Position numbers and translations under genes: made by a program | Notes under the pieces: model-generated | Seen by the model: the letters and a program-made list of their open reading frames with translations, nothing else | What the model was told of the DNA's origin: nothing | The model's database searches: none | Shown here: positions 1 to 40,235 of the stretch, piece by piece | Layout of the letters: every line of letters starts with the position of its first letter | Position numbering within the stretch: the stretch's first letter is position 1 | Assembly (NCBI GenBank): GCA_027451445.1 | Contig: DAIDJG010000409.1 | Coordinates: 1 to 40,235 of the forward strand | Length of the DNA stretch: 40,235 nt | Source of the DNA: Singulisphaera sp. | GTDB lineage: Bacteria > Planctomycetota > Planctomycetia > Isosphaerales > Isosphaeraceae | Direction of reading: 5' to 3'

Positions 1-184
1 CCCGGGCGTGTGGCGGAAGCCTGCACACCCGGAGAATGGATGCATCAGTTGGGCCGCGTCTGGGGGGCTGGTTGGTACTCCCCCGTCAGCCAGTCAAGGA
101 AATTGGCTGGAAATTGTCGACGCGACCTACGGAACGTAAGAATCAACTGGCAAAACCGACGTGACCCCTTACCGGATAATCCTT

Positions 185-267
185 GCCGAAGTGGCGGGGT
201 CGCAAAAGCGGAAGACTCAAAATTCGGTCCTCGCAAAACAGTGCGGGTTCCTTCTTGCCGAACGAAG
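185..267 (+). pseudogene. Degenerate tRNA-Leu-like remnant
   Basis: The first 13 bases (GCCGAAGTGGCGG) are identical to the 5' end of the intact tRNA-Leu at 7348. The anticodon-loop core GACTCAAAAT and the following CGGTCCT also match. The D-arm, variable arm and T-arm carry many changes, and the acceptor and T stems no longer pair, so I do not expect a working tRNA. It may be an old attachment-site duplicate or a decayed extra tRNA copy. Confidence 0.55.
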
Positions 268-347
268 TCTCATTGGTTGACCGTGGCCGGGGGATGCAAC
301 TCGGATCCTTGGTCCTGCGAGTAATACCGTAGCGGTGAGTGACAAGC

Positions 348-422
348 AAGTCGTCATAATCAATAATTATTTATATAATATATATTAAATATAACAATAA
401 ACTTAAAATTCCTATTTTTAAA
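348..422. other. AT-rich intergenic patch
   Basis: This is almost pure A/T (for example TTATTTATATAATATATA) in an otherwise GC-rich sequence. It lies just past the stop codon of the acetylesterase-like gene on the minus strand. No clear hairpin with a U-tract is visible, so a terminator role is only possible. Similar patches occur near 30111 and 30306. The rest of 1-440 holds only the tRNA-like remnant. Confidence 0.6.
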
Positions 423-439
423 CCGACCTGAAACCGCTG

Positions 440-2080
440 CTACGGATGTTCGATGTAATTTCGAGCCAGCAGTTCGCCGAGTGTTACGATGCCGGCGGTG
501 TCGAGGACGAGCTTCTCGCGCTGCGGTGGCAGCTCGAAGGCTTTGACATGAAAGAATGCTGGATCGGTAGTGGCGAGAGCGGCGATGTGGGTCGTGATGT
601 CGATGTTGTTGAGCCCTTTTTCATCGGGAGGCGGCTGCTGGCTCACGTGCCATTTCAAGGACGGCAGTGACAAGTCTTGGCGGCTGCGAGCGACGATTGA
701 TTGCAGCCATTTCGAGGCGTCCTTGCGGTAGGAGTAGAAGGCCATATCGTTTTCGCCGACGTGATAGAAGATGCCGGCCAACTCGACGGGATGACCTTTG
801 TCTTTGAGGTCCTGAATCGCGCCGCGGACAAAATCGATGAAGCTGTCGTAGAGGTGCATATCCTTCGCTGCAGTGCCTTCGGGAGTCCAGTCATTCATTT
901 GCGATCCGCTGTGCGTGAACTTGGCGATCGCGATGTTTACGGGCACTTTGCCGTGCATCGTGTGGGCAAAGCTCAATTCCGGGCCGAACGTGTCGTACGG
1001 GCCTGCAGGTCCGAGCGGTTCCCATCCACTGGACGTTTTGAACCCGCCACCGACGCTGTACTTGAAGGCTATCTGGGGATCGTCGTTCGCGAGCGACTCG
1101 TGACCCTTCAGCGTTTTGAGTTCCTCAGAGAAGGCACGCTCGCCCTCCATGTTGCGATGACCGGCGAGGACGAAGAGTTTGACCGGGCTCCCTTTGGCAT
1201 AAGGCCATATCTTGAGCGGACGCTCGGCCGCGGTCCTCTTTCCGATCGCCCGCAGATAAGAGTCGGCGTAGTTCACGCCGTGCTCGAGTTGGCCCAGCGT
1301 GCCGTAGTGATAATGCAGCCCGCCTTCGCCTCCGATCTCGACGGCGTCATGCGAAGTCGGGATGTACTCGGTGAGCGGATCAGCGGCCGTGACGGCCTTT
1401 TGAGCCGTGCGAATGGCCAGCATGTTATCACGGTTGTCCATGCCCCAGATTGTCTTGGTGCATAGCTCGCCTATGTAGAATTTGAGCTGCGGAGTCTTCA
1501 GATCGCGACGCCAACTTGCGATGAAGTTCGTCAAGTTCTTGGCGTAGGCCGGCCTGAAGTCCTTGTGGAACATGTCGTTCTCGCCCTGATGCCACATGAA
1601 GCCTTCGAGTCGGTAGGCCATGTGCTTGCGATCCAACTCTGCGAGCGCTGAGCGCACATGATCGATGGCCAGTGGATAGAGCTTGAATCCGCCGGGCGTG
1701 TCGGGATTCCAGTCCTCGCCAAGCGTCGTGCCTCCCGACGCGATTTTGATGATGGCGATTGGAGCTTCGATGTTTTGCGACAACCGCCTGCCGAAACTCA
1801 GCTCCGGGCCAAAGGAATCCGTCGTCGGCTGTAGAGCGACCCAGCCATCCGAAGTCTTCATCTGCTCGCGCCCCAGCTTGTAAGAAAACAAGACATTGAC
1901 CTGCGGTTTGTCGAGCCCCACAAACGGCGGGAAGCGCTGAATATCGACGACCCGAGAATGCGTGCCAACCATGTTCGATTGCCCCGCGAAGATGAAGACG
2001 CGCAGCGTTCTGGTGTCGGTATCGGCACAAAAGCCGAGCGTCGGGATCAGTAGCAAAGCCGCGAGAACGAGGTTTTTCAT
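440..2080 (-). CDS. Secreted tandem sialate O-acetylesterase-like (SASA/CE6) protein
   Basis: A 546-residue protein with two SGNH-type SASA domains. I placed the start at the ATG at 2080 because the protein then begins with a signal peptide (MKNLVLAALLLIP, cleavage after GFCA); the longer frame adds 41 unlikely residues. The first domain (about 25-285) has GQSNM near residue 35 and WHQGEND near 162, the expected Ser nucleophile block and His block. The second domain (about 300-540) has GHRNMEG near 308, so the catalytic Ser is Arg, although YHVGEND is kept near 440. Enzymes of this family remove acetyl groups from sialic acid or xylan-type sugars; the substrate here is unknown. It lies 130 bp downstream of the hydroxyproline dehydratase-like gene on the same strand and may share its transcript. 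The second domain is probably non-catalytic. Confidence 0.85.
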   Translation of the reverse strand: MKNLVLAALLLIPTLGFCADTDTRTLRVFIFAGQSNMVGTHSRVVDIQRFPPFVGLDKPQVNVLFSYKLGREQMKTSDGWVALQPTTDSFGPELSFGRRLSQNIEAPIAIIKIASGGTTLGEDWNPDTPGGFKLYPLAIDHVRSALAELDRKHMAYRLEGFMWHQGENDMFHKDFRPAYAKNLTNFIASWRRDLKTPQLKFYIGELCTKTIWGMDNRDNMLAIRTAQKAVTAADPLTEYIPTSHDAVEIGGEGGLHYHYGTLGQLEHGVNYADSYLRAIGKRTAAERPLKIWPYAKGSPVKLFVLAGHRNMEGERAFSEELKTLKGHESLANDDPQIAFKYSVGGGFKTSSGWEPLGPAGPYDTFGPELSFAHTMHGKVPVNIAIAKFTHSGSQMNDWTPEGTAAKDMHLYDSFIDFVRGAIQDLKDKGHPVELAGIFYHVGENDMAFYSYRKDASKWLQSIVARSRQDLSLPSLKWHVSQQPPPDEKGLNNIDITTHIAALATTDPAFFHVKAFELPPQREKLVLDTAGIVTLGELLARNYIEHP

Positions 2081-2210
2081 GGCGATCAAAATTTGCCGAT
2101 GGCGTTTAGGAAGAGGGCTTGGGGACCGTCTAAACCACACTCTCGTTTTCATCGCAGGTTGCGTTCGCGCTGTGCATTGCCGATGAGCCGTCGAACTCTC
2201 CACGGGCGAC

Positions 2211-3314
2211 TCACGAGACCTCGACCACGCATGGGCCGATCACTTCACGGCGCGGTTCGATACCGAGGCCCGGTGTTGTCGAGGCGCGCATGAAACCGTG
2301 GTCGCGTTGCGGGGCGCCGATGGCGTTGCTGACGCCGACGTAGCTGTTGAAGTCGGTGCTCGTGAAGCGAAACTCTTCGGGCGTGCTGTGAGCTAGGTGG
2401 GCGACCGCCGCCGTGGTCACATCGCCGCCCCAACTGTCCTCCAACGTCATTGCAATCCCCATGCTGACGCACAGATCGCGAACCTGCTTCGTCTTAGTGA
2501 GTCCACCGAGCTTGCTGATCTTCAAGTTCACAACGTCCATTGCCAGGTCGGCCTTCGCCCGGAGCAGCATGTCGAGACCATCGACGTTTTCATCCAGCAC
2601 GAACGGATTGTTTGTGTGCCGTCTTACAGCGAGGCATTCTTCATATGTCAGGCACGGTTGCTCGATGTAAACATCAAGGTCGCGAACCGCTCGCGTCACT
2701 CGCATCGCCTCGTGCTGAGTCCAGCCGGTGTTGGCATCGGCAACAAGCCGATCGGTCGGCTGCAGAATCTGCCGCACTTGCCGAATCCGCTCGATGTCCT
2801 GATCGGGCTCGCCTCCAACCTTCAACTGAAACCGCGTGTAACCCTCCGCGCGATATCCCGCGACGTTGCGAGCCATCTCGCCGGGCGCCTGCTGTGAAAT
2901 CGCCCGATAAAGCCGCACACTCTCGCCGAAGCGGCCTCCCATCAGCGCGCACACCGGCAGGCCCGTCGCCTTGCCCAGGATGTCCCAGCACGCAATGTCG
3001 ATCCCCGACTTTACATACGGATGCCCCTTGAGCGCCGCGTCCATCCGATGATTTAGCCTGGAAAGCTCTCGCGGGTCGAAGCCGATCAAATGCGGCCCGA
3101 GTTCTTTCAATCCCGCTCGCACCCCTTCGGCATACGCGGGCAAATAGAACGGACCTAGCGGACAAACCTCGCCGTAACCGACCAGTCCACAGTCGGTCTC
3201 GACACCAACGATCGTGCTGTCGAAGATCGAAACCGATTTTCCGCCCGACCACTTGTATGAGCCTTCCACCAGCGGCAGCTCAATGCGATGAGCAAAGATG
3301 CGGACAATCTTCAC
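2211..3314 (-). CDS. Enolase-superfamily dehydratase, cis-3-hydroxy-L-proline dehydratase-like
   Basis: A 367-residue member of the mandelate racemase/muconate lactonizing enzyme group. I chose the GTG at 3314 because GGAGAG lies 8 bases upstream and the protein then begins VKIVRI like its relatives. Visible active-site elements are K165 in FQLKVGG, the metal ligands D193 (VADANTGW), E218 (YIEQPC) and D241/E242 (VLDEN), and the second lysine in NLKISK around 265-268. Segments such as [11 protein letters not shown] and [10 protein letters not shown] match what I recall of cis-3-hydroxy-L-proline dehydratases, which convert the amino acid to pyrroline-2-carboxylate. Another sugar-acid dehydratase or racemase remains possible. 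The divergent PAS-AraC gene at 3424 is the likely regulator. No reductase for the product is seen in the window. Confidence 0.8.
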
Positions 3315-3345
3315 GGTGGAAGCTCTCCAAAATCGGTTTGGCATC

Positions 3346-3374
3346 TTGAGACACTCGTGCGGCCGCTCGATAAT
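3346..3374 (+). promoter_or_regulatory. Promoter for the PAS-AraC regulator gene
   Basis: TTGAGA at 3346-3351 and GATAAT at 3369-3374 are separated by 17 bases, which fits a sigma-70-type promoter and gives a start point near 3381. The upstream ATG-type frame opening at 3298 would lie before this promoter, supporting the GTG start at 3424. The opposite strand reads TAGAAT at 3378-3373, a possible overlapping -10 for the divergent dehydratase, without a good -35. Confidence 0.5.
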
Positions 3375-3423
3375 TCTAACCGGTGTGACGAACTGCGTTC
3401 TTGCTCAGAAATCATTCCGGACC

Positions 3424-4185
3424 GTGAAACCGCGCACAAAACTGCCCCAGCCCACAGTGTCGCACGAACTGCGTTCCATTGACCTGCATACGTTGCAAGC
3501 GCTGTTCGACCTTGCGCCGGACGTCGCGTTTTTCGTCAAGGACTCGCACGGACGTTATGTCATCGTGAATCAGTCGCTGCTGTCCCGCCACGGACTCCGT
3601 CAACCCGGCGACGCCATCGGCAAGCGCCCGATCGATATCTGTCCCGGCGACTTTGGCCGCATACCCACCGACCAGGATCAACGAGTTCTTCGGACGGGCA
3701 AGCCGCTCGTCGAGCATCTGGAATTGCAGTGGTATCGCCCGCGCGAGCCTGTGTGGTGCCTCACGACAAAACTTCCGCTCCGGGACGACGAGGGAAGAAC
3801 GACCGGCATCATCGGGTTCTCTCGAGACGTTCGCACCCCTGTGCATACCGACGACATCCCACTGGCGTTCGCCAAAGTCATCGCCGAGTTTGAAGAGGCC
3901 CCCTCGATCGAGTGCTCACCCGCAACGCTCGCTGCGCGGTCTCGACTGTCTCCGTCTCACTTCGCCAAACTGACTCGAAGAATCTTCGGCCTGACACCCT
4001 CACAATTCATCGTGAAGTCCCGAATCGCTGCCGGCTCGCGCCTACTCCGCGAAACGAATCAACCAATTGCGGAGATTGCTCAGCTCTGCGGCTACCACGA
4101 CCAAAGTGCCTTCACCCGCGCGTTTCGAGCAGCCTCGGGTCTCACCCCGCTGGAATATCGCCGCCAGGAACGATCGACGGGATGA
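3424..4185 (+). CDS. AraC-family transcriptional regulator with PAS domain
   Basis: A 253-residue regulator from a GTG at 3424; there is no strong ribosome site, and the start is chosen from the promoter position and domain layout. Residues about 20-145 form a PAS fold (FDLAPDVAFFVKDSHG near the start, then the GFSRDV end typical of PAS). Residues about 165-253 form the two helix-turn-helix motifs of AraC proteins, with LAARSRLSPSHFAKL and IAEIAQLCGYHDQSAFTRAF followed by the usual GLTPLEYR tail. It reads away from the hydroxyproline dehydratase-like gene across a 109-bp gap, so control of that gene and of itself is likely. The PAS domain may sense the substrate or another small ligand; no ligand can be named from sequence. 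Confidence 0.85.
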   Translation: MKPRTKLPQPTVSHELRSIDLHTLQALFDLAPDVAFFVKDSHGRYVIVNQSLLSRHGLRQPGDAIGKRPIDICPGDFGRIPTDQDQRVLRTGKPLVEHLELQWYRPREPVWCLTTKLPLRDDEGRTTGIIGFSRDVRTPVHTDDIPLAFAKVIAEFEEAPSIECSPATLAARSRLSPSHFAKLTRRIFGLTPSQFIVKSRIAAGSRLLRETNQPIAEIAQLCGYHDQSAFTRAFRAASGLTPLEYRRQERSTG

Positions 4186-4344
4186 CGCGCGACATGCGAC
4201 TAAGGCCTACTTCGACCACCGTCGGCGATTCGAGACGTGCGTCAGCGTTCCCGCCCAAAACCGTGCGCATTTTTCGGATCGGCTGCATTATTCTCTTGGG
4301 AAGCGAGCGTGTGACAACGCAACCCGGACTGCCAGGGGTACCCG

Positions 4345-5709
4345 ATGAGACCAGTGGACCTTGAAGACCGCTCCGACCTGGATTTGCTCGACCTGTTCGT
4401 CGGGGAGCGTGACGAGGCTGCGTTCGAGGCGCTGACCGAGCGGCATGGCCGGATGGTTCGCGCCGTCTGTGCGCGAGTTCTGGGCGGTCCGTTGCTCGTT
4501 GACGACACCTACCAGGCGGTGTTTCTCGTTCTCGTCTTCCAAGCGCCCAAGGTTCGGCGAAAACTGAACGCGCAGGCCTCACTCGGCCCCTGGTTACATC
4601 GCGTCGCGCGCAATGCGGCGATCCAGGCCAAGCGGGCCGAGTCGGCGCGCAGACGGAGGGAGAACGTGGCGGGTCGTCGTCGACAGGAAGCGTCCGCAAC
4701 CGCCGATGGACCCTGGAGCGAAGCGCTCCCGCTCCTCGACGAGGAAATCCAGAGCCTGCCCGACCGCTATCGCACTGCGCTGATCCTCTGCGACCTCGAA
4801 GACCGGACCCAGCGCGAAGTTGCGGACCGGCTGGGACTCGCGTACGGAACGCTACGACGGCGGCTCGAAGAAGCGCGCGAATTACTGAGATACCGGTTGA
4901 TGAAACGCGGAGTCGCACTCTCCGCGATTCTCATGGCGGAGTTGCTCCGCGACCTCGGTTGCGAGGCGTCGACCGCGCCCTATATCCCGCCTCTGGGCGG
5001 AAGCAACGCCACGAGCTTCATCGGTTCCTGGCCCGCGAAGACCGTGATCCCCGCACGAGCCGGCGTCACGGCGAAGGCGTGCACACTGGGGCGGGCGGTG
5101 GTCCGGTCTCGCCTCCGCTATCATCTGACGGTCTCACTCGCCGGTGCGGTTGGGGTTGCGGTTGCCCTCACGCTCGCGCTCTCACCGTTTGCGGGTGCCA
5201 ACCCACGTCAGGCGGTAGCGTTAGATCCCAAACCGATCGCCGACTCTCCCGCTCCTCCCGATCATGAAACCAGCTTGCCTCAGCTCGCGAATGCCCCCAC
5301 CTCCAGGTCGCCAGGGACGGTCGCCGTTCCGCCGCCGAGGTCTGTTACGGGAAAAATCGACTCCCACTTCGTCGGCGAAATTGCAATCAACGGCGAGGTT
5401 ACACGCTTCGACAACCTTGAAGATTTCGAGCGTGCTCAGAAGCAAATGAGCGGCGCGCTTCCTGGCTTTGCAGCCCCGTTCGCAACGACTGGAGGGAACA
5501 ATCCGGGGTCCCGTCCTTACGGACCGTTCATGCCGCCGAACTCGTTTTCAGGAGGATTTAGCGCCTCAACTGGTTCGCTTACGTTTGAGGTCAAATTGGA
5601 GTGTTGCTGCAAGGATCTCGTAGATCAGATCGGTTCGAAGCCCGCGAGTTGTTGTTGCAAATCCTGTCCGACGTTTCCCGACCCACCGGGCCAACCCTTG
5701 AGGCGCTGA
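4345..5709 (+). CDS. ECF sigma factor with C-terminal membrane extension
   Basis: A 454-residue protein whose ATG is preceded by AGGGG at a 6-base spacing. Residues about 15-95 are sigma region 2 (ending PWLHRVARNAAI). Residues about 125-185 are region 4, with DLEDRTQREVADRLGLAYGT as the DNA-binding helix-turn-helix. A typical ECF factor stops near residue 190; this one continues. A single hydrophobic helix lies at about 261-284, followed by a Pro/Ser-rich stretch and a tail with two CCC clusters (residues about 420-422 and 436-438, plus C441). The layout suggests a membrane-tethered sigma factor whose tail lies outside the cytoplasm. No separate anti-sigma gene is adjacent; the downstream gene at 5753 encodes an exported protein and is probably co-transcribed. 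Confidence 0.88.
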   Translation: MRPVDLEDRSDLDLLDLFVGERDEAAFEALTERHGRMVRAVCARVLGGPLLVDDTYQAVFLVLVFQAPKVRRKLNAQASLGPWLHRVARNAAIQAKRAESARRRRENVAGRRRQEASATADGPWSEALPLLDEEIQSLPDRYRTALILCDLEDRTQREVADRLGLAYGTLRRRLEEARELLRYRLMKRGVALSAILMAELLRDLGCEASTAPYIPPLGGSNATSFIGSWPAKTVIPARAGVTAKACTLGRAVVRSRLRYHLTVSLAGAVGVAVALTLALSPFAGANPRQAVALDPKPIADSPAPPDHETSLPQLANAPTSRSPGTVAVPPPRSVTGKIDSHFVGEIAINGEVTRFDNLEDFERAQKQMSGALPGFAAPFATTGGNNPGSRPYGPFMPPNSFSGGFSASTGSLTFEVKLECCCKDLVDQIGSKPASCCCKSCPTFPDPPGQPLRR

Positions 5710-5752
5710 CGCCGGCTCCCCCGTGCGCGAAAACCGAAATCGAGGTGATCCA

Positions 5753-6925
5753 GTGACGGTCTTGACGCTCACCGTCTGTCTCGCACTTTACGCCGAGGTT
5801 CTGAAAAACGAAGAGGAATCTGTGGCCGATTCGATCCAGTTGCGCGGCGGTGAAACCGTCGTGGGCACCATCCTGGAACGCTCGCCCAAGGAAGGACTGT
5901 CGCTCATCGTTCGCCGGGCCTGGGCCAAGCAAACGGTGCCTGCGCTTTACGAGAGCTGGGAAAAACAAGAAGCAGCCGTTGTGCGTAGGGCGTCGGAAAC
6001 CCACCGCAGCCGTCTGGAGTCGTGGAAACGCGACCGATCGGCCAACCCGGAACCGGATGACCGAGTGTCTCGTTGGATCGAGGCTGAGCTTGCCCGACTC
6101 GATGCCCGCGATGCCGAGCCAACACAACTTATGATCGTGTGTGTAAAACCGGCTGAAGTCCGCCAGGTCACGCGCCGACCGACGGAGATGAGCCGACTTC
6201 TGCGGCTCGCCTGGCGCTGCCGGTTTGCGAATCCGGAGAAGTCAACGGTCGGCGCACTGCAGGAAGAACTGCGCGACCGTGGGCTCGACACAGAAGGCCG
6301 GGAGCAAGTGAGCCTTGACGACCTCCTCCCCCCTCAACCGGAGTCGGAAGACCACTGGCTGGCTCGTCGCGCCGCCACCGAGGTGGCCCACGACCGTGGA
6401 CTGCGATTTGTCACCCTCGGCCCGATGTTGATGCCTGAGCCTGGATCCAACATCCCGCAGTTTCGCGGTTTTCCCGCGGCGATGAGTGCCGGAGCGGCGG
6501 GCATCCCAGGTTTTCGCGACGGCCAGGAGATGATTGATCGTCAGCTCCGCGCGGTCGTGGAGCGGAAGCGAGTCGGCGCGGTCGTGACGCGACACTCGAA
6601 CAGCAGCGATCTCGATGCAGTGACCGCCGAGATCACCCTCTGGGTCCGCCTCGCGAACGGCCGTTGGAAAGCTTGGGCTAAGGGTTCCGCGACGGTCCGC
6701 GCTGCCGAGCTTAAACCGGACGAACTCAGCAACCAGGGCGACAACGTTCAGATTCAGACCTCCTTTTCCTTCAGCCAATCGTTCGGCTTCGGGCCAGGGG
6801 GGACACACTATTCCGAGACACGCCAATCCCACCCCAACCTGGGCGCAGCGACGCGCAAAGCACAGAGCGAGGCAAAGGCGGCATTCCTCAAGGAAATGGG
6901 AACGCTGGAGCTGAAGGTTGATTAG
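5753..6925 (+). CDS. Exported protein of unknown function, linked to ECF sigma gene
   Basis: A 390-residue protein I cannot assign to a family. The GTG at 5753 is chosen because GAGGTG lies 5 bases upstream and the protein then opens with a short hydrophobic export signal (VTVLTLTVCLALYA). The GTG at 5723 in the same frame has no ribosome site. Residues about 70-120 are charged and helical (many Glu, Arg, Trp). The middle has DDLLPPQPESEDHWLARR, and the 330-350 region is rich in Ser, Phe and Gly. It starts 43 bp after the membrane-extended sigma factor, suggesting one operon, perhaps with the exported protein as signal source or target. No catalytic motif is visible. Confidence 0.7.
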   Translation: MTVLTLTVCLALYAEVLKNEEESVADSIQLRGGETVVGTILERSPKEGLSLIVRRAWAKQTVPALYESWEKQEAAVVRRASETHRSRLESWKRDRSANPEPDDRVSRWIEAELARLDARDAEPTQLMIVCVKPAEVRQVTRRPTEMSRLLRLAWRCRFANPEKSTVGALQEELRDRGLDTEGREQVSLDDLLPPQPESEDHWLARRAATEVAHDRGLRFVTLGPMLMPEPGSNIPQFRGFPAAMSAGAAGIPGFRDGQEMIDRQLRAVVERKRVGAVVTRHSNSSDLDAVTAEITLWVRLANGRWKAWAKGSATVRAAELKPDELSNQGDNVQIQTSFSFSQSFGFGPGGTHYSETRQSHPNLGAATRKAQSEAKAAFLKEMGTLELKVD

Positions 6926-6945
6926 GCTCGAACGGCCAGAAGAGT

Positions 6946-7000
6946 AGGGCCGGCCGTTGCTGGCCGCGCAAGGGGAATTCCGGCCGGCATAGCCGGCCCT
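6946..7000. terminator. GC-rich inverted repeat after the sigma operon
   Basis: AGGGCCGGC at 6946-6954 is perfectly complementary to GCCGGCCCT at 6992-7000, with shorter GGCC-rich pairs inside. It lies 21 bases past the stop codon at 6925. It could stop transcription or be a member of a dispersed repeat family; there is no U-tract. The remaining sequence up to 7259 shows nothing I can name. Confidence 0.45.
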
Positions 7001-7259
7001 GGTGCGCCTGTAAGTCTGTTTGGTCCGAGACGGGGAAAGCCCTCTTCAGGTACGCTCGCTCGGGCCTGTAACCGTATTGGAGTCGATCCTTGAGGACTGC
7101 ACGATTATTCCTCGATGTCGCAACGTATTCCTGTGGACTGAATCGTGTCATTGAACTGCTCGCGAAGTCCGAGTGATCGCCGCCTGCGCGACCCGGGCTC
7201 CAGGCGGCTTGTGCCCTGGCACAATTCGGACACATACCCTGGCAACGTCACGCTCGCTT

Positions 7260-7268
7260 TGCTACAAT
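7260..7268 (+). promoter_or_regulatory. Extended -10 element upstream of tRNA-Leu
   Basis: TGCTACAAT is an extended -10 (TG, one base, TACAAT), placing the start point near 7275 and giving a leader of about 73 bases before the tRNA. The -35 position (TGGCAA at 7240-7245) matches the consensus only weakly. Confidence 0.4.
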
Positions 7269-7347
7269 CTGTCGCCGTGACGTTGAAGGCCGGAAACGGC
7301 CGTAAGTCCAACGCCGCAACGCAAGTGCAACGTCACCGCAACGTATA

Positions 7348-7430
7348 GCCGAAGTGGCGGAATGGCAGACGCGCCGGACTCAAAATCCGGTCCTGGCAAC
7401 AGGGTGTGGGTTCAAGTCCCACCTTCGGTA
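7348..7430 (+). tRNA. tRNA-Leu (anticodon CAA)
   Basis: A complete 83-base type II tRNA. The acceptor stem GCCGAAG (7348-7354) pairs with CTTCGGT (7423-7429), with discriminator A at 7430. The anticodon stem is CCGGA/TCCGG around the loop CTCAAAA, with anticodon CAA at 7381-7383. A long variable arm CCTG/CAGG and the T-arm GTGGG-TTCAAGT-CCCAC are intact. CCA is not encoded. It decodes UUG. The 3' part from 7367 on is repeated at 11145, which makes this the likely attachment site of the following island. Confidence 0.95.
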
Positions 7431-7444
7431 CTATGATGGCGTCA

Positions 7445-7463
7445 TCCATCAAACCCTGATGGA
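7445..7463 (+). terminator. Stem-loop downstream of tRNA-Leu
   Basis: TCCATCA, a 5-base loop AACCC, and TGATGGA form a perfect 7-bp stem 15 bases after the tRNA. Only a weak T-run (ATTTTCG) follows at a distance, so termination or 3' processing is possible but not certain. Confidence 0.35.
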
Positions 7464-7703
7464 CGGCGTCATTTTCGTTGGTACGCAGCGCGGTTATGAC
7501 GAACGGCCGTGTCAGATTGGCAGAGGCTGCACTCGTGCCCTTCGTCGACCGCCAGTTCAACATGGGAATGGGCGACTCCCTCGAGGCTTTCGTTCAGGAC
7601 GAGGCTCGGCAACGAAACCGGACCTTCGCACGGGGCAACGCGCGGGCGAAGAAGACCGTACGCCGGAGCCGTCCGCAAACCCAGCGAGAACGAGGAGTGA
7701 ACG

Positions 7704-8165
7704 ATGCCACACACCGGGCGGCCGAAGCCGGGACCCAAAACCACGAGACCGGTCGCGAATGGTCCGGCAGGCGAGAAGCGAACCAGAACGCCCAAATCAA
7801 CTCCCACATCTGACCCTGCGCACTCGAACCTCCCGGAGCGAGAGGTGTTGACGCTCGCCGAGGCGTCGTCGTACTTGCGATTGCCCGAAGCCGACGTGAT
7901 CGGCGCAACCACGACGCAAGGATTACCGGGTCAACTGGTGCCCGGTGAGTGGCGGTTCCTCAAAGATGCCATCCGGCAATGGCTGAGTTCCAGTCAGCCG
8001 ACCGCCGAGATGCGGCAAAGGGCCATTCTCAACCTGGCTGGCAAGTGGAAGGACGATCCGGACATTGAAGGGATGGTCGAAGACGCGATGCGACGGCGTG
8101 GGAGACTGCCCGGCTCTGACGGTACGTACGCGGGGTGTCGACCAGCCGAAGACGAGAATGCCTGA
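7704..8165 (+). CDS. Helix-turn-helix antitoxin of a VapBC-like pair
   Basis: A 153-residue protein; its ATG has AGGAG 6 bases upstream. The first 45 residues are basic and Pro/Thr-rich. Residues about 48-95 look like an excisionase/MerR-type helix-turn-helix domain (LTLAEASSYLRLPEADV, then WRFLKDAIRQWL). The C-terminal part (about 104-135, AGKWKDDPDIEGMVEDAMRRR) resembles the short toxin-wrapping segment of antitoxins. Its TGA overlaps the toxin start as TGATG, so the two were translationally coupled. It would repress its own operon and block the PIN toxin. With the toxin gene broken, this copy may be an orphan. Confidence 0.65.
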   Translation: MPHTGRPKPGPKTTRPVANGPAGEKRTRTPKSTPTSDPAHSNLPEREVLTLAEASSYLRLPEADVIGATTTQGLPGQLVPGEWRFLKDAIRQWLSSSQPTAEMRQRAILNLAGKWKDDPDIEGMVEDAMRRRGRLPGSDGTYAGCRPAEDENA

Positions 8166-8579
8166 TGCTCGTCCTCGACACCGACACGCTCACCCATCTG
8201 GTCCGCGGCCATCCGCGAGTCGTGGAACGGGCGCTTCAGTTCACCTCAGACCTCACACTGACGAGTATAAGCCGGATTGAGCAACTCGGGGGCGATTCGA
8301 TGCGGTTTGAAGGCGGCGGATGGACAGGCCGTGCTTCAAGCCCAACAGCGGTTGATCGATGCCGAGACTGAGTTGGACAAACTCCCGACTCTGTGGATCG
8401 ACACGGCAGCCGCCGCCGAGTTTGACCGGTTGCATGCCAACCGGAAACTCAAAAAGATCGGTCGCGGGGACCTGCTCATCGCGGCCATCGCACTCGCGAA
8501 CCGGGCCACGCTCGTCACCCGTAACGTGAAGGACTTCCGCCTGGTGCCCGGCCTGAAGATCAAGAACTGGGTCGATTGA
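8165..8579 (+). pseudogene. VapC-like PIN-domain toxin, broken by two frameshifts
   Basis: The ATG at 8165 overlaps the antitoxin stop. The first frame gives LVLDTDTLTHLVRG and ends in TSISRIEQL, i.e. the first acidic pair and the conserved Glu of PIN ribonucleases. The remainder (KAADGQAVLQAQQ through GDLLIAAIALANRATLVTRNVKDF) lies in a different frame. One missing base in the G-run at 8288-8292 and one near 8305-8308 account exactly for the total shift. All four catalytic acidic/polar positions are still spelled out in DNA. PIN toxins of this group cleave RNA. As read, the protein is truncated and probably inactive; a sequencing error in a G/T run should be excluded. Confidence 0.75.
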
Positions 8580-8779
8580 ATCGAGAAGGTGTTCACCATC
8601 GGAATACTGGCCGCGCGCGAAATTCGGAGCCATCGAAGGGCCCGGCGAACTTGGTGGAATCGCAGCATCGAACCGAGAGACTGATGGCCAGCCCAGTCGT
8701 CGCTGACCGCTCAGATTTGATGCCTGGTCAGCATTTCACAGCCCGTTATCGAGGATATGATCGAATCAGGGGAGGCACC

Positions 8780-8917
8780 ATGCCCGACAAATGGCCATTT
8801 GCCGATCCCGAGAACGTCGCCGTGATCACACTCAAACGAATCTTACAGGGTGGGTCACCCATCCTACGGGTCTTCCATGACGAGGACGATGGCGGTTGGC
8901 AATTCTTGCAGATTTGA
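8780..8917 (+). pseudogene. Short DUF2185-like N-terminal fragment
   Basis: A 45-residue frame with GGAGG just 4 bases before the ATG. The sequence FADPENVAVITLKRIL followed by ILRVFHDEDDGGWQFL resembles the start of small DUF2185-like proteins of unknown function, which normally continue for another 30-60 residues. Here TGA follows QFLQI directly, and the next codons in this frame do not resemble the missing part. I therefore read it as a truncated copy. It could still be a short functional gene. It lies within the tRNA-bounded island. Confidence 0.45.
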
Positions 8918-8932
8918 TGCATGGCCACCATC

Positions 8933-9052
8933 TCACATGACGTCCAAAGCCTTTTTCAGTTCCTCCTTCAGCGATTTTGGGTCGGAGACGGCTCTGCCGT
9001 AGCTACTGCGTGCTTCGACAATCAGGGCTGTTTCATGCTCGTCTACCCACAT
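8933..9052 (-). CDS. Possible 39-residue small protein, unknown
   Basis: The frame opens with ATG at 9052, preceded on the minus strand by a GGAGGGGGAG purine run about 5 bases away, which is an unusually good ribosome site. The product contains ALIVEARSSYGRAV and a charged helical tail LKEELKKALDV. I do not recognise it. It points away from the AbiE promoter. It may be a genuine small protein, a leader, or the end of a lost gene. Confidence 0.35.
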   Translation of the reverse strand: MWVDEHETALIVEARSSYGRAVSDPKSLKEELKKALDVM

Positions 9053-9120
9053 GCAACTCCCCCTCCGGGGGCGATGGCGATAAAGGCGGCTTCTTGATCA
9101 CGGGCCTTGCCGAATAACCC

Positions 9121-9156
9121 TTGAGCTTGTAAGGAAAATGGGCTAGAATTCCTTAC
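9121..9156 (+). promoter_or_regulatory. AbiE promoter with overlapping palindromic operator
   Basis: TTGAGC (9121-9126) and TAGAAT (9144-9149) are 17 bases apart. A perfect 8-bp inverted repeat, GTAAGGAA (9129-9136) and TTCCTTAC (9149-9156), overlaps the spacer and the last base of the -10. It ends exactly at the ATG at 9157. The predicted transcript start is about 9156, so the message would have no leader. AbiEi antitoxins are known to bind inverted repeats in their own promoter, and this repeat is the obvious candidate. Confidence 0.7.
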
Positions 9157-9777
9157 ATGAGTTCTACGAGGAAGTCACCGCAAAGCATTGATTCCAGAAT
9201 AGTTGCACGTATCCAAAGACGCGGACGAGGTTCCGTGCTCGTCCCAGGAGATTTCTTTGATCTCGGCAGCCGCGAAGCTGTTGACCTCGCTCTGCACCGC
9301 CTTGCACGGAAAGCCATGATCCGCCGTCTCGCACGTGGCGTGTACGACTTCCCGCAGGAGCACCCCGTGCTCGGGCAGCTCTCGCCGTCCTCAGAGACGG
9401 TCGCGCGAGCTTTGGCCGGACGCGACCGAACCCGGTTACAGCCCGCGGGAGCTTACGCCGCCAACGCGTTGGGGTTGTCCGAGCAGGTGCCGGCGAGGGC
9501 GGTGTTTCTGACCGACGGTCCGAGCCGGACCGTGAAGATCGGCCAGACGACGATCCAGCTTCGGCGGACGACGCCCCGGAACATGGCGGCAGCGGGACGC
9601 TTAAGCGGCCTGGTCATCCAGGCCCTTCGCGAGCTGGGCCAGGAGCACGTGACGCCGGAGCGGATTCGGCACCTAAAACGAACGCTTCCTGCCGACAAAC
9701 GACGGGAACTCCTGAAGGATCTCAAGCTTGCCCCCGCTTGGATGCACCCGATTTTCCGAGAACTCGCCGAGGAGTAG
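9157..9777 (+). CDS. AbiEi-type antitoxin (DUF6088)
   Basis: A 206-residue protein matching the DUF6088 type of AbiEi antitoxins. Residues about 10-75 form a winged helix-turn-helix (SRIVARIQRRGRGSVLVPGDF through ARGVYDFP). The rest contains the family segments LQPAGAYAANALGLS, VFLTDGPSRTVKIG and IQLRRTTPRNMA. In type IV systems the antitoxin does not bind the toxin but represses the operon and counters its effect. The ATG follows the promoter so closely that the message is probably leaderless, and no Shine-Dalgarno is present. The toxin gene starts 2 bases after the stop. Confidence 0.85.
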   Translation: MSSTRKSPQSIDSRIVARIQRRGRGSVLVPGDFFDLGSREAVDLALHRLARKAMIRRLARGVYDFPQEHPVLGQLSPSSETVARALAGRDRTRLQPAGAYAANALGLSEQVPARAVFLTDGPSRTVKIGQTTIQLRRTTPRNMAAAGRLSGLVIQALRELGQEHVTPERIRHLKRTLPADKRRELLKDLKLAPAWMHPIFRELAEE

Positions 9778-9779
9778 GC

Positions 9780-10805
9780 ATGAAACTCAACTTCCTCGAG
9801 CTGCCGCCTGATGAGCGCCGCCTGTACATCGAGCAAGCGGCGGTGCGGCGAAACGTCTCCCCGGTCATCCTGGAGAAGGATTTCTGGGTGTGCTGGCTGC
9901 TTGGCATCGTGTTCGAGTCGGAGTTCGCGGACAGTTTGGTGTTCAAAGGCGGAACCTCGCTGTCCAAGGTGTTCGGGGTGATCGAGCGATTCTCCGAAGA
10001 CATCGACCTGTCGCTATCGCCCACCTTCCTGGGACTTCCCGAAGCGGGTACCAGCCGGAATCAGGCGAACAAGTGGATGACACGGGCCGAAGCGGCGTGC
10101 GGAGCCGCTGTGCAGAGCGAAATCGGACCCGCGATCGAATTAGCGGTCGCAGCCGTGCTGGGGCCGAGCGAACAAGGCTGGTTCGAGTTTCTGACGGACG
10201 CCAACACCAACTCTCCGGTGCTCCTCTTTCGCTATCCGACGTCGCAGCCGGCAGGATTCGACTATCTCAAACGCTCCGTGAAGCTGGAATTCGGCTCTCT
10301 CACCGACCAGCAACCGATCGGCCGGCACCCGATCCGGCCCTGGGTTGCCGAAATCCTGCCCGATGCATTCCTCGACTGGCGCTGCGAAGTCGTTGCCCTC
10401 AAAGTCGAGCGGAGCTTCTGGGAGAAGGCCACGATCCTGCACACCGAATATCACCGACCAACTGAGAAACCAACCCCGGATAGGTTCTCCCGCCATTACG
10501 CGGACACGGCGGCGCTGGGAAAACACCCGACAGCAGGCAAAGCCATCGACCAACATGACCTCCGCAACCGGGTCGTGGAATGGAAGAGCCAATTCTTCGG
10601 CAGTTCGTGGGCGAACTACGGCCAGGCGAAGCCGGGTACTTTTCGTCTCGTACCTCCAGCCGAGCGGAAAGCCTCGCTGCGGCGTGACTACCAGGCGATG
10701 CGGGACATGTATCTCACCGAACCCGCGAACTTCGACGACATTCTCGCGACCTTGGCTGACCTTGAAGATCGGATCAACCGCTCTGGCGCAGGATCTGGCC
10801 CGTGA
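9780..10805 (+). CDS. AbiEii-type nucleotidyltransferase toxin
   Basis: A 341-residue protein; the ATG at 9780 has GAGGAG about 5 bases upstream, inside the end of the antitoxin gene. The nucleotidyltransferase signature is intact: FKGGTSLSK at about 56-63 and SEDIDLSL at about 72-79, with the two acidic metal ligands. A downstream WEKATILHTEYHRP motif (about 222-235) is typical of the family. Characterised AbiEii/MenT toxins add nucleotides to tRNA acceptor ends or otherwise disable translation; whether this one does so is inferred. With AbiEi at 9157 it forms a complete type IV toxin-antitoxin pair, possibly with an anti-phage role. Confidence 0.87.
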   Translation: MKLNFLELPPDERRLYIEQAAVRRNVSPVILEKDFWVCWLLGIVFESEFADSLVFKGGTSLSKVFGVIERFSEDIDLSLSPTFLGLPEAGTSRNQANKWMTRAEAACGAAVQSEIGPAIELAVAAVLGPSEQGWFEFLTDANTNSPVLLFRYPTSQPAGFDYLKRSVKLEFGSLTDQQPIGRHPIRPWVAEILPDAFLDWRCEVVALKVERSFWEKATILHTEYHRPTEKPTPDRFSRHYADTAALGKHPTAGKAIDQHDLRNRVVEWKSQFFGSSWANYGQAKPGTFRLVPPAERKASLRRDYQAMRDMYLTEPANFDDILATLADLEDRINRSGAGSGP

Positions 10806-11135
10806 CTCGCTGGCTCGATCGTGCCGCCATAGTGCAACCACATGCACCATTGATTGGCGCAACTATTATGCCGTAGCATAACTTGTGGAACGGAGGACAC
10901 GGGTGCAGTGCCCGCCTGCTCGATCGGGTTCCTCGACCGTACGCACCGGTACGACCCAGAAAATCGAGCGATAACTCCTCACCCTCTGGCAGATGAAGGC
11001 TCCAATTGGTACATTTTTATTACAAACGCTGGCCGCGTCAGCCCAACGTGGCGTCAATGGCCTGCGGACAAGGATGATCTCTGAGCGACTGCTTATTGAA
11101 ACTTGCAACATGAGCTTAGCGTCACGCCGATACCA

Positions 11136-11211
11136 CCGAAAGTAAGACGCGCCGGACTCAAAACCCGGTCCTGGCAACCGGGTGTGGGTGCAAGTCCAAC
11201 CTTCGCTACTA
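11136..11211 (+). pseudogene. Truncated tRNA-Leu copy (attachment-site-like)
   Basis: Bases 11145-11211 match 7367-7433 at 62 of 67 positions, covering the anticodon arm, variable arm, T-arm and acceptor 3' strand. The D-arm is missing, and the five changes break pairs in the anticodon, T and acceptor stems, so it cannot be a normal tRNA. It marks the right edge of the putative island. The 10806-11135 stretch before it holds no supported gene. Confidence 0.7.
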
Positions 11212-11262
11212 AAGACTTGGGTCGATCTTCAGCAGTTCGGATCATCGAGGCTGCTGAAGAAT

Positions 11263-11281
11263 CCGGGCGGGCATTGCCCGG
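11263..11281. terminator. GC hairpin between island and esterase gene
   Basis: CCGGGC and GCCCGG form a 6-bp stem around a 7-base loop. It lies downstream of both the AbiE genes (plus) and the tandem esterase (minus). No U-tract follows on either strand, so the role is uncertain. The remainder of 11212-11415 shows nothing else. Confidence 0.3.
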
Positions 11282-11415
11282 AGGTAGCCAGCGCGTCCCT
11301 TCAATTCCGCAGCCGGAGCTATGCCTGCGCTTTCTGTTGGCGCGGCCGGCGCAGGCGATCCACGATCGGCAAGGTCTCCGAAACGGAGGGCAAGGCCAAC
11401 GCATCTCACTTCGAC

Positions 11416-13524
<2,109 letters not shown>

Positions 13525-13527
13525 TTA

Positions 13528-13696
13528 GAGTCTGTCCCACAAGTCCCGGGAGCGTGGAAATGGGGTCTGGCTTCGGCCGTCGTCGTACGGTGCCCGTCCC
13601 CGTTTCCACGCCCGCGCCAGAAAAGGGGGACAGGCACCTCGAAGACTCGGAGCCAGTCCCCCTTTTCCGGCTCCGCTCCACTTCCGGGACAGACTC
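13528..13696. mobile_element. IS5-like MITE, copy 1 (169 bp, TTA duplication)
   Basis: The terminal inverted repeats GAGTCTGTCCC (13528-13538) and GGGACAGACTC (13686-13696) are perfect. They are flanked by TTA on both sides (13525-13527, 13697-13699), a 3-bp target duplication of the TNA kind seen with IS5-family elements. Inside are two long imperfect hairpins built from GGGGACTGGC/GCCTGTCCCC-type arms. No coding capacity. The right-hand TTA is the stop codon (TAA on the minus strand) of the gene at 13697. The remaining 13441-13524 holds only the upstream region of the esterase. Confidence 0.8.
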
Positions 13697-16600
13697 TTAC
13701 TCAAAGCCTTCCACGGTTACCGCCAGGACGATCGGCGCCGAGCGGTCGCTGCCCTTGACGAGCTCGATGCGGGCGATCGCCTCTTTTTTCCTGGGGACAA
13801 CCGTGAGGTAGCGGACCTGCTGCCCGCCGAGCTGGAACGCGCGCTTGGAACCCGAGACGTCCTTCGATCCGTTCACGTCGGCGAAGTGGACGCCGTTCTT
13901 CAACTCGTGCTCCTCGGTTGATCCGTCCTCATACGTGAGGCGCACGATCATCGAGACCGTTCCCTCACGCCCGGCGGGGAAACCGAAAATCGACACGCCG
14001 CTCAGGAGGTGGATCGCTTTCGCCGGACCATTGACGGGCAAGCTAACGTCCCTCGGCATCTTCGAGGGTACCGTCCCGAATGTGCCTTGAAGCATGACGG
14101 CGTTCGGCACGTGGTCGCCTTGAGGGTCCACGAGCGTAAACGGCACGCCCTCAACAACCTTCGGGCCCCAGTCCTCGAAGACCAGCCGCGCGGGGTTGGG
14201 CCTGGTCTCCGAGATGAGCGGCTTCGTCGTCGTCACCGTCGCGATCTTGCGGAGGTCGAGCGGAAGGTATTTTCCCTTCTGGGCGAGGAACTGGAGCAGG
14301 TCGGCCAGACCCTCGGACGGGATCGTCTTCTCGAACCCTTCCGGCATCAGCGACTTCTTCGACGAGTTGAGCGCGTCGATGTCATCGCGAAGGATCGTCT
14401 GCTTCTTCCCCTCGGCGTCGAGCAGCTCGATCGTCGTCTTGGTCTCACCCGCGAGCAAGCCGTTCAGTACACGGCCGTCGGTGGTCGAGACCGTGTACTG
14501 GAGGAAATTTCCCTCGACGGATCGGCTTGGGTCGAGAATATGGACGATGAGCTCGCTCTTCGGATGTGCGGCCATGCCAGTGAGGTCGGGGCCGACCTTG
14601 CCGCCCTCGCCCGAGTGCGTGTGGCACTTGGCACATTCCTTCTTGAAGATCTCCTTGCCGCGCGAAGCGTCGCCACCTTTCAGCACGACCGGAGCCAGGG
14701 CCTGAATCACCTTCTCGCGATCCGGGTCGGGCAGACCACCGCCCCTGGCCAGGAGGGCTTTGGCCCGGTCGGCGATCGACCTGTCTGGGTGCATCGCCAA
14801 AGCCTGAGATTGCGACAAGGTGAGCAGCGACATCGGCACCTTGCCCGCCTCGATGGCTCCAACGAGTGAGCCGGTCCAGTCCGTCTTACCGAGGAGCGCG
14901 AGCAACGCGGCCTGCCGTGCGGCGGGCGTCATTGGCCCCATCGCGTCGACAAGGGCGGTTCCCACTTCGGGCGAGTCGCTACGCGCGACGGCCGCGATCA
15001 GACCGCTCGCGACCTCGGGCGGCGTTTTCGCCATGACGAGGGCGATCAGCTCCTGCGCAACGTGCGGGTCGTTCTTGCGAAGGTCGATGAGCTGCCGCGC
15101 GGCGTCAACGCGGGCGGCATCGTTGTTCGCGGAGTCGGCGGCCGCGGCGAGCAGGTCCCGAGCGAGTTGGGCGACGTACCCATCGAGCCCCTTCACCCCC
15201 CAGCGCGACGCGAGCCCGAGCATCTGACCGCGCGCGTCGGTCGAGAGCTTCGGCAGTAACGCAGCGATCGTCTTCTCATCACCGCCAAGCTCCGGCGCCT
15301 TGTCCCTCGGCCAGCCCTTCGCGAAGCCCGCGACCAGGACGTCACGGACCCTGGCGTCGGCTCCCGGAAGTTGGCGCAGAATCTCGCCCAACATTCGATT
15401 ACCCGCGCCCCGCGCATAGTGCTCGGCGACTCGCGAAACAACGCTCAGGGCTTCAGGGCTCGGGCCTTTGGACGACTTGCGAGTGACGGCGCTCACGAGG
15501 AAGCCCGAAGCGTCCTTCGCTGCGGCCGCCGCCGCGGCATCGGAGAGCCAACGATCGTTGTCCACCGCTCCATCAAAGACCGCCGAGGCGACCGCAACCG
15601 CGTTCGAGTCGGCCGAGGCCGCATCCGCCAGCGCGAGCAATGCGGCGAGCCGGACGAGCGTCTCGCGGTCCTTCAAAAGCGCGTGCTTCACGATGAGCGG
15701 GGCCGCTACGTTCGGCGGAAAGGCCAGCGCCGCATTCCGCCGTACCGCAGACGACGGATGCGTAAACGCCGCCTTCTGCGCGCTCGAGAGCGACGGCTCC
15801 CCACCATCGAGCACACCCAGACCGTTCGCCGCCCACAGCGCATGGATCACCGCTGGCGAGAGGCCGAGGGCGTCGCGCGACGTGTCCTGCTCGATGACCT
15901 TCAGCAGGTCGTCCTTGACGTCCGTCTTTCCGCGCTCAACCAGCAGACGCTGGGCGTGCAGGCGCCAGAACATGTTGTCGTTCTTCAGCGCCGCGATCAG
16001 CCCCTTCGGATCGTCCAGCGAGAGCTTCGGCTGGTCGCTCGGCTTGCCGTCCTTCGCGACGATGCGGTAGATACGCCCGTGTGTCTTGTCGCGCAGGGGC
16101 GTCTCGTACGCAGCACCCTTACCCGTCTTGTAGCCTTCGGGCGTGGGGTTGTGCTGGACGATGAAGTTGTACCAATCGATCATCCAAACCTGGCCGTCCG
16201 GGCCGACCTCGGCGAGGATCGGCGAAGTCCATTCGTCGTCGCTCGCCGCGAGGTTCCAGGCGTTGTGCGAATGGAAGTCGGTGCCGTCCTGGTGCAGAGT
16301 GAACGTGGCGACGAGGTGACCGGTGGGCTCGGCGACGAATGCAGTGCGGTTCCAGTAGTGTTTCGGGAACGTTCGAGCCGTATAGAGCGCCGAACCGGCG
16401 CCCGCGGTGAACCCGCCATGCCAGTCGACCTGCCGGACGTTTTCGGTGATCGGGAAGAACCGGTTCGAGTCGGCCATGTTCGCCAGAACGGCTGGTGCCA
16501 TCCCCTTCACCGACTCGTAGTAGCGGTTCGGGATGGGCATGTAGACGCTCGGGCAGCCGTTGGCCGTCGAGCCGAACAGAAGACCCTCCTCGCTGATGCC

Positions 16601-18034
16601 GACGCCCCAGGAGTTGTTGTTCGTGGAGCGTAGGAACTCGAGCTTCGAGCCATCCGGCTTGAACCGGAAGAACCCCTGGCGAAAGCTCAGGTGTTCGCCA
16701 CCGACGTCGCCGCTGAAACCGGCGTAGCCGATGATCGCGTAGATCCAGTTATCGAGGCCGTAGCGCAGGTTCGACGGACCGGCGTGCGTGTCGTTCGTGT
16801 GGAACCCGGTGAAGAGGACCTTGCGCTCGTCGGCCTTGCCGTCGCCGTCGGTATCGCGGAGAAAGAGCATGTCCGGGGCCTGCGCCACGATGAGCCCGCC
16901 GTTGGCGAAGCACAACGAGGTCGGGATGCTGAGGTTGTCGGCGAAGAGGCTGACCTTATCGGCCTTGCCGTCGCCGTCGGTGTCCTCGACGATCGAGATG
17001 CGGTCACGGCCGCGTCCCTTCGGCTGCATCTCATTCGGGTAGTCGAGGGTCTCGGCGACGTAGAGCCGGCCGAGGTGGTCCCAGGTCATCGTGATCGGCT
17101 TGAAGATCTGCGGCTCGGCGACGAACAGCTTCGCTCCAAGGCCGTCGGGCAGAGCCAGGTGCTTCTGCGATTCCTCGGGCGAAAGCGGCTTCTGCATCTT
17201 GCGGATCGGCTCGCCGAGCGTGCCCCAGCGTGCGCCGGGCGTGTAGAGCGGGATCTCGGCCTTCTCGTACTCGAACGGCGTGAGCCCCTTCGCGACGCGG
17301 GGACGCGAATCCAACACGTCACCCTTGTTTGCCGCCCAGCGGATGCCGCGCTCCACCAGATCGTGGAAACCCGGATGGCCCCAGGTACGGGCATCATGGC
17401 CGTACGCCGTGTAGAAGACGCGTCCCTTGCCCTGCGTGCGGACCCATGTCCAGGGTTCGGAACCCGTTTGGTCATCCCGGGTCTGGAGGACGTGGCGGTC
17501 CTTCGTGTTGTGTTTGGTGTGAACGTAGGTCTCGTCCCAGGTGGGGAACGGTTCGAGGCCCTTGATGATCGCGTGGTCCGGATCGACGACCGTCGTCTCG
17601 AACTGGCCCGTGCCGTGCTTCTGGAACTGGGCCCCCACCAGACGAATGTACTCGGGCGAATTCAGGAAGCAGAACGAGGCGCAGTGCAGCGGGACGAACC
17701 CTCCGCCGCCTGCGACATAGTCCAGCAGAGCTTTTTCCTGGTCTTTCGAGATCTCTGTCGTGTTGGCGTAGATCACCAGCGCGTCGTACCTGGCCAGGTT
17801 CTCGGTGTTGAGGTCCGACACGTTCTCGGTGTATGTCAGCTCGATCCCACGCCCTGCGAGCACCGGGGCGAACTGCTCGAAACGATCGGCCGGGCGATGA
17901 CCGGCGCGGTCGCCCAGGAACAGCACAGCCAGCGGCTTTGGCTTCGGCGAGGGCCGGTCGGCAGCGTGGACATCGGGACCAAAGAGCCCGAGCACAAAGA
18001 GCGAAAGGACAGCCAGGTGAGTTTGCAGCCTCAT
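13697..18034 (-). CDS. ThuA - PVC-type dehydrogenase - HEAT - cytochrome c protein
   Basis: A 1445-residue exported protein with a signal peptide (LAVLSLFVLGLFG, cleavage near HAADR) and GAGGGAA upstream of the ATG. Residues about 32-245 are a ThuA/glutamine-amidotransferase-like domain (VLFLGDRAGHRP; GGGGFVPLHCAS; the TAYGHD end). About 275-650 is the planctomycete-type 'membrane-bound dehydrogenase' beta-propeller (FKPITMTWDHLGRLYVAET, then EDTDGDGKAD calcium-like loops). About 680-1090 are HEAT-like Ala-rich helices. About 1120-1230 is a cytochrome c domain with the heme motif CAKCH near residue 1134 and GPDLTGMA. The C-terminus (about 1270-1445) is a beta-rich, possibly carbohydrate-binding domain. 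The family is thought to oxidise sugar derivatives in the periplasm; the substrate is unknown. The stop codon is the MITE target site. Confidence 0.88.
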   Translation of the reverse strand: MRLQTHLAVLSLFVLGLFGPDVHAADRPSPKPKPLAVLFLGDRAGHRPADRFEQFAPVLAGRGIELTYTENVSDLNTENLARYDALVIYANTTEISKDQEKALLDYVAGGGGFVPLHCASFCFLNSPEYIRLVGAQFQKHGTGQFETTVVDPDHAIIKGLEPFPTWDETYVHTKHNTKDRHVLQTRDDQTGSEPWTWVRTQGKGRVFYTAYGHDARTWGHPGFHDLVERGIRWAANKGDVLDSRPRVAKGLTPFEYEKAEIPLYTPGARWGTLGEPIRKMQKPLSPEESQKHLALPDGLGAKLFVAEPQIFKPITMTWDHLGRLYVAETLDYPNEMQPKGRGRDRISIVEDTDGDGKADKVSLFADNLSIPTSLCFANGGLIVAQAPDMLFLRDTDGDGKADERKVLFTGFHTNDTHAGPSNLRYGLDNWIYAIIGYAGFSGDVGGEHLSFRQGFFRFKPDGSKLEFLRSTNNNSWGVGISEEGLLFGSTANGCPSVYMPIPNRYYESVKGMAPAVLANMADSNRFFPITENVRQVDWHGGFTAGAGSALYTARTFPKHYWNRTAFVAEPTGHLVATFTLHQDGTDFHSHNAWNLAASDDEWTSPILAEVGPDGQVWMIDWYNFIVQHNPTPEGYKTGKGAAYETPLRDKTHGRIYRIVAKDGKPSDQPKLSLDDPKGLIAALKNDNMFWRLHAQRLLVERGKTDVKDDLLKVIEQDTSRDALGLSPAVIHALWAANGLGVLDGGEPSLSSAQKAAFTHPSSAVRRNAALAFPPNVAAPLIVKHALLKDRETLVRLAALLALADAASADSNAVAVASAVFDGAVDNDRWLSDAAAAAAAKDASGFLVSAVTRKSSKGPSPEALSVVSRVAEHYARGAGNRMLGEILRQLPGADARVRDVLVAGFAKGWPRDKAPELGGDEKTIAALLPKLSTDARGQMLGLASRWGVKGLDGYVAQLARDLLAAAADSANNDAARVDAARQLIDLRKNDPHVAQELIALVMAKTPPEVASGLIAAVARSDSPEVGTALVDAMGPMTPAARQAALLALLGKTDWTGSLVGAIEAGKVPMSLLTLSQSQALAMHPDRSIADRAKALLARGGGLPDPDREKVIQALAPVVLKGGDASRGKEIFKKECAKCHTHSGEGGKVGPDLTGMAAHPKSELIVHILDPSRSVEGNFLQYTVSTTDGRVLNGLLAGETKTTIELLDAEGKKQTILRDDIDALNSSKKSLMPEGFEKTIPSEGLADLLQFLAQKGKYLPLDLRKIATVTTTKPLISETRPNPARLVFEDWGPKVVEGVPFTLVDPQGDHVPNAVMLQGTFGTVPSKMPRDVSLPVNGPAKAIHLLSGVSIFGFPAGREGTVSMIVRLTYEDGSTEEHELKNGVHFADVNGSKDVSGSKRAFQLGGQQVRYLTVVPRKKEAIARIELVKGSDRSAPIVLAVTVEGFE

Positions 18035-18280
18035 CGTTCGAATTCCCTCGCGATGCGAGCCGGTGGACGGAGTCTGGGACGGACGCCTGTCGCACGTCGG
18101 CGGAATCTGCGCGGACCGGATGCTCCCCCGATGGCGGGTTGACGGCCTTTCCAGGGATTTCCGCCGCGCCGGCGCCTCCTGACGCGGTCGGATCCGAAAC
18201 CCGAACGGCCCCTACCACAGCCTCGAAGACGCTCGGCCTCTTGCCTATTAGGAAACCGTCCCTGGATGTTACAGCACCGT

Positions 18281-21200
18281 TCAGAAATTTCGATCGGGCT
18301 CTGAGCGGCGAGTCACCGGGACAGAGTTCGCCGAGCATGCCGCCCGGACGCGATCCCAGAGTTCGCGCAGGGGACGCTGCTCGGATTCCGGAAGCGCCGA
18401 GAGCGCCGGCTCATCGCGGAGGGACGCCAGCGCCGGATCGACCTGCCACCGGCTGAGTCGTCGAGCGATGCCCGCGCGCTGCGATGCCGTCCCCGAATTC
18501 AGGACCGTCGTCGAGGCCGCAAGATCGGCACGGAGCCACTCCACCGCCTGTCGACGCCACTCCGCTCCTGATTCCGCGAGCGGCCGGTCGCTTTCGGTCC
18601 CAGCGCGGGCTGCGGCACGCGCGGCCTGGAACCGATTCATCGCGACCAGATCCTCCGCGAGATCGGGTGCCGCGGCAAACGCCCGGGCCCAGAGCCGAGC
18701 CGCCTCGTCGGGCCGGTTTTGCGCGAAGGCCAGTCGGGCGAAGCACGCAGCCTCCTCGGCATTCGCCGGTGTCTCACAACCCTCGATCACGGCGGGAAGG
18801 CGAGATTGGAGTGCAAGAAGCCGCTCGGCCCGCGACGTGAGCATGCCCGCCGTGATGAAGGGGTCCGGCGGCGGGCCAGGTTCGATTCGAGCCAGTGCAT
18901 CGAGCGACCCACGCGGCTCGCCCGCCTCGAGCAGCGCCCGGCCGAGGAAGAGATGCGACGCGGAAATGCGGGGATCGAGTCGCACGGCCTCGCGGAATTC
19001 CGCCACAGCCTCGTCCAGCCGACCGGCCGATTGCAAGGCGTGCGCGAGCGCCTTGTGCGCCACGCCCATCGCCGGGAAAAGGCGAACGGCCTCGCGCTGC
19101 TCCTGGATAGCGGCGTCCCAGTCGCCGCGATCCGAGAATGCGAGCGCGACCTGATCGCGGACCATCCAGTCCTTCGGCTTCAATCGTTTCGCCTCCGCGA
19201 GTTCTCCCTCGCCGTCAGACGACTTTCCCAGAGCGAGCAACGCCGAACCGAGCGCGACGTGCGCGAGTGGGTCTTCGGGTCGAAGCCGCGTCCACTCGCG
19301 AAACAGGTCCGCAGCCTCGGCAGCCTGGCCGCTGAGCAACAGCGATTTGCCCAGACCACTCAGTGCCAACGGACTTTGGGGCCTCACTCCCGACGCGACG
19401 GCATAGAAGCGGACCGCGTCTTCGGAACGGTTCGCGGCCGTCAATTCGCGACCCAGATCGGCGTTCACCCAGAAATCATCCCGATGCGACGCCTGCGCCT
19501 GGCGCAATAGATCGATCGCCATGTTGCGTCTTCCCAGGATCGCGAGTGCGGTTGCCAGTCTGGTGACGCTCGTGACGGGAAGATGTTCCACATCCGCGGT
19601 GGCGGCAAGTCGCTCCAGCACTTCGAGCCGATGGGTCGGGCCTCCAGCCGTGTGGCCGACCGTATCGCGCAGACGATTCCTCCATGGATCGGGATCGGCG
19701 GCCCTCGCCACGGCGACCAGGCGATCGGCCCCCGCGGGGTCGCGTAGCACCCAACCACGGCGCAGGATGGCCCACTGATCGAGCGCGCTGGCAAGTTCCG
19801 CGGCGACCGGGCTTGCCGCCAGCAAACGGCCGGCCGTCGAGGGATCGAGCGACTCGACATCGACGCCATAAGCACGAAACGTAGCGGCATAATCGGAGCT
19901 GGCCTTTCGCTCGTCGGTGTGCACGCCGAAGTCGTTGAGGACCGCAGCCAGACGCTCGACGATGCGACGGTCCTTTTCCACGGCCTCGATCGACTCGCGT
20001 TGTCGCACGAGCTCGTCGAGAAACTGGCGCACTCGCTCCTTCTGCGCTCGGCTCACGTCGCTGCCCGCAAGGAGCGTCTCCGCGCGACGCGCCGCCTCGA
20101 TGGCCTCGACCCAGAGGATCGGGGCGGTTCCCGCCGCGATCGCCTTCTCGCGTTTCTTCACGGAATCGACGAGGGCCGCATTGACTGCGGATTCCACGGT
20201 TCCCAGACGCCGGCGTCGTTCGCGGTCCACCCATCTCCAACCGGCCGCGCCGATCACGCCCGTGGCGAGCACCGACACGACCAGCGCCAGCGTCAACTGC
20301 CGGCGCCGTCGCTCGCCCGCGGCGCGTGCTTCGGCCCGCGCCGTCGCCAACTCCGCATCCCGCAATCGCCCTTCCACGCCACGCAGGTACGCGGTCAGTC
20401 CGAGCACGACGACGCTCGCGTCGCGAGGCCGATGTTTCGGTGCGGCCGCGAGGCACGACCGGGCCAGCGCCAGGAGCTCGGCATCGGCCCCGCAGGCGTC
20501 GAGTCTCTGAAACGCATCCGAAAGATCCGCGCTCTCCGACTTACGGTAAACCTCGGATGTCGTAGCGGCCACGAACGCCGGCTGGCCGGTCAGAATTTCG
20601 CACAGGATGGAGCCGAGGGCGAACACGTCAGCCCGCTCATCGAGCGTGTCCATGGCGCCGCGCGCCTGCTCTGGGGCCATGTACGAAGGAGTACCCAGGA
20701 TCGATCCCGCGCGCGATTCCATCTGCTCGGAATCGTCTCGCAAGGTCCGAACCGCCGAGGCGTCATAGCCCGCGGAGACGGTCCGTTCGTCGTCGGCTGC
20801 GCCACCCTGATCGAGCACCTTCGCGAGGCCCCAGTCCATCACCTGGACCTCGCCAAAACTGCCCACCATCACGTTCGACGGCTTGAGGTCGCGATGGATC
20901 ACGCCCTTCGAATGGGCGTAGGCCACGGTCTGGCAGACCTGCTCGAAGATGCCGATGAACCGCATCCGTTCCTCGTCGGGGCTCCGACGCGCCGCCAGAA
21001 CCACAGCCAGGGTGCGTCCCCTCACGAGCTTCATCGCGATGAACATCCGCCCGTCGGATAGACGCCCCAGCTCGTGCACCGGGACGATTCCGGGATGCTG
21101 GAGTTGCCCGCCGATTTGCGCCTCCTCGACAAACCGACGGACCATCTCGGGATGTTCGCGGTGTTCCTCGCGCATCACCTTGACCGCCAGGTCGCGGCCG

Positions 21201-21580
21201 AGGTGGAGGTCGCGGCCCTGGAAGATCGCTCCCATGCCTCCGCGCGCCAGCTCACCCACGAGCTGATAGCGCGTGGTTGACTCGGGAGACCCGTGACCGT
21301 CCCTTGCAGCAGGTCGGATCAGCGGAGCATCATCACACGACTCGTGCAGGTGGATCCGTGCCGCCGGCATCGCGAAGGGTGCGATCCCCTCTTTACGCGA
21401 TCTTGATGCGTTCGACCCCAGCGCGAACGTGGCTCCGAGGCGAAGCAGACACCGGGGACATAAACCTGCCGGGGAATTACCCGGCAATCGTTCGCCGCAG
21501 TCGGGACATATTCCGACCCCGCGCATCGCACCCATCTCACTCGTGTTCGCATCCGGCACCAGAAGCCACCTCGTTTTCAT
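18281..21580 (-). CDS. Membrane Ser/Thr kinase with zinc ribbon and TPR tail
   Basis: A 1099-residue kinase from the ATG at 21580. The GTG at 21559 is an alternative start with a better ribosome site (GAGGTG 7 bases upstream). A zinc ribbon (C25, C28, C41, C44) precedes the kinase domain, about 105-375. The domain has GELARGGMGAIF as its glycine loop, VIHRDLKPSN as catalytic loop, DWG instead of DFG, and MAPEQA. One membrane helix lies at about 427-447 (LALVVSVLATGVIGAAG). The outer part contains TPR-type repeats at about 670-900 (for example LGKSLLLSGQAAEAADLF). It starts 40 bp after the stop of the ECF sigma gene at 21621 and is surely in one operon with it. The kinase probably senses something outside through the TPR region and modifies the sigma factor; this is inference. 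Confidence 0.88.
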   Translation of the reverse strand: MKTRWLLVPDANTSEMGAMRGVGICPDCGERLPGNSPAGLCPRCLLRLGATFALGSNASRSRKEGIAPFAMPAARIHLHESCDDAPLIRPAARDGHGSPESTTRYQLVGELARGGMGAIFQGRDLHLGRDLAVKVMREEHREHPEMVRRFVEEAQIGGQLQHPGIVPVHELGRLSDGRMFIAMKLVRGRTLAVVLAARRSPDEERMRFIGIFEQVCQTVAYAHSKGVIHRDLKPSNVMVGSFGEVQVMDWGLAKVLDQGGAADDERTVSAGYDASAVRTLRDDSEQMESRAGSILGTPSYMAPEQARGAMDTLDERADVFALGSILCEILTGQPAFVAATTSEVYRKSESADLSDAFQRLDACGADAELLALARSCLAAAPKHRPRDASVVVLGLTAYLRGVEGRLRDAELATARAEARAAGERRRRQLTLALVVSVLATGVIGAAGWRWVDRERRRRLGTVESAVNAALVDSVKKREKAIAAGTAPILWVEAIEAARRAETLLAGSDVSRAQKERVRQFLDELVRQRESIEAVEKDRRIVERLAAVLNDFGVHTDERKASSDYAATFRAYGVDVESLDPSTAGRLLAASPVAAELASALDQWAILRRGWVLRDPAGADRLVAVARAADPDPWRNRLRDTVGHTAGGPTHRLEVLERLAATADVEHLPVTSVTRLATALAILGRRNMAIDLLRQAQASHRDDFWVNADLGRELTAANRSEDAVRFYAVASGVRPQSPLALSGLGKSLLLSGQAAEAADLFREWTRLRPEDPLAHVALGSALLALGKSSDGEGELAEAKRLKPKDWMVRDQVALAFSDRGDWDAAIQEQREAVRLFPAMGVAHKALAHALQSAGRLDEAVAEFREAVRLDPRISASHLFLGRALLEAGEPRGSLDALARIEPGPPPDPFITAGMLTSRAERLLALQSRLPAVIEGCETPANAEEAACFARLAFAQNRPDEAARLWARAFAAAPDLAEDLVAMNRFQAARAAARAGTESDRPLAESGAEWRRQAVEWLRADLAASTTVLNSGTASQRAGIARRLSRWQVDPALASLRDEPALSALPESEQRPLRELWDRVRAACSANSVPVTRRSEPDRNF

Positions 21581-21620
21581 TGCGTCAATGACCGCGAGCG
21601 TTGCGCCCGCCCGCGCGGGC

Positions 21621-22361
21621 TCAAGCTTCCAGGGCGGCAAAAAGAGCCTGAATCTCGTCGTCGACCTGGGTGGAGTCCCCGACGGTCGCCGCGATCTCCT
21701 CGTGCAGCAGGACACCGTAGCGGCGCCGGAGACGGTGGACCGCAACGCGGACGTTCCCTTCGCTGGTCCCCAGCCTACGGGCGATTTCCGCGTAGGGAGT
21801 AGACTCGGGGTCTCGGGTCAGAACAGCGATCAGTTCCTCGAACCTGGCCGACCGGCCCGAGTCGTCGTACTCGCTACGAAGCCGTTCCACGACACGGCTG
21901 AGCAGGGTCAAGGCCCACGTTCGGTCGAAGATCCGGTCCGCGGTCATCTCGTGAGCGGGTTCGAGTGCGTAGCGGCGTTCGGCGTCGAGTGGATCGATCG
22001 CGAGCCGCTGCCGGCCGCCGCCCCGTTTGGCCGCGCTCTGCCGATCGCAATCACCCATCAAATGCCGAGCGCACACCGTGCGCAGAAAGGCGCGGAAGCG
22101 TCCTCGGGAGGGGTCCGCCCTCGCGATCAAGTCGCGTTCCAGTACGTAGGCGAAGAAGTCCTGCGTTCGATCCTCGGCCTGCTCCGGCGAGAACCCCCGA
22201 TGACGGACGAAGGCGTAGATGGGATACCAGTACGCCTGGCACAGCATCGACAAGGCCTCCCGAGCCTGTCCGTCGTCGTGACTCCCGGCCGTCACCACGC
22301 GGCTCCATTGTGTCGTCGGGAATCGGCCTGGAGACCGATCTTCGGTATGAAGTTCCGACAT
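21621..22361 (-). CDS. ECF RNA polymerase sigma factor paired with kinase
   Basis: A 246-residue sigma factor beginning with a TTQWSRV segment, as in kinase-linked planctomycete ECF factors. Region 2 spans about 30-110 (YWYPIYAFVRHRG, then RTQDFFAYVLER and RGRFRAFLRTV). Region 4 spans about 175-225 (PYAEIARRLGTSEGNVRVAVHRLRRRY). The C-terminal 20 residues (TVGDSTQVDDEIQALFAAL) are shared with the paralogue at 25494. There is no anti-sigma gene; the kinase immediately downstream takes that place. An AGG about 8 bases upstream of the ATG is a modest ribosome site. Confidence 0.9.
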   Translation of the reverse strand: MSELHTEDRSPGRFPTTQWSRVVTAGSHDDGQAREALSMLCQAYWYPIYAFVRHRGFSPEQAEDRTQDFFAYVLERDLIARADPSRGRFRAFLRTVCARHLMGDCDRQSAAKRGGGRQRLAIDPLDAERRYALEPAHEMTADRIFDRTWALTLLSRVVERLRSEYDDSGRSARFEELIAVLTRDPESTPYAEIARRLGTSEGNVRVAVHRLRRRYGVLLHEEIAATVGDSTQVDDEIQALFAALEA

Positions 22362-22567
22362 AGGTTGAACCTGGACCCCGAGCAGGCGAGACGGAACCTT
22401 GGGCGCAAGCTAACTGATTATCGCTTCGTGACGCTTCAATGACTAGCAACCCGTCTGTGCAATCGTCAACCGTGCTGTCGGTATTGCCACGTCGGCCCGC
22501 TGTCCAACTGTCGCCGGGTCGTGTTACGCCGGAATGTTTCTCTCTTCGAAGTTACGGGTGCGCAGAC

Positions 22568-22655
22568 ATCGGGAGAGCAGGGCTCCGTCTGAGCCCGCCT
22601 TGATTCGATGACACGTCTTGCAGTCATGGGAACATCGCGCATCGTGAGCCGCCAT
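22568..22655. repeat. Degenerate half copy of the GGGAGGGC repeat
   Basis: The sequence starting CATCGGGAGAGCAGGGCTCC aligns with the reverse complement of 38570-38646, sharing the GATGAC-GTCTT-GTCAT-GGAACATCGCG order of blocks. Only one arm is present, so the palindrome is lost. It lies upstream of the sigma gene at 21621. The rest of 22362-22717 shows nothing I can name. Confidence 0.55.
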
Positions 22656-22717
22656 CAGCGCGCAGTGATCCCGCGACTCGGAGATTTGCAATCGATCTCA
22701 TCCACGACGATCACTCT

Positions 22718-22892
22718 GAATCCGTCCCAATAGCGCGGGAAGCGTGGAAATGGGGACTGGCTCCGGACGTCTTCGGACGGTGCCTGTCCCCATTTTCACG
22801 CTTCCCGCTGCGTCGGAAAACGGGGACAGGCACCTCGAAGACTCGGAGCCAGTCCCCGTTTTCCGACTCCGCTCCACTTCCGGGACAGACTC
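22718..22892. mobile_element. IS5-like MITE, copy 2 (175 bp)
   Basis: The ends are GAATCCGTCCC (22718-22728) and GGGACAGACTC (22882-22892), two mismatches from perfect. The inner hairpins and the block CACCTCGAAGACTCGGAGCC are shared with copy 1 at 13528. The flanks are TCT and TCA, an imperfect 3-bp duplication. The right-hand TCA is the stop codon (TGA on minus) of the kinase gene at 22893, just as in copy 1. Confidence 0.75.
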
Positions 22893-25391
22893 TCAGTCGG
22901 GGCCTTGCGCGGCCCTCGTGAGGTCCGCGATCTCGATCCGCCGGTAGTCGACGGGCGCGTCCTGGCTAACCAGCCCGAGGTACCCCGTCGTGCGATCCTT
23001 GCCCGGATGACGTTGGACGTTCATGAACTCGTGAACCTGGCTCAGGTCGGTGTCGAGAATGACAGCACCGTTCAACTCGACGCGAATCGTTGAGCCGCGA
23101 ACGGTGACGACTTGGGTGTTCCACTCGCCGGTCGGGCGGAGGTGGCCTCGCGCTGCGGCGACCATGCCGTAGGCCGATCCCGTGGCCTGGCGCGGGTCGA
23201 TATTGGGAAAACTCGGCTCGTCGAGAATCTGGATCTCGCACATCGCGATTTCCGACGCCAGCCCCGTCCCCGGGTAGCGAATGGCAAGTCCCCCGTTGCC
23301 TCTTGGCGTAAACCGATACTCGACGCGGACGACGAAATCCGAGTATTGATCGCGCGTATAAATGGTTAGCGGCTCGGGCGTTTTCGCGCGGAGGAGGCCG
23401 TCGCGGACCTCGAAGCCGTCGACATCGCCAGCCCAGCCGTCCAGATCCGTTCCGTTGAACAACGGACGGAACACCTCAGGCGTTCGCGCGCTGACGTGTT
23501 GAGCCGGCTCCGACGGGACGAGCGTGTAATTCTCCACAAGCCTTCGGGTCGACGGGGCGAAGGAGGAAATTGCAATCTCGCGTCCGTGGATGATCCCCTC
23601 GTTGTCAAAACCCTGCTTGCCCTGGATGGCTTTCGTGTCTTTGGCGAACCAGTTGATCCGGTCTTTCCTGATCGTGCCCTTGATGTTGTGCACGTTGGCA
23701 CCGGCGTCGAGCCTGGCACGGAACGATTCTCCCTGGCGCTCCAGGACCGTGAGGCGGGTATTGTTTTCGGGTGCGAGCCACACGGTACCCGGCTGGAACG
23801 GATCGGCGGGGGGCGGGACGACGGACTTTGGGGGTCGTGTGGTGGATGCGGTTACGACCGGTCGCGTTGCGACTGGAGTCGGCCCGGTCTTTAGCCACAG
23901 TGTATAGCAGGCCGGGGCGATACCGAACAGGGCCAGCGCGATCAATAGGTACGGGGGTGAAGACCGACGCCGCCGACGCACTCGCTTGGGCAGGGGACGC
24001 GAGACAATCGGGGGCAGTTGTTCCTCCGTCAACTCCTTGTGTCCGCCCTCGGGACGGTAGTCCGTCATGAGGTCCTCGAGCCGCAGGTCGGGATCGAAAC
24101 TCGGCACACGCAACGTCTCGCGGGCGAAAACCGTGGTGTCGCGATCGCGGCGGCCGCGCGGCGAGGCCTTCTTCATGATCCTCCCCGCGAAATCCTTCAA
24201 ATCCGCGCTCGCGTCGCCCGCCTCGCGCGCTGAGGCCCGGCAGGCCTCCAGCGCGAGGATCACGTCACTCATCGTCCCCGGCCGATCCGAGGGACTTTTC
24301 GACATCATTTTTTGGTAGATCGCCTCCACCGCCTGGGGGACTTCTGGCCGAGCGGCGCGCAGTGACGGTGCCGGGCGATCTTGATGGGCCAGGAGCCGTT
24401 TCAGAACGGAATCGCCCTCAAAGGGAGGCGCCCCGGTCAGGAGGAAAAACAACGTGCAGCCGAGGCTGTAGATGTCAGCGCGGCCGTCGACGGACCGGGC
24501 GTCGTCGGCCTGCTCGGGGGCGAGGAAATCCACGGTCCCCAGGTACGCGCCGCTCTCGGTCAGTTTGCCGGAGACCGTCCGGCCGAGCTGACCGGACTGC
24601 TCGATCACACGCGCCAGCCCGAGGTCGAGGACACGGACCGTACCTGCCGGATCGATCATGATGTTGCCGGGCTTGACGTCGCGATGAATCACCCCCTGCT
24701 TGTGCGCAGCCTCGAGCCCGCGCGCAGCCTGGATGACACAATGGAGCGCCAGCTTGAGGTCCATCGCGCCGCCCCTTTCCACGAGGGTGTCGAGGTCGCA
24801 GCCAGGGATGTATTCCATGGTCAGGTAATGGACCCCCCGATCCAGATTGGCCTCGAGCGCCGGGACGAGGTTTGGGTGGTGGAGTCGAGCGGCGACCTGG
24901 AACTCGCGGCGGAATCGCCTCAGCGCGTCCGGGTCGCGCCCGAACGACGGCGGGAGGATCTTCAGGGCAACGACCTGCCCCGACGCACGATGATTCGCCT
25001 TGAAAACGACTCCCATGCCGCCCACGCCGAGCTTGTCCGCCACGAGATAATCGCCGATCAGCAGACCCCGCGCCTTGCCCTGGAGAATTGCTCCCGCCTG
25101 ATACGCGGTCAGCTTTTTGGCTTGAACGAGCACCCGCGCCAGCCGCGAGGGGTCCTCCGAGGCAAGGCTCGCGTGACGTTCGAGCTCCTCGTCCGTCATG
25201 AGCTTCAAATCGCGAAGCGCCGCGAGTTCTTCGGACCACCCGACGACCGCAGCATGTGAGCCCGCACGCGGCGGGTTCCGGATCGTCGTCTCGGAGGAGG
25301 ATGCGTTCATCAGGCAGCGCGGGCAGAGCCCGAGCGGGGCATCCGGCGGCACGTGAAGACCGCACTCGGGACAGCAGGGCGTTGTGCTCAT
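22893..25391 (-). CDS. Ser/Thr kinase fused to a DUF1080 (3-keto-disaccharide hydrolase-like) domain
   Basis: An 832-residue protein. A zinc ribbon (C7, C10, C23, C26) leads a kinase domain at about 112-375. The domain has GVGGMGVVF as glycine loop, VIHRDVKPGN as catalytic loop, DLG instead of DFG, and APEQA; the catalytic Lys is in VALKIL. A membrane helix lies at about 477-497 (LLIALALFGIAPACYTLW), followed by a Pro/Thr linker and a small beta region. About 640-828 is a DUF1080 concanavalin-type domain (FNGTDLDGW, then NGGLAIRYPG, EIQILDE and GEWNTQVV). Secreted DUF1080 proteins act on sugars such as 3-keto-glycosides; here the domain would face the periplasm as sensor or anchor. The sigma gene at 25494 lies 102 bp upstream on the same strand. 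Confidence 0.88.
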   Translation of the reverse strand: MSTTPCCPECGLHVPPDAPLGLCPRCLMNASSSETTIRNPPRAGSHAAVVGWSEELAALRDLKLMTDEELERHASLASEDPSRLARVLVQAKKLTAYQAGAILQGKARGLLIGDYLVADKLGVGGMGVVFKANHRASGQVVALKILPPSFGRDPDALRRFRREFQVAARLHHPNLVPALEANLDRGVHYLTMEYIPGCDLDTLVERGGAMDLKLALHCVIQAARGLEAAHKQGVIHRDVKPGNIMIDPAGTVRVLDLGLARVIEQSGQLGRTVSGKLTESGAYLGTVDFLAPEQADDARSVDGRADIYSLGCTLFFLLTGAPPFEGDSVLKRLLAHQDRPAPSLRAARPEVPQAVEAIYQKMMSKSPSDRPGTMSDVILALEACRASAREAGDASADLKDFAGRIMKKASPRGRRDRDTTVFARETLRVPSFDPDLRLEDLMTDYRPEGGHKELTEEQLPPIVSRPLPKRVRRRRRSSPPYLLIALALFGIAPACYTLWLKTGPTPVATRPVVTASTTRPPKSVVPPPADPFQPGTVWLAPENNTRLTVLERQGESFRARLDAGANVHNIKGTIRKDRINWFAKDTKAIQGKQGFDNEGIIHGREIAISSFAPSTRRLVENYTLVPSEPAQHVSARTPEVFRPLFNGTDLDGWAGDVDGFEVRDGLLRAKTPEPLTIYTRDQYSDFVVRVEYRFTPRGNGGLAIRYPGTGLASEIAMCEIQILDEPSFPNIDPRQATGSAYGMVAAARGHLRPTGEWNTQVVTVRGSTIRVELNGAVILDTDLSQVHEFMNVQRHPGKDRTTGYLGLVSQDAPVDYRRIEIADLTRAAQGPD

Positions 25392-25493
25392 GGAAGGAGG
25401 CCCCCGGGAAACGCTTCGTTGTCGAGGGGGATCTCCGTCAGAGAAGGAAAATCCTCGATGTGTGACGTCGCGGTCTCTTTTTTTGTTTCTGGC

Positions 25494-26231
25494 TCAAACC
25501 GCCAGCGCGTTCAAGAGGATGCTGACCTCGTCGTCGACCTCGCTGGGATCGCCGATGGTGCCCGCGACCTCCTGTCGCAGCAACTCGCGGTAACGGCGAC
25601 GGAGGCGCGTCGCGGCAGCGCGGGCGGCCTCCTCGCTCAGGCCCAACTCGGCGGCGATCGCGGTGTACCCGGCGCGGCCGCCGTCGCCGAGCAGCGCGGA
25701 ACGCAACGCCGAAAACTGTCGGAGCTTACCAGCCTTCGCCATCTCGCCTTCGAGCTGGGCGAGGACACGTTCGAGCACCGTCAGAGCCCAACGACGCTCG
25801 TAGAGCCGCTCGGCGGTGAGTTCGTGCGCGGGCTCTCGGGCGTAGCGCGCCCTGGCGTCGTCCGGGTCGAGTGACAGCATCGCGCGACCGCCGCCGCGCT
25901 TCTGTGCACGCGCGCGTTCGGCTTGGTTCGCGAGATAATGCGTGCACGCCGCGAGCAGGAAGGAGCGGAATCGCCCCTTCCGTCGGTCGAGCGTGGCCAG
26001 GTCCTTTTTCTCCAGGAGGCGGGCGAAGAACCCTTGGACGAGGTCCTCGGCCGAAGCATCGTCGTAACCTTTGCGTCGGACGAACGCATAAAGCGGGTAC
26101 CAGTAGTCGCGGCAGAGCGACTCCAGCGCTTCGCGCGCGCGAGCCGAGTCGCCCCCTCGCACGGCGACGATCCGGCTCCAGCGCGTGGTGCGGAAGCGCT
26201 CGGGATGCTCTCGCGAACCCTCGTCAATCAT
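25494..26231 (-). CDS. ECF RNA polymerase sigma factor paired with DUF1080 kinase
   Basis: A 245-residue sigma factor. The ATG at 26231 is preferred to the longer frame because AGGA lies 8 bases upstream and the alignment with the paralogue at 21621 begins there (FRTTRWSRIV). Region 2 is visible as YWYPLYAFVRRKG, LVQGFFARLLE and RGRFRSFLLAA. Region 4 is YTAIAAELGLSEEAARAAATRLRRRYR. The end (TIGDPSEVDDEVSILLNAL) matches the end of the other factor. The pair 25494/22893 repeats the pair 21621/18281, so the two cassettes look like an old duplication with different sensor ends. Upstream 26232-26475 shows nothing notable. Confidence 0.9.
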   Translation of the reverse strand: MIDEGSREHPERFRTTRWSRIVAVRGGDSARAREALESLCRDYWYPLYAFVRRKGYDDASAEDLVQGFFARLLEKKDLATLDRRKGRFRSFLLAACTHYLANQAERARAQKRGGGRAMLSLDPDDARARYAREPAHELTAERLYERRWALTVLERVLAQLEGEMAKAGKLRQFSALRSALLGDGGRAGYTAIAAELGLSEEAARAAATRLRRRYRELLRQEVAGTIGDPSEVDDEVSILLNALAV

Positions 26232-26475
26232 GGCCGTGATCCTACGAGCGCCAACGCGAGTCCGTCCCCCTCCGGGCATTGAGATTCGGGTCGTGTGGCC
26301 CGTTCCTGGATCGCCCCTTGAGCTTTCGGATTCGCCGAGCCTGACCCTGCTCAGAGACGCGACTCTACCATAGAGGCTTGTAGGATTCTCGACTTACCAG
26401 GCTGATTTCGCTTGGGGGTCGGTATATCAGCCACGCACGAAATAGGGAGCGATTGAACGGAAGGAATTCCCGCGA

Positions 26476-26853
26476 TCACTCGAGGGCGCCCTGGTCGAGC
26501 AGGATGTCGAGGATCGCGGGTTTGATGTCCCTTGAAAGACTTGCCCCTTCCCGGATCCGGCTCAAGAGGACCTGAGCCACCGGTGTACCCCACAGGATCG
26601 CCGAAGCGTCCGCCATCGTCTCCAGGTCGGCCGCCTTGCATACGATGATGCGGTCATAAGCGATGCAGGTCAGGTGCTTGACCCACGGGTGCTCTCCGGG
26701 CTGGATCAAGCAGACCTTCTCCTTGGTGACGTCGTAGCTCGTCATCGTGACGAAGACGACCTGCTCGGCAAAATGTTCCGGGTCCGAGATTATGACCCGC
26801 AGGTGGCGGTCCGCAACATCCTTCTTGAGGAAGAATGTGTCGCCAGCCTTCAT
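26476..26853 (-). CDS. Small PemK/MazF-like protein, candidate toxin of Panacea pair
   Basis: A 125-residue protein whose ATG overlaps the stop of the Panacea gene as ATGA. It opens with KAGDTFFLKK and has HLRVIISDP, VVFVTMTS and GEHPWVKHLTCIAYDR, an order of beta strands like that of SH3-type PemK/MazF endoribonucleases; the usual RGxIW-type start is only partly matched. The C-terminal 35 residues are helical (IREGASLSRDIKPAILDIL). From its position after a Panacea-domain antitoxin I infer it to be the toxin. The fold assignment is tentative, and it may represent a distinct toxin family. Confidence 0.6.
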   Translation of the reverse strand: MKAGDTFFLKKDVADRHLRVIISDPEHFAEQVVFVTMTSYDVTKEKVCLIQPGEHPWVKHLTCIAYDRIIVCKAADLETMADASAILWGTPVAQVLLSRIREGASLSRDIKPAILDILLDQGALE

Positions 26854-27401
26854 GGCGTCTTCCCGAAGAGTGACTCCAGCTCGATCCGGTCCGCCTCATC
26901 TTGCAGGACGATTGGGATCAAGTCGCCCTTGCCCTGCTGGGCCAGGACCTCGGTCCACGGGATCGGCGTCGAGGCCGCTTCCTGAAAATGACTGAGCCAC
27001 TCCGGAAAGTCGTGCGAGACCTCCGAGAGCTCCTCGTCAGTTACGTCACGGTAGCGGTTCGTCGCTTCGATGAGCTTCTCCGTCTCCCGCTTCGTGAGCT
27101 CCCTCCGATCGGGCTTCCTCTTGAGGCAAACCTTGTACCCCGCGCTGTCGAAGTACTCACGCCAGGCGTCGCTGTCTTGAGCGATACCTTTGATAAGGTC
27201 GTAGACATGGGAAAGGACGGGCCCGTATTTCATGGCTACGGCCACGTCACCGGTGAGGGGCCGACCGGATTCGGTGAGCAACTCCCGATCGACGATGTAG
27301 AGCAGCTTCAGGAGGCGCATCCTGCTGATCGGAGAGCCCTCGAGCTCAAGAAGTAGCCCTGTCGCCTGGATGGTCTTCTCGAGGTCGAATCGAAAGTGCA
27401 T
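26850..27401 (-). CDS. Panacea-domain antitoxin (SocA/DUF4065-like)
   Basis: A 183-residue protein. The ATG at 27401 has GAGGG 6 bases upstream and lies about 37 bases from the predicted transcript start. The Panacea/DUF4065 core is clear: RLLKLLYIVDRELL at about 25-38, GRPLTGDVAVAMKYGPVLSHVYDLIKG at about 43-70, then a helical region with DEELSEVSHDFPEW. The domain is known as a broad antitoxin module that neutralises many unrelated toxins by direct contact. The C-terminal part is probably specific for the partner at 26476. Confidence 0.82.
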   Translation of the reverse strand: MHFRFDLEKTIQATGLLLELEGSPISRMRLLKLLYIVDRELLTESGRPLTGDVAVAMKYGPVLSHVYDLIKGIAQDSDAWREYFDSAGYKVCLKRKPDRRELTKRETEKLIEATNRYRDVTDEELSEVSHDFPEWLSHFQEAASTPIPWTEVLAQQGKGDLIPIVLQDEADRIELESLFGKTP

Positions 27402-27444
27402 CGTCATCCCTCGCGCCGTGCGTTCGCGGCTCGCTCCACCGTAA

Positions 27445-27473
27445 ATCTTAGGCATCAAACTGACTTCGGTCAA
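27445..27473 (-). promoter_or_regulatory. Promoter of the Panacea operon
   Basis: On the minus strand TTGACC (27473-27468) and TAAGAT (27450-27445) are separated by exactly 17 bases. The start point would be near 27438. No other frame intervenes before the ATG at 27401. Confidence 0.6.
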
Positions 27474-27530
27474 TTCGCCTGACCACCATGCCCTCCTCTT
27501 CACTCAACGTATGGCCGCTCGGCCAGAACG

Positions 27531-27899
27531 AATCGCAGTGCGTTCCGCCACATCGAACGCGAGGCCGACGCCGGCTTGCGGTGCTGGACGATCCGCGAAT
27601 TGACCTCCGGCGAGCAACTCCGCCGGGAGGGAGCAGCCTTGCGGCATTGTGTGGCGAGCTACGCACGCGCGTGCGCCCGCCGCAACACGTCAATCTGGTC
27701 GATGCGGTTCGAGAACGGCGAGCGGCGGTTCCGGGTCATGACGATCGAAGTGGACCGCGCCACACGAACCATCCGACAGGCCCGGGGTCAACGCAATGCG
27801 ACGCCGAACGACAAGGCACTCGGCGTTCTGAGGGTGTGGGCGGGACGCGAGGGACTGCGGATGGAATTCTGGAACAACGGAGCCCTCATCGTGGAATGA
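27531..27899 (+). pseudogene. PcfJ-like protein, 5'-truncated remnant
   Basis: The readable part (NRSAFRHIEREADAG onward) contains WTIRELTSGEQLRREG, ALRHCVASYA and NTSIWSMRF, the signature of PcfJ-like proteins found on conjugative and other mobile elements. It ends at a natural-looking TGA. There is no ATG or ribosome site before the homologous part; the first start-like codon, TTG at 27576, already lies inside the domain. Several hundred residues of a normal PcfJ are missing. The break lies about 60 bp from the Panacea promoter, so the toxin-antitoxin module may have replaced the 5' part. Confidence 0.65.
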
Positions 27900-28020
27900 G
27901 CCATGGCCACGATCGGCGCCTGCGGAAGCATGCCTCTTCGATCGAGGAATCGGGCGAACTTAGCTGCGTTGAGGCATCGGATCAGAGCAAGCCCGGCGCG
28001 AACGAAGGCTCGCCCGGCGC

Positions 28021-28656
28021 TCACTGTGCTTCAGGCTCCGGCACCACCCCCGTTTCAACCGCGATGCGCAACTCCTCCGGACTGGCGTCCCAGGTCGCCT
28101 GGTAGGTCGATTCGAGTGGGACCATGACATGAAGGTCATTCGTCAAGAAGAGGGGCATGTCGGGCAGTGCCTCACCAACAGCCACCGGCTCGATGTAGGC
28201 CGTGCGCTCGCCGCCGGTCTCATACGAGACCAGAATCAGGTCCTTCCCTTCGGGAAACGTGAATTCTTCCTCAACGATCTCATCCCAGATCACCTTGTGA
28301 ATTCCGTACGGATCACGCTGAGTCGGATGGAACAGATCGATGATCAGCACGTGAATGCCTTTACGGAGGCAGTCTACGGTCTTGTCGACAAAATCCCGGA
28401 GGGCCGCCCGGCTGTCCTTGTTTCCGGGCGAGACGATTTCGATCACAGCAATGATTCGGCCCAGGTGGTGCTTCACGACGATGCGGTTCGCCCGGCTGGC
28501 GTAGATCTCGTTCGGCCCGCCCCGTTGTTCGACGAAGGCCGCAAACCCCCTGGATAGGTAGCCGGAGTTGAGCGCGTCCTTGATCCGGATCGACCAGCTT
28601 TGGTGGAAGTCGTGAAACAGCCCAGAGGGTACTCGGGACCAATCGTGGATCGGCAT
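28021..28656 (-). CDS. DUF4058-family protein, short form
   Basis: A 211-residue protein. The ATG at 28656 has GGAG 8 bases upstream and gives the usual start MPIHDWSRV. Family segments visible are LFHDFHQSWSIRIKDALN, AVIEIVSPGNKDSR, HVLIIDLFHPTQRDPYGIHK and PLESTYQATWD. Between FVEQRGGPNE and YASRANRIVV the protein is shorter than members I remember by some 50 residues, so an in-frame deletion is possible. The function is unknown; such proteins are numerous in planctomycetes and cyanobacteria. The flanking gaps 27900-28020 and 28657-28883 show nothing else. Confidence 0.8.
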   Translation of the reverse strand: MPIHDWSRVPSGLFHDFHQSWSIRIKDALNSGYLSRGFAAFVEQRGGPNEIYASRANRIVVKHHLGRIIAVIEIVSPGNKDSRAALRDFVDKTVDCLRKGIHVLIIDLFHPTQRDPYGIHKVIWDEIVEEEFTFPEGKDLILVSYETGGERTAYIEPVAVGEALPDMPLFLTNDLHVMVPLESTYQATWDASPEELRIAVETGVVPEPEAQ

Positions 28657-28883
28657 CGCAATTTCTCCGCAGCGGGCATTATACCCGCCGTCGCTCCCGG
28701 ATCGCTTCGCGACTTTACGGCCGTGTTTCGCCCCCATTCCTCTGATGGGTCAACGAAGGCTGTGGTATCCGTTTCTTTGCATTAGTCCTTACCCTTAAGC
28801 GGATTACCGGCCACACAGGTAAGCGATCCTGGTGCTGCGAGCATTGGCCACGGTGTCCCGCGGCCGGACGCGGCTGCGGGATT

Positions 28884-29987
28884 TCACGACGCCAAAGTTC
28901 CAAGCAACGCCGGAATAAAGAATGTGGGGATCTCGTCGTGCGGGACGTGCGTCCGTACGAACAGGACGCCGGATGCCAGGAGGGCGGGCCGAACAACCTC
29001 GTCGAAGTTCTCAGGCGAGTGATCGACGACAAGCGAGGCGTCGGTCACGCCACGCAGCTTCGCGAGCTCGGAGCGCAACGCGTCGGCGACCTTTTCCGTC
29101 TGCGTCCGGGGCCGGTAAACGCACACGAAGCGCGACGCGTCTCGACGGCCACCGGCCAGGCGGCCCGACTCGTGCCAGCGCGTGCAGAACCGGACGAAGC
29201 CCGCGACCTTCGACCAGTAGGTGCAGTCGAACAGCCAGACATCCGCCGGCATGCTGCCCGCCCCGGGCCGGATTAATGATGCGTCGACCGCCTCCTCCAG
29301 GGGCAACCCCGCGCCAGAGTGGCCGGCAAGATAAACCCGATCAACGGTGACGCCGCCAGCGAGATATCGACGACCGTCGGGACGATCGAGGCGAGCCAGG
29401 CGCCCCAGGCAGTCCGCCACAAGCGCCCCCAACCGCGAGGCGTCCGCATACTGACCCGCCGGCTCCTTAGCCCAGAACGACCCCTTGGCGAGCGTGCTCA
29501 CTTCCGGCACCAGGACGATGGGCGTCTTGCCGTCGCGGCCCGCGTCCAGTCGGTCGAGTTTGTAGATCAAGGGAGCGGCGAGCTTGGCCGTGGCTCCCGC
29601 GCGACCCGCGTCGTCACCCGCGGCCCAGTCCGGGACGCGCGATCGGCCCGACGCGTCCACCGTCACATAACCGTTATGCCCGTGCAGGTAGACCAGAACG
29701 CTGCTATCCGGACGACGCGCGACGCGGCACCAGACCGCCCGCGCGTCTCGCAGACCATCGGCCGGGACCAGTGGCGCCTCCGGCGAGAATAGCAGGGCCG
29801 TTGTGTCGTCGATCGGCACGTCGCCGCGGACTTCTTCCGGGGCTGCACTGGCGCGCCCGGAGAGATTCCCCCCACCGGACACACCGGCGAGGATGAGGGC
29901 AGCGCGAAGCGCCCGCCGACGGGACCAACACCCCCCGTCCTCGCCATCCCACCGGCCCTGGTGGCCACCCGCGGCGTACATGGACAT
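28884..29987 (-). CDS. Tat-exported alpha/beta-hydrolase-like protein
   Basis: A 367-residue protein from the ATG at 29987, with a GAGG about 3-5 bases upstream; a second ATG lies two codons in. The N-terminus carries a twin-arginine signal (SRRRAL, then AALILAGVSGGG, cleavage near ASAA). LVYLHGHNGYV at about 96-106 resembles the oxyanion side of lipases, and VYLAGHSGAG near 220 is a nucleophile elbow. Late residues VDHSPENFDEVV may supply the His. The substrate is unknown. It stands alone, with a 620-bp gap upstream. I consider hydrolase fold likely and the activity unproven. Confidence 0.65.
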   Translation of the reverse strand: MSMYAAGGHQGRWDGEDGGCWSRRRALRAALILAGVSGGGNLSGRASAAPEEVRGDVPIDDTTALLFSPEAPLVPADGLRDARAVWCRVARRPDSSVLVYLHGHNGYVTVDASGRSRVPDWAAGDDAGRAGATAKLAAPLIYKLDRLDAGRDGKTPIVLVPEVSTLAKGSFWAKEPAGQYADASRLGALVADCLGRLARLDRPDGRRYLAGGVTVDRVYLAGHSGAGLPLEEAVDASLIRPGAGSMPADVWLFDCTYWSKVAGFVRFCTRWHESGRLAGGRRDASRFVCVYRPRTQTEKVADALRSELAKLRGVTDASLVVDHSPENFDEVVRPALLASGVLFVRTHVPHDEIPTFFIPALLGTLAS

Positions 29988-30110
29988 CGCCTCTGCTCCC
30001 ACGACCGACAGTTCGCAGACTCGATCGCTTTCCCCTCCGGGAAGCATACCTGAATTCCTGACGAAGGTCCGTCAGAAATTACGCGACGTTATTTCCACGG
30101 ACGAGATCCC

Positions 30111-30165
30111 CACACAATAAAAAAATAATTTATGACTATCTTTAATTAATTATATTACGTAAATA
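30111..30165. other. AT-rich patch upstream of the Tat hydrolase
   Basis: A run of almost pure A/T (AATAAAAAAATAATTTATG and TTTAATTAATTATATTACGT) about 125 bases before the hydrolase ATG. It could serve as an upstream promoter element or mark an insertion scar. The surrounding region 29988-30609 contains no supported gene. Confidence 0.5.
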
Positions 30166-30305
30166 GCCGACACATCGGGCGAAAGCGATCGTGCAACGAC
30201 GCAGTTCTCGCAGATAACCCGCATCTCATGGCCGGCCAGGATCCCCGTTGAAATGCCGGGAAGGACAAGAAGGAGTTCGGTCGCCGTTCCAGCGCCGTCG
30301 ACCCG

Positions 30306-30350
30306 TTACATATAATTATTTATCGATATCATAACATAATAATATCATAG
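30306..30350. other. Second AT-rich patch in the same gap
   Basis: TACATATAATTATTTATCGA is followed by repeated ATAAT/ATAT steps. It is separated from the previous AT patch by 140 bases of ordinary GC-rich DNA and lies between the stop of the WD40 gene (30610) and the hydrolase gene. No hairpin of terminator type is visible. Confidence 0.5.
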
Positions 30351-30609
30351 TGAACTTGGCGGTATTGCCATTCGCGCCGAGACGGTAGATCATGAGCCCC
30401 GTTGCCTCCGAAGCGGTTCCTTCCACGGACGCCCGTCGATCGGCGAGGGCGAGGCACGTTGGATGGACAGTGTGCTCCGAGTGTCGAACAAGGGCCAATT
30501 TCACGACCGAGCAATACCGGTGGAAGGAATGGAGTCGTTGAGGGATCGTTGGGTCGACGGGTCACCCGTAGACGGGTGAGTCGATCCGAAGCTCCGGCGA
30601 CTGCTCCCA

Positions 30610-33600
30610 TCATCGCTTCAGTTCCCGGATCCGCCACCCGGCGGCGTTTTTGGTGGACCCGTGCCAGTATTCGAAGCCGCGTGGGGGCCGAACGCATACC
30701 AGCGACGACCAAGCCTCGTCTTCCAGGTCTCGCAAGAAATAGACCTCAGGGGCCGCCAGGGCCAACTCATAGTAACGCACCGCGTCGTTGGGCTGGCCGA
30801 GGCACTCGGCACTCGCACCGACCAGTCCGAGCGCAAGCAATTTCTCCGCCCCCTCACCCATGACGTCGGCGACCGTTCGGGCATGCCCGAGTGCAGGGGT
30901 CGGCCGTTGGGCCTGGATTTCCAACTGGGCGATTCGGATCCGGGCCCAGGCCCAGGTGTAAGACCCCTTCGGCGCGTCGACCTTGGCGAAACCGGCGACC
31001 AACACGGCTCCATTCGCGGCATGGAATTCCCGGAGCGCGTTGATGCGTGCGAACTCGGCGGCTTCCCACTGGGCGAACGGGCGGAGTGTACCTCGGGGAA
31101 ACTCGCGGACGAGGGCTTCGAGGTAGCGCGGGTCAAGCTGCCGCTCGGCTTCAATGGCGCTGGCCCACGCGTCGTCGAGCCGGTTGCCCTCCTGGTTCCA
31201 GGGCTTCGTCTTGAGCGCCTCGCCGGCCGCCCAGAGCGCTTCCTCGCGCCGCTTACCCGCACGGGCGATGAAGGCATCAAGTGCAGGGCGCAGCTCCTCG
31301 CTAGGGCGATACCGGAACTGGACCTCCAGCATCGTGTGGTCCGCCTTGCGGAAGTCGTCGGGGAGCGACCCACCCTCACCGAGCCAGGCAACCACGTGCC
31401 GAAGGAGCGGCGTTTGCAGCCCATCGCCCGATTCCGGGGGTAGTTGATCTGCGTCGGTTCCATTGCGAGTCAACGGCGCCATGCGCCACCATTCGCCCAT
31501 CTTGGAAACGTCGGGATGGAACCATTGCCCGAGCGTGGCGACGACGACGCGCCCCTCGTGAAACGGCAGCGCGACCACGAGGTTCTTGTCCTTCCAGCCG
31601 ACGACTGCCGAGCCAGGAGGAGCATCGAGCCCGACAGCGCACTTGGCCATCACCGCCTTGAGATCGAGACCCTTGGCGAGCGGGTGGTCCTGAATCAGGT
31701 TGCCCCAGACCCGCACCGGCAACACCTCGCGCTGGGCATGGACGCCAAAGAACGAGAGCAGCGGGTTGGCCAGGCTGGGCGCAGCGCTCAGCCAGCCGGG
31801 CGAGGTCACCACTAGCAGCGAGCCCCCCAGGGCCACGTACGAGCGGAACGCCATGATCTCCGATGGGCGCCAGGCGATGTTTCCGTGCCGCGCCAGGACG
31901 ACCAGCGAATACGGGGCGAGGTTCGCCGCGGTCAACGTGTCGAGATCAAAGGGATGGACCTCATAGCCAAGTGGCCGGAGCACGGGGGCCCATGCCCTCC
32001 ACCCGTCGGCAGCGCCTCCGACGATCAGGGCGCACTTCTTCGGGAACGTGAGCGGCTGCCCGTGCTTCTTCAAGGCCTGGGCCAGGCGCACGCCTTGCTG
32101 GTGTGCGAGCCCGTAGTCGCGGAGGATCGCCTGGTATTCGAGGACGGCCCCAGCCTTGTCTTTCAGGTGTTCGTCGATAATGGCCGCGGCCTCGACCCGA
32201 GCGGCAATGACCTGATTGAGCCAGTGATTTCGCGCGGCCCAACGGGTCTCCCAAACGCTCGGTAGGATTTCGAGCGGTGCGGTGTCCAACTGCGCCGCCA
32301 GGGCCCGGTACGCCTCTCGCGCTTCGCTCCACTGGCTCAGTGCCGCAAGCGACCGCGCCAGGATCGGGTAGAGACGCCACTTCACAAGCGTCACGTCGGG
32401 GAAGATCTTGAGCGCCCGACGCGCATAGCCGGCCTTTTGTTGATCGGTCAGGTACGCACGGATGGTCCCTTCCGTGTCCCGGTAGGTGATCTCGAGCGCA
32501 GTGGCCGTGCCGGTGGCGAAGACGTCCCATTCGGGCGTCCGGTGAGCCTCGGCGGTCTTCAAACACAGATCGAACAGTTCGAGCACCATCCCCGCCATCG
32601 CCTTCGAGTCGGGCGAGCGCTGGGTCGATTCCGAGAGCTTGAAAAACGACTTTCTGAGCAGATCTTCGTATGTGAACTGGTCGCCGGCGGCCTTCGCGTC
32701 GGCGATCACCCGTTCCAGAAGGGTCACAGCCTCGCGGTACCGGTTCAGGTTCATGAGATCCTGCACGATCTGCATACGCATGGCATTGGCCGTGACGCTT
32801 CGGGGCGCCTCGGCGATGAACTGCTGGGCGAGTTCCATGTGCCGTTCGTACTGCTCGGTCTGGTAAAGGGACCAGAGGAGCCACTTGCGGAGGTGGTCGC
32901 GCACCGCGAGCTGCTCGGACGTGAAGGAGTGGGCCAGCCCCTGGTTCGCGGCCTCGATGGCGCGGGGGAATTGCCCGGCGTCGTAGAGCGCGCGGGTGCG
33001 GCCGTAGTGGGCCACGATGTTGTCGGGCTCGAGGAGGAGCACACGCTCGAATGCCGATGCCGAATCGGCGTGGCGCCCCTGGCGCCAGAGCTCCTCGCCG
33101 GCCGCGAAATGGCCCGCCGCTTCGAGTTTCCGCGTGGGCGACGCCGCGCGGATGCGCTTCACCGCGTCGTCAGGCGGCGTAATGGCCAGGTCGGCCGCCA
33201 GCCGCAGGGCCAGGCCTTCGAACAGGTCGGCGAACCGTTCCGTCGCTCCGCTTGCGGTCTCCGTGCGGAGGATCGAGGCCGTGGCCGCGTCGACGAGCCG
33301 GGCCTCGACGCGCAGGTTCGGGCCGATCTCAATGAATGAGCCCAGGATCAGCCGCTGTGCGCCGAGGAGCCGGCCGACCTTCACCGCGGTCGCCGGGTCG
33401 ACCAGCCCGGCCAGGTTCAGTTTCTGCTCGCGGAGAATCGCGTCGAGCTTCGACCGCTCGACCAGCTTCACGTCTTTCAGCCCGCTGAGGTTGGCTTGCA
33501 GAATGTCCGCAAACCCTGCCTCCATTGGCTGCAAACGGGCGGAGGGGCTGAGATTCATGAAGCCCACGACGGCGACGGCCGGCGACTCACCAGGCCGGGG

Positions 33601-35064
33601 CAGGGGAGGGGGGCGGGTCGCCTTGGGATCGACACCAAGCGCGGCGCGGACCTTGTCGGCAAGGTCGCGCTCCAGCTCGAAGAGGTGCGCGGTCTTGCCG
33701 TCGAGCGTCCATTCGGCCAACGGCGCCGCCGCTCCAATGCGCCGGAGAGAGGCCTTCACGGTGATCTTTCCCTCGGAGCCCTTGATCGAGCCCGAGAGCA
33801 ACACGTCGGCTGCCAGCTCGCGCCCGGCGCGTTTGGCGGCCTCCTCGTCGACCAGCCCCGCCTTTCCGAGTTGCGCCTCGCGCAAGAAGCTCTCGACCCG
33901 CCCGCGCTCGACGACGCGCAGCCCTCGGTACGGCGAGAGATCGCCGACGAGCATCTCCACGAGCGCCTTGCGCAGCACCGCCAGCTCGACGCCCGGCCCG
34001 AGGTCGGCGAAGTCGAGGATGGCCAGCACCTCCTCGGGATCCTGGCGGGCGATGGTCACGTCCCAGAGCCGTATGCTCTTATCGAGATAACCCGCGAGAG
34101 CGCGGCGACCGTCGGGGGCGAAGGCCACGGACGTGACGCGGGCGCCTGGCGTCTCGAACGACGCGAGCAGCCGGCCCGTTGCGACGTCCCAGAGGATCAG
34201 AGCCGCGTCGTCGCCGCTGGACAGGGCGCGGCGGCCATCCGGAGCGAGTGCGAGCCGCTGAACCGGCCCCCCGTGAGGCTCATACCGGCGCAGCTCGCGG
34301 CCGGTGTCGATAGCCCACACCCGGATGGACCCGTCGATCGCGCCGGAGAGCCCCGTCCGGCCGTCGGGAGCGAACGCCACGGCTTGCACCCGCCCGGAGT
34401 GCCCCTGGAACCGCCGCACCTCACGGCCCGAGTCGAAATCCCAGAGCCGCACGGTCCCATCCCCGTGTGCCGCCAGCACCTGGCGGCCGTCGGGAGCGAA
34501 CGCCACGCTCGTGACCGGGGCATCCTTCTCCCCGAATCGGCGGATCATCTCGCCGGCGGTTACGTCCCACGTGACGATGGGATTGAAGTCCCAGCTCCCC
34601 GTCACAGCGCGCCCGCCAACGGCCGACACCGCAATGTCGAAGATCATCGCGCGATGCTCGTGCGGATGATGGACCTCACGCCCCGTCTCCAGGTCCCAGA
34701 ACCGCACGACCTGGTCCAACCCCGCCGAGAGCGCAGTCCGCCCATCGGGCGTGACCGCAACGGCGAGCACGTCGTCCTGGTGCCCCTCCATCCGGCGCAG
34801 CTCTCGGCCCGTCGCGACGTCCCAGAGCCGAACGGAGTTGTCCGTCCCAGGCTGGTCCGGACTGCCGCTGCACGACACGAACCGCTGGCCGTCGGGGAGA
34901 AACGCCACGTCGAGGACAGGGTCGGAATGCCCGACATACCGGCGGATCAAGCCGGGCGCAGCCGCCTCCTCCGCCACGAGACCGGGAAGCCCGATCCCCA
35001 CCACGAGCAGACTGAGTATGGCGGTAAGGCGCGGAAACCGAAGGGGACTCACAACATGGCTCAT
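30610..35064 (-). CDS. Exported WD40 - CsgG-like x2 - TPR - GATase-like giant protein
   Basis: A 1484-residue protein. The ATG at 35064 overlaps the stop of the preceding gene as ATGA; the longer frame adds 50 unlikely residues. A signal peptide or anchor (LTAILSLLVVGIGLPGLVA) precedes seven WD40 repeats at about 42-345, each ending in RLWDV-type strands, enough for one closed propeller. Two CsgG/FlgO-like domains follow at about 346-490 (LAILDFADLG) and 495-640 (VAVVGFMNLS). About 650-1000 are TPR helices. About 1005-1230 resembles a GATase/ThuA-type fold (KKCALIVGGAADGW, then GGSLLVVTSPGW) without an evident catalytic triad, and about 1240-1484 is helical again. The second CsgG-like domain has LREQKLNLAGLV, matched by LQEQELNLSGMV in the kinase of the same operon. 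It is probably the output or scaffold of that system in the periplasm. Confidence 0.85.
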   Translation of the reverse strand: MSHVVSPLRFPRLTAILSLLVVGIGLPGLVAEEAAAPGLIRRYVGHSDPVLDVAFLPDGQRFVSCSGSPDQPGTDNSVRLWDVATGRELRRMEGHQDDVLAVAVTPDGRTALSAGLDQVVRFWDLETGREVHHPHEHRAMIFDIAVSAVGGRAVTGSWDFNPIVTWDVTAGEMIRRFGEKDAPVTSVAFAPDGRQVLAAHGDGTVRLWDFDSGREVRRFQGHSGRVQAVAFAPDGRTGLSGAIDGSIRVWAIDTGRELRRYEPHGGPVQRLALAPDGRRALSSGDDAALILWDVATGRLLASFETPGARVTSVAFAPDGRRALAGYLDKSIRLWDVTIARQDPEEVLAILDFADLGPGVELAVLRKALVEMLVGDLSPYRGLRVVERGRVESFLREAQLGKAGLVDEEAAKRAGRELAADVLLSGSIKGSEGKITVKASLRRIGAAAPLAEWTLDGKTAHLFELERDLADKVRAALGVDPKATRPPPLPRPGESPAVAVVGFMNLSPSARLQPMEAGFADILQANLSGLKDVKLVERSKLDAILREQKLNLAGLVDPATAVKVGRLLGAQRLILGSFIEIGPNLRVEARLVDAATASILRTETASGATERFADLFEGLALRLAADLAITPPDDAVKRIRAASPTRKLEAAGHFAAGEELWRQGRHADSASAFERVLLLEPDNIVAHYGRTRALYDAGQFPRAIEAANQGLAHSFTSEQLAVRDHLRKWLLWSLYQTEQYERHMELAQQFIAEAPRSVTANAMRMQIVQDLMNLNRYREAVTLLERVIADAKAAGDQFTYEDLLRKSFFKLSESTQRSPDSKAMAGMVLELFDLCLKTAEAHRTPEWDVFATGTATALEITYRDTEGTIRAYLTDQQKAGYARRALKIFPDVTLVKWRLYPILARSLAALSQWSEAREAYRALAAQLDTAPLEILPSVWETRWAARNHWLNQVIAARVEAAAIIDEHLKDKAGAVLEYQAILRDYGLAHQQGVRLAQALKKHGQPLTFPKKCALIVGGAADGWRAWAPVLRPLGYEVHPFDLDTLTAANLAPYSLVVLARHGNIAWRPSEIMAFRSYVALGGSLLVVTSPGWLSAAPSLANPLLSFFGVHAQREVLPVRVWGNLIQDHPLAKGLDLKAVMAKCAVGLDAPPGSAVVGWKDKNLVVALPFHEGRVVVATLGQWFHPDVSKMGEWWRMAPLTRNGTDADQLPPESGDGLQTPLLRHVVAWLGEGGSLPDDFRKADHTMLEVQFRYRPSEELRPALDAFIARAGKRREEALWAAGEALKTKPWNQEGNRLDDAWASAIEAERQLDPRYLEALVREFPRGTLRPFAQWEAAEFARINALREFHAANGAVLVAGFAKVDAPKGSYTWAWARIRIAQLEIQAQRPTPALGHARTVADVMGEGAEKLLALGLVGASAECLGQPNDAVRYYELALAAPEVYFLRDLEDEAWSSLVCVRPPRGFEYWHGSTKNAAGWRIRELKR

Positions 35065-36041
35065 TTCGCCATCGTCTCCAGGATTCGAGCGAACAGGAAG
35101 CGCGGCGCCGGGCTGGAATCCCACTTGGCGATCACCGCGAAACCGCAAACCAGCAGCCGGCCGCCGCCGGTAAACTCCGCTTCGACCCACGGATAGGCTG
35201 TCGCATCGGAGCACGCCGCCGCTACAACGCGCCCCCGCTCGACCGACAGCCGTAGCGAGCTGGCGACGATCCGGCCGTCGGGGGGCCAGGCCCGGTCATC
35301 GAGCCGCTTGTCGAGCGCGGTGATGGCATCGCGGCCCCGGAAGGTCAGCCGAGCCGGTACCGGAAGCTCCACGTCCGCGTGATCGGGAAGCGGCAAGGTC
35401 CCCACCGAAGGGGCCAGGCAGAGCACGGAAAGGCCCCGCCCAGCCGCTCGGAGCAGGGCCGGGGCAAGCCCGCGCTCGTCCTCGAACGAGATTCCCTCGC
35501 CCACGAGTACGACGCCCTCCGTGCGCTCCGCGATCGCGTCCACGTTGCGCAGCAGCTCGAAGGGGATGCCCATCGCCTCGAGGGTCGGGCTCGTCGTCCG
35601 CTCCGGGTCGAACAGGGCGATCTTCCGGCCGGCCAACCAACGGGCCCGACCGGCGAACGGATCGCGAGGGAAAACCCAAAGTGGTGTCTCGAGGGTCGTG
35701 CCAGCAACGGTGACGGACAGGTCGGCCCGGAGGATGACGCCGTCCTTCACCGGCGGCACGTCCCAGCGCACCGTGAGCCGGCCCGGCTGGCCGGGCGCGG
35801 CAACGACCTCGGCCTCGCCCCGCGCGACCGCGCGCCGATCGACCGTGATGACCCAGGCCGCCCGGCCCCGCATTGCCGCGTCGACGTTCACAGTGAACGG
35901 AAAATCGGCCCGGGTCCCGCCGAACAGATCCGACCAGGGTGCATCCGGCGCGACGACAGCGCGGTCAATCGCGAAGCTTGCCTGTGGCGCGAGGAACAGC
36001 ACGCCGAGGACCCAGACTTGCGAGAGCGTTGGCATAGGCAT
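35061..36041 (-). CDS. Exported protein of unknown function in the kinase operon
   Basis: A 326-residue protein with a signal peptide (SQVWVLGVLFLAP, cleavage near ASFA). Its start lies one base after the stop of the kinase gene and its stop overlaps the next start, so it is a core operon member. The first half is beta-rich (VNVDAAMRGRAAWVITVD, then TLETPLWVFPRDP). The second half has a Rossmann-like alternation (GRKIALFDPERTT, VVLVGEGISFEDERG, LSVLCLAPSVG) resembling a GATase/DUF4350-like fold as in the neighbouring giant protein. I do not recognise the family. The last residues are FLFARILETMAK. Confidence 0.75.
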   Translation of the reverse strand: MPMPTLSQVWVLGVLFLAPQASFAIDRAVVAPDAPWSDLFGGTRADFPFTVNVDAAMRGRAAWVITVDRRAVARGEAEVVAAPGQPGRLTVRWDVPPVKDGVILRADLSVTVAGTTLETPLWVFPRDPFAGRARWLAGRKIALFDPERTTSPTLEAMGIPFELLRNVDAIAERTEGVVLVGEGISFEDERGLAPALLRAAGRGLSVLCLAPSVGTLPLPDHADVELPVPARLTFRGRDAITALDKRLDDRAWPPDGRIVASSLRLSVERGRVVAAACSDATAYPWVEAEFTGGGRLLVCGFAVIAKWDSSPAPRFLFARILETMAK

Positions 36042-36042
36042 A

Positions 36043-38301
36043 TCACTTCTTCACGAGTTTGGGGAGTACCCGCTCGGCAACCACCGCGGCAGCCTCCTGG
36101 AGTGCGGACTTGCCCGCGACCTGCTCGGCCAGGTCGACCGCGCGGACCGTCTGGCGGTCGACGGCCAGGACGTTGCCCGTCTTGCGATCGATGGCCTTGA
36201 CCTCGACTCTGGCCTTGACCGAGACGAGGTTGCCGTGACGGCCGGCGAACTCACTGAAGCCCTCGCCACGAATCAAGATATCGGCCTTCTCTTGATCCGC
36301 GGTATCGAGGACCGTGAAGCCGGTCTCCTTGCAGAACAACACGAGCTCGGTCTCTGCCGCCGGGTCGATCGTGGGCACGCCTACATGCCGCTCGACGATC
36401 GTGACGCAAACAGACGGCCGGTCCGCTTTCGGGAGCGCCCGCTTCACGGCGGCCACGCGGTCGACGACGGGTGCTGGCCTGGTGACGATGATGTGCCCCT
36501 CCTTCTCGACAGCCTCCGCGATCTTACCCGCGAGTGTCTCGACCAAAGGCCCGAATTCATCGCTCGACCGCCCCCGGATCGACGCGCCCAGCGTGCGTCC
36601 GGTCTCGGTGCTGATGACCTTGGCAACAACATAGATAGTCTTGTCGACCTGGAAGACGGACCCGGTAATCAAAAGCTTGGCGCCGGTGAGCTGGCCGACC
36701 CTTGTCGCCCCACCTTCCTTGACCATGCCCGAGAGGTTCAGCTCCTGCTCCTGAAGCGTACGGTCCAGCTCGGCGCGATCAACCAGCAGCAACTTGGGGG
36801 TGGCTGTGAGTCGGGCGAACAGGATATCGCTGGTTTGCGCACCGAGCGCTTTGACGTCCGCTCCGCGCTCCTCGAAAGGGAGGATCGCGGCCGGATAAAC
36901 TTCTGCGTTCGCTTTCGCTTCCGCGTCGGCTGCGGGCTGGCGATCCGGCGCGGCCGGTTCCGCAACCTGGACCGGCGCGGCAGGAGTCGGCGAGCTGAAC
37001 CGAACGAACCGCCAGCTCCCCTGACCAAGCCCGGCCAACGCCGCCAGGCCGAACAGCCCACACGCCGCCACGGCCCACAACGTGCCGCGCTTCCGGGCTG
37101 GGCGCGGCGCGGCTTCTCGGAATCCGAGCTCGCAACGGCCGAGCTCCTCGGCAACAACAACCGCGGACTCGGGGCGACGCTCAGGGTCCTTGGCGTGCAA
37201 TGCCTCGATCAGGCGGACGAGTGCGTCGGGAACCCGGGGATTGAGCGCGGTAATCGAGGGGGCCGGCTGCTCGCTGACGAGCCGGACGGTCGCGAGGTCC
37301 GAACGACCCCAGAACGGAGGCTTGCCCGTGCACATGGCGTAGAGCACACTCCCCAAGCTGAACAGATCGCAACGGTGGTCGAGCGGATCGCCGTTCGCCT
37401 GCTCGGGAGCCATGTAGGACGGGGTGCCGATGAGGGCGCCGTCGACACTCAGGCTGGAGTCGCCGCCGATCGGCCGGGCGAGGCCGAAGTCAAGCACGAC
37501 GACGCGTCCCTCTTCCCCTTCCAGCCAGATGTTGTCTGGCTTCAGATCGCGATGGATCAAGCCGCTCGCATGGGCGGCGACGAGCGCCTCGGCGATTTCG
37601 CGACCGATCCTCGCGACCTCGACCGGCGGCAGTGCCCCGATCCGTCGGATCCGTGCTTCGAGCGACTCGCCGCGCAGCAAGGGCATCGCCAGGTAAGGGA
37701 TGCCTCGATCCTCTCCCACACGGTGGATTGCGACGACGTGATCGTTCCGGATGGAAGCGGCTGCCTGGGCCTCGCGCAAGAACCGCAGCCGGGCCGATTC
37801 GCTGGCGGCGAGCGCGGGCCGCATCACCTTCAAGGCCACGAGCCGATTCAATGCCGCTTCCTCAGCGCGGTAGACGATTCCCATGCCCCCCGAACCGATC
37901 CGGCTCAGAACTCGGTAAGGACCGAGCCGGCCGATCTCGTCGGGCGACGCGGGCGGGGCCAGGAAGTCGTTGCACTCGGTGGCGAGCGTAAATGTCGACT
38001 CCCCTGTGCCGCCGCCCGTGACGGTGGGTGAGCCTCCGCCGGATGAGAAAGACACCAGGAGTTTGCTCATACGCATCACGAGCGCCTCGACCGGCTCTTC
38101 GTCGAGTGAGTCGGCCGGACCGGACTGGGCCCGCATCGCGTCGACCAGCGGGTCGACGGCCGCGACGTGACCGGCGGCATCAAGACAACGGCCGCAGCTC
38201 GCGAGGTGCCGGCTCACTTGTACCGCTTCGTTTTCCGGGAGCCGGCCCAGTAGGAAGCGGCTCAGGTCTTCGTGCACGAAACAGCCTGGATTCGCGATCA
38301 T
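36043..38301 (-). CDS. Ser/Thr kinase with anti-sigma zinc motif and CsgG-like tail
   Basis: A 752-residue protein. Residues 1-45 hold an anti-sigma-type zinc site, H32-x3-C36-x2-C39 (RHLASCGRC). The kinase domain (about 127-395) has GSGGMGIVYRAEE, VALKVM, LIHRDLKPDN, a regular DFG and MAPEQA. One membrane helix lies at about 405-425 (LWAVAACGLFGLAALAGLG). Beyond it, about 475-610 is a CsgG/FlgO-like domain (AAILPFEERG, then LVDRAELDRTLQEQ and LLITGSVFQVD). The final 140 residues form another alpha/beta domain (ADILIRGEGFSE, LVSVKARVEVKAID) that I cannot name. The ECF sigma gene at 38695 lies upstream on the same strand. The zinc motif suggests direct binding of that sigma factor, with release controlled by phosphorylation; this is inference. 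Confidence 0.9.
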   Translation of the reverse strand: MIANPGCFVHEDLSRFLLGRLPENEAVQVSRHLASCGRCLDAAGHVAAVDPLVDAMRAQSGPADSLDEEPVEALVMRMSKLLVSFSSGGGSPTVTGGGTGESTFTLATECNDFLAPPASPDEIGRLGPYRVLSRIGSGGMGIVYRAEEAALNRLVALKVMRPALAASESARLRFLREAQAAASIRNDHVVAIHRVGEDRGIPYLAMPLLRGESLEARIRRIGALPPVEVARIGREIAEALVAAHASGLIHRDLKPDNIWLEGEEGRVVVLDFGLARPIGGDSSLSVDGALIGTPSYMAPEQANGDPLDHRCDLFSLGSVLYAMCTGKPPFWGRSDLATVRLVSEQPAPSITALNPRVPDALVRLIEALHAKDPERRPESAVVVAEELGRCELGFREAAPRPARKRGTLWAVAACGLFGLAALAGLGQGSWRFVRFSSPTPAAPVQVAEPAAPDRQPAADAEAKANAEVYPAAILPFEERGADVKALGAQTSDILFARLTATPKLLLVDRAELDRTLQEQELNLSGMVKEGGATRVGQLTGAKLLITGSVFQVDKTIYVVAKVISTETGRTLGASIRGRSSDEFGPLVETLAGKIAEAVEKEGHIIVTRPAPVVDRVAAVKRALPKADRPSVCVTIVERHVGVPTIDPAAETELVLFCKETGFTVLDTADQEKADILIRGEGFSEFAGRHGNLVSVKARVEVKAIDRKTGNVLAVDRQTVRAVDLAEQVAGKSALQEAAAVVAERVLPKLVKK

Positions 38302-38485
38302 CGTGGCCTCGGAGCGATCACGTCGCCGGCAGAAATTCGACCCGGTTACGGGAGAGTGAAGGGCTGGAATCGCCCTTCTCCAAAGAGACTATGCGCCGAG
38401 GTCGCAAAACCTGACAGGCTCGCGGACGATTAGGGTCCGGGCAAGAATAATCTCTACAAATTAAAGCAGATTCATTCCTGGATCT

Positions 38486-38644
38486 GGGAGGGCGAGGCTC
38501 CGTCCGAGCCAGCTTTGATCCTGCGGCGAGTCTTCGAGCCGCAGGATCACCGCGAGCCGACGCCCGCGCACCACACGCGATGTTCCAATGACTCGAAGAC
38601 TCGTCATCGGAACAAGGCTGGCTCGGACGGAGCCTCGCCCTCCC
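38486..38644. repeat. MITE-like element with 28-bp perfect inverted repeats
   Basis: Bases 38486-38513, beginning GGGAGGGCGAGGCTCC, are the exact reverse complement of 38617-38644. The 100-base centre has further symmetry around GAGTCTTCGAG and CTCGAAGACTC. No coding capacity. It lies between the sigma gene stop (38695) and the kinase start (38301), so a transcript joining them must cross this hairpin. A half copy exists at 22568. The rest of 38302-38694 shows nothing else. Confidence 0.75.
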
Positions 38645-38694
38645 GATGTCCTCGAAGCCGTAAAAAGTTGCTCACTTTATTTTTGCCCGCGCCC

Positions 38695-39309
38695 TTAGTC
38701 GAGCAAACCTTCCAGCTCCGTCCTGAGCCGCCGAAGCACGCGTGACTTGGCTGTGTAGACAGCGTCCGGAGAGATCCCCAGCTCGTTCGCCACCTCGGCA
38801 GCGGGCCGGCCCGAAACGACGTGCTCCCAGCAGGCTTTCCAGGTCGAGGGCTGGAACTCCGATTTCATCAGCTTCAGGGCGCGGTCGACGAGGTGACGGC
38901 GGTATTCGTGTTCGTCATAGGCTTCGAGATCATCGGGTACCGACAGCTCATCCAGCCGAGGATCGCCGTCGTCCCGCGCCGGCAGCCGCCGACGCCTTTG
39001 CATTTCGCGCCACTTGTTGAGCGTGACAGTCCGAAGCCAACCCCGAAAGGTCCCTTGCCGGTCATACCGAAACTCGGGGAGCTTCTGAACCAGGACCAGG
39101 AAAACTTCCTGCACGAGGTCCGCGGCGTCTGCGGCGGACAATCCCGCGCGATGCGCCCAGTGATAGATCAGCGGCGTGAAGAGCTCGGCGCAACGCCGCC
39201 AGGCTTCCGGTTCCCCCGGGCCGCGCAGGCGCTCGAGCAAGCTCACCGGAGTAGGCTTCTCCGCGACGTCTGCTCCAGGGAAATTGGCACCCGTCTCGCT
39301 CTTCGGCAT
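38695..39309 (-). CDS. ECF RNA polymerase sigma factor of the CsgG-kinase system
   Basis: A 204-residue sigma factor. The ATG at 39309 has GGGAG 8 bases upstream; the longer frame adds 44 low-complexity residues. Region 2 is at about 30-95 (LIYHWAHRAGLSAADAADLV, then FRGWLRTVTLNKW). Region 4 is at about 145-200 (RPAAEVANELGISPDAVYTAKSRVLRRL). It is of a different ECF type from those at 21621 and 25494, lacking their TTxWSR start and VDDE end. It heads the block of kinase, exported protein and WD40/CsgG protein. Confidence 0.88.
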   Translation of the reverse strand: MPKSETGANFPGADVAEKPTPVSLLERLRGPGEPEAWRRCAELFTPLIYHWAHRAGLSAADAADLVQEVFLVLVQKLPEFRYDRQGTFRGWLRTVTLNKWREMQRRRRLPARDDGDPRLDELSVPDDLEAYDEHEYRRHLVDRALKLMKSEFQPSTWKACWEHVVSGRPAAEVANELGISPDAVYTAKSRVLRRLRTELEGLLD

Positions 39310-39427
39310 GGCGACCACTCCCAAGACGGATCTTGTCCCGCACGAACGCAGACCAGCCGATCGGTCATCACGTCGGAGATTACCGGCTATCACCATTCCT
39401 CTGCCACTTGCCTTTTTGCATCGGCAT

Positions 39428-39455
39428 CTGCCATTTCGCAACTGCCATTTCGCCT
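39428..39455. repeat. Two tandem 14-base repeats
   Basis: CTGCCATTTCGCAA is followed directly by CTGCCATTTCGCCT. They sit about 120 bases upstream of the sigma gene start and could be a regulatory site or simple slippage. The region 39456-39942 contains no gene I can support; a 196-residue minus-strand frame there has no recognisable domain. Confidence 0.4.
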
Positions 39456-39942
39456 ACCCACCGGACGGGCCGGCCTCTGGGACAACTCTACCGTACCCCC
39501 ATTGGAGAATCTGCCGCAATATCCACACGGCCCAAGACCACAGTGCGACGCGAGCGAGGCTTAGCCGCCAGGTCCTCGGGATAGACGGCGCCGCAAAGCG
39601 CTGCTGGGCAACCCACTGGTCCGGCCTGAGCCGAGCGGCGCGGACAGCGGCCGTCCGCCGGTGCCGGTCCGGCACATCGGCCATCGCCACGGTACCCCCC
39701 GTGTTGCAGGCGGCCAAGGCCGGTTGAGCCGCTCGCGGCAGGTTCAACACGCTCAGGTCCGCGGGTCGCTCCAGCAAACGACCGCGGTTTACGACCGCGT
39801 TGCACACGCCTGCGACCGACCGGGAGCTGCGGCATCGAGATCGTCGTGTTATAGAGCGGTTTTCAATTGGATTGCGCACAGTATCGCGTCGCGCTTCGTC
39901 CTCCGAAAGCGGAGGGAACCTCATACCTCCCCGCCTTGGGAA

Positions 39943-40097
39943 GGGGGGGTAGGGGGGGTGGGGCTTTGACCTCCGCTCGCAGCCAATGGCAATCGACCGT
40001 CCCAAACCCACCATTTCCCAGGAAATCAAGGCCGTTTTCCCCACGGGTGAAGGCAGTGGGCCGAGAGCGACGGTTACTCCCCACCCCCCCTAACCCC
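39943..40097. repeat. G-rich inverted repeat with G-quadruplex potential
   Basis: The left arm 39946-39963 reads GGGG-TA-GGGGGGG-T-GGGG; the right arm 40079-40097 is its reverse complement with one inserted base. The left arm together with the G-run at 39943 has enough G tracts to form a quadruplex. The ~115 bases between the arms hold no gene. Confidence 0.6.
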
Positions 40098-40151
40098 AAT
40101 ACCGTTCAACTAACCCTAAGCCCAAGCAGACGAAGGATTTAACTCCCTCCC

Positions 40152-40235
40152 CCCTTGTGGGGGAGGGTTGGGGTGGGGGGTTCGAACGGCCATAGGTACT
40201 GCGACACCCCCCACCCCGGCCCTCCCCCACAAGGG
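40152..40235. repeat. 29-bp imperfect inverted repeat at window end
   Basis: CCCTTGTGGGGGAGGG followed by TTGGGGTGGGGGG (40152-40180) pairs with 40207-40235 with two adjacent mismatches, around a 26-base centre. It may extend past the window. It has the form of a dispersed hairpin repeat. Confidence 0.65.

Follow-up and report, generated by a model that had tools for sequence, protein, structure and literature searches.

Panacea is a hyperpromiscuous antitoxin domain for which no fewer than 88 combinations with partners have been described (Kurata et al., 2022; PMC8832971), and antitoxins that consist of this domain alone neutralize the toxin by direct binding (PMC10440598). The described system closest to the locus studied here is PanAT of Pseudomonas moraviensis, which is composed of the toxin PanT (WP_083201923.1) and the antitoxin PanA (WP_083354365.1). 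Its PanT has no CDD domain and is MazF-like by HHpred (Kurata et al., 2022; PMC8832971). In E. coli, this PanT is toxic, inhibits protein synthesis, and is both rescued and bound by PanA (PMC8832971). Of the 25 PanTs that Kurata et al. assayed, eight did not prove toxic in E. coli (PMC8832971). A Panacea antitoxin is also found in SocAB of Caulobacter, a type VI system in which SocB, the toxin, is delivered by SocA to ClpXP; the PanAs that Kurata et al. examined, by contrast, needed neither ClpXP nor Lon (PMC8832971). The other point of comparison is provided by the MazF/PemK/Kid mRNA interferases (PF02452), which are paired with MazE/PemI antitoxins; the catalytic residues of Bacillus MazF are Arg25 and Thr48 (PMC7354611). 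The general principle that Panacea neutralizes MazF-like toxins has already been published. Here, we describe an antitoxin-first Panacea pair from a planctomycete chromosome, which is probably a PanAT type II module whose PanT is predicted to adopt the MazF fold, would inhibit translation by cutting RNA and would be bound by PanA. Beyond the published principle, the novelty lies in the planctomycete members, an Arg-to-His exchange at the putative active site and a rare tail-to-tail arrangement of the two genes.

The window analysed is a stretch of 40,235 nucleotides from Singulisphaera sp. (contig DAIDJG010000409.1). The initial annotation had described two ORFs with an ATGA overlap and the antitoxin gene in front, and both ORFs were confirmed, on the minus strand, at the positions given there. 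The gene panA (26850–27401) encodes a Panacea (DUF4065) antitoxin of 183 amino acids; it is followed by panT (26476–26853), which encodes a MazF/PemK-fold partner of 125 amino acids and putative toxin. The start codon of panT and the stop codon of panA share the ATGA at 26850–26853, making translational coupling of the two genes probable. Translation of panA starts at an ATG at 27401, just downstream of a GAGGGA run resembling a Shine–Dalgarno sequence. The promoter proposed for the pair, TTGACC-17-TAAGAT, is present on the same strand at 27473–27445; however, it matches only 9/12 bases, and one site was found where 0.4 would be expected by chance, so that taken alone it is weak evidence. In the genome as a whole, Panacea and this PanT family are each represented by a single gene, alongside seven PF02452 MazF/PemK matches.

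The assignment of the first protein is straightforward. PanA carries the Panacea/DUF4065 domain, matching PF13274 with an E-value of 2.1e-22 and 80.6 bits against a cut-off of 25.7, which bears out the clear Panacea core noted at the outset. Its AlphaFold2 model (pLDDT 95.4, pTM 0.90) is a compact, helical, stand-alone domain with two C-terminal helices, in which neither an HTH nor a PAD1 extension is seen. A sequence search of solved structures with the single PanA protein returned chance matches only. Similarity to SocA is weak, at 32.8 bits against the cut-off of 190 of the NCBIfam SocA equivalog; the score being far under this cut-off, PanA was rejected as a SocA equivalent.

The partner was less easily placed. 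As the initial annotation had stated, it lacks a clean family signature, and no Pfam, NCBIfam or PADLOC model matches it. It does match phrog_19071 of the PHROGs collection (E 2.6e-11), as do all 32 aligned relatives. PHROGs assigns no function to this family, which the present analysis connects to PanA and to the MazF fold. Members occur in planctomycetes, Pseudomonadota, cyanobacteria, plasmids and many prophages. A tblastn search of phages and plasmids with the window PanT gave weak matches. In the nine neighbourhoods inspected, a Panacea gene lay immediately upstream in every case but one, and several of these genes bore that annotation. The exception, on a Citrobacter plasmid, was dropped as a chance match within a conjugation gene region. 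A scan of viral contigs with the window PanT alone found no relative. With the family alignment, 80 loci were recovered from viral contigs and 32 from GTDB genomes, and 17 of 392 planctomycete genomes contained members, with two of the 17 being marginal matches. Of 369 gammaproteobacterial genomes, 3 carry a member, the search centre being among the three, and this suggests a sporadic, mobile gene. Among complete E. coli genomes, 205 of 5426 carry a member, always on the chromosome, and among the rows listed the protein is a 'hypothetical protein' in RefSeq. The window PanT is approximately 19–28% identical to the aligned proteobacterial members.

The association between the two genes is conserved in more than 100 loci from several phyla. 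PanA adjoins the partner in 91 of the 112 loci fetched from genomes and viral contigs, and in the remaining 21 the partner lies at or within approximately 0.25 kb of a contig end; the pairing in the window is therefore far from a chance association. Among the strong full-length planctomycete loci, PanA is next door in 15/15. These counts leave out two marginal matches (L027 and L028) and the fragments of one planctomycete genome (L026/L030, G305), where PanA is absent despite room for it. There were 70 distinct pairs, 65 of which are on the same strand with PanA first, and 37 of these share the 4-nucleotide ATGA overlap of the window. PanA never follows PanT on the same strand. Distance matrices of PanA and PanT are correlated with r = 0.92 over 69 pairs and r = 0.46 over the 30 pairs that are less than 50% identical, and in neither case did any of 2000 permutations reach this value. 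Such correlated divergence is as expected if the pairs travel together, and shared host ancestry also contributes.

The five other distinct pairs are arranged tail-to-tail: L013/L185 (3796–4170 on the plus strand and 4167–4742 on the minus strand), L022, L025, L029/L188 and L059 (2045–2623). Four belong to one planctomycete genus (g121, three genomes) and one to Calothrix rhizosoleniae. Since the genes converge, a common transcript for toxin and antitoxin is impossible in these pairs, which is unusual for a type II system.

A link from this family to an experimentally characterized toxin is provided by the N-terminus published for the P. moraviensis antitoxin. The NCBI entry for that PanA misses ten N-terminal residues, MIFSEQKVAQ (PMC8832971). 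We found a PanA starting with exactly these residues followed by MAAYFL in Pseudomonas phage Sirocco and in two genomes of presumed Pseudomonadaceae, a set whose family centre was chosen by OprI match and in which 2 of 398 genomes contained the pattern; viral contigs did not contain it. In all three loci, PanA has a GTG start codon, and its next Met lies exactly at the published truncation point. The next gene encodes a phrog_19071-type PanT in 3/3 cases (profile E 2e-36 to 2e-40). Because all three loci found with the published PanA N-terminus carry this type of partner, we assign the window PanT to the P. moraviensis-type family confidently, though not with certainty, the link running through the antitoxin N-terminus and not through WP_083201923.1 itself. 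By the same sequence argument, the window PanT is very probably a MazF-fold translation inhibitor of the P. moraviensis type. Like the validated system, the window has an antitoxin-first Panacea pair with a MazF-like partner that has neither a CDD nor a Pfam domain; the difference is that it resides in a planctomycete chromosome and is strongly diverged. The suggestion that the partner may define a new type is thus not supported, as it belongs to a large family with Pseudomonas members behind PanAs that have the N-terminus published for the validated P. moraviensis PanA. In the Sirocco genome (OR683410), the PanT gene (1487–1890 of the locus) is unannotated, and a short antisense ORF (1741–1875) is annotated instead.

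The fold of PanT was examined by structure prediction and by profile comparison. The AlphaFold2 model, built from 32 aligned sequences, has a pLDDT of 93.8 and a pTM of 0.87. A Foldseek search of the PDB placed only MazF/PemK-family toxins among the best 50 matches (probability approximately 1.0, TM 0.5–0.6), with a best E-value of only 2.5e-3. By VIA-align, the Z score reaches 9.7 for MazF-mt3 and 9.4 for CcdB, which has the same barrel fold. This near tie is what speaks for a CcdB-like PanT that would poison DNA gyrase, although similar Z scores are as expected for members of one superfold. To tell the two apart, the family profile was compared with both. Against 23 planctomycete PF02452 proteins it aligned end-to-end over 95 columns, scoring 27.5 trimmed and 25.6 untrimmed; the best of 200 column shuffles scored 16.5 and the reversed profile 10.6. 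Against six CcdB proteins, hhalign showed no signal, with a probability of 0.1 over 19 columns. Moreover, the validated relative stops translation and not replication (PMC8832971). With the Foldseek matches, the profile comparison and this translation block all against it, gyrase poisoning was rejected as a leading idea and appears very improbable. PanT is thus predicted to have the PemK-like barrel, and the PemK-like strand order read from the sequence at first agrees with the predicted fold, Foldseek and the profile-profile comparison. Together with the conserved pairing, these results uphold the original view of a complete Panacea toxin–antitoxin-type pair with a PemK/MazF-like partner. The comparison with MazF/PemK that had been proposed as a check came out in two parts: the MazF fold and the PemK profile alignment were obtained, but PF02452 is not matched above its cut-off by the window PanT or by any of the 32 relatives, the best of which reaches an E-value of 0.0094. 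Membership in PF02452 proper was rejected on this ground. Searches of solved-structure sequences with the single protein and with the profile gave chance matches only.

Although PanT shares the predicted fold and the strand order of the MazF/PemK/Kid toxins and its profile aligns with theirs over the full length, it differs from them in more than its Panacea antitoxin. In the profile alignment, PanT Thr38 falls on the catalytic Thr (Thr48 of Bacillus MazF) and is Thr or Ser in 30/30 divergent members, whereas the catalytic Arg before strand 2 (Arg25 of Bacillus MazF) is replaced by His17, which is His in 30/30. Some proteobacterial members were fetched via His-containing motifs; the planctomycete members were fetched via the profile, and all full-length ones keep His17. 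Further positions conserved among the divergent members are C48 (26/30), D/E54 (27/30), H55 (29/30) and Y66 (28/30). As the His that replaces the catalytic Arg is family-wide, the RNase chemistry of PanT is not assured, and this exchange is the chief ground for doubting it. The pair could be a PanAT module in which the MazF fold, fitted with a His/Thr/Cys/His site, has come to serve some other activity or to act on a different RNA, such as tRNA or rRNA. The invariant His, the conserved C48, D/E54, H55 and Y66, which have no obvious MazF counterpart, and the lack of a Pfam PemK match above cut-off in all 32 members searched all favour this. Nevertheless, we consider it rather unlikely: the Thr/Ser position is retained, the closest validated relative selectively blocks protein synthesis, as expected of an RNase (PMC8832971), and MazF4 of M. 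tuberculosis is functional although Lys replaces the Arg (PMC7354611). It might also be that the pair is decayed or silent in its host, the genes being present without any toxin–antitoxin action. Each gene is in single copy in the genome, a truncated PcfJ-like gene adjoins the pair and the promoter score is weak. However, both reading frames and the ATGA overlap are intact, the residues conserved in the family are present and confident models were obtained for both proteins, which makes decay improbable.

We regard a PanAT module with a MazF-fold PanT as the most probable reading of the locus, for which the following course of events can be proposed. A single transcript would start from the promoter-like site upstream of panA. 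PanA would be translated first, with translation of panT coupled to it via the ATGA overlap. PanT, which would share its family with the validated P. moraviensis toxin, would inhibit translation by cutting RNA in its cleft, where His17 and Thr38 occupy the places of the catalytic Arg and Thr of MazF. PanA would bind PanT directly and hold it inactive until a trigger, possibly infection by a phage or the element being lost, freed or activated PanT.

With this proposal, a common 'hypothetical protein' encoded beside Panacea antitoxins, including the one in the E. coli genomes mentioned above, receives a name and a mechanism that can be tested, and the range of the P. moraviensis-type PanT is extended to planctomycetes. 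The exchange of His for Arg in a MazF-fold active site poses a clean biochemical question. Tentatively, the phrog_19071 family might even constitute a distinct class of Panacea-tied MazF-fold toxins, in which the invariant His for Arg and the Cys/His/Tyr set would bring a different cleavage chemistry or a non-mRNA target, and which would have been spread by prophages and left unannotated in approximately 4% of complete E. coli genomes (205/5426); we consider this broader interpretation less likely than not.

The surroundings of the window pair showed no prophage signs in the immediate stretch. On the plus strand at 27576–27899, approximately 0.1 kb from the PanA promoter and pointing away from it, lies an N-terminally truncated PcfJ-like ORF (PF14284, E 5.6e-15, profile positions 68–140 of 147), which resembles the remnant of a gene from a mobile element. 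The flanks proper lie at 28024–28737 and 22893–26240 on the minus strand; one side carries the gene for a DUF4058 protein, the other those for an ECF sigma factor and, adjoining it, a Ser/Thr kinase-like protein.

Follow-up and report, generated by a model that had tools for sequence, protein, structure and literature searches.

The stretch analysed here, referred to as the window, comprises 40,235 nucleotides of a Singulisphaera sp. contig and carries, between positions 30610 and 39309, genes for an ECF sigma factor, a kinase, an exported partner and an exported giant protein. All four predicted open reading frames are present on the minus strand, in keeping with the same-strand arrangement of the original prediction. 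The features of the locus are as follows.

38695..39309, minus strand: ECF sigma factor, 204 aa; Sigma70_r2 and TIGR02937 matches, DAAD in region 2.2.
38440..38680, no strand: interspersed palindromic repeat, inserted between the sigma and kinase genes.
36043..38301, minus strand: fusion of zinc finger, Ser/Thr kinase, one membrane helix and tail, 752 aa; from profiles, hydropathy and motifs.
38185..38277, minus strand: zf-HC2 anti-sigma-type zinc finger, kinase residues 9-39; PF13490, 27.4 bits (cut-off 22.2).
37156..37917, minus strand: protein kinase domain, residues 129-382; PF00069, 152 bits.
37024..37086, minus strand: transmembrane helix, residues ~406-426; highest hydropathy window of the protein, preceded by RPARKR.
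36499..36906, minus strand: tail domain 1; CsgG profile by sequence, TolB-N-like by predicted fold.
36046..36477, minus strand: tail domain 2; no Pfam match, CsgG/PelC/TraT/LptE-like predicted fold.
35061..36041, minus strand: exported partner, 326 aa; signal peptide, Ig-like sandwich (28-126) and GATase1/flavodoxin-like domain (~133-326).
30610..35064, minus strand: exported giant, 1484 aa; WD40 propeller, two CsgG-like domains, TPR and DUF4350/GATase-like domain.
34051..34947, minus strand: WD40 propeller of the giant; PF00400, 175 bits.
33781..33966, minus strand: CsgG-like domain 1 of the giant (match core); 26.7 bits, above cut-off.
33319..33600, minus strand: CsgG-like domain 2 of the giant (match core); 40.8 bits, 34% identical to the kinase tail.
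31465..32037, minus strand: DUF4350/GATase-like domain of the giant, residues ~1010-1200; matches the giant of locus L098, E 9e-30.

The last three genes are tightly joined, as had been claimed, with 1 bp between kinase and partner and an ATGA overlap between partner and giant. The sigma gene is not part of this chain, being separated from the kinase by a 393-bp gap that consists largely of the palindromic repeat, compared with gaps of mostly 15-219 bp in the related sigma-kinase pairs of this genome. The repeat itself occurs in approximately 40 genomic copies of 85-95% identity, with matches on both strands. Two further ECF sigma/Ser-Thr kinase pairs are found in the window at 18281-22361 and 22893-26279, the kinase of one ending with TPR repeats and that of the other with a 3-keto-disaccharide hydrolase domain. 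Also present are a large protein with ThuA, DUF7133 and cytochrome c domains (13697-18034) and, downstream of the giant on the same strand, a 387-aa open reading frame (28884-30047) that lacks a Pfam match, contains a GHSGAG motif and is perhaps an alpha/beta hydrolase.

The sigma factor possesses sigma2 and sigma4 regions without sigma1.1 or sigma3, the composition typical of the ECF family. It matches Sigma70_r2 (PF04542) with 46 bits (cut-off 24) and TIGR02937 with 71.1 bits (cut-off 42.9) over residues 35-199 of 204, while the sigma4 Pfam model alone reaches 19.2 bits, below its cut-off of 25.7. ECF sigma factors encoded beside a Ser/Thr kinase, as in the window, are known from the ECF43 pair EcfP-PknT and from the planctomycete groups ECF59, ECF61, ECF62 and ECF217 (PMC8999054). 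The ECF43-type sigma factors have a region 2.2 devoid of the acidic DAED and furnished with a phosphorylatable Thr, the motif of EcfP being STTA (PMC8999054). Because the window sigma factor, unlike EcfP, keeps an acidic DAAD at this position, its activation by phosphorylation of the region 2.2 motif is unlikely, and an anti-sigma-style holding of the sigma factor by the kinase is the better guess.

The kinase has features that would suit such a role. The anti-sigma-type H-x3-C-x2-C reported ahead of the kinase domain is borne out both by the zf-HC2 match and by the motif HLASCGRC at residue 32, which conforms to the class I zinc anti-sigma factors; this zinc finger is probably a sigma-binding inhibitor. 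The catalytic motifs GSGGMG, VALK, HRDLKPDN and DFG are intact, and the P-loop glycines, VAxK, HRDxxxxN and DFG of Hanks-type kinases lie at positions 136, 155, 250 and 271, respectively. The domain also scores against PADLOC kinases such as PD-T4-6, and the kinase, WD40 and TPR parts of the locus are reminiscent of bacterial immunity modules. A conflict or defence system would likewise suit the patchy presence of the tail, which occurs within the order in one of 45 genomes, that of the window. Within the class, 33 of 397 genomes have it. The PADLOC matches are generic, however, as they are confined to the kinase domain and lack system partners; the giant, partner and tail have no PADLOC match at E 0.001, and the partner and giant begin with signal-peptide-like helices. 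A defensive function is thus very improbable.

Beyond the membrane helix, the kinase continues into a tail for which a CsgG-like assignment had been proposed. This assignment holds in profile searches, with CsgG (PF03783; cut-off 20.8) scoring 43.1 bits in the full kinase, 46.8 bits when the tail is searched by itself and 63.7 bits in the giant, where two stretches match, and it holds in structure comparison also. The predicted model of the tail (pLDDT 91.8) consists of two domains of related fold (26-161 and 169-312), the second of which had escaped the original prediction. Domain 1 resembles the N-terminal domain of TolB (2hqs; VIA Z 14.4 over 122 residues, rmsd 2.7), FlgT (Z 13.2) and LpoB (Z 11.2), and domain 2 resembles CsgG (6l7a; Z 12.4) as well as PelC, TraT and LptE. 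In a sequence search of PDB entries, the tail profile gives a weak match to CsgG (E 0.03) and none to TolB. Neither likeness extends to the hallmarks of the known proteins. Unlike the curli secretion channel, of whose 246 residues approximately 137 are aligned, tail domain 2 (144 aa, strands of 13-15 residues) has short turns in the model where CsgG has its two membrane-spanning β-hairpins. The tail also has no lipobox Cys, being kinase-fused and anchored by the kinase helix or, in relatives, exported and soluble; the signal helix of the giant is likewise not followed by a Cys. In contrast to TolB, no C-terminal propeller occurs in the same chain, the tail ending instead in its CsgG-like domain and the WD40 propeller belonging to the giant. 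CsgG, PelC, TraT and FlgT are ring formers, whereas TolB-N and LpoB bind other envelope proteins. Since the tail combines a TolB-N-like domain with a hairpin-less CsgG fold, the model portrays it as periplasmic and soluble, akin to proteins that form rings in association with the outer membrane, and not as a secretion pore.

The giant was said to contain two more CsgG-like domains, and both exceed the cut-off individually. A scan of the whole genome (10.9 Mb) with the Pfam CsgG model yields three domains and no more, all of them at this locus. The stretch said to be shared between the two proteins is also present, as LQEQELNLSGMV at kinase residue 516 and LREQKLNLAGLV at residue 544 of the giant, within an alignment of the tail to the second CsgG-like domain that reaches E 1e-17. 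As phmmer gives 58.3 bits for this pair against a maximum of 16.2 bits in 2000 shuffles, the likeness is beyond chance and the two domains are homologous. The closest giant to that of the window, from locus L098, has 3-keto-disaccharide hydrolase domains in place of WD40 and matches PF14258 in the part corresponding to the DUF4350/GATase-like domain (32.0 bits, cut-off 30.4); another giant carries FGE-sulfatase. From these examples, the common plan of the giants is a CsgG-type pair with a variable module, such as WD40, 3-keto-disaccharide hydrolase, FGE-sulfatase or others. Profile searches assign the partner to none of the Pfam or NCBIfam families, and its sequence profile has no convincing relative among solved structures. 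Its model (pLDDT 93.6) matches the C-terminal part of 8u01 with a VIA Z of 12.4, and from this match and the order of fold elements its second domain is read as GATase1/flavodoxin-like. Both this fold, with its Ig-like companion, and the DUF4350/GATase-like domain of the giant were overlooked in the original prediction.

Kinases and WD40 proteins are expanded in Gemmataceae (PMC11032199). Eight zinc-finger kinases were found in the genome of the window, all of them near an ECF sigma gene and seven with the sigma gene directly upstream. The kinase of the window clusters with the others in a tree (100/99), and the parts that follow the membrane helix, as read from sequence, differ among the eight and include WD40 and FGE-sulfatase-like domains. 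Because all eight are sigma-linked while their C-terminal parts vary, the tail appears to occupy the sensor slot of a zinc-finger kinase.

What the tail does outside of this slot is indicated by its relatives. A search with the partner led to relatives in a distant family, where the counterpart of the kinase tail stands alone as an exported protein of 317-322 aa, encoded next to the partner and to giants that combine a pair of N-terminal CsgG-like domains with WD40-like parts. A profile built from ten such tails detects 80 loci, mainly in Planctomycetota, Kiritimatiellota, Lentisphaerota and Verrucomicrobiota, with few others. This overturns the view of the module as lineage-specific that had been suggested by the partner alone, which matched four genomes among 118 relatives. 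The usual order, on one strand, is ECF sigma, a gene of ~260 aa, partner, tail and CsgG giants. The loci were picked by the tail alone, are related by descent and so non-independent, and include many MAG fragments. Among them, 46 of 67 have an ECF sigma gene on the same strand no more than 4.5 kb upstream of the tail (expected ~0.025 per locus). The partner is encoded up to 1.5 kb upstream of the tail at 72 of 77 loci, and 45 of 65 have a CsgG giant up to 2.5 kb downstream of it. The expectation that the four genes would be found together elsewhere is therefore upheld in part: the exact set is rare and most relatives lack the kinase, but an operon of tail, partner and CsgG giants is conserved across many PVC genomes. 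In L036, L071, L072 and L073, giants are serial and apparently duplicated, with four of them in L073. The tail also occurs on MAG contigs labelled Desulfobacterium (L131) and Candidatus Zipacnadia (Armatimonadota; L150), which suggests transfer or contig misbinning.

The gene between sigma and partner encodes, in nearly every member, a protein with one hydrophobic helix near residues 50-100. The H-x3-C-x2-C occurs in six members from divergent loci, and the sole member tested for zf-HC2, from L071, scores 36.3 bits, above the cut-off. One anti-sigma group can mix zinc and non-zinc forms (PMC7406223). Anti-sigma and sigma are also missing together, the former being absent from 20 of 21 sigma-less loci, and the ~260-aa product is interpreted as a one-helix membrane anti-sigma factor. 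Roughly one in three tail loci is without a linked sigma gene, which shows that a sigma factor encoded nearby need not accompany the exported part.

Dyad counting upstream of the sigma genes of this ordinary module exposed an ECF-type promoter, CAAAGATT-N14-GTCTAA. With up to three mismatches allowed, and with discovery and counting made on one and the same locus set, it is found within 250 bp upstream of sigma at 33 of 46 loci, whereas the opposite strand gives five and shuffled sequences 0-4; L109 and L110 have an exact copy upstream of the partner also. This distribution fits autoregulation of the sigma factor in the ordinary module. No site of this type is found near the operon in the window, as would be expected if the window sigma factor belongs to another group, and inspection by eye of the regions upstream of this genome's zinc-kinase sigma genes revealed no clear common motif. 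A promoter upstream of sigma would suit a plain expression switch, with the operon building a ring-like outer-membrane or secretion-type structure and the sigma factor and kinase merely turning it on, without any readout of assembly. The ring-forming fold relatives of the tail lend themselves to this idea. Nevertheless, the CsgG membrane hairpins are absent from the tail model, and the tail is itself repeatedly fused to kinases, which makes it part of the regulator; such a construction operon is improbable, albeit less so than a defence system.

These fusions take different forms. In L186, a complete planctomycete genome of another family, a full-length homologue of the window kinase (36% identity over 783 aa) has the H-x3-C-x2-C and its own sigma factor, which is 41% identical to that of the window. 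Positions 2037-9348 of this locus encode, in a row, a CsgG giant, the sigma factor, the zinc-kinase-tail fusion and a second, separate tail; the partner was not detected there. In L136, a kinase of another type is joined to the tail, with its own ECF sigma gene upstream and the partner downstream. The fusion of L188 is partial, its kinase frame holding the first tail domain only, and the long open reading frames of L068, L070 and L077, considered as further tail fusions, are probably shadow reading frames upstream of the normal start. Trees of the tails and of the kinases both exclude a single origin for all fusions, which arose at least twice; a third origin is possible, but only two are claimed because the fusions of the window and L186 may go back to a single event and have changed afterwards. 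That the tail has been fused more than once to kinases linked with sigma genes connects it to the regulator and provides Rosetta-stone evidence that it feeds the sigma factor, a coupling that is well supported on these genomic grounds. In the window, the sigma factor and zinc-finger kinase stand where sigma and anti-sigma normally sit, and the kinase ends in the tail. As most relatives have no kinase, that of the window appears to be a lineage-specific stand-in for the ordinary anti-sigma factor. Thus far, the architecture, the conserved operon with its promoter and the repeated fusion can all be read from the sequences themselves.

Taken together, the locus is best explained as an envelope-surveillance ECF sigma circuit in which a periplasmic assembly domain is wired to a kinase/anti-sigma factor, a reading given a probability of about 0.5. 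The ordinary circuit would comprise an autoregulated ECF sigma factor, a one-helix anti-sigma factor, an exported partner, an exported tail and large CsgG-domain proteins. In the window, the sigma/anti-sigma pair would have been swapped for a sigma factor with a zinc-finger Ser/Thr kinase, of which the tail forms the periplasmic part. Domain likeness suggests that the tail binds its counterpart domains in the giant within the periplasm, as the original prediction also supposed. The membrane helix would then transmit a changed state of assembly to the kinase, and the kinase would release or modify the sigma factor held by the zinc finger, possibly after phosphorylation. We infer this direction of signalling, the binding of sigma and the action of the kinase upon it; homo-oligomerisation of the tail, or its binding to ligands of the cell wall or outer membrane, would be just as conceivable.

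The last of these options, in which the tail is an exchangeable sensor of a ligand such as peptidoglycan or an outer-membrane lipoprotein, and the giant and partner are targets or passengers that make no contact with it, is the nearest competitor, although on balance unlikely. It would account for the many different C-terminal parts that the zinc-finger kinases of this genome carry beside sigma genes, for the binding of other envelope proteins by the fold relatives TolB-N and LpoB and for the partner-less locus of L186. It accounts less readily for the mutual homology of the tail and giant domains, or for the co-travelling of tail, partner and CsgG giants at most loci, even those that are free of kinases. 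The surveillance circuit can be extended, tentatively, to a PVC-wide system in which a homologous TolB/CsgG-type domain serves both as periplasmic sensor and as assembly domain of large envelope proteins, such that recognition between like domains would set sigma activity, and in which the sensor has been fused to a kinase/anti-sigma factor in several lineages. This wider proposal is rather less likely than not.

Among known systems, the ordinary form of the module fits the plan of ECF sigma factors with membrane class I anti-sigma factors (RpoE-RseA and the zinc types), to which the Hx3Cx2C domain, one membrane helix and a periplasmic sensor part are common. The window departs from this plan in the kinase domain between zinc finger and helix, and in a periplasmic part that comes from a separate conserved operon. 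It departs from ECF43 EcfP-PknT-type pairs in the addition of the anti-sigma zinc finger and TolB-N/CsgG tail to the kinase. Planctomycete ECF-kinase pairs are already known, while the module operon and the kinase-tail fusion are apparently undescribed: among the searchable papers, few of them subscription ones, no account was found of an operon of sigma, anti-sigma, partner, tail and CsgG giant, or of a kinase-tail fusion.

Planctomycete genomes encode very many sigma-kinase pairs, few of them with a known input. In the present case, the sensing portion corresponds to a conserved protein that exists independently, in an operon with a promoter and partners of its own, which opens input, regulator and output to joint testing. 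Three unnamed families, the tail, partner and anti-sigma factor, gain a shared context across several phyla, and a kinase is seen to replace an anti-sigma factor at an equal genetic position. The repeated fusion suggests what an undescribed operon senses through and, if recognition between like domains proves true, the cell would be checking the assembly of its own envelope complex.
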